NCBI GenBank assembly: GCA_020726505.1
Contig: JAHLEZ010000049.1
Span: 62,001-126,000, forward strand
Length of the DNA: 64,000 nucleotides
Source: Leptodontidium sp. MPI-SDFR-AT-0119
Lineage: Eukaryota; Ascomycota; Leotiomycetes; Helotiales; Leptodontidiaceae
Reading direction: 5' to 3'
In this document: one piece after another, positions 1 through 64,000 of the stretch
How positions within the stretch are numbered: the stretch's first letter is position 1
Layout: the number at the start of each line of letters is the position of its first letter
The notes under the pieces: model-generated
Told to the model about the DNA's origin: nothing
Seen by the model: only the letters and a program-made list of their open reading frames with translations
Databases searched by the model: none
Program-made: the position numbers and the translations under genes

Positions 1-3000
1 ACTGTAAAATTATCCCCTTCTTTCGCCGTACTACTAGCGTATTCTATGGCTTGTGTAATAGCTTCTAGCTCGCCGTTATATACTAATTCGGCCTCCCCTA
101 AATTACCTATTTTTGTAAAAGTAGGTATAAGGGGATATCCTTGTGTATGTGTATAAACAGCTATGCTATAGCCTACTCCGCACCCTTCAGGAGTCTGAGA
201 GCCGTCTGTATAAATAGAGGTATTCCGACTATTATAAATACTTTGTAAGTATTGTAAGTGAGCCTTAGCTTCGTCTTCTTTAGATAACTTAGATATTTTA
301 AAAATATAAGGTACTTCTCTTTCCCATGGAGGGAAATAGAAGTGCCTTATTACTTCTAGAGTATTAAAGTCAATTATATGATATATTGAATAAACTAGGC
401 TTGAAATAGTAGTAATTGACTCAGGTAAAATACCTAGTAAGTCATACTCCTCATTAGCTCCTGTAATAACCTTTTCGACTTCGAGCCTAATAGGGTGTTT
501 TTTACTGAGTTTTAGGGCGCGGAGAATATAGCGCCGACTAGTATGATTTAGTCTAATATTAGGTGGAGGTAAAGCTGCTTCAAGCTCTGATGGAATTATA
601 GGTGCTGTTTTAAAGACCCCTAATATTTTCTTGGTAGCTAGGTTTTGTAAAGCTTGAAATAGTCTAATTATAGCCTTGTTAGGGCAATTGATTTTCCACC
701 ATAATATAGAACTATAGTCGGCTACGCTAGTAACACAAGCCATATATAATTGACGAATTGCAAAAGGGGAGAGCCTAATGGTAATATTTGAGAGTCGATT
801 TATACGGTAAAACATTTGCTTTGCAAGGGAAACTCTAATTGACCTATGATTCTTAAATTTAAGGTTTGAATCAAAATATATTCCTAGCCATTTAACTAGC
901 TTACTAGGGGCTAGTGTAGTATTATTTGGAAGTGTAATATTAAGGGTATTCTTACTTCCATAGAAGTGAATAAGCTCTGTTTTTTCAATATCAAAGCTAA
1001 TAGAATATTCTTCCCCTAATTTAACTAATAAGCTAGCTTCTCTTTCTAAAATACTTATATTTTTTTTGAAGCTTTTAGAAGAGGCTATTAATGCTACATC
1101 ATCCATATATGATATTGGCTTAATATTCTTAGACTTAAATAAGTCCCGAATATATATAAGGAATAGAATAGGTGAAATAGGGCTCCCTTGAGGGATACCT
1201 GTATTTACTACTTGAAATTCCTCTAATTTATTATCAAAGGCAAGTTGTAAAGTACGGTTTTCTAAAAATGACGAAATCCACAAAATTAGACTTATTGGTA
1301 ATTTCAATTGAGTTAAAACCTGAATAAGACGATTCTTGGAGACATGATTAAAAGCTCCCTTGACGTCAAGGAATAGAGTAGTAGTTTTAAGCTTATTTGC
1401 CTTATTAATCTCTACTTCTGTTTGTAAAAGTAAAGCTGCGTCAACAGCTGATTTTTTAAGTCTACTACCGATTTGACTATTGTGTAATAAAGTAGTTGTT
1501 TCAGCTAAGTAACTTAGGCGCTTAGCTAAAATTCTTTTAGAAACCTTACTTAGGCAATTAAGTAGTGATATAACTCTATATGCCTTAGGTTTAGAATAAT
1601 CCGGTTTTTTTGGTTTCTTAAGAATAAACCCCGTAGCCTCTTTCCAACACTTAGGGTGGTACCCTTGATTTATAAGTATTGAATAAGTTATAAAAAAGAC
1701 TTCTGGGATAGCTAAATAAGCTTTAATTATAATCTCTTGAGTAATTAAGTCAGGTCCAGGGGTTTTGCCCTTAATCTTTGAAGTATATGAATCCTTTAGC
1801 TCTACTTTAGATAAAATAGGCCATTTCCAAGTATTACTACTTATATATGACGTTAAATCAATAGGCGCTGAAATAGGAGGTTCTAGAAATAAAGTACTTC
1901 TAAAAATATTACACTTTTGTTGGAAAGTCGACTCTAATTCTTTAGTCTCTAAATTATAAAGACTTGGTATAAGAGAGCTAGTACTATTTTTGGTATATGA
2001 CATAGCTTTAAAAATCGACTGGGAATCCTCTTTTTCTAAGAACTTATTCCAATGCTTTCTTTTTTTAACCTTAATAGTATTAAAATAAAGGTTTTTAGCA
2101 TCTTTTAGTTCTTGAAAGTAGAGGGTATACCCTGAGGCCTTATTTAGACGGTAATATCTTTGCATTGATTTCCGTAATATTTTAAGATCCTCATTCCACC
2201 AAGGTTTACTAGCAATTGACTTATAAGATCTAGGAATAGAATCTTTAGCCGCTTGAATTATATTCCTAGTAAATAGCTCCCCTAGGTCATCAAGCTCTTG
2301 ATTTGTATACTTAGAATTAGGGTTATAATTAAAGTCCTGAAAATAATTATTAAGACTTTTATTAAACTTTACTCAATCTGCTTTCTTTGTATTAAATCGA
2401 GGGACCTTTAGGGGGCTAGTACTAATACTACTACAAGTAAATGTAATAGTAAATAGTACCCCCAAGTGATCTGAACTTAGATCAGGCAATATTTGCTAAT
2501 CTTCGACTTGATTTACTATTCCTTGAGTAGTAAATGTAAGGTCTAATACAGAAGGGGCCTCTATATGTGGTCTATAAAACGTTCCTTCCCCGGGAGTATT
2601 TAATAGGCTCAAAGAGTGTTTTTCAATTAAGTCTAATAATACCCCTGTATTACCGCTTTGCGGTGTAATAGGGTCCCACCACGGGTGATGTATATTAAAA
2701 TCCCCTAGTAATATCGTTTTATTTAAGAATAAGTCTGGTAATAAACCTATTCTTTGTAAGGTTTTAATACTACTAAGGGATTCCGACTCAGGGTGAGTCG
2801 CATTATAAACATTAATTATTTGAGTTTTATACTCAACTAAGTCTAAAATAATACAATCAGGGTCTTGTGGTGAGCTAAGCGCTAGAGTAGTACTAATTAA
2901 GTCTAGTATATAAAATAAAGCTCTAGGCCTAAGAGAACCGTAATTCGGGAGCACTTGTTTAAAACTAGGGTGTAAGACGCTACGAAAGCCGTCAATATTA

Positions 3001-3131
3001 TTACTAATAGTCCAAGGCTCCTGAATTGCTAATATTGATATATTTAGCTCTATAGCCGACTGAAGAACGTGCTCTGTAGTAGAGAGACTCTTATTCACAT
3101 TAATTTGTAGTATTTTAAGACCAATTATCAT
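1..3131 (-). pseudogene. LINE ORF2: endonuclease, reverse transcriptase, RNase H (two stops)
   Basis: ORF2 encodes the enzymes for target-primed reverse transcription. The N-terminal endonuclease (3131-2496) shows QEPW near residue 38, LLGDFNIHHPWWD and SVLDLTF, as in exonuclease-endonuclease-phosphatase enzymes. The reverse transcriptase follows, with IPQGSPISPILF and the catalytic SYMDDVALIA box near 1090-1120. RNase H has IYTDGSQTP near 200-220 and ELVYNGELEAI near 60-100, and continues past position 1. The start ATG (3129-3131) lies inside the end of ORF1, a 17-bp overlap that suggests coupled translation. Two in-frame stops are seen, TAG at 2496-2498 and TGA at 2373-2375. Both sit where a Trp codon fits, as expected from G-to-A change. 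Catalytic residues visible in all three domains are intact. Confidence 0.9.
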
Positions 3132-4707
3132 TAACTGTGATTGGTTCGTCTACTATAATAGGCCTATTAGTACTACTAATATTATTTGCTTTATTTTTTA
3201 TTACTAAGTATACCTCACATAGCTTAGAATCAGCCGTATGAGTAATACTATTACAATTTGCGCATCTCATACTTAAGTGTAAGCACCTAGTATTTGATTT
3301 ACAAGTATTACAATTATGTTGTCTACTTGTATGGTTTTCTGCGCATAAAATACACTTCTTATTCCTTTTACAAAGGCTTTCAGAGTGCCTAAAACCAGCG
3401 CATCTAGTACATTGAGAAGTACTAGGAGTAGTTATGTATTTTACTACTTTAGCTGAAATACCCGCAATATAAAGCCTATTTGATATAGCTCTTTTTGCTT
3501 GCTCTTGGCTTGGGAAAGCTACTATAATAGTACCTGTTTGTACTAGGCCTGAGTCGCGTTTTTCTTTAGGAGTAGTCTAAAAGGATTTTCCTACGGGAGT
3601 AAAACCTTTATTAAAGGTTTGAATCTCTTCAGCGACTAGCTTAGAGTTTAATCCCTCTTCTGTATTAAACTCCCTAATAGGGATACCATAAATAGCAACC
3701 TTATACCATGGCTCTCCTCTCTGAATTACAATCAAATCGGGAAGCACCCCCTTAATAATTGACTCGTGTAAAATCAAGAACTCAACATCAAAATCAGGGG
3801 TAGTAGTAACTACTAAATTACCCCTTAAAGAAAGGGAAACCGAAGAAACAACTAGTCCTTGTATTCCCTTCTTATTAAAAGCCGAATTAAGCAAATTGCG
3901 CGTAGTAATAGAAGAGAAGGTGTTTGCTTGGACATTCCGTGCCTGTAAGAGGGTGCATCTCTTAGTAAGAGCAAACTTACCTTTGCCTTTTTCGGTAGGG
4001 TTCCTAGGGCTACCCGGAGCCCTAGCCCTATTCCCCTTAGCACCGCTATTACTAGTACTACTAGTTGCTATGCTGTTGACCTGAGTTGTTGTTGTTGGTT
4101 GTTGTAAGTGAGCTTTTTCGGCTATTTTGGCCCAAGTAGTTGACTTAGTAGCTTGTGTTTCGATTTTCTTTGTTGCTCTCTCTAAGTTAGCTACTTGAGA
4201 GGCTAGAATAGAAGTCGTATTCTTGATTCTATTGTGTTCTGTGTATTCCCTGAATATTTCAAGTAAATCAAGTAGTTTCCCTTGCTTGTCCCGTGACTTA
4301 GTAGCTGAGTATGCTCTTACTAGTAAGTCTCTGGCTTCAAGAACTAGCTTTTGGCTAGTATTACTAGTTTGACTACTTTGGAAGTAGGTTTGGTTTTGGT
4401 GATATTTTCCATTAAAGTCTGTATTGATTCTTGGCGTCTTGTTGATGTGTTGGTTATTAGTGGGGTTGTTTAATGGTCCGCGCTTTACAGGGGCCAGTTA
4501 AGCCGCACTAGTCGATAAGAGCCGAATAGGGGTATTTTGCCCTCGGGAGTTGGAAATAGAGCCCCCTAGGTCTCTAGGGGCTCTAGGAGTAGTCTCGGTC
4601 GATTCTACTACTCTTGATGGCCTAGTAGGAAGCTCTCTTAGGTCTCTAGGCGTTGGTGTAGGTGTGGGGGGCTCTGAGGAGTCGAAGGGGTCGAATAGGG
4701 GCTCCAT
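3115..4707 (-). pseudogene. LINE ORF1: gag-like RNA-binding protein with three zinc knuckles
   Basis: ORF1 proteins coat the LINE RNA. The frame begins with MEPLFDPFDSSEPPTP, a Pro/Thr-rich low-complexity region. A Gln/Asn-rich stretch and a probable coiled coil follow (about 4300-4150), then a conserved globular part near 3890-3580. The C-terminus carries three Cys-His knuckles between about 3420 and 3210: CTRCAGFRHSESLC (CX2CX4HX4C), CILCAENHTSRQHNC and CANCNSITHTADSKLC. Three knuckles are usual for the I/Tad type. Two stops interrupt the frame: TAA at 4498-4500, fitting a former Gln codon, and TAG at 3577-3579, fitting a former Trp. The natural stop at 3115-3117 overlaps the ORF2 start. 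Confidence 0.88.
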
Positions 4708-4840
4708 AGCTCCCGGCTATTACAGCGGTAATATACCACTGCAAGGCCTAGGGGCAAGGAGATCGGTTGGTTAGGAGGTAGTTTATAAGATGGAAACAGG
4801 TATGGTTCAAAGGCAGGGGGGTCAAGAGTCCCGAAAAAGT
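4708..4840 (-). other. LINE 5' leader and junction with copia-1
   Basis: This stretch lies between the LINE ORF1 start and the point where sequence becomes alignable with copia-2 (about 4848 here, matching about 24008 in copia-2). It is less AT-rich than the copia DNA and holds no frame of its own. It is probably the LINE 5' leader, where fungal LINEs carry an internal promoter, but no promoter motif is recognisable. The exact junction is uncertain by about 15 bases. Confidence 0.55.
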
Positions 4841-7800
4841 GTGGTGTTGTATATTAATAGTAATACTTAGGGAAATTAATATATTAATGTTAGTTACTAT
4901 AATATATAACTCTAATACGAGTATTACACGAGTTACTCTCTTGTATTTTATTAAGTTAGTATATACGATATTACTAGTTAAGGTGAATTGCGTATCCCTT
5001 ACTATTTTGGTACTAATTATTAGTACGAAACTTATTTGTGAACTTAAGTCTTTATTATTAACAAAAGAATTGTTTATAAAAACGTAGACCTTCGTAGATT
5101 ATAAGTTAACTAGTACGTATTAGAGTCCTCTCTCTAGGTTATTTATTTGCTATTTAAGGCGTAAGTTTAAAGCCTTAACGTCGTCTTTCGTTAGATCTTA
5201 GTATTATGTTACGACTAAGAGGTCAAATATTATTTCTGGCTGATATATAATAATAAGGTAAGCTACACGAGCTTATTACTTCTTATAGGCCTTCTTATAG
5301 TCCTTTTTCCTTACGTTAATTAACTCTAGCCTTACTCCTTGACTCTTTTGAGACATATAGAGGTTATCTCTGTCTATAGTAATAATATACTTATTAAACG
5401 TAATAGTTTTAGTAAGAAGTAATATCCGTATTAGCTTCATTAGAAAACCGGCCTTAGTGATCTTATTTTACTCTTTTACTAAGAAGTCCTTATTTCTTAG
5501 AATTAACGTGTCGTCTATTTATATTCTTACGACTCTAAAGTTATGGCTTTCTTTAGTATTAATTAGTAAGTATAAGTTATATATTAATGTCTTTATTTGT
5601 AAGTTCTTTATATAATATTTATAATATATATTAAACTAATAGTTTCTGAACTTAAGTATATCGTATAATAGTAGTATTATTATAAATATTATGTTAGGAG
5701 GGAAATCTCCTGTAATCTCTTCTAGTGGCTATGTAAATATGTCTTAGAGAAGCCTTGTCTTTACTTAGACGTAAGCTTAAGTGATGTCCTTAATAGTTAG
5801 ATAGGATTTAGACTAGTTTCGGAGGCGATTTAAGTGCTTAACGGCAGCGGCTAAGAAAATGAGTAACCGCTGGCTAGATTGTTAGATTATTAAAGACTAA
5901 GTTAATATTTCTCTCTTCCTTTTGTCGTTAAAGTATTAAATTACTAGTCTTGACTTCTTATATAAAGTTAACGTCTCCTTGCCTTTAACTTCGTCTATTA
6001 TTCTTGACTTAAAGATGCGGTGGCCTCTTACTTTAAGGTCGTCCTTATAAATAGGCACAAAAACACCCCTTTTAATAAGTACTTCGTATTCCGTCCTTTA
6101 GGACTATTAGAATAATAATCTAAGCGTTATAATCTTCCCTTTAGTACGAAGTTTAATAAATAGCTCTTAGTCTCTTATCTTTTTCTTAGTTAAAAATACT
6201 TTAATATCGTAATCGTTATTAATAGTTAGTAAATCTAAGATATATTTCGTAAATGGAATTTAAATAGTAATTTAGGGTAGATTTAGTGCTATTTTAGTAG
6301 TGTTTTTAATCGGAGATCTTAGATATTACTTATAAATATCCTCTAATAAGTTTTCTTTTTGTCGTTTAACGTTAAAGGTGTCTATCTTAAAGGAACGAAT
6401 TATAATTAATTAGAACGTACGTATTCTCTTATTTCTTATATTAATCTTATATAATTCTCCTTTAATACTTAAGAAATCGTAAAGTCTTGTCTATCTTTTA
6501 CCTTCTTAATATACTAAAACTTAATTATTAAGGTAAAGGTCGTAAATATAAGTAATTCTAGGGCCGTTTCGTGTAATTAACGTATTATTAACTTTACGTG
6601 TAATATAGATTTTCTATACTTCCTTTATAGCTTTCTTAATCGTAGCCGCATATTACTTGACTAACGGATTTAGGGGGTTTAACTTTGTTATTTTAGGGTA
6701 TACGCTAAAAACAAGTAATATAGGGATAAGCTTATTAAGTCCAGCTATATTATTTACTGCTTTTACTACTATTTATAGTCAGTCTTTGTCGCTTAACTTA
6801 AGGTGCTCTTTTGTAACGATTTTATAGGCACGGCGTAATAGACGGTAATATCGCTCCACTTTACTAATTAAATAGTGTGCCTTAACAGGTACTAGTTTAG
6901 GGGTATTACTTATAGATTTAAGTGTACTCCGAAACTCCTTAGAATTGAAATTAGTGCTATAGTCGTACACGACGAAATCTGGAGGTCTAAGGTATATATT
7001 AATCTATGTTGACTTAAATGCGTTAAAGGTAGCCTGAGCCGTAGCCGAACCGGGGGCCTTTTAGAGTAGTTTCGCTGTACTAAAACCCGTTGCCTTATCT
7101 ATTATATAGAGGGTATATCGTTCTTTAAACATTACGATATTAACGTAGACTATATAATTAAAGTCGACATCGTCTTGTAACTTAAAGTAGAACTTATATA
7201 AAATATTTATATGTTTCTAGTAATACTCACATATTTCTTTAACCCTTAACATAACGTCCGAATTATACTTATGGCTAGCTTAGTCTAGTAAGTGCTGTAG
7301 TCGTCTCACTAAAGGGTGTCCGAAACGCCTATAAAGCCGACGTATTTCTGATTCGGTTAAGTGGCACGTATTTATTATTCTTATAGAAGTGTCTAGTAAT
7401 TGACAATATTAATCTAAAAGTAGTTATAGATGCTTATATTTCCGTACAATTAAGTGCTTCTTGTTGCCCTGAATTAAGACATTGCGCAGGTTATTATATT
7501 GCGCGTTAAGCGCATTTAGTTATTATAAGTAAACTAGAAACGGGATATCTGCGTCTACGATTTGAAAGTCCATTTCTCTAGCGGGGGTATTGACGGTGGC
7601 GACTCTTAGGGACAGTCGCGAGCCGGCACTGAATGTAATCCGGCTCTAGCCCGCCTGACTAGTGTCGAACTTGACATCCTGAATACGCTATAATACCCGT
7701 AGTTAGTTGAGTCCTCCTGTGTTTTTATTAGACGCGCTTGTATTAATTAGTAGACTTTAAAAGAATCTGTCTATTTATTACGTTATGTAAGCCTTACTAG

Positions 7801-7960
7801 GAGCGGGTCTTTTGATTTTGCTTTTTAAGATGTAAGTAGCCTTCCTTTCCTTAAGTTGCCTTATGACTTCCCGTGTATTATACTGTGCCTTACTTATTGT
7901 AAATACAGTCGTAAAGTTTGTAACGCTATTACTATCGTCGTCGTTAGAGCTTTCTAAAGA
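4841..7960 (-). pseudogene. copia-1 pol: protease, integrase, reverse transcriptase (degenerate)
   Basis: Read right to left, the frame gives a protease-like region with the segment MDFQIVDAD (ending near 7572). Next is an integrase zinc-binding segment EIRRLYRRFGHPLVRRLQ (about 7350) with following Cys pair. The integrase core follows, with YDYSTNFNSKEF and GKVERYYR between 6970 and 6830. The reverse transcriptase has IDDTLILRNK, whose DD pair is at about 5507-5518. All domains carry many TAA/TAG codons and several shifts, so no enzyme can be made. The order integrase before reverse transcriptase marks Ty1/copia. Domain limits are approximate. Confidence 0.82.
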
Positions 7961-9990
7961 ATCGTTAATATTTATTAAAGTGTCTAAATCTATATCCTAG
8001 TGATCTTCTAAATAGTGTCTAGATGTAGTCCGGTTTTAGTCTGAATTAAGGTCGATTCCCTTAATATAAGCTAAGTAACTCCTAAAGGTCTTATTTATAG
8101 CCTTTACTCCTTCGGCTTTACGCGCCGCGAAGTATCTTGCCTTAAACGCTACTTACTCTTTATTAGAGTGACGACTACTATAGTAGTCTATTTTCTTGTA
8201 AATAATACAGCTTATGTAGCCTAATATAAGCTAGAATTTGTCTCTGTGTTTGTTTCTACTTAAAAATTTCATCTTATAATTAGAGTAATGAGTTGTCCCT
8301 TTTACGACGTAGGATCGGTGGCGATTCGGATTAAATCCGGAGTACTTGCCTACCCTTAATCCCGAGCTATGAGTTACCTTAACGCCGACGGCGGAGCGAA
8401 GACTATTTATTAATATAAGGAAAGTAGGGGGTGCCTTAAATAAGGCCATATTAAAGAGGGGGTTCCTTGATATTCTTTGTACGAGCTTATCGCGGAGCGT
8501 CTTGTCGTTTTATATATTATTGTCCTTTAGGCCAAGTTAAATACTTTGTAATTCTTTAGCGAAGTTCTTTAATTAGGTTAACACCGGCTTTCCCTTTTAG
8601 TGACGCTCCTCCTGAAATAACGAGAAAGTCAGACTAAACTACTAGTTAAGGAACTTATTAGCCCTCTCCTCTATCTTAAAGTATTCGCGAGTCGTCTTAA
8701 TAAGTTTATTAAATGAGTACCCCTTATTCTAGAGGTACCGGTAATAATACGAACTGGCTCTGTCTCGTAGTATCGACGGAAAGGCTCGGTTTTAGACCTT
8801 AGTCTTAATTAATACTCTCTGACATAAGTCGGCGAAGATATAGAGCTTCTTATTTAAGTAGTCTTTATCTCCACTATATTAGAGCTCCTTAGTATATATC
8901 TTAGTAAGGTTTACTAACGATTTTGCCTAGTTTAGAGTCAATAGATTTATAATATACTATAATAGCCGAATCGGCTTCGTATATAGTTTGGTAGTCTTAA
9001 GAACCTTAAATAGTAGTAATGACCCGTCCTGTGGGGGTATCGCTGGCGTTAATATAAGATTCGGTAACGCGTAGTTATTTAATCTCCACGAGTGAAGATT
9101 ACTTAGGGGATCCCTTCTAGGAGTAAATGAGAATTCCTTCTTTAAGACTATAAGTAGGGGGGTTATATTATATAAATCCTCGACTTTATCTCCTTTAATA
9201 AGGGAGATCTTAAGTAATCTTAATAACTAAATCGTCTCTATAAGCTTTACTCCTAATCCTTCTAAAGAAGTGTCTTTCTCCACGGAATAAATAACTACCT
9301 CTAGTTAGTATTGTGGAGACATTAGGCGTTAATTTTATTAAAGTGTTATTAGGATTAGTAGTAGTAAGTGAGAGACTATTTCCTGGAGGTGATTCAGTAC
9401 CGATTTGGGGTAGTTCCGAATCTATATTTCCACTTAGTCTCCTGGCTACACATTCTCCTTAGCTTGTATTACTTCTATTAAGGCGTGTGCCGTCCTCGTC
9501 CCCTTTCTTCGTCGTATAAACACACTAAAGGCTTATAAGTCGTCTCTGAGGTATATGCGTTTTATAACCTTAATTATTTTAAACTCGTTTATTATTTAAT
9601 CTTTAAAATACTCTTAAAAGTCTTAGAAAAGGAATTTTCCCTTAAGATGATTATTGTAATAGGCCTCGCGGAACCTTCGCGAGTATGTAATTACGTCTCT
9701 TGTGAAAATTAGACTAGGATCTAGTGTTACCGTCTTATTAAATGTTTCTAGAGTTAATTCTAGTTCCGTTAAAGTGTCCGCCATTATGTCGGATGCGATT
9801 CGTAGGTAATCCGGTGGGTTCCCGGATAGGTTTCTCGATGGTCCAAAGTTCTGGATTTAAGTATATTGACTTTGACAATCTTCGTAGAGTGACTGTCGGT
9901 GTAATAGCTTCCTCGACGTGCTTCGAGTATTAAGGCAAGTCTCGGGGGAAGGTTTGATCGATCCCCGTTGAATCTGGCCTTTACACAAGT
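7961..9990 (-). pseudogene. copia-1 gag (degenerate)
   Basis: This lies between the 5' LTR leader and the protease region and matches, with transitions, the gag region of copia-2. No zinc knuckle is recognisable, and the frame is broken by many stops. Identification rests on position in the element and on alignment with copia-2, where the N-terminal gag frame can be read more clearly. The plus-strand frame at 9742-9933 is only an antisense shadow. Confidence 0.65.
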
Positions 9991-10103
9991 GCCTTATTAG
10001 AGATATAATAAAGTACTCTAAAGTTTGTTATCGATTTCACTTTACAGCCTAAGACCTTTTCTATCTATAATAAGGTTAACAATATAAGCTTGCCACTAAT
10101 TAG

Positions 10104-10359
10104 TGTCAGTGTAGTACCGGTTTATGTACTACGCTATATGTGTAAATATATTTTAATACGAGTATAACGACAAAGTAATAAATATATAGTTTAAAATCTG
10201 TGTATATTCTAAGAGAGTGCGAGGAGAACTAGACTATATATTACGAAACCCCACCGAATCTCTACCGAAACTAGTCCGGCTAAGCTCTGACCCCTGACTT
10301 TGACCCGCACCCCCTTTTCCGGACCGAAGTATACTCATGCAGGGACCTGTGGACTAACA
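10104..10359 (-). repeat. copia-family LTR (5' LTR of copia-1), 256 bp
   Basis: On the plus strand it begins TGTCAGTGTAGTACC and ends GGACTAACA, giving the TG...CA ends of an LTR. It aligns end to end with 21988-22245, 29287-29542 and, inverted, 20303-20559. It is followed immediately by gypsy-1 sequence. The gap 9991-10103 is the untranslated leader and primer-binding region. Confidence 0.92.
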
Positions 10360-10559
10360 CTTTAAGTTTTTGTGTCGCGACGGTTGCTCGTAAAAGTAAG
10401 TGACAGTTATTAAGGCTAGGTTTATTTAATTAAAGAAATATTATTAGTGACGCTAGCGTGTAGAGCGTATATGTTTATTCTAAGTCAGATATTACTCGGT
10501 ACTTACTACGTTACTGTGTTAACAATTCGGGGACTTTAATTACTATCTTATCGTCTTTA

Positions 10560-13500
10560 ACACGCTATATTGTCGGAATCGTAGGGTTCTTTAAGAATTC
10601 GAGGTCGTTAAGGTATTGTAAATTAATGTCTAGTTTAAGATTTAGAGGGGTCAAGTTGTCGTCTTTACTAGAGGCCTCTCTTATTTTATTACTATTATTA
10701 TAAATAAAGTTATTCCTCTTATAAAAGAGCTTAAGCTTATTACCGGCGAAGGTTTGTCGTAGTTAGGGGCTATTATCGCCGAGTTCCTTAAGTCTGTAAT
10801 AACCTTTATTAGTATAAACTTTAGCGATCTCGTAAGGACTTAGCCACCTAAAGTCGAGTGCTCGGTTTAAGGACATGTTATTTTCTTATATTAAGTCCTA
10901 GCGAAAGACTAAGTCTTTCTTTTTAAATAGTCTCTTCTGTATATTGTGTTTAAGATTAAAGGCTTCCTTGCCTTCTTAACGACGCCGAGTCTTCTTAAAA
11001 ATAGCCTTATTAATATATTCTTGTCTTATTTAAAACTGTATAGCCCTAAGCTATAGTAACTTCAATTAATCACGAACCTCCTTAGTGAATAACGTTTTCT
11101 ATATTAAGTTCCTTGTCTTAATAAATAAAATCACCTCCCTGTCGTATATTATATAAAATAATATATAATTAGTTAAACTATACACAATAGTTTTATTAGT
11201 AAATAATATTATAGAAAAGTTATTAGTCTAACGTCCTTCTATTTTTAATAAGGTATTTTTGATAAGTTTATAGCCTCGTTTGATTATTCTATTAACTCTA
11301 GTGTTATATGCCGAGATCTTAATTCGCTCGACCTCCATTTTATTAAATAGTTCTAGTACTTCCCTTATATTCTTAGTTCCTTTATTTATAATAAGTCTCT
11401 AAAATAACTTATAATAATAAATAATATCTTCTTAGATAAAAGCAGCGATATATTTGGCCTCTCTAATAAGGAGAGCTTTAGCTTCAGCCTATTTACTTAT
11501 GTTATCTCTTATAATAATAAAGTAGCCTTTTCCCTTATATAATAATATATAAGTAATATCTAATGCCCACTTTTCTATGAGTTTATTTAATACTATAAAG
11601 TAAAGAGGCTCCTTAAGACGTTTCGCTAATTAGAGTTAATAATTTTTATATGTTTAGACGTATTTTATATAGTTAATAAATAGTCCCTTTTAAAAGTACT
11701 ATATAGCGATATAGTAGTAAGTACTTTCTCTCCCTTTATGACTAGAATTATTATAGTAACTTTAAAATATAATTTCCTTCTCTTTATTAATATTAATAAT
11801 AAGCTTAATAGTAGAACTTTTTATAAGGAGCCTTTAAATCCGGCGACTATATATATTATAATTTAAAGCTTCCTGTTTAAAGACTCGAAACTGCTTTTTA
11901 GTTATATCCTTAGGAGTCTTAAGTATCGTCAAGTATTAGGCAATTTATTAATACCCTTCGCTGTATTTATTGGCTAGGATAAGTAGTTCTCCTTTAATAA
12001 AGCTTGAACTATTAGAGGAGCTAAGTTCCCCTTTATTTTTTAAGTATTATACTTTTACTTTTATATTTAGTAAAATATTATTTCGTTTACGTAGTTTAGG
12101 GTTTATTATTACTTTTTTAGGTTTTAAATTAGTAAGTTCTTTAGTATTAAATACTTTTATAGGGTAAATCTTATAGGCTCTTAACTTAAAAAGTATTTAA
12201 TCTTTGTCTATATTACTCTCTTTTAGCGTGTCGTTAGTATACCTTAGTCTCCTAGAGAGTTAATCGGCAACGACGTGTATTAAGCCTTTAATATATTAAA
12301 CTTCGAAATTAAATAGGCGTATTTAAGTAAGCTATTTAGTAAGTAAGGCGTTAAGATAATCGTAGGCGGCTTTATTTAGTTAAATAATTAAAGTGTTAGC
12401 GTCTATTTTAATAATAAAGTACACGCTAACGAGCCAGATCTTGAGTTTCTTTAAAATATAAAGTATACCTTTATATTCTTACTTAATAGTATTATACTTA
12501 GCTTCGGTCTTACTTTAAAAACCACTCTCGTACTTTATAAGTTGTATTTTATTTGTTAGAGAGTCTTTTTAGCTGAGGAAACCTCTTTAACTTGTATTAC
12601 TTGAGTCGACACTAATAACTATTTCTCTAGTACTCTCGTTATAATTAATCTGATATAAAACTAGAAATAAGTATAACGTATTTTTAAGGGTTTATATTAT
12701 TTTGTCGTGAATCTTTAAGTCTTAAAAGAATTTAACTCTTTTTTTAAATAGTGTATATAATAACTTAGCGATTAGTTGGAAGTTTTTAATCTAAATTTAG
12801 AAGTAAATAATAAGGCCTAAGAATACTTTGACTTTTATTAGGTTACTTAGTAAGTTTTAGTTCTTAATCTTAATTAAGTGTCTTATTAAAGGTTCTCTCC
12901 CCTTAGAGTTATAAGTGTATCCTATAATGTTTATATTGTCTAGACAAAACTGAGACTTTAGTCTAATAATAGCGCTTACTCTCTTTAAACGTTTTAGCGT
13001 CTTATTAAGGTTTTAAATATACTCTAAAATAAATCTTTAGATTCCGGGACGAGCTTCTTTTTAATTATAGTCTATATATAGCCCCTTAACTCTTATATTA
13101 TCTAAGAATAATATAAACATATTAAAAATTAGTGGCTTTAATATACGAGTAATCGTTTTAATAAACTAAGTAATAGAGTTTATAACACCTTAAAAAAGAG
13201 TTATATTTTTGATTAACCTTACGTTTAAAATATAAAAGGTAGTTATATCTCGGCTAAACTTATAAAGAGTTTATTAATTATAGCCGGAGTATAAGTTAAC
13301 GAAGCTAGTGACGTGATAACCAGCGAATTCTTTAGAGAACTTATTTATTAAAGGTAAAAGATTAATATCTCTTCGTGTGACAGTATTTAGTATAGTAATT
13401 AAGTTAATAAGTCTGTATTTTTTAGATTCTTTCTTTTTTATTAAAAACTAAGTATTTTAGTATAAGCCTTCGGAAAGTTTAAGAACACCCTTATCGAGAC

Positions 13501-15200
13501 GCTTTTATATTATTTTCGTGACTTCCGGGACTAAAGCTCGTAGTAACGGAAAGTTAGGGGCTTATTAAGCTTTGTGCTTAATAGTCTTAATAACGACTAA
13601 AGGAGAGACATCTTCGTGGAATCTATTATATTTAAGCTAGTCGAACGCTATAGCTCCTTTTTTATTAATTATTATTTTATTAAAGAGAGCTCTCTCTTTA
13701 AGTTGTAATAACTTCCCGACGTTAAGTTTGGCTAGTCTCTCCGGTGTAAGTCGGGAGTTACGGGGTATATTAATAAAGTGTAATAATAATAAATCTTAAT
13801 ATTTCCTTAATTGTTCTTACTTAGTCCCTCTGTCTTTTAATTTCTTATATTAATTATTTCTCCCTCTTAAGGGGTTACCTATAGGGTCGGCTTCGTTAAC
13901 TTGCTAGACTTTTTTGGCTTTCGATTTATATATAGTGTTAATCCGAGTAATAATGTTTTAAGTACTCCGAAAGGGGTTCTTAATCAGGAGATTATTATAG
14001 TTCTTTGTCTATTCGAAGGTAAGCGTGGCTTTAATTAAAGAACTGGCTTTAAAAGCTCTAGGAAAGAATAGTTTTATAATTAATTTCTCCTTTAGGAATA
14101 TGTCTAAGATTACCTCTTATTAAAAATTATTAAGTACTAATTTCGGGACGTAAAACTCTCTTTTTAAGTACTTAATAAGAATAATATTGCCTTTATTATT
14201 ATCACTTAGTATTACTTTGTCCCCCCTTTTATAAAGCTTGCCCCTAAGCTTTAGTAGTTAAGGGTTATATTATAAGGGGTTAATCGAGTATTCTAAGGCA
14301 CCGACAGTAGCGCTTAATATATAATTAGTTACTCTTTTCTTAAAAAGTCTTCTTCTTTATAGCTATTTTTAAAGTCCGTTTGTTTTAAAAAGATTATGCC
14401 TATCCCGTTTTCTTCCCGAAGAGCTTTAGTGTCCTTAGTATCTTCCGTAATATTGTTAGTTTTAATTATAATAATGTTTCTTAATCGCTAATCCCAAAAC
14501 TAAGCTAGTATAATACTTTTATTATAGTCTCTAAAATAACAGAACGATATTCTAGCTTTATAAAAGAATAAAAAGCCTAGAATGACCTTTATATTAAGGG
14601 CGTCTATAATATAAAATCTGTTATTAATAACGTAATTACTTATAATAACCGTAATATTATTAGTAAAACTAACAAATCGGGACTTAACTCCGGTGATTAT
14701 CTTTAGAACTATAGTTTAACTTTTAGTAATAAAGAGCTCTAGGAGAGTAGTTACTTTAAGTGTTATATAACTAACTTTAGCTCTTATATTAAGGGTAACT
14801 CTAACATTAGTGACCTTAATTCAGCCAAGTATAGTGATAATAACCTTTAATATTAGCGAGAAGTATAAGTTTCTTGTCTTAGTAATTGTCCCTAGTAAGG
14901 CTACTTTAATATATAGTAGTTCTTAAGCGCGAGTGCGTTTTGTCAAAAGGTTCTTAAAGATATACTTACTAAGTAATATTATAGTTCTAAGTAATACTAT
15001 AAAGATTAGACTAAAGACTAAGATAGCGCTAACTATAAACTATAGTATTAAGTTATTAATAAGAGCTTTTTATTATATAAATAATTAAAGTCGCTAGCGT
15101 CTTTATTATATTCTAAACTTTATTACTAGTAGATTTCTTAAGATAAAGTTATAAGTTATAATACGCTCTTCTTAATACTTATACTTTAACTTAAGGCCTT
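10560..15200 (-). pseudogene. gypsy-1 pol: protease, RT, RNase H, integrase (degenerate)
   Basis: Going right to left there is a retropepsin-like region (about 15000-14500), a reverse transcriptase with the active-site segment ILFLDNIRVKG (FLDN at 13097-13108), RNase H starting with VDSSNTS near 12620 and containing KTEAKYNT, and an integrase region (about 11900-10600). In this fungal gypsy group the RT box is FLDD/FVDD, so the second Asp here has become Asn and the enzyme is inactive. RT before integrase marks Ty3/gypsy. Stops are frequent throughout. No chromodomain was recognised at the C-terminus. Confidence 0.82.
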
Positions 15201-17841
15201 CCCGTTTAATTTCCTTAAGTCTTTGTTTATAGTTTATAGTTACAGAAACATCAGTGGTATAAAGGTTTAGAAGAGTATATAAAGTGCCGTGATGTAGTTT
15301 TTAATATATAATAATATCTTCCCTAGTTATTAACTTTAGTTCTTTAAACTCTAAGGTATTAATATTAGTAATTAATTCCTTTTATATACGTTGGTTAATT
15401 GTTTTAGTAAAGAGACGAGATACTCTAAGCGGGTTTATAAGGACTATAATTTCTTTTAGCGTAAAGTTTTCGGGAAGCTTCTTTTATATAAGTAATTTGT
15501 CTAAGATATTATTAAGCTTATAACTATTTTAAGTTAACGCCTCTTACACGCGAGGACTTCAGGATAACGCTATATAAGATATAGGTCTAGGGATAGCCGA
15601 TAGTGTTACTAGTGCCTTAGACTTTAAAGCTCTCTTTTTTATTATATTACTAGTAAGTGATGTTTTAGAAGATGTTTTTAGTATTATAATAGATGTCGTT
15701 TTTGTACTTAAGTTAAAGACTTTAGACTTATTACGGGCTAGAATCTATTGCGGTATTATTTTAGTTTCTACTAGGCTATTAACGTCTATAATATCAGCGA
15801 ACTTGACTAGTTCTTTAATATTACGGGGTGCCTTTAGTTTATTATAAGTAAATTAAGACTTAATCTTCTCTTAGAGCTTATCTAAAGTCTTATACGGCTC
15901 TTATTTAAGTGCTCCCTTTCGCTGCTTAGTCTCGACCGGAGTTACTATAGCTTCAGAATTAGTACTATTAGTGCTATACGCTAGTAAATTTTAGATTTAT
16001 GTTAATTAATATTTAATATAGTCTTATTAACTAATAATATCCGAGTTAAGGTCCCCCGTAAGTTCTTTAATAAGCTTAATATAACTTATAATAAGAATAG
16101 TTAAAGATTGTATTTCTTTATTACTTTTCTCCTTAATAAGCGTAGCTTCTTTTCTTATATTAAGGAGTTCTTTAATTACTTTAGCTTGTCGCTTAAGGTT
16201 AAAGTCGTATAAGGTGTTTAAGACTTATGTTAAAATATAATGTCTTCTAGACTTTCTGTCTAAGGGAAACTAGACGGGGTATGACTTCTTGACCTCTTAT
16301 TATAAGCTAATGTAAATATAGTTAGTATTGTCGGCTTTGTAAATAATACTAAGACTAATTTATTTCTTATAATTATAATATTAATTTATATAATTATAAT
16401 ACTCCTAAGGTCTTATGCCTAACTAGTGTTAATTTATATACTAGCGACAACTATAATTATCTCTAGCGCGCTTGTTATACCCTAAGGAACTCGAATTTAT
16501 TATACTATAGTCGACAGTAGTTTACTCTTAAGCCTCTTTAAAGAATATAAACATATTAACTTTAGTAGTAAAGTTAGTATTAGAGGCTCTTTAAATTACT
16601 ACTCTAAGAATCCTTATATATTCTAATCTTTTAATAATAAAATCTAAATCTCTTATATTAACTTTACTTAAGTTTTTAATAACTTTCTCTAAAGTAAGGA
16701 GGAAATTAAGTATAAATAGCTCCTTGTCTTATTACTTTAGTACTCTAGAAATCTCGTCTTGTGCAGAGTTGTCCTTATAGTTAGTAAAGTTAAACTAGTG
16801 CCGGGGTATTAGTTTACTATTATAAGGCGGAATAATATAAGTCGTTAACTAAAGTATAAAGCGCTTAGTAAACAAGTTAATACTATTAGTATTACCTTAT
16901 ACTTAGTCGGTAATGCCTTACTCTTTAGTAATAGCGCTTAGCTTCTTCTCGGAGTTAAAGTAGGCCTTTATAATAAAGTAGACCTTTCTGAATAAGTTTA
17001 TATTATTAATATTTAGGGTTTTACTATTCTTAAAAGTAGCTTATATAGCTTTAGTTTATAGATTCTAAGGAAGGGAGAAGATGGATCTTATAAAGGCTTA
17101 CTTATTAGTGAGGTTATTACGGTTAATATAATTAATAATAACTTCTTTAAATACTCAGAGAAAGTCGCGGCACTATTTAGGAGTAAGCTCGCCGTCCCTT
17201 ATAAGAGTCTTAAAGTCATACTTAAGTCGGTTAAAGTAACTATTAATATATAAACGGCGTTCCGTATTATTACGCTAGTACTCCTGAATTATAGTATCCT
17301 TAAAGCTAGTATAGTTACTCTCTTTAAAGCCTAAAAGCTTCCGAATAGTCTATATATAAGCTTAAGTAGCGTACTTAGCCACTTATTCTTTCTTAACTTA
17401 ATTATTAGTGATTATATAGGTTATAAAGTATTAATCGAGAATCCGGAAATAGTTACTAATATTAATTCCGTTAAAGATAAAGGTATTTAGGGTTCCGGCG
17501 ATAGGTATAGGCTAATTAAGATAGATTTTTAGGTTCTTTAAGTCGTTTATAGTAAAGGTAAGGCCGGAGTATTAGTGTGACTTTATAAGATTAGTAAAAT
17601 TAAAGCCACTAGTCCCTTACTTTTCTTTTTTTCTTTTATTCCTTTTCTAAAAAGTCTCTAAAGTTTAAGAAGTAGTATCTTTAAAGAGTATAAAGGTATT
17701 AAGGCTTAGCCTAATAGTAATTCTAAGTCTAAACGGAGGAGTTACTCTTGTCAAAATAAAGCCAGGGGGTATTATAATATTGCCGAACTTATTTATCTTA
17801 AGGTTATTATAGCCGTAGTTAATGTTTCTGTTATTCGACAT
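15201..17841 (-). pseudogene. gypsy-1 gag (degenerate)
   Basis: The start codon is placed at 17839-17841 by alignment with gypsy-2, where the first part of the frame is open. The central region corresponds to a capsid-type retrotransposon gag domain. The frame is broken by many TAA/TAG codons and the border with protease is approximate. Between the start codon and the LTR (17842-18719) lies an untranslated leader of about 880 bases with nothing else recognisable. Confidence 0.7.
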
Positions 17842-18719
17842 CGTGCGTTATTATAGGAAGGTCGTAGTAAAGTAAGTTAATAGTGTCGTCAATTAAAATA
17901 TAAGAAAGTAACTGAAAATGCGGTGTATTAATTACTAAAGAAATATAAAGGAAACCCCCTCCCTTAAAACAGAAAGTATATAAACTCTCGCTTACTTTAA
18001 AGCGAAATAAATGTTAATAACTCTTAGTGAAGGTTTAAGGCTGTGTTCCTTAGTTAGCCCCTAATAAACGCTAATAACTACTAGACTAAAATAAACACGC
18101 CCTAAAGCTTAAGGCTTGTACACAGAAATTATAAAACAATAAAAGTAAATATAATAGGAAAATAAAGTAAAGAGATTAATACTTGGCGTAAGTTACTTAG
18201 GCTTTAGACTAACCTAAAAGTTTTATGTCTCGCCGAATACTCTAAAATACAGGCTCGCCAGTACTCTGCTTAAGCCTTTAATATATTAATTCTAGTTTTA
18301 TTATAGAGTCTCGACTTTTCTTAGCGTTTAAAGAATACTAGTTACGTCTAGAAACACTAGAACTTTCGCTAAGAATAGAAACTAGTACGAAGTGGCTAGG
18401 TATTATATCTCGGAATAATAGAATTAAAATAGTAGCCTAAGGAAGACAGATTTTCTAGTACTATAAGTGCTCTCACTTTATAGCTTTCTTTAGTTCCTTA
18501 GTAGTCTTCGTTCTCCTTAGGTTAAAGGTCTGTATTCTTTATATTCGTCGTTTTGCCTTAAGGGCTAAGAAATAACTAACTAAATAGCTCCCTTAGTTTA
18601 GACAATTATTGTTTTTCCTAACTCTCCTTGTATAAGTTAATATATAAGGGCCTTATTATTATACTTACTTAGTTCCTCTTCTAGTAGTAACTCACTCCCT
18701 ACGTTAATTACTAGAAATA

Positions 18720-18999
18720 TATAGGAGGGACGAACCCTAATTTACATAATAAGAGGGTAATATATAACGAGCCACCGGAGGAGATTTTAGGCTTTGTAAA
18801 TAATAGATTAATTAAATCTAAAGATATTATATATTTAGAGAGTACGAATTAGCAAAGGAGGGGAGGGAAAAGGTTCTAATAAATAGAATATATCTAGTAT
18901 TACGTTCTTAACGTTCTATAGTCAAGTGTTAACTCCTTATATATACGAAGGACTAGCGCAGTCATGTGACAAAAGAAATCAGGGGCTGTCCCTACTACA
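18720..18999 (-). repeat. gypsy-family LTR (5' LTR of gypsy-1), 280 bp
   Basis: It aligns end to end with the LTRs of gypsy-2 (20904-21183 and 40495-40774). The first bases are TATAGG where the others have TGTGGG, a G-to-A change at the terminal TG. The right end is CTACTACA where the others have CCGCCACA. It is followed at once by copia-3 DNA. Confidence 0.9.
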
Positions 19000-19030
19000 G
19001 TATAAAGAAAGTGCTGTTACGAAGAACTTA

Positions 19031-19785
19031 CTACGAAGCTAATCCGAAACAGGGCCGAATACCCTATAAATATATATCTAGAAGAGTCTCCTCCTCCGCG
19101 CCACTACGACGACTTCGGCAGGGACGCTTAGTGGGAGGGGCATCCTCACTACTGTCCTCCTCCCTACTACGCTTAGTGGCGGCGGTGGAGACGGTAGTGA
19201 AGAGCCGATCTAAGATTAGTATTGTCTCCTTTATTATAGTGTTATTAATACTTAAAGCTTTAATATTAAAAAGGAATAAGGGGGTTAACTTATTACTTGT
19301 GAGTTAGCTAAGCTAGCGATTTCCCGGCGTAGAGCGCGAGTTTCCTTTAGTAACGCTAACGACACCTCCTTAGTATTTTTTAGTATATTAGTAGCGGCGA
19401 CTAACAATGCCGAATCGATTGATTCAGCGGCAGTAACGATAGCTTCTTTATCCTCTGCCTTGAGGGCAGTAGCTAATTAGATATACTCCTCGGCTACGAA
19501 CTAAGGGATCTATTAGATGTTAGTAACTATATATTCGGAAGGGTTCCGACGGTGATTCGGATATAATTTAGAGGGAAAAGAAAATAGGAATACTTATTAG
19601 GTTATAGCGGGACTTCTTCTTTGCGTAATATACACACTTCTTGTTCTTGGGATTATTAAAGACACAGTCGTAAGACGGGGTCTTTGCGAGGAGACGAACG
19701 CACCGAATGCAGCATTTTTAGTATGCGACGTCGAGGGCTCTAGTGGGGATTAGTGCTAGTACTGTTTTCAGTTAATACACCGTTT
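19031..19785 (-). pseudogene. copia-3 antisense accessory gene: Cys-cluster protein
   Basis: This is read opposite to the element's own gag-pol. The N-terminal part shows KCCIRCVRLLAK, DCVFNNPKNKKCVYY and KKKSRY. The spacing is CX2C-X11-C-X9-C-X2-[Y]-X6-[Y], where the two Tyr fit Cys codons changed G to A. A helical middle follows, with AEDKEAIVTAAESIDSALL and LLKETRALRREIASL. A basic tail with TKRSREE and TKRPCRSRR ends at FGLAS and a stop at 19031-19033. The helical and basic parts are in different frames, so an intron or frameshift lies between them. The start codon is not clear. The Cys pattern resembles zinc-binding clusters in many fungal proteins (Zn2Cys6-like or DUF3716-like); function is unknown. 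Confidence 0.7.
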
Positions 19786-20302
19786 TACTACCGAATTACT
19801 ACTAAAGTATATACGTACTTTTGACTAGTTTATTTAATTTAATATAGTCTATCTAAATATATTAGTTTTGGACTATGTCAAATAAGTAGGGCGATATCAA
19901 GAGTGGTTATATATATACTATATATGTGTGTGTATGTGTGTATGTGGCTAAGAAAAGAAAACCTTAATTCTAGGGGAATCTAGCGCATATATATACCTCA
20001 ACTCATGGATAATACTAAGCTTAAGGGTTATTATTAACGACCTCGCTTAGCCGACTTCGTTACCTTACGTATTATTACATACCGGAACGCCTCTATTAAT
20101 ACTAACACGGCCATTACGGAGTACTACTATACTACTATACCTGATTCGGGTACCTTTCGGAGCACTTTCGGACCGGGGTCAAGTGTTACTTAACACTTAG
20201 TCATTTCTAACATTTTGTACTTCTCATTTTTTTAGGTTATTTCTTATTTATTGAGAGCTTTAGTTATATTAGAATATGTCTTTCTAAAAGAAGTTTTGCC
20301 TG

Positions 20303-20559
20303 TGTTAGTCCATAGGCCCCTACAGAAGCCTACCTAGATAGTACAGGCGTACTTTCGTTAATATATAGGGGTTAGAGGCCTACCGGAGGGGTTTCGGTGG
20401 AGATTCGGTGGCGTCTCTTAGTATATAGGCTGGCTCTCCTCGCACTCTCTTTAGAAATACACAGATTTTTGAACCAACCATTTATTACTCTGTCGCCATA
20501 CTTGTATTAGAATATATTCACACATGCGGCGTGGTACATGAACCGGTACTGCACCGACA
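20303..20559 (+). repeat. copia-family LTR (3' LTR of copia-3), inverted orientation
   Basis: It begins TGTTAGTCCATAGG and ends GCACCGACA, the reverse complement of the other copia LTRs. It carries TATATAGGCTGGCTCTCC near 20425, a possible TATA region. This is the most diverged of the four copia LTRs in its central part. Confidence 0.88.
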
Positions 20560-20903
20560 ATAATAAAGGTAACTATTACTAATATTAAAGAGATTAACTA
20601 GAAACAGGCGGCGCTAAACGACCTTCACATTCCTCTTAAGAAGAAGAAGGCCGTGTAAGCTCTTTTTAAAGCCTATATTAAACGGGCCATAACTTATTCT
20701 TTTGACAATGTCGTAGTAAGAAAGGGGCAAGGATTTAGCGTTCTATTACAGTTAGTATCTAGTCCCTTATAAATATCGTGATTTTATTAACACAAATATA
20801 AGTGGACTACCTAATGTAAGGAAGACCTTAACAGCAGAGTTAATTACTAACCATCTTCGAAGGCCACTTATGCCAGTCTCTACTAGTAAGCTTAGTATAA
20901 TAG
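20560..20903 (+). pseudogene. AAA+ ATPase pseudogene, upstream fragment (Walker A part)
   Basis: The frame gives FDNVVVRKGQGFSVLL, matching the segment before the P-loop in large fungal AAA+ ATPases. An intron (20751-20802, GTTAGT...AAG, with TTAAC branch-like site) then joins in frame to a degenerate Walker A, GLPNVRKT (20804-20827), where GPPGVGKT is usual, followed by LTAEL and LRRPLMPVS. The gene is cut by copia-3 on the left and gypsy-2 on the right. Removing gypsy-2 and one copy of ATAG restores the frame into 40779. Stops TAG and TAA sit in the first exon. The 5' part lies outside the window. Normal role: ATP-driven remodelling; its substrate cannot be inferred. Confidence 0.72.
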
Positions 20904-21183
20904 TGTGGGAGGGACGAACCCCAATCCACATAACAAGAGAGTAGTATGTAACGAGCCACTAGAGGGGATTCTAAGCTTTATAAATAATAAATTAATTAAA
21001 TCTAAAGATATTGTATATTTAAAGAGTACGAATCGACAAAGGAGGGGAGGGAAAAGGTTTTAATAAATAGAATATATCTAGTATTATATTCTTGACGTTT
21101 TGTAGTTAAGTGTTAGCTCCTTATATATACGAAGGACTAGCTTAGTTATGTGACAAAAGAAATTAGCGGCTGTCCCCGCCACA
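20904..21183 (-). repeat. gypsy-family LTR (3' LTR of gypsy-2), 280 bp
   Basis: It begins TGTGGGAGGG and ends CCCCGCCACA, with terminal TGTGG/CCACA inverted bases. It is followed by TG and then a C7 tract, which on the coding strand is the polypurine primer expected next to a 3' LTR. Confidence 0.88.
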
Positions 21184-21185
21184 TG

Positions 21186-21205
21186 CGTCCCCCCCTTCAA
21201 AGACT
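21186..21205. repeat. 20-bp target duplication, left copy (partner 32058-32077)
   Basis: The sequence is CGTCCCCCCCTTCAAAGACT. It recurs at 32058-32077 with a single C-to-T difference, and the similarity stops abruptly on both sides. It contains the gypsy-2 polypurine tract (on the minus strand). A 20-bp duplication is long for LTR elements or cut-and-paste transposons and fits target-primed (LINE-like) insertion. Confidence 0.7.
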
Positions 21206-21559
21206 TTACTCGTCCTTAAGTAATATATACTAAAAAGAAGTAAACAATTAATTAGAGCGTCTTAAATCATTAGTAAGATACTATATAACTAATATATACA
21301 AAGTCCCGTGATAATTAACCTGTCACCTTTAAAGTAAATAATCGTCTCGCTTAGCACTTTCCTGCCCCCTTATATAAGGCTGGCTCTCCCTTATTAACCT
21401 TTTAACTTTAACTCTCTAAATATAATAATCTCTTCTTAACATTATTCTCTTTATAAAACACTTTAACACGTCTTAATCTTTTTCTTTTTTCTTTTTATTA
21501 ATTAAATAACACTTTTTATACCTTCTCTTGTTATAACACTTTTAAAGAAAGTAAACTTC

Positions 21560-21790
21560 CCCGCCAAGCTTATATTAAGATTGACTTTACTATTACTTTT
21601 CTTTACATTACTAAGGCAAGATCTCCTTCCGTTTAACGATGACTTTAGCTATTATGACTCTAGTACTCTCAGAGGTCTCTCTGCCGCTAACTTTTTTATA
21701 TTCGGTACTTTTAAGACAATAACTTTGGCCTTTACTATTAACTTTAGCGTGCTATTAGAGCTTAGCACCTTTAACTTCGCTATTGTTTAA
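21560..21790 (+). pseudogene. Short plus-strand frame in the 3.3-kb insertion, unrecognised
   Basis: The frame reads RQDLLPFNDDFSYYDSSTLR and then a Ser/Thr/Phe-rich stretch ending FNFAIV before a TAA. It follows a TATA-like site (about 21370) and a pyrimidine-rich leader, the usual order of a fungal gene start. After the stop the same frame stays largely readable with only TAA/TAG breaks. No family is recognised, and the minus strand is also fairly open across copia-2, so this may not be a real gene. Confidence 0.25.
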
Positions 21791-21987
21791 TCGTAGAGGT
21801 GACGTAGTAGAGAGCTTTCCTTGCTTGCTTGCTTCCTTCTTGCTAGACAGTAACTTCTTCCGTGACACTTGCGTTGACTTATGTATAGTCTCTCCTTAGC
21901 TTTCCGCACCTCGATCTCTAAATAGTAACTTTAATATGAAGTTAAGTCGCCTTAACGCGGTAAGTTGACCTTTTATAATACTATCTG

Positions 21988-22245
21988 TGTCGGTGCAGTA
22001 CCGGTTCATATACCACGCCGCATATATGAATATATTCTAATGCGAGTATGGCGACAGAGTAATAAATATATAGTTTAAAATCTGTGTTAATTCTAAGAGA
22101 GTGCGAGGAGAGCTAGACTATATACTACGAAACCCCACCGAATCTCCACCGAAACTAGTCCGGCTAAGCTCTAACCCCTAACTTTAACCCGGACCCCCTT
22201 TTCCGGACCGAAGTATACTTATGTAGGGACCTATAGACTAATACA
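21988..22245 (-). repeat. copia-family LTR (3' LTR of copia-2), 258 bp
   Basis: It begins TGTCGGTGCAGTACCGG and ends AGACTAATACA. It aligns with the 5' LTR at 29287-29542, nearly all differences being transitions. ATCTG precedes it. Confidence 0.93.
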
Positions 22246-22694
22246 GGCAAAACTTCTTTTAGAAAAACTATTTCTAACACACGTAGAAGCAAACAACTAG
22301 TAATATATAAGAAATAACAAATAAAATGACAGAGTATCTGACATCGTCTAATCCCGATCTAATAGTGTCCCGAAAGTGTCTCGAAAAGGGTCCGAATATA
22401 GCGAGACGCAGTAGCGAGGTTAAGCGAGAACTAGCAACAATAGGAACCCTTAGTATTATATAACGTGATAAATATATATATATGTGTCGCCTCCCCCTAA
22501 AGGTTTAGAATCTCCTTAGCAAATATATATATAATTATTGTACGTATACTACTTTCTGATCTCCCTAAATTCGCTTGATATAGCTCAAAAACTAACATTT
22601 CTAAGAAGACTATATTAAATTAAATAAATAAGCCAAAAGTAAATATACTCTTTAGAGATAGTTTAGTAAGAAAACAGTGTACTAACTAAAAACA

Positions 22695-23434
22695 GTGCCT
22701 ACACTAATACCTACAGGAGCGCTCGACCTCGTATACCGCAAATGCTATATTCAGTGCGTTCGTCTCCTCGTAAAGAACTTATCCCACGAATACGTCTTTA
22801 ATAATCCTAAGAGTAAGAAATACGCATATTACGTAAAGAAGAAGTCCCGGTATAACTTAGTAAGTATTCTTATTTCTTTTCCTTATTTTAAATTATATCC
22901 GAATCCTCGCCAAAAGTACTCTAGATATACGGTTATTAATATATAATAGATTCTGTAGTTTGTCGCCGAAGAATACCTTCGTCTAGTTACTGCCCTCGAG
23001 GTAAAAGATAAAGAAGTTATTATTACTGCCGTTAAATCAATTAATTCGGCATTATTAGTCGCCGTTACTAGCGTACTAAAGACTACTAAGGAGTTGTCGC
23101 TAGCGTTATTAAAGGAAACGCGCGCTATACGCCGGGAAATCGCTAACTTAACCAGCTCGTAAGTAGTAAGTTAACTTTCTTATTCCTTTTTAATATTAAG
23201 GCTCTTAAGTATTAACGCTTTATACAATAAGAGACGGTATTAGTCTTAAACCGGCTCCTCACCGTCGTCTCCTCTACCGCTACTAAGCGTAGTAGGGAGG
23301 ACGGCGGTAAGGACAATCCTCTTACTAAGCGCCCCCGCCGAAGTCGCCGTTATAGCGCGGAGGAGGAGGACGAGAAACCTCTTTTAAATATTTATAAATA
23401 AGGGATTTGGCCCTATTTTAAATTAGCTTCGTAG
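22695..23434 (+). pseudogene. copia-2 antisense accessory gene: Cys-cluster protein
   Basis: This is the counterpart of 19031-19785, read opposite to copia-2 gag-pol. The N-terminal part has KCYIQCVRLLVK and FNNPKSKKYAYYVKKKSRY, with several Cys positions now Tyr. In the same frame after stops at 22944-22949 comes a helical middle, FVAEEYLRLVTALEVKDKEV and LLKETRAIRREIANL. The tail is in another frame: TATKRSREDGGKD, LTKRPRRSRR and an acidic stretch, ending FKLAS with stop 23432-23434. GTAAGT at 23159 could be an intron donor between the last two parts. The preceding 22246-22690 would hold its promoter; TATATAACGTG lies near 22457. No ATG start survives. A role in DNA or RNA binding is only a guess from the Cys cluster and basic tail. 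Confidence 0.72.
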
Positions 23435-23734
23435 TAAGTTCTTTATAACGGCACTTTCTTTATACTACTATACGGGAGTAGCCCCCTATAGTGAAACCGG
23501 TAGTTTGTCCCTATTAAAGTGTCGTCGCAAGGCTGCCCGTTAATACTTTAAATCAGAGGGTATTTAAAACCAAATCGAATGCGTTTCTGACTTCGCAAAT
23601 TAATTAAATATAAAAATAATCGCAAGTGATAAATTAATAAATAAGAGTTGTAAGGAAATATATAAAAAATCAATAAGTATAAGAAACCCCTCCGTTATTA
23701 GTCTAAATTAACTCTAGTTAACTATTGAACCTAA

Positions 23735-26700
23735 CCCTCTATCTTGACAGTGAGGATATTAGTATTAATAAAATCCCGAAGAGCCTTATTCGGAGTACTC
23801 TTCGTTATAGCGTCGGCAGGATTATTAGTACTATTAATCTATTGAACCTCCGTTAGCTCTTTACGCTCGTATAATTAATAAATGGTTATAATATTAATTA
23901 TTAGGCGCTTCTCTTTTGTTGTATTAAGCTTAATAATACACTTATAAAGGGACAAAGAATCCGTGTAAACAATAGTAGGAAGACGCGGGATACTAAGCTT
24001 GTCAGTTACTATATTAATAATAGTACTAAGGGAGATTAATATATTAATACTAGCTATTATAGTATATAACTTTAATGTGAGTATTACACGAGTTACTCTC
24101 TTATATTTTATTGAGCTAGTATATACGATGTTACTAGTTAAAGTAAATTGCGTATCCCCTACCGTTTCGGCACTGATTACTAATACGAAACCTATCTATG
24201 AACTTAAGTCCTTGTTATTAGTAAAAGAACCGTTTATAAAAACGTAAACCTTCGCGGATTATAAGTGAACTAGTACATATTAGAGTCCCCTCTCTAAGTT
24301 GTTTATTTGCCATTTAAGACATAAGTTTAAGGCCTTAACGTCGTCTTCTGTTAGATCCTAATGTTATACTACGACTAAGAGATTAAATATTACTTCTAAT
24401 TAATAAATAGTAATAAAGTAGGCTGCACGAGCTCGTTATTCTTTGTAAGCCTTCTTGTAGTCCTCTTTTCTTACGTTAACTAGCTCTAGCCTTACTCCCT
24501 GACCTTTCTAAGATATATAAAGGCTGTCCCTGTTTATAGTAATAGTGTACCTATTAAACGTAATAGTTTCGGTAGGGAGTAGTACCCGTATCGGCTTTAT
24601 TAGAAAACCGGCTTTAGTAATCTTATTCTACTCTTTTGCCAAGAAGTCCTTATCTCCTAGAATTAAGGTGTCGTCTGTTTACATTCCTACGACTCCAAAG
24701 TCACGGCTTTCCTTAGTACTAATTAGTAAGTATAGGTCGTATATTAATGTCTTTATTTATAGGTTTTCCACATAATATTTATAGTATATATTAAACTAAT
24801 AGTTTCCGGACTCAGGTATACTATATAACAGTAACACTACTATAAATATTATACTAAGAGGGAAGTCTCTTGCGATTTCTTCCGGTGGCTATGTAAAAAT
24901 ATCTTAAAGAAGCCTTGTCTCTGCCTAGACATAAGCTTAAGTAATGTCCCTAATAGCTAGATAAGATTCAGACTGGTTTCGGAGGCGATTTAGGTGCTTG
25001 ACGGCAGCGGTTAAAAATATAAGTAACCGCTAGCTAGATTGTTAAATTATTAGAGACTAAGTCAAAATCTCTCTCTTGCCTTTGTCGTTAAAGTATTAAA
25101 TTACTAGTCTTAACTTCTTATATAAAGTTAACGTCTCCTTGCCTTTGACTTCGTCTACTATTCTTGACTTAAAGATACAGTGGCCTCTTACTCTAAGGTC
25201 GTCCTTATAAATAGGCATAAAAACACCCCTTTTAATAAGTGCTTCGTATTCCGTTCTTCGGGACTACTAAAATAGTAGCCTAAACGCTATAATCTTCCCT
25301 TTAGTATAAAGTTTAATAAATAACTCCCGGTCCCTCGTCTCTTTCTTAATTAAAAACACTTTAATATCGTAATCGTTATCTATAGTTAATAAATCTAAGA
25401 GGTGTTTTATAAATAGAATTTAGACAGCGATTCGGGGTGGATTCAGTGTTATTTCGGTAGCGTTTCTAACCGGGGATCCTAGATGTTACTTATAAATATC
25501 CTCTAGCAAGTTTTCTTTTTGTCGTTTAATACTAAAGGTGTTTGTCTTAAAGGGACAAACTGTAGTCAATCGGAACGTACGTATTCTCTTATTTCTTATA
25601 TTAATCCTATATGATTCTCCCTTAATACTTAAGAAATCGTAAGGTCTTGTTTATCCTTTACTCTCCTGATACACTAGAACTTAATCATTGAGGTAAAGAC
25701 CGTGAATATAAGTAGTTCCAGGGCCGTTTCGCATAACTAACGTATTATTAACTTTGCGCGTAATATGAATTTTCCGTACCTCCTTTATAGCTTTCTTAAT
25801 CGTAGCCGCACGTTACTCGACTAACGGATTTAGGGGGTCTAACTCCGTCATTTTAGGGTATACGCCAAAAACAAGCAGTATAGGGATGAGTCCGTTAGGT
25901 CCAGCTGTATCGTTCACTGTTTTCATTGCCATTTATAGTCGGTCTTCGTCGCTTAACTTAGGGTGCTCTTCTGTAACGATTTTATAAACACGGCGTAATA
26001 GGCGGTAGTATCGCTCAACTTTGCCAATTAAATAGTGTACCTCCACAAGTACTAACTTAAGAGTATTACCTACGGACCTAAGTGCGCTCTTAAACTCCTT
26101 AGAGTTAAAATTAGTGCCGTAGTCGTACACTATAAAATCCGGGGGTTTAAAGTAAGTGTTAATCTATACTGACTTAAATGTGTTAAAGGTGGCCTAAGCC
26201 GTAGCGGAACCGGGGGCTTTTCGGAGTAGTTTCGCCGCACTAAAACCCGTTGCCTCATTTATTATATAAAGGGCATATTATTCTCTAAACATTGCGATAT
26301 CGACGTAGACTATATAATTAAAGTCGATGTCGTCTTATAACTTGAAGCAGAACTTATGTGAAGCATCTACGTGTTTCTAGTAATGCTTACACATCTCTTT
26401 AACCCTTAATATAACTTCCGAGTCATACTCATAACCAGCTTAATTTAGCAGGTGCTAAAGACGTCTTACTAAAGGGTGTCCGAAACGCCTATGTAGCCGA
26501 CGTATTTCTTGTTCAGTTAGGTGGTATATATTTATTGTTTTAGTAGAAGTGTCTAGTAATTGACGATATTAATTTAAAAGTAGCCATAAATGCCTATACT
26601 TCTGTACAATTAAGTGCTTCTTGTCGCCCTAAATTAAAACGTTGCGCAAGTTATTATACTGCGTATTCAGCGCATTTAACTGTTATAAATAAACTAGAAA

Positions 26701-26790
26701 TAAGATATTTGCGTCTACGATTTGAAAGTCCATTTCTCTAGCCGGAGTGCTAACTGTAGCAACCCCTAGAGACGGTCGCGAACCGGCACC
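23735..26790 (-). pseudogene. copia-2 pol: protease end, integrase, RT, RNase H (degenerate)
   Basis: The integrase zinc-binding part reads EIRRLHRRFGHPLVRRLQ with MCKHY after it (second Cys changed to Tyr). The catalytic core has VYVDIAM, VYDYGTNFNSKEF (near 26130-26090) and GKVERYYR. AGPNGLIP and LVFGVYPKMTELD follow, typical of fungal copia integrases. The reverse transcriptase box is TDDTLILGDKDF with TDDT at 24667-24678. RNase H has VYTDSLSLYKC near 23970 and NNPADAITK near 23820. Several catalytic residues survive, but many TAA/TAG codons break the frame. Downstream is the antisense gene rather than the LTR. Confidence 0.87.
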
Positions 26791-29060
26791 GAATGTGATC
26801 CGGCTCTAGCTCGCCTAGTTAGTGTCAAACTTAATATCTTAAATTCGCTATAATGCCTGTAGCTAGTTAATCCCTCCCGTGTTTTTATTAGATGCCCCTA
26901 TGTTAATTAATAAACCTTAGAAAAATCTGTCTGTTTATTACGTTATATAGGCCTCGCTCGGAGTAAGTCTCTTAATTTTACTTTCTAAGATGTAAGTAAC
27001 CTTCCTCTCCTTAAGTTGCCCTATAACTTCTCGTACATTATACTGTGCCTTACTTACTGTAAATATAGTCGTGAAGTTTGCGATGTCATCGCTATTATCG
27101 TCGTCGGAACTCTCTAAAGAGTCGTTAATATCTATTAAAGTGTTTAAATCCGCATCTTAGTAATTTCCCAAATAGTGTCCAGATATAGTCTGGTTTTAGT
27201 TAAAATTAGGGTCGATTCCCTTAATATAAGCTAAGTAGCTCCTAAAGGTCTTATTTATAGCTTTTACTCCTTCGGCCTTGCGCGCCGCGAAGTATTGTGC
27301 CTTAGACGTTGCCTACTCTTTGTTAAAGTGGCGACTATTATAGTAATTTATCTTTTTATAAATAATATAGCCTATATAGCCTAATATAAGCTGGAATTTG
27401 TCTCCGCGTTTGTTTCTACTTAAAAATTTTATCTTGTAATCAAAGTAATAAGCCGTCTTATCTATGACATAAGATCAGTGGCGATTCGTATGTGATCCAG
27501 AATACTTACTTACCTTTAATCCCGAGTTATAAGTTACTTTAACGCCGACGGCGGAGCGAAGACTATTTATTAACGTAAGGAAAGTAAGAGGTGCCTAAAA
27601 CAAGGCCATCTTAAAGAGGGGGTTCCCTAATACTCCCTACACGAGCTTATCGCGGAGCGTCTTGTCGTTTCGTATATTGTCGTCTTTTAGGCCAAGCTAA
27701 ATACTCTGTAATTCCTTGGCGAAGTTCTCTAATTAGGTTAGTACTAATTTCCCCGTCTAGTAAGGCTCCTCTTAAAATAACAAGAAAGTTAAACTAAACT
27801 ACCGGCTAAGGAACTTATTAGCTCTCTTCTTTGTCTTAAAGTGTTCGCGAGTCGTTCTAACAAGCTTATTAAATAAGTACCCCTTATTCTAGAGGTACTA
27901 GTAATAATACAAACTAGCTCCGTCTCGTAGTATTAACGAAAAGGCTTGGTTTTAGACCTTAGTCTTAATTAATACTCTCTGACACAAGTCAGCGAAAATG
28001 TGAAGCTTCTTATTTAAGTAGTCCTTATCCCCGCTATACTAGAGCTTCTTAGTATATATCTTAGTAAGGTTTATTAACAATTTTGCCTAGTCCGGAGTTA
28101 ATAGATTTATAATATACTATAATAGCCGAATCGACTTTATATATAGTTTAATAGTCTTAAGAACCTTAAATAATAATAATAACTTATCCCGTGGGTATAT
28201 TACTAGCGTTAGTGTAGGATTCGGCAACACGTAGTCATTTAATCTCCACGGGTAGAGATTACTTAGGGGATCCCTTCTAAGAGTAAATAAGAACTCCTTC
28301 TTTAGGACTATAAGTGGGGGGGTTATATTATATAAATCCTTGACCTTATCTCCTTTAGTAAGAGAGATCTTAAGTAATCTTAATAGTTAAATCGTCTTTG
28401 TAAGCTTCACTCTTAACCCTTCTAAAGGAATGTCTTCCTCCACGGAATAGATAACCACCTCTAGTTAGTATTATAGAGATATTAAAGGCTGATTTTATTA
28501 AAGTGTTATTAAGATTAACGGTAGTAGTTAAGAGAGTAATTCCTGGATATGATTTAGTACTAATTCGGGGTAGTTCCGAATTTGTATTTTTATTTAGTCC
28601 TCTAGCCACAAATTTTCTTTAGTTTACACTGCCTCTACTAAAGCTTCTACTGTCCTTGTCCCCCTTTGTCGTCGTATAAATACACTAAAGGCTCGTAGGT
28701 CGTCCCTAAGGTATATACGTTCCGTAACCTTAATTAATTTAAACTCCTTTGCCGTCTAACCCTTAAAATACTCTTAAAAGTCTTAGAAAAGGAACTCTCC
28801 CTTAATACGGCCGTTATAAAAAAACTCACGGAACTTCCGCGAGTATACTGTCGTATTTCCTATAAAAGCTAGACTAGGATTTGGCGTTTCTCCTAGAGTA
28901 GCCGTGTTATTAAATATTTCCAGAGTCAACTTTAGCTCCGGCGTACGGTTTAAAGTATCTACTATTATGTCAGATACGATTCGTAAGTAATCCGGTGGGT
29001 TCCCGGATAGGTTTCTTAATAGTCTAAAGTTCTGGATTTAAGGATATTAAATTAATAGTC
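26791..29060 (-). pseudogene. copia-2 gag (degenerate)
   Basis: The N-terminal frame is readable: NFRLLRNLSGNPPDYLRIVS near 29040-28980, then FNNTATLGETPNPSLAF and FREFFYNGRIKGEFLF. These look like a structural gag domain. Towards the protease the frame is broken often, and no Cys-His knuckle is recognised. The region 29061-29286 is the leader between gag and the 5' LTR. Confidence 0.72.
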
Positions 29061-29286
29061 TTCGTAAAGTAACTGTCGTGTTATAATAGCTCTTCTCTGA
29101 CGTGTAGTTGTCTTAATCGAGTCTCAAGAGAGAAGTTGCTTTCCCTCCACGATTTAGAAAAGGTAAAATGCCCTTTAAGGAAAATATAATAAAGTACTCC
29201 TTAAGTTAAAGCCTAGAATCCGCTCTATAGCCTAAGACCTTTTTTGTCTATAGTAAGGTTAACGATATAAGCTTGCCACTAATTAG

Positions 29287-29542
29287 TGTTAGTGTAATAC
29301 CGGTTTATATATTACGCCGTATGTATAAATATATTCTAATACGAGTATAACGACAAAATAATAAATATATAGTTCAAAATCTATGTCAATTTTAAGAAAG
29401 TGCGAGGAGAGCTAGATTATATATTACGAAACCCCACCGAATCTCCACCGAAACTAATCCGGCTAAGCTCTGACCCCTGACTTTGACCCGCACCCCCTTT
29501 TCCGGACCGAAGTATGCTCATGCAGGGACCTGTGGACCAACA
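29287..29542 (-). repeat. copia-family LTR (5' LTR of copia-2), 256 bp
   Basis: It begins TGTTAGTGTAATACCGG and ends TGTGGACCAACA, followed by ATCTG, the same five bases that precede the 3' LTR. Confidence 0.93.
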
Positions 29543-29547
29543 ATCTG

Positions 29548-31952
29548 AGCTTTACTAACTTGTTATAGACCTTTAAGAAGAGTCCTTCGTAGTCAGCCAC
29601 CTTAGCGGTACTATTAAAATCGGTTCCCTCTATCTTAACTTAAGCGCTCTTAGCTTTAATATTAAAGGTTAATATTATAAAGGCCTTAACACGTCTTAAC
29701 TTCGTGAGTTATACTTTTATTTCTTCTCTTATACTTGACTAGCTATTTATAAATTATATTAATACCTTTCCTATATTAATCGTAGTGCGACTACTGTTTT
29801 TAGTCCTTAACTCGTGTTTTAAGTAATAATTAAAGTGAACTTTAGGACTTTACTTTAACGTTATTTAGTTAAGTATTAAACTATTTAACCTCTTTATAGC
29901 GCCGGTGTTTATATTCTCTTTATAAGTTAAGGAAATAATACTATTTGTCTTCTTTAAGTTCGTAAACTAATAAGAATTAAGGCTACTTCGTACGACTACT
30001 CGTATTAAACTTTACCCCTTAGGCTAAAAACGTGCGTGTTACGTCGTATTAATCTTTCCTTAGTAATAAGTCACTAAGTAGCTTTCAGGTCCCTTTATAA
30101 ATACGCTCTTGTTATACTTGCGTAAGTTATACTACTGAAGATAAGTAGTATTATTCCGCTAGTCTCTTATTAATTAGTTAGTTAAATAAGGTGGAGGTTA
30201 GATCCGCTAACTTCGAAGGTTTATAGTAGAAAGCCAGGAGGAGTAAGTAAACTAATAGTCGTAATGTGTCGACTAAGGTTAGGAGGCTATAATAAGTTCT
30301 TGGTTCTTAGTGTAGTAAACATGGCCCCTTCTCTTTATAAAGGTAAGTTACCTCTTATTATTAAAGTTAATAGAGGGTCTTTAAAACAGCTGAGCTTTTT
30401 AGGGGTAAAAGAGTTTAGTTAACTCAAGTACTATTAAGCTAGCAGTAACTAAGTATAAGATGGCATACTGTGGGGTCCCGTTAGCTAGAGATCTTCTTAA
30501 AATAGTAGTTCGGTTATAGTTAAGGTCTCTTAATTACTTTAGTTCTTTAATAAAGGTTAAAGAACTTATTATTAATCTTGAGGTTGAAGTTAAACTTAAC
30601 TCTTAACTAGTTACTCTATAAGTTGTTAGCTTTGTCCCTGTCTATTTTACTTAACGACACCTCTTAGAATAATATAATAGGCGGTAACAAAACATTTATA
30701 AAAACACTTAAGGTCGCCCCCTTAGCCTTAATTAGTTACTAGTACTTATTACTAAACCTAGTTAGAGGTCGAGAGTATAGAGTCTTTATTACTTTAGTGA
30801 TATTAATACGAGCCTAAAATGGCGGCACTCTTACTTATAAGTTTATTATAGTCATAAAGCTATTATATTATATTTAAAAGTTGTTTATAATTTATAGTCT
30901 CTTACTAACACTTTAAATGTAAAGTATATTACTTCTTGTCTATTAATATTAGTAAACGGCAAGAGAAGTCTTTATTCTTTTAGACTTTCCGACGAGAAGG
31001 GACTAAGAGGTATTGACGTATATATAAAAGGGGCCTTAACTTAATAGGCGAGAGACTTTAAATAGAGCTGATTCGAGGTAGTCGACTAACACTCGATCCC
31101 TGAAAGGTTCACTAACTAGGGGTCGTCGGCCGATGGCATACTTAAATCTTTAGTACGTGAGGTGGGGTTAGCGTTAGTTATATTATGATTATTAACTTAA
31201 GGTTTTAAAGAGTACGGCTCTAATTCCGAGCGTGTTATTAGCTCTTTACTAGGAGATTTCCTAGACTTTTACTTACTTTATATAAATCGTGTGATTTACT
31301 TACTAGTTTAAGGCTAGTTTATTAATAGTACTCTTAGTATTGTCCTTTATAAATCGCTATGTGTTATATTAAGGTTAATAGCTCTATAAGTGTTAGCTTT
31401 GTCTTTAAGAATAATAGACTTACTTTATTATTTCTTCTCTTTTTATTAATTACTGAGAGTTAGCGCCTAAATATATTGCGTCTGTATTCTTTAGGGTGTC
31501 TAGTACGTTAGACTCGAATTTCTGGCCTAAGCCACAGGTTTAACTTATTATTTTAGAATCTAGTCTTGCGGATCGAGCCCAATAACTGGCCTATTTAAAC
31601 GAAGTTACTTTTTGTCGCCTAGAATATCGTTGGCTTAATAATAGTAGTCTCGTTTTAAACCTATTATATATTCGCATGCGGCAGGTAGTTTATAAAGGCG
31701 CTAGTTTCTTATTAAGCTTTACTTTAAGAGATAGGTGTTCTTATAGCGTGGGGCTAATGTTCTCTTTGACTTACTTAGGGCTATATAGGCTCGTCTTTGT
31801 GTTTATTGTAGTATTAAGGTGTCCTAAAAGGGAGAATGTTCCCAAATGTACAGTCGCAGTCTAATTCGAACTGAATTTTGTATATAATAATTAGCCACGC
31901 TAGTAGACTAGCCGTGCTACATAGTTTCTAACTAATACAGCACGTTAAAAGG
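29548..31952. other. Right part of the 3.3-kb insertion: degenerate, unidentified
   Basis: This is AT-rich DNA continuing the 3.3-kb insertion after copia-2. On the minus strand a segment reads KIEGTDFNSTAKVADYEG and continues in frame across the rejoined copia-2 site. On the plus strand another long frame is broken only by TAA/TAG. I recognise no domain in either. The frame at 31676-31864 (+) has no supporting features. Confidence 0.3.
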
Positions 31953-31978
31953 AAAAAAAAAAAAAAAAAAAAAAAAAA
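31953..31978 (+). repeat. A26 homopolymer tract
   Basis: There are twenty-six uninterrupted A residues near the right end of the 3.3-kb insertion. It could be the poly(A) tail of a plus-strand retroposed sequence, but 79 bases separate it from the target duplication at 32058, so it is not a simple terminal tail. Confidence 0.6.
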
Positions 31979-32057
31979 GGTGTCCTAAATCGTGGTTCTT
32001 AGTAGTACGAAGTCGGTTTAGCGATTATTTTAATGATTTTAATGTGCGGTAGTATGT

Positions 32058-32077
32058 CGTCCCCCCCTTTAAAGACT
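32058..32077. repeat. 20-bp target duplication, right copy, with gypsy-2 polypurine tract
   Basis: CGTC7TTTAAAGACT matches 21186-21205 except for one transition. Gypsy-2 internal sequence continues from here to the right, while the sequence to the left (31979-32057) is unlike any gypsy LTR in the window. Confidence 0.7.
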
Positions 32078-32289
32078 AGGGGTGCGTCCTCGTACTAGCT
32101 CCTTAACACTAAAGCCTCGATACCGACGTATTAGCTTCAAGTTTCGTGTCGCGACAGTTGCTCGTGGAAGTGAGTAATAGTTATTAAGGCCAGGTTTATT
32201 TAACTAAAGAAATATTGTCGGCGACGTTAGCGTGTAAAGTGTGTATGTTTATTCCGAGTTAGACACTACTTGGTACTTATTACGCTGTT

Positions 32290-35200
32290 ATGCTAACAAT
32301 TTAGGGACTCTAATTACTATTCTATTGTCCTTAATACACTATATCGTCGGAATCGTAAGGTTCTCTAAGAATTCGGGGTCGTTAAGGTGTTATAAATTAA
32401 TGTCTAGTTTAAGATTTAAAGGGGTTAAGTTGTTGTCTTCGCTAGGGGCCTCTCTTACTTTATTACTATTATTATAAATGAAGTTGTTTCTCTTATAAAA
32501 GAGCTTAAGCTTATTGCCGGCGAAGGTTTGTCGTAGCTAAGGGCCATTATCGCCGAGTTCCTTAAGTCTATAATAACCTTTATTAGCGTAAGTTTCAGCG
32601 ATCTCGTAAGGACTTAGCCACCTAAAGTCGAGTGCTCGGTTTAAGGACATATTATTCTCTTGTACTAAGTCTTATTAGAGGACTAAGTCTTTCTTTTTAA
32701 ATAATCTTTTTTATATATTATGTTTGAGATTAAAGGCTTCTTTGTCTTCTTGACGACGCCGAGTCTTCCTGAAGATAGCCTTATTGATGTGTTCTTGTCT
32801 CATTTAAAACTGTGTAGCCTTAAGCTATTGTAACTTCGATTAGTCACGAACCTCCTTAGTAAATAACGTTCTCTATATTAAGTTTTTTATCTTAATAAGT
32901 AAGATTGCCTCCTTGCCGTATATTATATAAAATAGTATGTAACTAATTAAATTATATATAGTAGTTCTGTTAGTAAATAACACTATAGAAAGGTTATTAG
33001 TTTAACGTCCTTTTATTTTTAATAAGGCATTCTTAATAAGTCTATAGCCTCGTTTGATTATTCTATTAACTCTAGCGTTATATGCCGAGATCTTGATTCG
33101 CTTGACTTTTATTTTATTAAGTAGTTTTAGCACTTCCTTTATATTTTTAATTCCTTTATTTATAATAAGTCTCTAAAATAGCCTATAATAGTAAATAATA
33201 TCTTCCTAAATGAAAGTAGCGATATATTTAGCCTCTTTAGTAAGGAGAGCTCTAGCTTTAGTTTATTTACTTATGTCGTCTCTTATAATAATAAGGTAGC
33301 CTTTTCCCCTGTGTAATAATATATAAGTAATATCTAATGCCTACTTTTCTATAAGTCTATTTAATATTATAAGGTAAAGAGGCTCCTTAAGACGTTTCGT
33401 TAATTAGAGTTGACAATTCTTATACGTTCGGACGTATTTTATATAATTAGTAAATAGTCCCTTTTAAAAGTATTATGTGGCGATGTAGTAGTAAGTGCTT
33501 TCTCTCCCTTTATAACTAGAATTATTATAGTAGCTTCGAAGTATAATTTCTTTCTCTTTATTAGTGTTAATAATAAGCTTAATAATAAAACCTTTTATAA
33601 GGAGCCTCTAAATTCGGCGACTGTATATACCGTAGTTTAAAGCTTCCCGTTTGAAGACTCGAAACTGCTTTTTAGTTATATTCTTAGGAGTCTTGAGTGT
33701 CGTTAGGTATTAGGCAATTTACTAGTACCTTTCGCCGTACCTATTAGCTAAGATAAGTAGTTCTCCTTTAATAAAGCTTAAATTATTAGAGGAGTTAAGT
33801 TCCTCTTTGTCTCTTAAGTGTTACACTTTTACTTTTATATTTAATAAGATATTGTTTCGTTTGTGTAGTTTAAGGTCTATTATTACTTCTTTAGGTTTTA
33901 AATTAGTAAGTTCTTTAACATTAAATACTTTTATAGGGCAGATCTTATAAGCTCCTAACTCGGAAAGTATTTAATTCTTATTTATATTACTCTCTTCCGG
34001 CGTGTCGTTAGTATACTTTAGCCTCTTAAAGAGCTGATCGGCAACGACGTGTGTTAAGCCTTTAATATACTAAACTTCGAAATCAAACAGGTGTATCTAA
34101 GTAAGCTATTTAGTAAGTAAGGCGCTAAGATAATCGTGGGCGGCTTTATTTAATTAAGTAATTAAGGTGTTAGCGTCTATTTTAATAATAAAGTGTACGC
34201 TAACGAGCCAAATCTTGAGTTTCTTTAAAATATAAAGTATGTCTTTATATTCTCGCTTAGTAGTATTATACTTGGCTTTAGTCTTACTTTAAAAACCACT
34301 CTTATACCTTATAGGTTATATTTTATTTATTAAAGAGTCTCTTTAGCCGAGGAAAGTTCCTTAACTTGTATTACTTAAGTCGACACTGATAACTATCTCT
34401 CTAGTACCCTTATTATAATTAATCTAATATAAAACTAAAAATGAGTATAACGTATTTTTAAGGGTTTATATTACTTTGTTATAAATCTTTAGGTCTTAGA
34501 AGAACTTGACTCCTTTTTTAGACAATGTGTATAATAACTTAACGATTAGTCGGAAGTTTTTAATCTAAATTCGGAAGTAAATAATAAGGCCTAAGAATGC
34601 CTTGACTTCTGTTAGGTTACCTAGTAAGTTCTAGTTCTTAATCTTAATTAAGTGTCTTGCCGAAGGTTCTCTCCCCTTAGAGTTGTAAGCGTATTTCATA
34701 ATGTTTATACTATTTAAATAAAACTAAGACTTTGATTTAATAGTAGCGCCTACTCTCTCTAAACGTTCTAACGTCTTGTCGAGGTTCTAAATGTACTCTA
34801 AGATAAATCTTCGGATTTCAGGACGAGCTTCTTCTTAGTTATAGTCCGTGTATAGTCCCTTAACCCTTATATTATTTAAGAATAGTATAATTACGTTAAG
34901 AATTAGTAACTTTAGTATACGAGTAATTGTTTTAATAAACTAAGTAATAAAGTTTATAATACCTTAGAAGAGAGTTATATTCTTAACTAAGCTTATGTTC
35001 AGAATATAAAAGGCAGTTATATCTCGGCTAAACTTATAGAAAGTTTATTAATTATAGCCAGAGTATAAGTTAACGAGGCTAGCGACGTAATAACTGGCGA
35101 ATTTTTTAGAGAACTCATTTATTAAAAGTAAAAGATTAACATCTCTTTGTGTGACAGCATTTAATATAGTAGCTAAGTTAATAAGTTTATATTTTCCCGA

Positions 35201-37000
35201 TTCCTTCTTTTTTATTAAAAACCAAGTATTTTAATATAGGCCTTCGGAAAGCTTAAGAACACCCTTATTAAGACGCTCTTGTATTATTTTTGTGACTTCT
35301 GGGACTAAAGCTCGTGGTAACAGAAAGTTAGGGGCTTATTAAGCTTTATACTTAATAATCTTAATAACGACTAGGGGAGAGACATCTTCGTAGAATTTAC
35401 TATATTCGGGCTAGTCGAACGTTATAGCTCCTTCTTTATTAATTATTATTTTATTAAAGAGAGCTCTCTCTTTAGGTTATAATAGCTTCCTAACGTTAAG
35501 TTTGGCTAGTCTCTCTAGTGTAAGTCGGGAGTTACGGGGTATATTAATAAAGCGTGGTAATAATAAATCTTAATATTTCCCTAATTGTTTTTACTTAGTC
35601 CCTTTGTCTTTTGATCTTTTATATTAATTATTTCTCCCTCCCGGGGGGTCGCCTATAAAGTCGGCTTTATTAACTGGCTGGACTTTTTTGGCTTTCGATT
35701 TGTATATAGTGTTAATCCGAGTAGTAGTGTTTTGAGTGCTCCGAAAGGGGTTCTTAATCAGGAGATCGTCATAGTTCTTTGTCTATTCGAAGGTAGGCGT
35801 GGCTTTAGTTAAAAAACTAGCTCTAAAAGCTTTAAGAAAGAATAGTTCCGTAGTTAACTTTTCCTCTGGGAATGTGTCTGAGATTGCCTCTTACTAAAAA
35901 TCATTAAGTATTAATTTCGGGACGTAAAACTCTCTTTTTAAGTACTCGATAAAAATAGTATCGCCTTTATTATTATTACTTAATACCGCTTCGTCCCCCC
36001 CTTTATAAAGCTTGCCCCTAAGCTTTAATAATTAAAGGTTATATTATAAGGGGTTGATCGAGCATTCTAAGGCACCGACAGTAGCGCTCGATATACAGTC
36101 AGTTACTCTTTTCTTGAGAAGTCTTCTTCTTTATAATTATCTTTAGAGTCCGTTTGTTTTAAAAAGATTATGCTTATTTTGTTTTCTTCCTAAAGAGCTT
36201 TAGTGTCCTTAGTATCCTTTATAGTATTATTAGTTTTAATTATAGTAATGTCTTTTAATTACTAATCTCAAAACTAAGCCAGTATAATGCCTCCATTATA
36301 GTCTCTAGAATAGTAGAACGATACTCTAGCTTTATAGAAGAATAAAAAGCCTAGAATGACCTTTATATTAAGGGCGTCTATAATATAAAATCTATTGTTA
36401 ATAACGCAGTTGCTTATAGTAACCGTAATATTATTAGTAAAACTAACAAATCAGGACTTAACTCCGGTGATTGTTTTTAGGGCTATAGTCTGACTTCTAG
36501 TAATAGGGAGCTTTAAGAGAGTAGTTACTTTAAGTGTTATATAACTAACTTTAGCTCTTATGTTAAGGGTAACTCTAATATCGGTGACCTTAGTTCGGCT
36601 AAGTATAGTGATAACAACCTTTAGTACTAGCGAGAAGTATAAGTTTCTTGTCTTAGCTGTTGTCCTTAATAAGGCTACTTTAGTATATAGTAGTTCTTAA
36701 GCGCGAGTGTGTTTTGTCGGAAGGTTCCTAAAGATACACTTACTAAGTAGTATTATAGTTCTAAGTAACACTATAAGGATCAGACTAAAGACTAAAATAG
36801 CGCTAATTATAAGCTATAGTATTAAGTTATTAATAAGAGCTTCTTGTTATATAAATAATTAAAGTCGCTAGCGTCTTTATTATGTTCTAAACTTTGCCGC
36901 TAGTAGATTTCTTAGGATAGAGCTGTGAGTTATAATGTACTCTTTTTAATACTTATACTTTAACTTAAGGCCTTCTCGTTTAATTTCCTTAAGTCGTCGT
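32290..37000 (-). pseudogene. gypsy-2 pol: protease, RT, RNase H, integrase (degenerate)
   Basis: Right to left: a retropepsin-like region (about 36650-36300) reading KVSYITLKVTTLLKLPITR and then FYIIDALNIKVILGFLFF, the second being the usual C-terminal strand of these proteases. The reverse transcriptase has IILFLNNIRVKG, FLNN at 34871-34882, so both catalytic Asp are now Asn. RNase H contains ISVDSS near 34377-34394. The integrase region spans about 33700-32450. Alignment with gypsy-1 shows the two copies picked up different transitions, for example FLDN versus FLNN. There are many stops and no chromodomain was recognised. Confidence 0.83.
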
Positions 37001-39615
37001 TTATAGTTTATAGTTATAGAAATATTAGTAGTATAAAAGTTCGGAAGAGTATATAAAGTGCTGTGAAGTGGTTTTTAATATATAATAATATCTTCCCTAG
37101 TTATTAACTCTAGTTCTTCGAACTTTAAGGTACTAATATTAGTAATTAATTCCTTTTATATACGTTAATTAATTGTTTTAGTGGAGAGACGAGATACTTT
37201 AGGCAGGTTTATAAGGACTATGATTTCTCTTAACGTAAGGTTTCCGGGAAGCTCCTTTTATATAAGTAATTTGTTTAAGATGTTATTAAGCCTGTAATTA
37301 TTCTAAGTTAACGCCTTTTACACGCGAGGACTTCGGGATAACGCTATACGGGATATAGGTCTAGGGATAACTAATAGTGTTACTAGTGCCTCAGGCTTCG
37401 AAGCTCTTTTTCTTGTTGTGTTATTAATAAGTAATGTTTTAGAAGATGTTTTCAGTGTCGTAATAAATGTCGTTTTTGTACTTAAGTCAGAGACTTTAGA
37501 CTTATTACGGGCTAGAATTTATTACGGTGTTATTTTAGTCTTAGTTAGGCTGTCGACATCTATAATATTAGCGAACTTGACTAGTTCTTTAATATCGCGG
37601 GGTGCCTTTGGTTTATTATAAGTAGATTAAGACTTAATCTTCTCTTAGAGTTTGTCTAAAGTCTTATATAGTTTTTGTCTAAGTACTCCCTTTCGCTCCT
37701 TAGTCTTAACCGGAGTTATTATAGCTTTAGAATTAGTACTATTAGTGCTATACGCTAATAAATTTTAGATCTGTGCTAATTAGTATTTAGTGTAGTTTTA
37801 TTGACTAATGATATCCGAGTTGAGGTCTCCCGTAGGTTCTTTAATAAGCTTAATATAACTTATAATAAGAACGGTTAGAGATTGTGTCCCTTTATCTCCC
37901 TTTTCCTTAATAAGCGTAGCTTCTTTTCTTATATTAAGGAGTTCTTTAATTACTTTGGCTCGACGTTCAGGGTTAAGGTCGTACGAGGTGTTTAAGACTC
38001 GCGTTAAAATATAATGTCTTTTAGACCTTTTATCCGAGGGAAACTAGACAGGGTATAACTTCTTCCCCTCTTATTATAAGCTAATATAAATGTAATTAGT
38101 ATCGTCGACTTCGTGAATAATACTAAGACTAATCTATTTCTTGTAGTTATAGTATTAGTTTATGTAATTATAATACTCCTGAGGTCTTATGCCTAGCTAG
38201 TATTAATTTATGTACTAGCGATAACTATAATTATCCCTAGCGCGCTTGTTATACCCCAAGGAACTCGAATTTGTTACACTGTAGTCGACGGCAACTTACT
38301 CTTAGGCCTCTTTAAAGAACATAAATATATTAACCTTAGTAGTAAAGTTGGCATTAGAGGCTCTTTAAACTACTGTTTTGAAAATCCTTATATGTTTTAA
38401 TCCTTTAGTAATAAAATCCAAATCTCTTGTGTTAACCTTACTTAAGTTCTTAGTAACTTTCTCTAAAGTAGGAAGGAAATTAAGTATAAACAGCTCTTTG
38501 TCTTATTACTTTAGTACTTTGGAAATCTCGTCTTATACGGAGTTGTCCTTGTAGTTAGTAAAGTTAAACTAGTGCCAGGGTGTTAGTTTACTACTACGAG
38601 GCGGAATAATATAAGTTATTAGCTAAGGTATAAAGCGCTTAACGAATAAGTTAGTATTATTAGTGTTACCTTATACTCGGTCGGTGATGCCTTGCTCTTT
38701 AGTAATAGCACTTAGCTCCCTCTCGGAGTTAAGGTGGGCCTTTATAGTAGAGTAGACCTTTTTAAATAGGTTTATGTTATTAATATTTAAGGTTTTACTA
38801 TTCTTAGAAGTAGCCTATATAGCTTTAGTTTATAGGTTCTAAGGAAGAGAGAAGATAAATCTTATAGAGGCTTACTTGTTAGTGAGGTTACTATAGTTAA
38901 TATAGTTAATAATAACTTCTTTAAATACTCAGAGGAAGTCGCGGCACTGTTCGGGAGTAAGCTCGCCGTCCCTTATAAGAGTCTTAAAGTTATATTTAAG
39001 TCGGTTAAAGTAACTATTAGTATATAGGCGGCGTTCTGTATTATTACGCTAGTACTCTTAAATTACAGTATCTTTAAAGCTAATATAGTTACCTTCTTTA
39101 AAGCCTGAAAGCTTCTGAATAGTCTATATATAAGCTTAAGTAGCGTACTTAGCCACTTATTTTTTCTTGACTTAATTATTAGTGACTATATAGGCTATAA
39201 AGTATCGATCGAGAATCCGGAAGTAGTTATTAATATCGATTCCGTTAAAGATAAGGGTATTTAGGGTTCCGGCGATAGGTATAAACTAACTAAGATAGAT
39301 TTTTAAGTTCTTTAAGTCGTTTATAGTAAAGGTAAGGCCGGAGTATTAGTATAGCCTTATAAGATTAGTAGAATTAAAGCCACTAGTCCCTTGCTTTTTT
39401 TTCTTTCCCTTGTTTCTCTTCTGAGAAGTCTCTGAGGTTTGAGAAGTAGTGTCCTTAGAGAGTGTAGAGGTGTTAATACTTGGCCTAGCAGTGATTCTAA
39501 GTTTAAACGGAGGAGTTACTCTTGTTAAAATAAAGCTAGGGGGTATTATAATATTACCGAACTTACTTATCTTAGGGTTGCCGTAGCCGTAGTCGATATT
39601 TCCGTTGTTCGACAT
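37001..39615 (-). pseudogene. gypsy-2 gag (degenerate)
   Basis: The start ATG is at 39613-39615. The first 89 codons are open: MSNNGNIDYGYGNPKIS, then a Ser/Thr-rich stretch and a Lys cluster (KRNKGKKKKQG), then a stop at 39346. Beyond it the frame continues with NYFRILDRYFIAYIV, SYFNRLKYNFKTLIRDGELT and PEQCRDFL, a capsid-like gag region broken by TAA/TAG. No zinc knuckle is recognised. The leader between gag and the 5' LTR is 39616-40494, with nothing else visible. Confidence 0.75.
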
Positions 39616-40494
39616 CGTGCGTTATTATAAGAAGGTCGTAATAAAGTAAGTTAATAGTGTCGTCGATTGGAATATAAGAAAGTAACTGAGAATACAGTAT
39701 ATTAATTACTAAAGAAATGTAAAGGAAACCCCCTCCCTTAAAATAAAACGTATATAGGCTCTCGCTTACCTTAAAGTGAGATAAATGTCAATAACTCTTA
39801 ACAAAGGTTTAAGGCCGTGCCTCTTAGTTAGCCCCTAGCGAACGCTAATAACTACTAAACTAAAACAAATACGCCTTAAAGCTTAGGGCTTATATATAGA
39901 AATTACAAAAACAATAAAAGTAAATATAATAAGAAAACAAAGTAAGGAGATTAATACTTAGCGTAAGTTACTTAGGCTTTAGACTAGCCTAAAAGTCCTA
40001 TGTCTCGCTGAACACTCCGAAATATAAGCTCGCTAGTACTTCGCTTAAGCCTCTAATATATTAATTTCAGTTCCGTTGTAGAGTCTCGACTTTTTTTAGT
40101 GTTTAAAGAATGTTAGTTACGTTTAGAAACACTAGAACCTTTACTAAGAATAGAAACTAGTGCGAAGTAGTTAGGTACTATGTCTCAGAACAATGGAATT
40201 AAAATAGTAGCCTAAGGGAGACAGATTTTCTAGTATTATAAGTACTCTTACTTTATAGCTTTCTTTAGTTCCTTAGTAGTCTTTATTCTCCTTAAGTCAA
40301 AGGTCCGTATTCTTTATATTCGTCGTTTTGCCTTAAGAGCTAAAAGATAACTAACTAAATAACTCCCTTAATTTAGACAATTGTCGTTTTTCCTGACTCT
40401 CCTTATATAAGTTAACACATAGGGGCCTTACTGTTATACTTACTTAGTTCCTCCTTTAGTAGTAACTCACTCCCTACGTCGGTTACTAAAAATA

Positions 40495-40774
40495 TGTGGG
40501 AGGGACAAACCTTAATTTACACAATAAGAGGGTAGTATATAGCGAGCTACCGGAGGGGATTCTAAGCTCTATAAATAATAAATTAATTAAATCTAAAGAT
40601 ATTACATATCTAGAGAGTACGAATCGGCAAAGGAGGGGAGGGAAAAGGTTTTAATAAATAGAATATATCTAGTGTTACGTTCTTGACGTTCTGTAGTCAA
40701 GTGTTAGCTCCTTATATATGCGAAGGACCAGCCCAGTCATGTGACAAAAGAAATTAGCGGCTGTCCCCGCCACA
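40495..40774 (-). repeat. gypsy-family LTR (5' LTR of gypsy-2), 280 bp
   Basis: TGTGGGAGGGACAAACC to CCCCGCCACA. It is followed by ATAG, which also precedes the 3' LTR at 20904. It is the least mutated of the three gypsy-1/2 LTRs at its ends. Confidence 0.92.
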
Positions 40775-41411
40775 ATAGCAGAGAGCGTCGAAAAGTGTCT
40801 GCCTCGTATCTTTAAACGCGCTTTTTGATAAAAGGCGGTCCTCCTCTTAAATAAGGCGGATGTACTTCTTAAACAGCGCTCGTCTCACGATATCTATCGA
40901 AATACTCTCGTTTACGTGTTCTTGCGGACGCTAGAATACTATTAAGGAATAATGTTCCTTACTATTAACCAGGTAAAGCAAATTAATAATGTAATCGCCA
41001 GTTAGATCTACTTTAAACTTAAATACGACAAGTTGAACCTCGAGTAGTAGACTAATGTCTAGCGATATTTTCTAGGCACAGCGACCACGCCTCAGGGAGT
41101 AGTAATTTATAGCCTAGACGACTTCGATAACTAAGCACGAAAGGAGCGCAACAGTCGCGAGGTAAGTACTTCCTTTATAACTTTAAAGAGTAAATTAATT
41201 AATAATATTATTTTAGATCAAAAACCTAGTATTAACGGCTTAAGCTCTAGCGATTTAAGACGGATATTAAGTAAATATGTCTTATCTTAAAGTAACTATT
41301 GCCGCATCTAAGGATTTCGAATGCGATTTTAAGGGCGTAGGATCGACGGAAGCTATAAACGGTTATACTTAGCTGAGGGCTTTAGCTAAGGCTAAGGGAT
41401 ATTGTGTGTGA
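40775..41411 (+). pseudogene. AAA+ ATPase pseudogene, downstream fragment (Walker B to C-terminus)
   Basis: Continuing from 20903 after gypsy-2, the frame gives VEKCLPRIFKRAF, then a Walker B reading LLLNKADVLLKQRSS (about 40840-40870) where LLLDEADVF is usual. Both differences are G-to-A type. EYY-GIMFLTINQVKQINN and FKLKYDKLNLE follow, typical of the sensor region of large fungal AAA+ ATPases. A 55-bp intron (41162-41216, GTAAGT...TTTTAG, phase 0) joins NSRE to IKNLVLTA, matching the family motif R-Q-IKN-VRTA. The frame ends at TGA 41409-41411. Several TAA/TAG codons lie inside. Host origin is likely, not transposon. Confidence 0.75.
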
Positions 41412-42556
41412 AAAGGGAGGGTTAAAACGATTTGTGTATATTAGTGCTTTGATTTCTTAGTATTTCACCTTTTAATATTTATACGTTCTAGAATAATAAT
41501 AGTATTATTACTTACGTCTTTTAAATAGTAATATAATTATTTGAGGCTCTATGAGGCTAGATATTTTATTAACTATACTAAGCGTTTAGGAAGGTTCCGT
41601 GCGTAAGACATGCCCTTCCCCGCCGAAAATATAGGTCGTGCCACTATTCCTTCTGATTGTCTCGAACACTAATGCTGTTTAAGAAACCTACTTAAATTTA
41701 CGATTAAAGGAGTACAGCTTTAAAGTGTATTATATTTCTTAGCTATTCTAAATATTAAGGATAATCGGCTAACGTCTTATAAGTTTACACTTATCCTTCG
41801 AACTACAACCCTATTATATAATCGCACGTCGACCTTGTTAATAAATAAAGGCCTGTTTTTCTTAACGATAACCGCGACTAAGTGTTTAATATATACGTAT
41901 TAAGGAAGACTATAGATATAGATAATGCCGAGGAACGTTATTACTTTTACTACGAAGATTAATAGAGCGGGGACGGCATAGTTCGACTAAGGTGTTATAA
42001 TTACTGGCTTTACGAAAACTGTCTTTCTAAGTCCGTTCTCAACGGTCGTTGTCTTACTTATAAAATCTAGCTTGCCTTACTAAATAAGGCGCGAGTTCTT
42101 ATAAAAGCTACTAAGATAAGAGATATTTAAAAGGTCAAGGAGCTTCTAGAAAAGTACACGCTTTATATAGCGCAAGACTATTACGGCAGGACTTTATTAT
42201 ATTTGGCGGTACTAGAGGGACACGAAAAGGTAGTTTAGGAGCTGCTCGACCGTAGAGTCGATACATTTATCGTTAATTATAAGGGGCGAACGGCACTACA
42301 CTTTACTATATATAACTATTTTCTAGACGTTCTTATACTTCTCTTAAACAAAAGAGCGGATATGACCGCCCGAGATAGCGAAAGTATAACGCCGCTTTAT
42401 TTAGTATACTAGAAAGGCATCGCGAGGATAATAAACTACTTAATCAAGAAGGGAGTTAATAAAGAGGTCAAGGCTATTTACGGCCTTACTTTAGAGATGT
42501 TATATCCTTTTAGTAACTATTCGAAAGTAATGAGAACGAAGGGTAAAAATACTTAA
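41412..42556 (+). pseudogene. Ankyrin-repeat protein pseudogene
   Basis: From about 42130 the frame reads DYYGRTLLYLAVLEGHEKVV, then NYKGRTALHFTIYNYFLDVL, then DSESITPLYLVY-KGIARII and IYGLTLEMLYPF. These are three to four ankyrin repeats with the G-TPLH-A and V--LL hallmarks, and the frame ends at TAA near 42555. Upstream in the same frame (about 41825-42070) are HVDLVNK, RPVFLNDNRD and TIDIDNAEERYYFYYED, a plausible N-terminal part of unknown fold. TAG and TAA codons interrupt it at several points. The start is not identifiable; 41412-41640 may be intergenic. The ankyrin call is firm; the partner domain is not. Confidence 0.7.
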
Positions 42557-43263
42557 TTGAGTTTTAGTTACTGTCGTTATACTCGGGTGGTACCACTGAT
42601 TCCGGTGTAGAATCGACACATTTAAGGGGTAAAATCCTGTGTGGCAAAATGTGTGTTCAAGAAAAGGAGAGCTCTGTACCAGAGCCCCCCCTTAAATACT
42701 CGTTAAGCGAGCATGTGACTAAAAACGTGACTATTAAACCAACAGTTACTAGCCCTTGTCGCCCTTTTAAGAAACGGAATATAGCTACGTCTAAGTCACA
42801 CACGTTATATCGTGTTTATTGACGGGTCGAACACTATCCTTTTGGCCCCTGAGGATAAGATTGACGTTAATAACCAGGGAGCTTCCTCCGGGAGATAAGT
42901 AAAATAAAGCTCGTTACTAATAAATAAGAGTTTAGAACTGTGTTATGTTTCTTAGTTCTTGCTACCACGTAATTCGTCTAGTTCTTATTCTAATGCCTTG
43001 AATAGAGACGCTTAATTAAATTAATTAAAATACTTATTATGTATACTTATAAAAGAAAACTGCCGTGAGATGGACTGTGTTGTGGAGAATAGAAGTTAGT
43101 ATTTACGTCTAGGAGTAGAGGTTTATACGATAATCCGTTATATTTGGCTTAGGGAAATTTTTTGGCTGTTGCCTTATTATAAAAATAAGTATAACGACGA
43201 GTTTACAGTTGTAAAGGCTAGGACACAAGGGCTAGAACAGTTGATGTATTAGCTTATAATGCT
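42557..43263. other. Intergenic, no gene seen
   Basis: No frame of note. A short hairpin-capable sequence GAGCTCTGTACCAGAGC lies near 42668-42684. The remainder is AT-rich without repeats that I can see. Confidence 0.4.
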
Positions 43264-43582
43264 AGTTAGCACACTTGGTCGAGCACACATTACGTACCAG
43301 CCTAGTTGGGCCAGCACACTTTACGGGCCGGCACAAACGGGCCAGCCCTCCCAGTGAGCTAACCTTAATATAGGGCTGTGTCACGGGATGACGCGTTAAC
43401 CAGGTGTTAAAGCGTCATGTGATCTCGCTTAGATTATTTAAGAGCGCGAGAAGCTCCAAGCTTCTTTCTGATTCCTCGCGCTACGTCTTGTATTTAGAAT
43501 CAATGCATACCTCGACCCAAACCCTCACAGGCTGGCCAGCTTGTGCCGGCCCGTAAAGTGTACTCGACTAACTGTGCTAACC
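43264..43582. mobile_element. Small inverted-repeat element (MITE-like), about 320 bp
   Basis: Left arm 43315-43347 contains CACTTTACGGGCCGGCACAA followed by an inverted match to the right arm at 43530-43560 (TTGTGCCGGCCCGTAAAGTG). An outer pair TTAGCACA...TCGAG (43266 onward) and CTCGACTAACTGTGCTAA (right, to 43581) extends the inverted repeat. The left arm has about 30 extra bases, as if its end were duplicated. There is no coding capacity and no clear target duplication. GC-rich arms that survive in this AT-rich window suggest recent arrival. It could be a non-autonomous DNA transposon; the superfamily is unknown. Confidence 0.6.
43472..43503 (+). repeat. Short dispersed repeat, copy 1 (partner 44036-44067)
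   Basis: ATTCCTCGCGCTACGTCTTG and the following bases match 44036 onward, where the copy has ATTCCTCACGCTACGTCTTA. About 30 bases are shared with only transitions between them. One copy lies inside the MITE-like element, so the second copy may be a remnant of another member. Confidence 0.5.
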
Positions 43583-45239
43583 CTGCCGAAGTCCCAGCAC
43601 ACCCTACCTCGTTAAGTCACTGGTTATAAAAAAAGGTTAGTGCTAGAAAGGTATTAGTACGAGGTGCTTAAGATCCGGCCTGAATATTACACGTGCCTCT
43701 AAACGGAAATATGTAGGGCCTAGTTCTAAGGAGAAAATGGCTCCTTAACTTACACTACGCGGAGCCAGCAGTATGCAGGAGACGGCATCGAGGAGCCAGC
43801 CGCTCCTTAATGTAACACGCTCCTCGTTCCTCTCTCCGAATTGTCTACGGCTCCTTGCTAATGTCTCCTCGATGTTATTCGCTTCGCTAAGGTTGCTCCT
43901 CATTACTTCCGTCTCTTATATGCCATGTTCTCTAATTAAAAGTCTCTTAGCTAATACATGTACTTAGGTTTAATAGTGTGCACTTAATTAAGTTTAGAAA
44001 GTAAAGGAGGAGCGGAGAAGAAAGTAGTCTTCTTCTTAATTCCTCACGCTACGTCTTATATCTAGAATTTACTCTCACATAAACAATTTATTAGTACTAT
44101 AAACTAAGTGGTACTAGTAAGTGATTAGTGAAGTGATTAGTGGTTGTTAGTGTAAGTAGTCTAGCCCTTAGTATTTAGACGGTCGGTCCCATACTACCTA
44201 AGACTACTCGTGAGTTGAAGGTTACCCACCACTTATACCCCCACAACGAACCCAAATTGAATTAAACGCGTCGCTTTGCGCCGAGTACGTGATAGCCGAC
44301 TTTCAAGGCACAAACACCACACGAGCTAATCTAGCTTTTCAACCAGACTAATCGACTCAACTCAACACACCCGCCAGGTCTTGCCGGACTCCTACAGCGC
44401 CGGTTTTATTGTCCTCAAGGCCAGGCCACCGCCTCTTCTTCTTTGCGTCGACTAGCTCTGCGGGCAGGCACCGCGACGTTGTCCTTACTCCTATGCCTAA
44501 TAGGCCGGCCGTCAGTCATCTCGTATCCTTATTAAACATTCACCTCAAATACCTCGAACCGAGACTCAACTAATAGAGCGAATAGAAACAAGTACGAAGA
44601 AAGCCGAAGCATAATGAGTTTTTTATAATACTCTGTCCCGTCGATGCTTTTTTTATTACGATGCCTAGCCTCCACACTCTCAACCACCTCCTTCTTACAC
44701 GAAATACTTCACAAACACTACGCCTCCTATATATTCAGCCGGGTAGCCGCAGAGAAGGTGATTTAATAGTGGGGGGGTTGATTAGCTAGACACTTAGGAT
44801 TATATCAACAACGTCAGGAGGTGGAGAGATGTGAGGTCGAACTCACGAGGGAGTGTGTGTATCCCAGCGCATACTTCACGAAGTCAAATAAGGGGACTCG
44901 GAAGATAGATTAGGCTCCTAGAAGCACTTGGAAGATGATATTGAGCGAGGATGGTTGAAGAGGTGGATGTTGATGGAGGAGAAGGACAGTTGAGGAGATG
45001 TATGCTTCTACCAGCCTTGATTCTCGGGCTAAGCTCAACTCTCATACTAACCCAGATCCTCATGCTAGCACATGAAGTCGCACTAGTATGTGGTCGTCAT
45101 TAATAGGAGGGCTAGACTTACTAACGCTCCCCCTTGAGTTCGGCGATTGGGCTAAGATTTCATCTAAGCCGTGGTTCGATAACATCGTTACGTTTTCCGG
45201 GCTATAGTCACTACTCGCCGAGCCTTAGGGCCATTCCTA
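43583..45239. other. Less mutated island, no recognised gene
   Basis: From about 43650 to 45110 the base composition is more balanced than elsewhere, CpA and TpG are common, and RIP-type TpA excess is absent. The plus strand at about 44280-44530 has a fairly open frame (EYVIADFQGTNTTRANLAFQ), but I recognise no family. The frame at 43773-43967 (+) has no support. C-rich and G-rich runs occur at 44771-44777 and near 45130. ATATCAACA near 44802-44810 could be an LTR end, but no partner was found. Confidence 0.35.
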
Positions 45240-48200
45240 CTTTCTAACTAGTTGCTTAAAGAGGCATATGTCTAATTTAGGCGGCCTGTTAAAAATGGCT
45301 TGTCTTAGACTTTAAAATAGGCCGGATAAGTTCTTAGAAAGGCTAGATCTCTTCAGTAGCTACGACTTTAACCCGCCAATTTACACTATATTAATAGTCC
45401 TTATAGCTTTTTTATATTAAGGTAACGTTAGCGTTAGTTCCCGTACTGACTTTATATAGCTAAACTTACTAGTAATCTCTAAGAAGTCTAACTACAGTTT
45501 CGGATCGGGTCCTTCTATAGCTTTATTAGAGCGGCCGACTTCTGACGTATACCGCAATTGGCCTGATATAACCCTAAGAAAGTCCCCTAGTTATATAAGA
45601 ATGACTAGGCACGGGGCCGCGATTGTCCTTAAAGTAAGAGCCCTACCGAGCTTTCGCTTTTTATTTAAGGGGCCTTTAAAGGGTATAAGGCATATATAAA
45701 TAATATTATTACGCTCTGACTGGCCGTCAACGCCGTCTCAAAGGACTTCGGCCGTAGTTTATAAAGATAGCTCTTTCGATCGTAATATATTATCGAAGTT
45801 CGCCTAGTACGATTACTATTCTTCTTTACTTAGTGCTCGTGTTCTGTTTACTTAATTAACTAAGGAATATTTCAACGCCTTCTTAATAGCTATCTAATGT
45901 AAATTAATATTATTAGATAAGTCGTTGACTCGCTTAACGAGCACTCTTATTTGTACTTCCTTTATATAAGAGTAGTATACTTAATTCCACCTCCTTACTG
46001 TCTAAAGTGAGTCCTTTGTCTTATTAAAGAAACACTTATTAAACTTACTCGTTTAGAAAACGAGGATATATAGTAAACTATCTTTTAGTATACGGGTTTC
46101 GGTGTTTTTTATTTTAGTAATATTACCTTTTATACGAACGTTATAAAGGAACTTCTAGAAACGATAGTGTTTCTAGTAATTCTCCGCACTCTTGCCTCTT
46201 AACACGACGTCGACAAGCTCCTTGACGGCCTTTGCCTCTGCCTTTGCCTGACTAACGTCGACGGACGACCTAGGATTGTCTTTATAATATGCTCGAGTAT
46301 TGGCCTCTATTAACTTTACGACGTAGTCGTATCGAAAAGTCTCCTTTTATAAGTTGATCGCCTAAAGACTTTCGAGACTTATTTACTCCTTCCTTATTTC
46401 TAATTTAACTTTGTCTCGCTTAATAGGATCAAAATGGGTAGTCAGGTCTATAGGAGGCTTTATAATTACGCTTATACCCTTAAGCACCTTTAAGGCTAAG
46501 TAATCTCTATCTTAGAAGTTAACTGTCTTCTTATAATACTTCACAGACGCCTAAAGTATACTTAATATAATTATTATAGTATCCCTATCCCGGTATAAGT
46601 CCTTTATCTCTTTAGAAATTGTCGTATATTCCTTTTATGAAAATGCGTTTAAGGGTAGTCTTATCGTAAGATTATATAAAGCATTATAATTAGCTGATAT
46701 TATTAGTGTAAACTAACTTAGTATATTAAGTAAATTCTACTGAGACTTATAGCTATCTTTTGGGCTAAACGTGCTATTAGTATAATTAATTATACTTACT
46801 AAGTGTGTGTAAGTAGTAAGGAGACACGCTTGAGTAAAGCCTTTATATTATATATCTGCCTCGGGCGATAAACTTAAGCTAAAGGAGCTAAATAGTCTTG
46901 TTACAGGTTCTAACAGAGTGACTAGTTTATTAGTAAAGACGGCAGGACAATCTCTTTTATTATTTAGGGACGTGTCTAGAGTTAGTGACATATACTATGA
47001 ATTCTCCTTTATTGTACTGACTAGGCTTGTAGCTAGTAAATAGTTATTAATAATTGCTATGTGATTATTTAGTTATATAGAATACTCTTTAGGCTTAATA
47101 AACTCAGGGGTTAAGAAAACTCCTTTTAGACCAAAGAGGCCTTAAGATATAGTAGCACTTTAATTAAGGTCGTCGGAGAGTCCGAACGAGTCGATCTCTT
47201 ACGAGGAATAACGAGATTGACGTCGTTGTCTTAAAGAGTCTCTCTTAAGTCTGCGCGAGCCTTGTCCCGCTATTCCCGCGTAACTCTTTAGTCGAGGACG
47301 TTTCTTAGGGTATTTAGGAGTTTGTGGGGGTATATTAACATTAGGCGTGACACTACCTAAGGGGGTATCGTCGAGGATAATAATAAGATTAGAAGGCGTA
47401 TCTCCTTTATAACGTACCTTAACTCGGAGATAGCGGATAAGAGCTAAGTTAATAATTTATTTACCGTGGAATTTATACGAGACTTATATACTTAAAAGAT
47501 GTTGTCGATTTACTGTTCGGACGGTCTAAAGACTTCTTTAATAGCAGATCTGTCTAGAGAGACCTCGTATAACTGGTCTTACTTATTTAAGGATACTTAA
47601 TAGCCTAAAAACATACGTTTAAAGCCTATTATATTAAAGTATTACTGGACGGATCGACTATTATTGTAGATGTTATAATAAGTTAAAGCGGGAAACGAAG
47701 ATACTAGTCGATTTTCTAAATATTATTTGGAAATGCTAAGTTAGCGGAAGTATCGACCCTACTATATTAACGCGTGACAAGATCGCCAAGAATGCTTTAA
47801 TTTTAACCGGCGGTATCTTCGAACTAAGGTGTACGACCACAAGTGTCTAGAAATAGACTCTGTTAAAAATAAGTAACTTAGGCCTTAATTATTAATTTAG
47901 ATATAACGTATATCGCGCGAGGAAATAAATAGAAAGTTACAGGTTCCCGGTACTTCTCAATAATCTAAACGAGCTTATATAATATCTAAGCACGTGCGCG
48001 AGCCACGTATAGTATTATCCCGTAATACCCCTAAATATATCTACTTACTAATCTGTCGCTTTTTATAATATCATCGAACGTAATCAAGTCATAGATAAGC
48101 TTAGGGTACATAGCTTAGACTATCTCGGCTAGTGCCTATAAACTAATAAGCGTTATTAAGTTATTAAAGCTTTATACGTGTTAATACTAAAGGAAACATT

Positions 48201-48740
48201 TAAGTTAAATATATACTATTATCTCAGCTAGTTTTAAGTATATAGATAATAGTAACAGTAATAAGCCTACGAGTATAAACTAACGCTGACTTTTTCGTAT
48301 ATAGTTATTTAATTAACGACTTGAGGTCTCTGTTAACTTAATATTAGTATAAAGATATATATTACTATAGGTAACTTCCGCCGTTGCGCCAAGCGCCTTA
48401 ATTATATAGATTAATTAAACATAGGTAAAGCTTAAGTTAAGGCGTTTACGATCTTTAATCTAGCTTAAAGAGTGTACTAGATTAAACGTAGCGACGACAG
48501 ACTTATTAGCGCTCGTTGTAGCTATTATTAATAGTAAGAACCTCTAAGTCTCGAAGATTACCGGACGATTTTTAAGAAAATAATCTAGTATATTATCTTC
48601 TACTAGGCTATTAGTAATTAAATATATTTACTTAAGTATTAAATCCTTTTTAATACTTATTGTGAGAGGCTGCCTCTTTCTTTGCCTCCCCGTGCTACTC
48701 GATTTTATTCTTGTTAGACTGGGGTAAATATATAGTGCTA
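45240..48740. pseudogene. Degenerate coding-like region, unidentified
   Basis: On the minus strand from about 47420 to 45250 a frame broken mainly by TAA/TAG reads LIIILDDTPLGSVTPNV, KYPKKRPRLKSYAG, THFDPIKRDKVKLEIRKE and QAKAEAKAVKELVDVV. This looks like a basic, partly coiled-coil protein. From about 47640 to 48730 both strands give similar frames. On the plus strand, SDDRLISARCSYY and EPLSLEDYRTIFKKII look protein-like. I recognise no transposase, recombinase or retroelement motif. It may be one element with divergent genes, or two remnants. Codon use and stops fit RIP. Confidence 0.35.
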
Positions 48741-49290
48741 GAGGTAAGTGTGACAGCTAGAATTAGGGGCGTTTTCTAGTGGTGTACTTATGTACCTAAA
48801 TACTGCAGTTTGGCGACTGCAGGTCTGCTTTTGCCGTGACAGTAAGTTATTAATTAATAGTTTACTAAATTCCTTTATAAGAGTGTTTTCGATATATTCA
48901 TTAGGGTCATAACTATAATTTGAGTGTTTATGCCCGCCAGCGGATAGTACTTAGGAAATTTAGGTAGTAGAATAGTTCACGACAAGTAACTACACTCTAA
49001 GAACAGATTCGTTTACGTTAAATTATTCTTTAAATATAATAGAGTACCTTTAATACCTTTTAGATTTAAGACTAAATGTCGTATGAGAACTTGTACTTCG
49101 AGGGAGTAAAGTAGTCTTTATTAAGAGTAAATAGTGAGTTTAGATGTAGATCTTGTTTAACTTCACCTTTTTATAAGATATAACGGGCGGAGTATAGCCC
49201 GCGCCTCGCTAACTAGTTCGTAAGACGTGATCTCGGATATCTATTAATATAAGTACTACTACTTAAAGGGTCCCCAGAACGGAACTGGTT
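48741..49290. other. Intergenic, AT-rich
   Basis: No frame or domain. A small inverted repeat GGGCGGAGTATAGCCC occurs near 49187-49202. Nothing else seen. Confidence 0.35.
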
Positions 49291-49605
49291 ATACTTAAGC
49301 CACACCAGGTAATGCTACTAGGTAATACTACCCGGTAATGTTACCCGGTAATGCTACCCAGAGTTCCCTAGAGCCGGGAACCAGGAACTAGATATTGGCT
49401 CATACTTAAGTCACACTACTAAGTAATACTACCTAAGGTTCCTTAGTACTGGGGGGTCTAATTATACTTAAGCCACACTAGGTAATACTACTAAGTAGTA
49501 CTATTAAGTAATGTTACTAGAGTTCCCTAAAGCCGGGAACCAGGAACTGGATGTTAGCTCATACTTAGGTCACACTACTAGGTAATATTACCCCGAGTTT
49601 CCTAG
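49291..49605. repeat. Complex tandem repeat, period about 173 bp
   Basis: The start ATACTTAAGCCACAC at 49291 recurs at 49464. A variant ATACTTARGTCACAC occurs at 49402 and 49561. GAGCCGGGAACCAGGAACT-like segments recur at about 49370 and 49530. Nested inside are 10-bp blocks of the form GGTAATRCTACC. Two long units plus part of a third are present. Confidence 0.75.
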
Positions 49606-49611
49606 AGTAGA

Positions 49612-50153
49612 GCTTCCTATACACAACTCCCCATGTAAATCTCCCTATATAAATCTCCTTATATTAATCTCTTTATATATAACTTCCCGTGTATAACTTC
49701 TTATATACAACTTCCTATACACAACTCCCCATGTAAATCTCCCTATACTAATCTCCCTATATATAACTTCCCGTGCACAACTTCTTATACACAACTTCCT
49801 ATACACAACTCCCTATGTAAATCTCCCTATGTAAATCTCCTTATACTAATCTCCTTATACTAATCTCCTATACACAACTTCCCATGCACAACTTCCTATA
49901 TAAATCTCCCTATACTAATCGCCCTATGCACAACTTCCTATACACAACTTCTTATACACAACTCGCCATATACACAACTTCTTATACACAACTCCCTATA
50001 CTAATCTCCTTATACTAATCTCCTTATACTAATCTCCTTATACACAACTTCCCGTGTATAACTCACTATGTGCACAACTCCCTAAATAAACCCCTTACGT
50101 AGAACTCCCTATATATAACTCCCTAAGTTTCCCTAAACAAATCTCCCTATAAG
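49612..50153. repeat. 14-bp minisatellite array, about 38 units
   Basis: Units alternate around AACTTCCTATACAC, ATCTCCCTATATAA and AACTCCCCATGTAA, each 14 bases with a constant CTYC(C/T)(C/T)(T/C)AT core. The array begins right after the 173-bp repeat and decays near 50100-50153. Several sub-variants recur in the same order, pointing to higher-order duplication. No reading frame runs through it. Confidence 0.85.
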
Positions 50154-52062
50154 CTCGCTATACTATATTTAGCTCCGCAATTAACTTTTAGTCTCTCGCT
50201 AATACGATTATAAACGAGACGTCCAACTTTACATGACTCCTTTCTTACCTCGTTACTAAAGTAGTAAAACACTTTCCCTCGGCGCTTAGACCTGTACTCT
50301 GTAGCCTCTGCACCTTCCTATCTCGACATTACGAGGAGTCCGAAAATAGGTCCAGCAGCTCTACAGTACTCGTGCTGGGATCTCCCCGGAACTAACCAGG
50401 ACCCCCCAACTTTGAGAAATAATCGGACTGCCAAGGCAATACACGCTTTATATATGGGATAGGCTGACTATATGATGCAGAGCGCGACTTAGATCTTGAG
50501 TAGAGTAAACGGAATCTAAGAACCTAAATCTCAGATCTAGGTTTTGGGTTATTAGTCTTAGAATGCGTCCGGAGAAGGGTCTTATTGTAGCTTAGAAGAA
50601 GTGACGGCAGGGGATTAGATCTAATTACTTAGCTATTGTGGAAATCACAACTGTTTATATATATAACGCGCAATTAATTGTTGTCCCTTCCTTTAATAAA
50701 CAGCGAGTATTCCGACTCTAAGCAAGAAACTCGTCTCGCGGTATACCTTATGAAAGGGCGAGGCGTAAAGATCTGAATCTAAATCTAGAATCCTACTATT
50801 TGCTTTTAAGGAGGACTAGTTTAAACCCTCCGACCTTATACCGCACTAGGCTCTATATTATAGACAGAGCCTTAATCTTGCTTTTAATCCTTATTCTCAA
50901 GGGCTATTAAGTAACTTAGAGCGATCTTTTTAATCGGGAATAGCCTTAAAATAATAAATACTCTATAGATTAAACGAAATAACAAGAGGATTAAAAAAAA
51001 GTAAAAAGCCGAGGGTATAAATAAGAGAAAGAAGACACTAATAAAGAAAGTATATAAATTAGGAGAGTTCGATAGTATTAACGTGGCTCTAATCATTTAT
51101 AAGTATAGCCGTTATATTACGTACAAATCTACGGAGCGAAAAACATAGCCACTATCTATGGCAGAGATTATAAGTGATTGCTTATAAGCGACCGACTAGT
51201 CCTAATACTAATCTAGCAAACTGCTTATTTTATCCCGAAGAATATAATACCAGAAGATATAAAAAAGCGGGTGTCTAGATATAGTAGAGAATTTAAATTA
51301 CCTGAGAAGAAAAGTTCAGCTAACAATAATGCCGGCGCGTGAACACTGTAGCCATCGTTCGGATTTTCGAATTGCCGTAGCTCCGCTGAGCGGACAGCCC
51401 TCTAAGACAGTAATTAATCTAGTGTTTGACTTTCGTACGAGTACCTAGCATCTTACTTCGTACTTAGCATCGCCCTTATACAACCCTATTTTTTTTAGTA
51501 ACTAACGAGTTAGCTATTAAAGCGGCTATGAAACTGTGGAGCGCTGCGCCGGGCGCGTCGATTACACATCGGCGGCTATAAAACCTGTTAGCGTCCGTTA
51601 CGAATATAGACAGTGTTCTAGAACTTACTTAGGCGCTTAAAAGACGCAAATAAAACAATACGGGGTCTAAAATTAGCTTCGAAAGGTTCTCATAAACTAG
51701 AGAGGATATTCTCGAAACGATATATGTTCCTCGTCTTACTACTTAGAAAAAGCCCTTTATCCTTTTTCCCTAAAACGCTACTTACGAGGAATCTCTTTAT
51801 CTTAAAGAATCCTTTAATACAATATAACAATACTATATATAGAAGATATTATAACATAGTTTAAGGAGCCCTTAGCTCTAAATACTCCTTTATTATTAAA
51901 TAAAAATACTTTATATAGTGACATAGTCCATGGGCTCTTTTCTGATTCACCTAATAAAGAAGCTAAATCCTTAAGAACCTTGATGCCGGTGATGCCAGTG
52001 ATAAGTTCATCGAGCCGAAACGAGAAACATAACTCCCGCGAATTTAACTACGGGGATATACT
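50154..52062. other. Degenerate region, no firm gene
   Basis: On the plus strand about 50900-51330 a frame with TAA/TAG breaks reads LYYVQIYGAKNIATIYGRDY, then TAYFIPKNIIPEDIKK and REFKLPEKKSS. It looks protein-like but is unrecognised. The opposite-strand frame 50884-51096 is hydrophobic and probably its antisense shadow. GC-richer patches occur near 51540-51570. CGGCTATRAAACYTGT is repeated at about 51522 and 51573. The rest is AT-rich with nothing recognised. Confidence 0.3.
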
Positions 52063-52215
52063 TAGGGCTGAAATTTAAACTCGAATTCGACGAATTTTTC
52101 GAATAAATTGAAGTCTGAATTCGACGAATTTTAGAGTTTTTAATTTAAGATCCCCGGCCTCTGATTCGTTAGTTTTAGTGTTTTATAAGCCGAATTCGCC
52201 GAATTCGTAAAAAGT
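52063..52215. repeat. hAT terminal and subterminal repeats
   Basis: Three copies of GAATTCGACGAATT or GAATTCGCCGAATTC occur at about 52084, 52117 and 52191, close to the presumed end at 52063. Clustered short subterminal repeats are typical transposase binding sites in hAT elements. The inward copy differs by a single A/C. Confidence 0.6.
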
Positions 52216-52379
52216 GTAGATTTTATTATACTATTACTAAGATATTTATATTTTACCCTGAAATCGAGTATTCTTGTGAAATTTTAATAGCCTAAATATA
52301 TATTAAAGAAAATAAAGTTATTATTTATATAAAAATCTACCCCCTTAGTCTTAAATCGTAGTATTATACCTTCTCCCCC

Positions 52380-53350
52380 CCTTAGGGAAGGGAAACCCTT
52401 CGCGTATACTCTCTTATTACTTATATAATCGTCTTAGGCAGGCAAGGAGCCGATTATAATAATCGATCGGGAGAAGTAGTCTCGTAATCGTCGTTATTAT
52501 TTAAAAGAGTAAATTAATATAGATTCTAGACGTGTTAAATTAGTGAGCTTATTATTATTTTCAATGTAACCGTCGATTTAATCTAGATAGTAAAGCACAT
52601 AATATCGTAAAGTCCTTAATAAGAGCTCGTAAGCCTTTTGAATTCTCCTCTTATTAGCTTTGTCTTTTATATTATATAAACTTTATAAGAGTATTATTAC
52701 CCTTACTATTTTTACTTTTAAAGTATACTAGCGGATACTATATTCGTCACGACATCTAGAGAAGAGGCGTTCTATATTAACTTTAAATATTAAACAAGGC
52801 AAGAAATCACGCGCCGCCTTTATAAGTTAAGGCTATTAAATTACTACTCCTTTTATTACTTATATAAGAAGTCGGGGTCGTTATTAACACGTTTATTTTA
52901 GTCTAATAGCGCCGATTAAAGCTATTGATTTAACTTAGATATAATAGCTTATAGGCTAGCCTCTTAATCTCGCGCATGCTTATTTTATATCGCTTTTTAA
53001 TATATAATTAATATATTATTAGGTCGTTTAATAAAGGGCACAAGTTATAGATCTAGTATTTAGACTTTAGCGAGTGCTAGCCACTTAGTTATTATATACT
53101 TTTTAATTATACTTATAATCGTGTCGTATTAGCCTAGTATTATATCTACGATTATAGATGTCTTATAATAAGGGTCTAAGATATAAGCTGTAAAAATCAT
53201 CGCGTTCTTAGCCTTTAACTTCGTGTATTTAAGGTGTTTTACTTTATTAGCCTTAAACGCGTCTCAAATAGTTAAATTAAGCTCTTTATACTTGTCCTTC
53301 CCTCCGATGACTTTATTAAGTAAGTCATTTAGATCCTAGTATATCTCGAG
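52380..53350 (-). pseudogene. hAT transposase, C-terminal half with dimerisation domain
   Basis: Right to left the frame reads LNDLLNKVIGGKDKYKELN, AYILDPYYKTSIIVD and later KAARDFLPCLIFKVNIERLF, SRCRDEYSIR and YTLKVKIVRVIILL (about 52860-52640). The ARDFL...ERLF...RD pattern is the hAT family dimerisation region. TAA/TAG breaks and at least one frame change occur. It ends near 52380 without a clear stop. The gypsy-3 target duplication TCGAG (53346-53350) marks the cut. Confidence 0.72.
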
Positions 53351-53627
53351 TGTAAGGTGTTGAGTATCACGGTAGGCAAAGCTTATAAAATTACGATTTA
53401 GAAAATGTATTTAAAACTAATCTCTAGCCTTCTAAGAAGTCTAAAGGGGAAGCGTATATATAAAGGGGGTATTCTGTGCGGGGCACTAAAGCACTAGCGT
53501 GCGAGGACATACGTAGTCGTGACATGCCCTACTACTATTTAGACAAATAAAGTTCATTACACCCCCACATCAGCATTAATCCTCAGGCTTCTTAGCTTAA
53601 AGGAAACAAGTGCGCGTATATATAATA
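53351..53627 (-). repeat. gypsy-3 3' LTR, 277 bp
   Basis: It begins TGTAAGGTGTTGAGTATCAC and ends GCGTATATATAATA, the last CA having become TA. It is preceded by TCGAG. Confidence 0.92.
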
Positions 53628-54319
53628 ACTATTCTCTCTCCCCGTAGTAGCGTCCGCGATACTAAAGATTCTAACTAATCGTTGTGATTTAGTATAAGCG
53701 TTCTAGAAGGTGATTGCGCGGGAAGTAAGAACTAATTAGGGTACGATACACGATCGCATCACCATCAGTAGGGCTAAGTGCTTATTAAGTAATTAGGAAT
53801 TAATAGTTAAGTACAACTAATTATTACAATATGCGCATTTAGATTACTGCGCCAAGACCGCGATACTATATTACTATTAGTCCGTTAAACGTCGTCCGAT
53901 GGCCCTATACATATTAACGTAAAACCTATTAGAATTTCGACTTAGTATCTAGGAATAACTTTATAATTAATAAAAGAAGTTTATTTTTAGTTAAAGAACC
54001 CTAGTGTAGTTGTACTAGATTTCCTATACTCGTAGAATATGTAAATATATATAAAGAGTTAATTCGACTTTGGCTAGGCGGTGGGGAAGGTACTCCTTAG
54101 TAGCGCGTTCGTGGCTAACTAATAGGTAAATGCGGTGCAAATAATGTAAACAGGTATTTAGTAATTGCGGCTCCGCGCCCTCGCCGAGGACGTGTATATA
54201 TAACGCGTCTTAATTATAATAACAACTTTTCTTTAGCTCCCTTATATCACACAACTACCCCGGTGCCTTTACTTCTCTTAATAAATCATTTAATTATCCT
54301 TATTTATACTATTATTATT

Positions 54320-55077
54320 ATAAACTTTACTTGTTTTACTAAGAACATTATCTTCGACGACCTAGCGAATTAGCCTTAGCGCGATTCTTATGGCTAGTGT
54401 TTTAAAGTAATGCTAATTAATTCAACTATCCGCTGTATTAATAAGAAAGGTAAGAAGAATTGCAATCGTTGCTTCGCTATAAAAAACGCTTATATCTTAG
54501 TACGTACTTACTCTTGTAGGCTTTTATTAATAATAACGCGTTTTAACTTAGCGAAGGTAAACCGTATACTAACCACAAAGTAAATAGATTTCGCGTGCCT
54601 TTTATAAGAATGTCTATATTATAAAGAACCTTGCCTTAGATTTTTAATTTTAGCTTTAAGATAACTAATAGCTTTCCTTTAATAACTTTACGAATAATAT
54701 TAACCTTTTAGTCCCCGAGGGTATTTAGAACTTTTCCGCTTAGCTCTTAAAGTATAATATAATTAACTTCTTCTCGCGCGTTACCCTTAAGCCTAATAAG
54801 AAGAATCCTAATTAGGTTTTCCCTTTAGAAAGTGCCCTTAAGGTAAGTCTTATTCCCCTAGCGATTCGCCGGTAGTATATTAACGAAGTCTTAGGAATTT
54901 TATAAGTTTTATAAGAGAATAGTGCGCTTAATTAACAATATAATTAAGTTCAAGAACGCGTACACTACCACTTCCGCCTTCGAGTTCGACTAGATCCTAC
55001 ATAGATTACTAAAGGAACTCGTGGTAGAGATTCGAATATACCGCGAAGTTATAATAGTTATAGTAAGTTATTCGTAA
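54320..55077 (+). pseudogene. gypsy-3 antisense accessory gene: Cys-cluster protein
   Basis: This is read opposite to gypsy-3 gag-pol, between the chromodomain and the 3' LTR. The first part reads NIIFDDLAN, then CFKVMLINSTIRCINKKG and NCNRCFAIKNAY, giving CX2[V]-X8-C-X8-C-X2-C-X6-[Y] with Cys codons at 54398, 54434, 54461 and 54470. The spacing is close to the copia accessory protein. Stops in frame before the Cys cluster are TAG where Gln or Trp would fit. A later part in another frame reads IVRLINNIIKFKNAYTT and LLKELVVEIRIYREVI, ending at TAA 55075-55077. A TATA-like GTATATATAACG at about 54193 precedes the gene. The exon structure is unresolved and the function unknown. Confidence 0.6.
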
Positions 55078-55629
55078 CCTCCTCGCAGTTAATACATATT
55101 AATATTATACTAAGGTGGCATTACTTCTAATAACACGACTAGAGCCATCCCAGGAGATGTTTTATAATACTTTACTACTTAGTAGCGCTTACGAGTCGGG
55201 TTTAGTTTACTTTGAAGTTTTCGGGGGGTTTTTTAATAATTTGTTTTTATAAAGTAGATATCTTGTGCCTTAAGTACTTTACAATAGCGTTGCGCTATTA
55301 CTTCGTAGCTAAAATGGAACTTTTCTTTGCTCTTTATATCATTAATTATATATCGTAACATTCTTATTCCTCGCGATTTTACTATACTTCTTATACTATT
55401 GCCGAGTCTATATTAAAAGCCTTAATAAAATCCTAGAAAACCTTCGTAAGAAAATATAAAGAAAAAGTGTCTTTATTTATAGGCGGCGGTGTTTTCTTAG
55501 CCTCCCGATCTTATGTCAAGGTTTACTAGATTTCCTCGTAAGTTGCCCGGAGGTTTTACGCCTCTTTATAACCGGCATTTGACTTTCTAACCCATAGTTT
55601 TTATTATATACGTCTAGGGTTTCCTTAGT

Positions 55630-58600
55630 ATTCTCCAAATTTAAGTATACTAAGAGTTAAGTATTATAATCTTCCGAAAAGTCCTTTCATTTAATTAAGT
55701 ATTACCTAGTTTTGCTTCTTCTAATTTGCTTATACGTAAGGATGCTTTCGACTTCCCACTCTTATAAGTTGTCTTTATCGCTTAACTTCAGAAGCTCCCT
55801 AAGGGAGAAACTCCCCGGTTCGTTACTAACTCGTGCTACATATTCTTTTAGTAATAAGACGTGGAATATTAAATATAGTCTTTTATACAAGCTTAATAAC
55901 TTCAGGGTATACGTCGTATCACTTACGCATTTGATGATTTAGAATAGACTAATGTATTTTAACGACAATTTTCTAGTCTTTAATTGTATATTTTTAGTAT
56001 TTAGTATTACTTATTGTTTAATTTAGAAGTGCTTTTCCAAATGTCGAGTATTATAGTATACTTCCCGACTCTATTACGCACGACTCCAGGCTTCCGTAAG
56101 TTTAGCCCTTTGTTTGTTTAACAACTTTATTTTGTCTTAAGCAATTAGTACATCTCCTCCCTAAATCTTGTCCTTAGGGTTTTATAGTATTACTAGTTTA
56201 TAACCGTAGTATATATAAAAAGGAGTTGTTTATAGGGACTAATATAAAGAATTATTATACGTAAACTTCGCAAATAATAGTTTAGTTACTTAATTCTTTT
56301 AAGATATCTTATAAAAGGCGCGGAGATATATCTTCAAATTTTAATTTTAACGTTTTGTTTAACCATCGGTTTGCGGATAGTAAGTAGAGCTCAGTCTTTA
56401 CTTCACATATATATAAAAGCAAAGTATAAACTAGAATTTACTAGTGAACATTATACCTCTATTAGATACGATGCCCTGGGGTACACTAAAGAAGGAAAAC
56501 ACCTTCTTAAAGAGTAGTTCCACAAGTTCGGGAACATTAATCGTTTTGCGATATGCTAAATACCGGGCTATCTTCGAATATCGGTTAATAACTACTAATA
56601 TGTAATTAAGATCTAGGCCACTATATAGGTCTTTACAAGGCGGCAACCTTATGATAAAATCTATTAAAATCTCAGATTAAGGTCGCGAAGGCCTCGGGAG
56701 ACTTACTAGAAGTTTATACGACGTATGTCGTTTCGATTTAATCCTTTAATAAATATTACATTCTTTAAGATATGTTTTAATATCGTCTTTTATTTTTTCT
56801 TAAAAGTAGGTTCTACGGAGGAGCTGCGAGGTCTTCGTAATACCGTAGTGCCTTACTAACGGGTCATTATAATAAAGTTTTATAATTTTTATTCTTAATA
56901 CTGGATTATTTAGAATATAAAATTAATTGTCTTATTAGAGAAGCCCCAATATGTTCAAATTCTACTAATTATCTTATTAAGACCTATGTTTGCCTACTAC
57001 ATTAGTTATACTTTTGTAGCTTTTATCGTTACGCTAAGCGAGGATAATTATGTCCCGCAGCGGTTCCGTTATTAGGGCTAAAGCAATTTGTTTTCTTATT
57101 ATTACTCTTATCCATAATATTAAAATTAGATATTTGTAACTATTAATCCCTACGATAAGCGGCTAGCCTTTACTCCTTATATATAATAATGTCTCTACGA
57201 ATAGAGGCATTACCTTAAGGACGTTATCTAAAAGACTAGGTTTTATATACCCAACTTCCAGAATTCTCTTCTAAGTAGCCCGCACTAGTTTTATTAACAT
57301 CGGGTTCAGCCTTTTATTAATAAGATCTTTAGTAATAATAAACATATGTCTTATTATTATTTTATAATCTTCGTCTAAGAATACTTTAATATCGGCTCCT
57401 CGACTACGTAAAGTACTCGTAAAAGCTCCTTTTAGTTTATTCTAAAATATTAGTAGTCAAGCGATATCAGTAAGGCCTTTAGATTCCTAATAATCTAGTC
57501 TCCTATTAGGTCTATTCGCGGGGTTTGCGGCCCCCTTGCGATAATAGATTTTAAAGTCATAAGTAGTAAGATATATTACCCATCGTGCTTATCGACTCTC
57601 CAAATACTTTGCTATTATAAAGTAACGAAGGTTGTTATAGTTCGTAAGTACTTTAATAGTATATAAACTATCTTTAAGGTAATGTTTTCACTTTTTAAAA
57701 TACTTTACGATAGCTAGTAGCTCTCTATCGTAAGTAATATAGTTCCACTTAGTACTAGTCATTTTACGGGACTAATACACCACGGGCTTCTAATGTTACT
57801 TAGATCTTTTTGACGAAGTATTAACTTGCTAGGAGATAGTACTAGCAATTATAAACCCAAATACATCGGTTTTAAGCCGTATACGCTTCGTAGGGTTAAA
57901 GTGTATTATAACTAGTGTACTAGTAAAAGCTGTTTTCAAATTAATAAAGCTTTTCCTAGCTACATCGGAGAACATAAAGAGTCCTTTCTTAACTTCGTTC
58001 TTTATACCCTGAAGAGCCCCCGTTAAGCTTACAGTTATCTTAGAGTACCTTAATATAAATTTGTGATAGAAATTCGTAAAGCCTAGAAAAACCTAAATAT
58101 CTTTATAAGACTTTAGTTCTAGTTATTCTTAAATAAAATAGATCCGCTTAAGGTTCGCCCAAATCTCGAAAGATTTAACTTTAAACCCTAGGAACTCGAC
58201 TTCATTTACTTTAAACTCGCATTTACTAAGTTTAATAAAGAGCTTATACTTACGTAGGCGTTTAAAGACAGCTCGAATATACTTACGATATTTCTTCTTA
58301 TTCTTAGAATAAATAAAGATATTATTAAGGTAGACTACTACGAAATAATTAATTAGCCCCGCTAGCGCTTCGTTAATATACGCTTAAAACGTAGTCGAAG
58401 TGTTAGATAGCCCAAAAGGCATCATTAGATATTCAAAATATTTATATCTTATACGGAAGGCTATTTTTTATTCGTATTTTTTTTTAAATCTTAATACGGT
58501 AGTATATATTCCTTAGGTTTAGCGCCGTAAAGACTACGGCTTCGCCGAGCCGATCTAACGTCTCATCGACTAATAAAAAAGGATAGCGGTTTTTAATCGT

Positions 58601-59420
58601 TACCTTATTTAATTTATAATAATTTATACACAACCGCAAGCCTTTATTCTTCTTTAACACAAATAATATCGGCGCACTTTCGGGACTCTTAGATAGTCGA
58701 ATCTACCCCTTTTGTAATACTGTAGTTAGATATTCCTGAAGCGTGGCGAGTTGTGGCTTAGAGAGGTTATAAAGGAGGCCGTACGGAAGTAGTGCTTCGG
58801 TATTAATCGCATGTTCGAATCCGACTTATTTTTCGAGGAGGGCAGTCGGCGGATTGTCGTCGCATACATCTGCCAAATCTACGAGCTAGTCTAGTAATTG
58901 TGTTAGCTTAGGATCTTTAATTTGTAACGCTAGTACTTATAACGGGTTTCCGCCGGCGGTATACAAACGAATATCTCACGACTGCCTCGAACATCTGTAA
59001 GATCCCTATTATCTTAGGCAATCGCATTCGAATTAGGATAAGAACATAATATATAGTACTATTTTAGGGTTAACATTAAGGGCCTTAGTAAACTCATTTA
59101 TTATTACGATTTGGATTTTATCCTAAGTCGGGGCGTAGGCCTACTTCTTGAGTTTCTAGTCGTAGTACCTGGCTCCCTTGTGTTCTAAGAACTTTATTCT
59201 AAGAACTAAGTTATACCTTAAATCTTTGTAATTATAGAATCTTTCTCGAAAGGTTCTCGAGATCCCATAGTCGTCTTATATACTTATATTAAGGTCATAG
59301 GCGTTAGTTACTCGGAAGCGGTGCTTATTAAAGGTCACGAACTTTTAATTACATTTAAATAAAGGGAGAAACCTTAATTTTTTGGCATTATATTTATTAA
59401 GAAAGTTATAATTTAAGTTA
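55630..59420 (-). pseudogene. gypsy-3 pol: protease, RT, RNase H, integrase, chromodomain (degenerate)
   Basis: The reverse transcriptase carries VVVYLNNIFIYSKNKKKYRK, with YLNN at 58321-58332 where YLDD is required. EFLGFKVKSFEIWANLKRI follows. RNase H has YQSRKMTSTK and TYDRELLAIVKYFKK (about 57850-57700). The integrase core (56646-56431 open) has LIDFIIRLPPCKDLYSGLD, and PQGIVSNRGIMFTSKF where the second catalytic Asp is now Asn (about 56461-56463). The C-terminus reads LIFHVLLLKEYV and then a chromodomain, EWEVESILTYKQI and QYLIK-KDFSEDYN. The chromodomain places it with chromodomain-bearing gypsy elements, which target heterochromatin. The protease lies at about 59400-58950 and is poorly readable. 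Confidence 0.88.
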
Positions 59421-59429
59421 CTATTTATT

Positions 59430-61347
59430 AAACTATTTAGTGACGCTTGCGTATCCGTCTCGGGTTGCTTTAGACTTGCCACGATATGTAGGCGTCTTAG
59501 AATATCCCCTAAGCCTTCGACGCTTAAGACTTGGTATTGCCTTTTCTCACATCCTTACCGGAGCTAGAGGGCTTTTATTCCCTAGAGTGTATAGTAGCGT
59601 ATACCTTTCGTTTATTTTAGAGGTTTTTCTTTATTATCTTAAAACGTTCCTTAGCTTCAGTAACTTGAGGATTATCTTACGCCTACTTTGCAAACTTAGG
59701 ACACTTGCGGTCCCTAGACTAATAGCCTTCTTATCCACAAGAGTAGCAAGTGGTATTACCTTTATTACTCTTCTCTCCATTCCTATTACTATACTTTAAT
59801 CGAGAGAAGTTCGAGGGAGCTTCGCTAATTACACGCTTCTTATTACTATGCCTAAATTGCTCTTCGCGGTGTCTTTTGTAACTGCCGCTAATATTATTAC
59901 CACCTTACTTACTTCCGTTACTATTATTCCCCGCCTTCGGCGAGTATAAGTTTACTTCCTAGGTTTTCTTAATAAAGGACTTAGTATCACTCGCCAGCTT
60001 CTTCTACTACTAGAAGGTTTTAGGCGAATTTGCGAATACGTAAAAGTTAATCTATATAACCGTTATAGCGTACGTAATTACTTCGCGAAGGTTAGTAATA
60101 ATATCTTCATTAGTCATTCTACTATTACGATCCTTAATTAAAGTAATAAATTGTCGACACATAGCCTACATAGACTCGCCTTATTACTAATAAAATCGCT
60201 TAATGTTTTTCGTTACTTTTATACTCTAAGTCTCCTTAAAGGCATAAAGCCCCTTTAAGAACTTAATAAAGTAGTTCCAAACAAGCGGAATTCCTTCGGG
60301 TCTACTCATAATTTACTTCGCATTACCTTAATAAGTTAATAGATCGCCCTCTATGTTTACTACTACGACGCGCACCCGATTAATATGCGTATTATAATTG
60401 TATAAGCGAGCTTTAAAAATCTTTTCTTAAGTATTCTTCTAATTACGTAGGCTTTTAAAACTCTTTCCCTTATATTTTTTAGGGATCGTAATTGCAAGGC
60501 ATTTTTCACGATTACGCTTATCTTTCGCCTAGCTTACGTTATGTTTTAGCAAGATGTACGCATTAGGGTCTAAGTAAATAAGTGGTATTATACTAAGCCC
60601 ATAAGCTACGCTGTTTGCCGTAAGTAAAGCGGCGGCTATCCGGGGGTTAACCAGGGGAAGGGGAAACTTAGGCTTTACAATACCTCGACGTAAGGTCGGG
60701 TATTACAAACCTAGTATATTAGTCCTTATTGCTAGGTTAAAGCTACGCTTTACTAGAGGCACATCATTGTCCCTGATTAAGGACGCTGCCATAGAGTTTA
60801 GTATTACGTTACGAGTTCGCAAAAGACTTACTTCGACAGCTCGACGCTTTACCAGCATATCCGTATTAGCGACGGACACGGCCTAAAGGCGGCGAAGCTT
60901 AGCAGCACTATTCTCATAATAGGCCAGCTTAGCCTTCGCGCGCGCGTCTTGCGCCTTGGATTTAACTAGCAAACGCATCTGCTCTTCGAGCTCGCGTTGC
61001 TTCTAATTAATCTGTTCTTTAATAAGGATGCCTATAGCCGCAAGGTCAGAATTAGTATCAGGAATTAAGAAGACTATATCATTTGTCACGTAATCGGACA
61101 TATTTAGGTCCTCTTTAGTAAAGGCACGACCTTTACTTTTCTCTTCGCGAGTAAAGGCAGGTTAGTTATAAGTATAAGATAATTCTTTATTACCTTTATT
61201 ATAAAGGCCCGGGGCTATTTCGTCATTAAATATACCCTTAATATTCTTAATAGGAAGGAAATCATTAAATTCTATTATTAAATATAATATATTACAAGCC
61301 ACATCGCCTAAGCGAGTGTTACTCGAAGGTCCAGCGCTGCCGGACAT
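59430..61347 (-). pseudogene. gypsy-3 gag (degenerate)
   Basis: The start is placed at MSGSAGPSSNTRLGD (ATG 61345-61347); an upstream in-frame ATG at 61354-61356 is also possible. The frame is open to a TAA at 61162 and then continues with stops. Near 59760-59690 a C-terminal knuckle reads CYSCG-EGY-SRDRKC, a CX2CX4HX4C motif whose His is now Tyr and last Cys displaced. A Gln/Glu-rich coiled-coil segment is likely at about 61000-60880. The plus-strand frame at 59440-59799 is an antisense shadow. Confidence 0.8.
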
Positions 61348-61410
61348 AGTAAACAAAGAACCGTTACTCTACTTTTTCGTACTACCTCCTTGTAAGTAAA
61401 GAGATTAGCT

Positions 61411-61687
61411 TATAAGGTGTTAAGTATCACGATAGGCAAAGCTTATAAAATTACGATTTAAAAAATATATTTAGAACTAATCTTTGGCCTTTTAAGAAGT
61501 CTAAAGGAGAAGCGCATATATAAAAGGGGTATCCCGTGTAGGGCACTAAAGTATTGGCGTGCGAGGACATACGCAATCGTGACATGCCCTACTATTATTT
61601 AAACAAATAGAGTTCATTGCACCCCCGCATTAGCATCGGTCCTCAGGCTCCTTGGCTCAGAGGAAACAAGTGCGCGTACATATGACA
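61411..61687 (-). repeat. gypsy-3 5' LTR, 277 bp
   Basis: It aligns end to end with 53351-53627. It begins TATAAGG (TG to TA) and ends GCGTACATATGACA, followed by TCGAG. Confidence 0.92.
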
Positions 61688-63195
61688 TCGAGACTTTGTG
61701 CTAATGACGGCATCGACTTGGAGACCTTTAATGTAAGTTATTTGAAAGGTTAGAGAATAAAAGTAAGCTAATATAAAGTAATAAGCTCGTTATTCGTTAA
61801 GAGGAGGCATTTAACTTGAGGGTAAGTGCGGATGAACTCAGTGTATTCAGCCTCGAGCTTAAGAAATTACTCGATTATATTATAAGCCGAATTCTACTTA
61901 GTGTCGACGTCGTAAATAAGCCGGCGTGTCTTTGTCTTAAGTATAATTTTTTAATCTTACTCTTAGTTAAAACTACGTAGAATCTAGAGATTAAAAAGCC
62001 AAACTTTAGTAATAGCGCTACGATTATTATTATTTAATATAATATAATCGTTTCTCTAGTAATAAGCGTCTTAATTGTCTAATATTTTCTTAGCCTCTTT
62101 AATAAAGCTAGCTTTAACGTTATTAAGTATATCTTTATAAATTAAAGTAATAATATAGGCAAGACATTAAACTTAACTTTATTTACTGTGGAATTGTATT
62201 TAAGGCCGTTTAATAGGGCTAATTCTGTCGTTATACTTGCGCTTTAACGAAATATAAAGAGCTTAGTAGAGAGTGTTATTATTACCTGCATTATCCCTAG
62301 TAATTATAAAGAGCTTGTATTTAATCTTTAACTCTTTTAATATCTTCTTTACGGCCTCTATAAGTACTTCTCTAATATACGATCCGTAGATCTCGATAAA
62401 CTTAAGAACCTCTTCTCTCTCCTCGAAGTCAAGAGTGTACTAGTATCTAATAATAGTAAATATTAAGGTTTGATTTAGGGAGGTCTATATATTAAGAGTA
62501 AAAGAAATTAAGATATAATTAATATTAAGCTCACAAATAAAGTTATCTCTATAGAGTAAAAAGTCATTGTAGACATCGTTATAAAGAGTAACACGGTTCT
62601 TATAAATATAGCGCTGCCTATAAGTAAGAAATATCTCTTAAAACTTAAGGCTCTTAATTATTAAGAACGGCTATCTCGTTTTAATAAACTAACGTCGAGT
62701 TGCCTCTTTACTAATAAGACGGCTACGTTTTAGTTTTCTCCTTGCCTAAGTGTCGAGTTTAGTATAATCTCCGCTACTAATTACTTATAAGTATCCGTTT
62801 ATATAGGCGAAGTAAATGTTAGGCGTAATTCTATGTGTTTTTAAGTATAGTTTTATCTTAGAAGTTACACTGTGTTATTTAGATTCGTAGACTTTAAAGG
62901 GCTTACGTAGGAGCTCTAATTGAGCTAAATATAGTCTACACTTCTAGTAATACTCTTATAAGTACTTAATACTATTACTTTTCTTTATATAAAAAGAGTC
63001 GTAAATAGTCTCTCTCTTTATATAATAATAGACGTAACTGTTTTTCTCTTTCTTCTTCTTTATATACTTAGCTCTATATATTACTTACTATTTAATTACT
63101 TTTATCTTCTTAGCCTTTATAAGTATAATATTCGCGAATATAAGCTCTAGAAAGTCTTTTATTTTATAATTAGAGTTATAATTTAGATCCCCGGG
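61688..63195 (-). pseudogene. hAT transposase, N-terminal and catalytic part
   Basis: Right to left: NSYVYYYIKRETIYDSFY with surrounding Lys-rich sequence (about 63060-62950), where the DNA-binding BED-type finger is expected. Then FTLNIWTSLNQT near 62500-62470 (the conserved D before the WTS motif is now N), ITRDNAGNNNTLY near 62312-62281, and WNSAYNII near 61880 after reading TAG as former Trp. These match the DxWTSPN, ITADNASNN and RWNSTY landmarks of hAT transposases. Many stops. The frame is continued at 53350 after gypsy-3. The start codon was not found and may be beyond the gypsy-4 insertion. Confidence 0.78.
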
Positions 63196-63204
63196 GATAA
63201 TAAC

Positions 63205-63504
63205 TGTTACGGCTGACAAGAGGTTGATACGGCGAGTTGACTCTAACTGTGTATTTGGGCCTCTAGCTACGCTCAGAATCGAGAAGAAAAGACAAGGAGA
63301 AAAGGAGAGCTCTCTATAAGAGGGAGCTCGAGTATAAATACATAAAGGAGCCTCTTAATAGGGCCTAGCGTAGTCGGGGGCCGTTCATTTATATGTCGCA
63401 GGCTCACCACTAAGTCTTCCCTATTAGGCTTAGCGCCGTCGCATAGCCAGCGATGCTACGAGCTAGTGTCAGTTAGAATACGAGGCGTATTGTAAGTCGT
63501 AATA
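63205..63504 (-). repeat. gypsy-4 3' LTR, about 300 bp (inferred)
   Basis: It begins TGTTACGGC and ends GTCGTAATA, the reverse complement of TGTTACGAC with CA changed to TA. An inverted repeat GAGCTCTCTATAAGAGGGAGC and a TATA-like GAGTATAAATAC lie near 63308-63345. Only one copy is in the window, so the limits are inferred from the ends and the adjacent polypurine tract. Confidence 0.65.
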
Positions 63505-63539
63505 TTACCCCCCCCCTCTAAAAAAACTGCGTCCGCGTA

Positions 63540-64000
63540 GTTGTAGCTATAATTATATCGTCCTCTAAGTCGTTATAGTCGTCGATACTAGCGTTATAAG
63601 CCTCTAGCCACTTTAGGAGAGCTCTCGGCAGGCCCTTAGCGTTAGGATACTTTAGGTAGAACTGTTTAATTATATACGGAGTTATTATAGTATCTGAGTA
63701 TAAGTACTACTTTAAGTTTTCGTCGGCGCCTAGCCACTTAATGTGATAAAATAGCTTGTTTTCTATGACCTTAAAGCCAAGGATGCCTTTAATTTCTTAC
63801 TTATCTTACTTAGGTAGTAGTTAGATAAGTGCCGGCGGAACTTTGACTTGTTCCGGTAAGGGGTTATTAACGTACTTACGGAGCGAGTATAAGTAGAAGA
63901 TAGGGTGAATTAACTAGTCCTCTAATAACTTAACTCTTTAACTCTCTCCTTCCTTAGTGATTACCTTAATAGGGCCGTATTACTTATTAGACAACTTCCT
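63540..64000 (-). pseudogene. gypsy-4 pol C-terminus with chromodomain (partial)
   Basis: The frame reads VPPALI, EIKGILGFKVIENKLFYHIK, WLGADENLK-YLYSDTI and IIKQFYLKYPNAKGLPRALL, then an Asp-rich tail near 63560. This matches a chromodomain (IL-.KV..N.L.Y.IKW.G...N..W.P) followed by the usual FH--YP-KP helix. Trp positions at aromatic-cage sites are TAG in places. The remaining pol lies to the right of the window. Confidence 0.72.

What the first reader, a model, noticed from the sequence alone, without database searches (positions are those of the whole stretch)
54193..55077. An unrelated gypsy element has the same kind of antisense gene in the same position
Gypsy-3 has 1.9 kb between its chromodomain and its 3' LTR. 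On the opposite strand this holds a TATA-like site and a frame with CX2[V]-X8-C-X8-C-X2-C-X6-[Y], nearly the spacing seen in the copia accessory protein. A helical segment and stop follow. Two superfamilies with the same accessory type at the same site suggest repeated capture or exchange of one host gene family, and a shared benefit such as countering silencing or guiding expression.
Basis: partly seen in the sequence, partly recalled or inferred. Interest (0 to 1): 0.8.

Follow-up and report, generated by a model that had tools for sequence, protein, structure and literature searches.

The report
Antisense zinc-cluster gene in fungal retrotransposons
A decayed fungal gypsy retrotransposon carries, on its opposite strand next to its end, what looks like the remains of a split zinc-binding gene built like one in a neighbouring, unrelated copia retrotransposon; this suggests that two kinds of mobile element share one accessory gene.

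Summary
The window is a fungal, RIP-mutated transposon nest. The chromodomain gypsy element (53351-61687, minus strand, TSD TCGAG) has 1.9 kb between pol and its 3' LTR; all ten pol 3' ends found in the genome keep this segment. Eight complete copies have no indels, and 657 of 666 variable columns are C/T or A/G only. Across copies the plus strand reads as a three-exon gene: exon 1 (to 54499) ends in a six-Cys cluster C-x2-C-x11-C-x8-C-x2-C-x6-C; introns at 54500-54587 and 54843-54894; a helical exon 3 ends at 55077. The copia gene (22.7-23.4 kb) has C-x2-C-x11-C-x9-C-x2-C-x6-C, its first intron at the same place and phase, and a second of the same phase; an annotated Leptodophora protein fits both junctions. 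The exact Cys pattern arose in 0 of 20000 shuffles. Against kinship: three profile-profile comparisons, a DNA comparison and database searches found no link, and similarity outside the Cys is weak. An antisense gene in a gypsy of this fungal order is already known (brtn of Boty); identity with it could not be tested. I favour one accessory gene family in two superfamilies; function is inference; host origin unsupported.

The parts
53351..61687 (-). chromodomain Ty3/gypsy element (LTR to LTR)
   Evidence: TG...CA-type ends (one end of each LTR differs by a transition), TSD TCGAG at 53346-53350 and 61688-61692; two 277-bp LTRs 86.6% identical, all 37 differences transitions
53351..53627 (-). 3' LTR
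   Evidence: 29 LTR matches in the genome; unrelated flanks in all 28 pairs of the eight complete copies
61411..61687 (-). 5' LTR
58132..58383 (-). reverse transcriptase piece
   Evidence: Pfam RVT_1 E 3.6e-10, above the curated cut-off
55552..55785 (-). chromodomain at the end of pol
   Evidence: Pfam Chromo E 0.0027, below curated cut-off
54195..54203 (+).
   Evidence: read; not tested, not distinctive in AT-rich sequence
54320..54499 (+). antisense gene, exon 1 (start codon and true 5' end not determined)
   Evidence: fewest stops of six frames in this block: 20 over 8 copies, others 31-69
54389..54493 (+). six-Cys cluster C-x2-C-x11-C-x8-C-x2-C-x6-C
54500..54587 (+). intron 1, phase 0, 88 nt
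   Evidence: donor GTACGT in 6 of 8 copies (ATACGT in 2) and in L009, L010; acceptor AG in 4 of 8 and AA in 4 of 8, AA in L009 and L010; YTAAY branch-like string
54588..54842 (+). exon 2, 85 codons, starts ATTCCG (6 of 8) or ATTTCG (2 of 8)
   Evidence: position and phase; stop counts do not single out this frame (62 stops; other frames 33-88)
54843..54894 (+). intron 2, phase 0, 52 nt
   Evidence: donor GTAAGT in 7 of 8 copies and in L009; acceptor AG in 4 of 8 and AA in 4 of 8, AA in L009; TACTAAC/TATTAAC-type branch-like string
54895..55077 (+). exon 3, starts GAA in 8 of 8, helical-looking, ends at TAA
   Evidence: fewest stops of six frames before the terminal TAA: 9 over 8 copies, others 28-76; TAA in 8 of 8 and in L009
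22746..22853 (+). comparison: six-Cys cluster of the copia antisense gene, C-x2-C-x11-C-x9-C-x2-C-x6-C
   Evidence: Cys or Tyr codons in 30 of 30 held copies at each position; Cys codons in 5, 27, 13, 11, 1, 16 of 30; all six Cys present in P0002
22860..22949 (+). comparison: copia intron 1, phase 0, 90 nt
   Evidence: donor GTAAGT in 21 of 30, ATAAGT in 8; acceptor AG in 23 and AA in 7 of 30; fits the junction RCNS|IPWFV of P0002
22950..23165 (+). comparison: copia exon 2, 72 codons, starts ATTCCG in 14 of 30 and ATT in 30 of 30
23166..23230 (+). comparison: copia intron 2, phase 0, 65 nt
   Evidence: donor GTAAGT in 17 of 30, ATAAGT in 12; acceptor AG in 3 and AA in 27 of 30; fits the junction SSQV|ETVL of P0002
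23231..23401 (+). comparison: copia exon 3 with basic, NLS-like stretch
   Evidence: Glu codon first in 27 of 30; frame read; P0002

Best explanation
The segment is the RIP-decayed remains of a real third gene of this gypsy family, antisense to gag-pol between pol and the 3' LTR: three exons, two phase-0 introns, and a six-cysteine, probably zinc-binding cluster at the end of exon 1 followed by largely helical-looking exons. It belongs to the same gene family as the antisense gene of the copia element in the same window; if so, their common ancestry is old, because no DNA similarity is left. Shown here: the Cys columns, the splice-like strings, the frames of exons 1 and 3, and presence in every pol 3' end found. 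Inferred: transcription from an antisense promoter near the 3' LTR, splicing in the gypsy, zinc binding, and action as a nuclear, DNA- or chromatin-binding regulator of the element (best guess about 0.4; the copia relatives carry a basic NLS-like stretch). Introns lying antisense to the genomic RNA would survive retrotransposition (established logic of retroelement replication), which fits a gene kept with its introns.
For: Segment present in 10 of 10 pol 3' ends found. Eight complete copies have no indels; 657 of 666 variable columns are RIP-type transitions. Six Cys columns in one frame, the only hit of its class in six frames, exact pattern 0 of 20000 shuffles, held in two further copies. 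Same spacing but for one residue in 30 of 30 copia copies and in P0002. Intron 1 in both genes two residues after Cys6, phase 0, 88 and 90 nt, next exon ATTCCG in 6 of 8 and 14 of 30; intron 2 phase 0 in both, next exon starting with Glu in 8 of 8 and 27 of 30. On the plus strand of the segment only three donor-like GTRNGT strings occur in at least 6 of 8 copies, two of them these donors. Exon 1 and exon 3 frames have the fewest stops of six frames. Stops fixed in all eight copies: 9 of 205 codons of the model; in the true pol frame 25 of 499, five copies.
Against: Profile-profile comparison shows no relation (hhalign probabilities 0.2, 0.1, 0.4 percent). Residue similarity beyond the Cys is weak: 128 of 4000 shuffles reach the best-of-copies score and 290 of 4000 the mean score; for the x11 loop alone 152 and 761 of 4000. 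No DNA similarity, and tblastn of P0002 does not hit the cluster. None of 7997 scored candidates matched the gypsy reading, though that query ran in one frame across the introns. Exon 2's frame is not the least stopped. Half of the gypsy acceptors read AA, as do 27 of 30 copia intron-2 acceptors. The third Cys has a Cys codon in 1 of 10 copies, the sixth in 2 of 10; the fifth copia Cys in 1 of 30. The place of intron 2 cannot be compared. No intact copy, no transcript data, start codon unknown. The pattern and block borders were chosen after reading the copies, so the counts are somewhat optimistic; the broad-class value is 223 of 20000.
Confidence: 0.65

Rival explanations
1. A real antisense gene, perhaps of brtn type (Boty-like gypsy), unrelated to the copia gene; the common Cys spacing and intron place are coincidence or convergence.
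For: brtn is an antisense gene of a chromodomain gypsy of the same fungal order, as cited in PMC8365987, PMC7264820, PMC4227169 and PMC5987419; profile comparison finds no link to the copia gene.
Against: The six Cys spacings agree except for one residue, intron 1 agrees in place and phase, intron 2 in phase. Being brtn would not itself exclude kinship with the copia gene.
Confidence: 0.2
2. Two independent captures of members of one host zinc-cluster gene family.
For: Introns kept in both genes suggest descent from an intron-bearing gene; Cys-cluster regulators are common in fungi (recalled).
Against: No host relative found: genome searches with gypsy exons 1 and 2 list only this element (11 and 12 matches); P0002's cluster finds only P0002 and P0003, the only 2 candidates that shared words. 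RIP damage and the word filter limit the power.
Confidence: 0.08
3. No gene: non-coding 3' region of the element in which AT-rich, RIP-mutated sequence mimics a Cys motif.
For: Every frame of the eight complete copies has many stops; exon 2's frame is not distinguished by stop counts.
Against: Single six-of-six Cys hit, 0 of 20000, repeated in two other copies; donor strings in the right places; exon 3 with 9 stops against 28-76 in other frames.
Confidence: 0.07

Closest known systems
brtn, additional antisense gene of Boty-like gypsy elements of Botrytis cinerea (Zhao et al. 2011, Virology 417:248; not read, known here from citing passages)
   Same: Chromodomain gypsy (CHROMO domain named in PMC4227169), antisense gene between pol and 3' LTR (PMC7264820), order Helotiales (the closest annotated relatives of the window's copia gene are from Leptodophora, also Helotiales).
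   Different: Sequence, Cys cluster and introns of brtn could not be compared; no brtn sequence was at hand.
Antisense gene of the copia element in this window and Leptodophora hypothetical proteins ACEPPN_001709 and ACEPPN_019146 (P0002, P0003)
   Same: Six-Cys spacing within one residue, intron 1 place and phase, intron 2 phase, antisense, pol-to-3'-LTR position. P0003 as annotated has Tyr at one of the six places.
   Different: No detectable profile or DNA similarity; exon 2 72 against 85 codons; the copia tail has an NLS-like basic stretch, the gypsy reading shows none.
aORF-3R genes of plant LTR elements (Grande gene23, RIRE2, Retand, PvRetro13; PMC7264820)
   Same: Same place and orientation; some products nuclear, one with an SMC and one with a transposase-28 domain match (passages and section 8 read).
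   Different: The word 'zinc' does not occur in that paper's main text; plants.
Zn(II)2Cys6 zinc cluster (Pfam PF00172; spacing recalled)
   Same: Six Cys; second half C-x8-C-x2-C-x6-C fits.
   Different: C2 to C3 spacing 11 instead of 6; no PF00172 match.

Membership tests
Zn(II)2Cys6 cluster (PF00172) | six cysteines in two C-x2-C pairs plus two single Cys | tested here: met
   as codon columns over copies; no single gypsy copy has all six
Zn(II)2Cys6 cluster (PF00172) | C2-x6-C3 spacing (recalled) | tested here: not met
   x11 in both gypsy and copia genes
Zn(II)2Cys6 cluster (PF00172) | match to the Pfam model | tested here: not met
   no PF00172 match at E up to 10 for gypsy pieces, copia pieces or P0002-P0004
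Boty/brtn type | chromodomain Ty3/gypsy element | tested here: met
   RVT_1 E 3.6e-10; Chromo E 0.0027, under the curated cut-off
Boty/brtn type | antisense gene between pol and 3' LTR | tested here: met
   remains of one
Boty/brtn type | sequence similarity to BRTN or to Boty pol | not testable with these tools
Antisense gene family of the window's copia | six-Cys spacing with x11 | tested here: met
   x8 against x9 in one loop, otherwise equal
Antisense gene family of the window's copia | intron 1 place and phase | tested here: met
   two residues after Cys6, phase 0, in both
Antisense gene family of the window's copia | intron 2 place and phase | tested here: inconclusive
   phase 0 in both, but exon 2 does not align, so the place cannot be compared
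Antisense gene family of the window's copia | profile-profile similarity | tested here: not met
   hhalign probabilities 0.2, 0.1, 0.4 percent; low power
Antisense gene family of the window's copia | residue similarity outside the Cys | tested here: inconclusive
   128 of 4000 and 290 of 4000 shuffles reach the observed score
Captured host gene | a host gene relative outside mobile elements | tested here: not met
   none listed in own genome or among scored protein candidates; low power

The most novel reading that the evidence does not exclude
One intron-bearing antisense zinc-cluster gene family is carried by both copia and chromodomain gypsy elements of Helotiales, moved between superfamilies long ago, and acts as an element-encoded nuclear factor comparable in logic to antisense-encoded regulators of retroviruses; brtn may be another member.
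Probability: 0.4. Interest if true: 0.8.

Novelty: new variant of a known kind. Interest (0 to 1): 0.6.

Why it matters
Antisense third genes of LTR elements are known, but according to the review passages read (PMC7264820) none has a clear similarity to other proteins in databases (apart from single domain matches), their function is not known and the origin of most is unknown. A family with a recognisable Cys cluster and a fixed intron place, shared by two superfamilies, would give a first handle on what these genes do, how they spread, and why they are kept.

Tried and rejected
A single long plus-strand frame through 54119-55300 was considered first (35 stop columns against 43-57 in the other five frames) and used for alignment A1 and search 24; it was replaced by the three-exon model after the splice strings were seen, so search 24 is a weak negative. 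A two-exon model to 55127 was replaced too; alignment A7, used, still follows it. Structure prediction of P0002 gave mean pLDDT 57.7 with nearly all of the Cys region under 50, so no fold search was made. Pfam gave only weak, under-cut-off matches for the gypsy exon-1 pieces (AIR2-like zinc knuckle 0.047, Chordopox_A30L 0.08, UcrQ 0.1), and no match for RT and gag pieces 58487-58702 and 61165-61368. Viral contig scans found nothing. The PDB gave nothing. Loci L045-L074 were fetched and not used further. In checking, one search showed that I had set the copia exon 2 start three bases too far right; one search corrected it (22950). Literature: 'not found in print' for a zinc cluster, introns or a copia parallel rests on listings of searches of an open-licence library and on passages of four papers; most listed papers were not opened, and the Zhao 2011 paper was not available.

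Full report
What the window is. GC of 0.28-0.43 per 2 kb, a TA/AT ratio of 1.46-1.87 and a (CA+TG)/(AC+GT) ratio of 0.28-0.74 per 4 kb block are typical of repeat-induced point mutation (RIP). The closest annotated relatives of a gene in the window are from Leptodophora (Helotiales). The P0003 search of the own genome listed no identical match (best in the part listed 83 percent), so it is probably another genome, though that search scores only its best candidates.

The element. The gypsy element runs 53351-61687 on the minus strand, with 277-bp LTRs and a perfect TSD TCGAG. The LTRs differ at 37 of 277 positions, all transitions. RT (RVT_1 E 3.6e-10) and a weak chromodomain match (E 0.0027) place it among chromodomain gypsy elements. 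There are 29 LTR matches and 10 pol-3'-end matches in the genome. The segment 53624-55600 occurs at 14 places, 8 of them complete. All 10 pol 3' ends have it: 8 contiguous, one in two pieces (C34) and one in three (C3), with gaps of 7.6 to 13.8 kb that look like nested insertions (gaps not inspected). An eleventh copy (C22) has only the first 784 bases and no pol 3' end among the matches. The 1000 bases compared left of the 3' LTR are unrelated in all 28 pairs of the eight complete copies (22-30 percent). The segment is therefore part of the family, not a local insertion.

Is there a gene. The eight complete copies align without indels over 1977 bases; 666 columns vary, 657 of them only C/T or A/G. 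Stops are everywhere, and known coding sequence shows the same: in the integrase-chromodomain region, over the five copies that are colinear there, the pol frame has 46 stop columns of 499, 25 of them fixed. Fixed stops are therefore no argument against coding here. Scanning all six frames for columns with only Cys or Tyr codons and at least one Cys codon, a six-position pattern appears once: plus strand, first base 54389, C-x2-C-x11-C-x8-C-x2-C-x6-C, Cys codons in 5, 6, 1, 4, 3, 1 of 8 copies. No other hit exists in a class with loops of 3-20, 3-20 and 4-12; permuting columns gives the exact pattern in 0 of 20000 and any member of the class in 223 of 20000. Copies L009 and L010, left out of that scan, have Cys or Tyr codons at all 12 positions. 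The same columns of the copia gene are Cys or Tyr in 30 of 30 copies at all six positions.

Gene model. Two residues after the last Cys stands a donor GTACGT at 54500 (6 of 8 copies, ATACGT in 2; also in L009 and L010), then a YTAAY-type string and an acceptor before 54588 (AG in 4 of 8, AA in 4 of 8; AA in L009 and L010). A second donor GTAAGT at 54843 (7 of 8; also L009) is in phase 0 with exon 2; a TACTAAC/TATTAAC-type string and an acceptor before 54895 follow (AG in 4 of 8, AA in 4 of 8; AA in L009). AG to AA is a RIP-type change. In the segment's plus strand only three GTRNGT strings occur in at least six copies, and two are these donors. Exon 1 and exon 3 frames have the fewest stops of six (20 against 31-69; 9 against 28-76); exon 2's does not (62, others 33-88). 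Stops fixed in all eight copies are 2 of 60, 6 of 85 and 1 of 60 codons. The start codon is not determined.

Comparison with the copia gene. The copia accessory gene lies at 22.7-23.4 kb on the plus strand, between the RNase-H-like end of pol (by eye; Pfam did not confirm) and the repeat copy at 21917 taken as its 3' LTR. The genome search listed 41 matches, a lower bound; 30 were held. P0002, P0003 and P0004, hypothetical proteins of Leptodophora sp. 'Broadleaf-Isolate-01', fit its exon junctions, for P0002 RCNS|IPWFV and SSQV|ETVL. Donors read GTAAGT in 21 and 17 of 30 copies. Acceptors read AG in 23 of 30 and in 3 of 30, AA in 27. The first intron lies two residues after Cys6 in phase 0, as in the gypsy (90 and 88 nt), and the next exon begins ATTCCG in 14 of 30 copia and 6 of 8 gypsy copies. 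The second intron is phase 0 in both, but exon 2 has 72 codons in one and 85 in the other and does not align, so its place cannot be compared. Against kinship: hhalign finds no relation between A1 and A2, A5 and A6, A7 and A6 (probabilities 0.2, 0.1, 0.4 percent); non-Cys similarity is weak (128 of 4000 and 290 of 4000); blastn finds nothing significant between the two DNA segments, and tblastn of P0002 does not hit the cluster. The profiles are shallow (Neff 1.3-1.9) and RIP-damaged. My judgement is that spacing plus the intron agreement outweigh this, at about 0.65.

Origin. Genome searches with gypsy exon 1 and exon 2 list only copies of this element, 11 and 12 matches. P0002's cluster finds only itself and P0003, the only two candidates sharing words with it. 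No host gene family is therefore in evidence, with low power. Introns in both genes argue against capture from spliced mRNA; being antisense to the genomic RNA, they would not be removed during retrotransposition (inference from established retroelement biology).

Known precedent. Boty-like gypsy elements of Botrytis cinerea carry an antisense gene, brtn (Zhao et al. 2011, not read). I saw it in passages of PMC8365987, PMC7264820 (section 8), PMC4227169 and PMC5987419 (which reports a Monilinia transcript similar to truncated Pol and BRTN). PMC7264820 also lists plant antisense genes at the same site, some with nuclear products, and reports a promoter upstream of gene23 of Grande and an antisense promoter inside the 3' LTR of HTLV. 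An antisense gene in a helotialean chromodomain gypsy is thus not new. The Cys cluster, the intron structure and the parallel in a copia element were not found in print in the listings of searches, within an open-licence library and with few papers opened.

How it may work. Most likely an antisense transcript from near the 3' LTR, spliced, encoding a small Cys-cluster protein with helical exons, acting in the nucleus on the element's own chromatin or transcription (about 0.4). Alternatives are a role in nuclear entry or integration, or the antisense RNA itself. None was tested. Verdict: real and worth following, a variant of a known kind; the shared-family claim is probable, not proven.

Noticed in passing
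window 19070-19765, minus strand: A second, inverted copy of the copia-type antisense gene (cluster from 19711 downward; P0003 matches down to 19070) lies between two 292-bp repeats (18708-18999 and 20892-21183) that also occur at 40483; it looks like a fragment of a related copia with its LTR.
   Followed up: partly
window 49596-50088: A repeat array with a 14-base spacing; 21 overlapping register copies are listed.
   Followed up: no
P0003 residues 1-65: The N-terminal part of this Leptodophora protein matches many other places of the own genome, some with open frames of 92-546 codons, so P0003 may be an annotation fusing a different transposon gene to the copia antisense gene.
   Followed up: no
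window 2496-4497, minus strand: Long open frames (217, 153 and 306 codons), less damaged than most of the window; endonuclease-like and CCHC-like strings suggest a LINE (by eye, names recalled).
   Followed up: no
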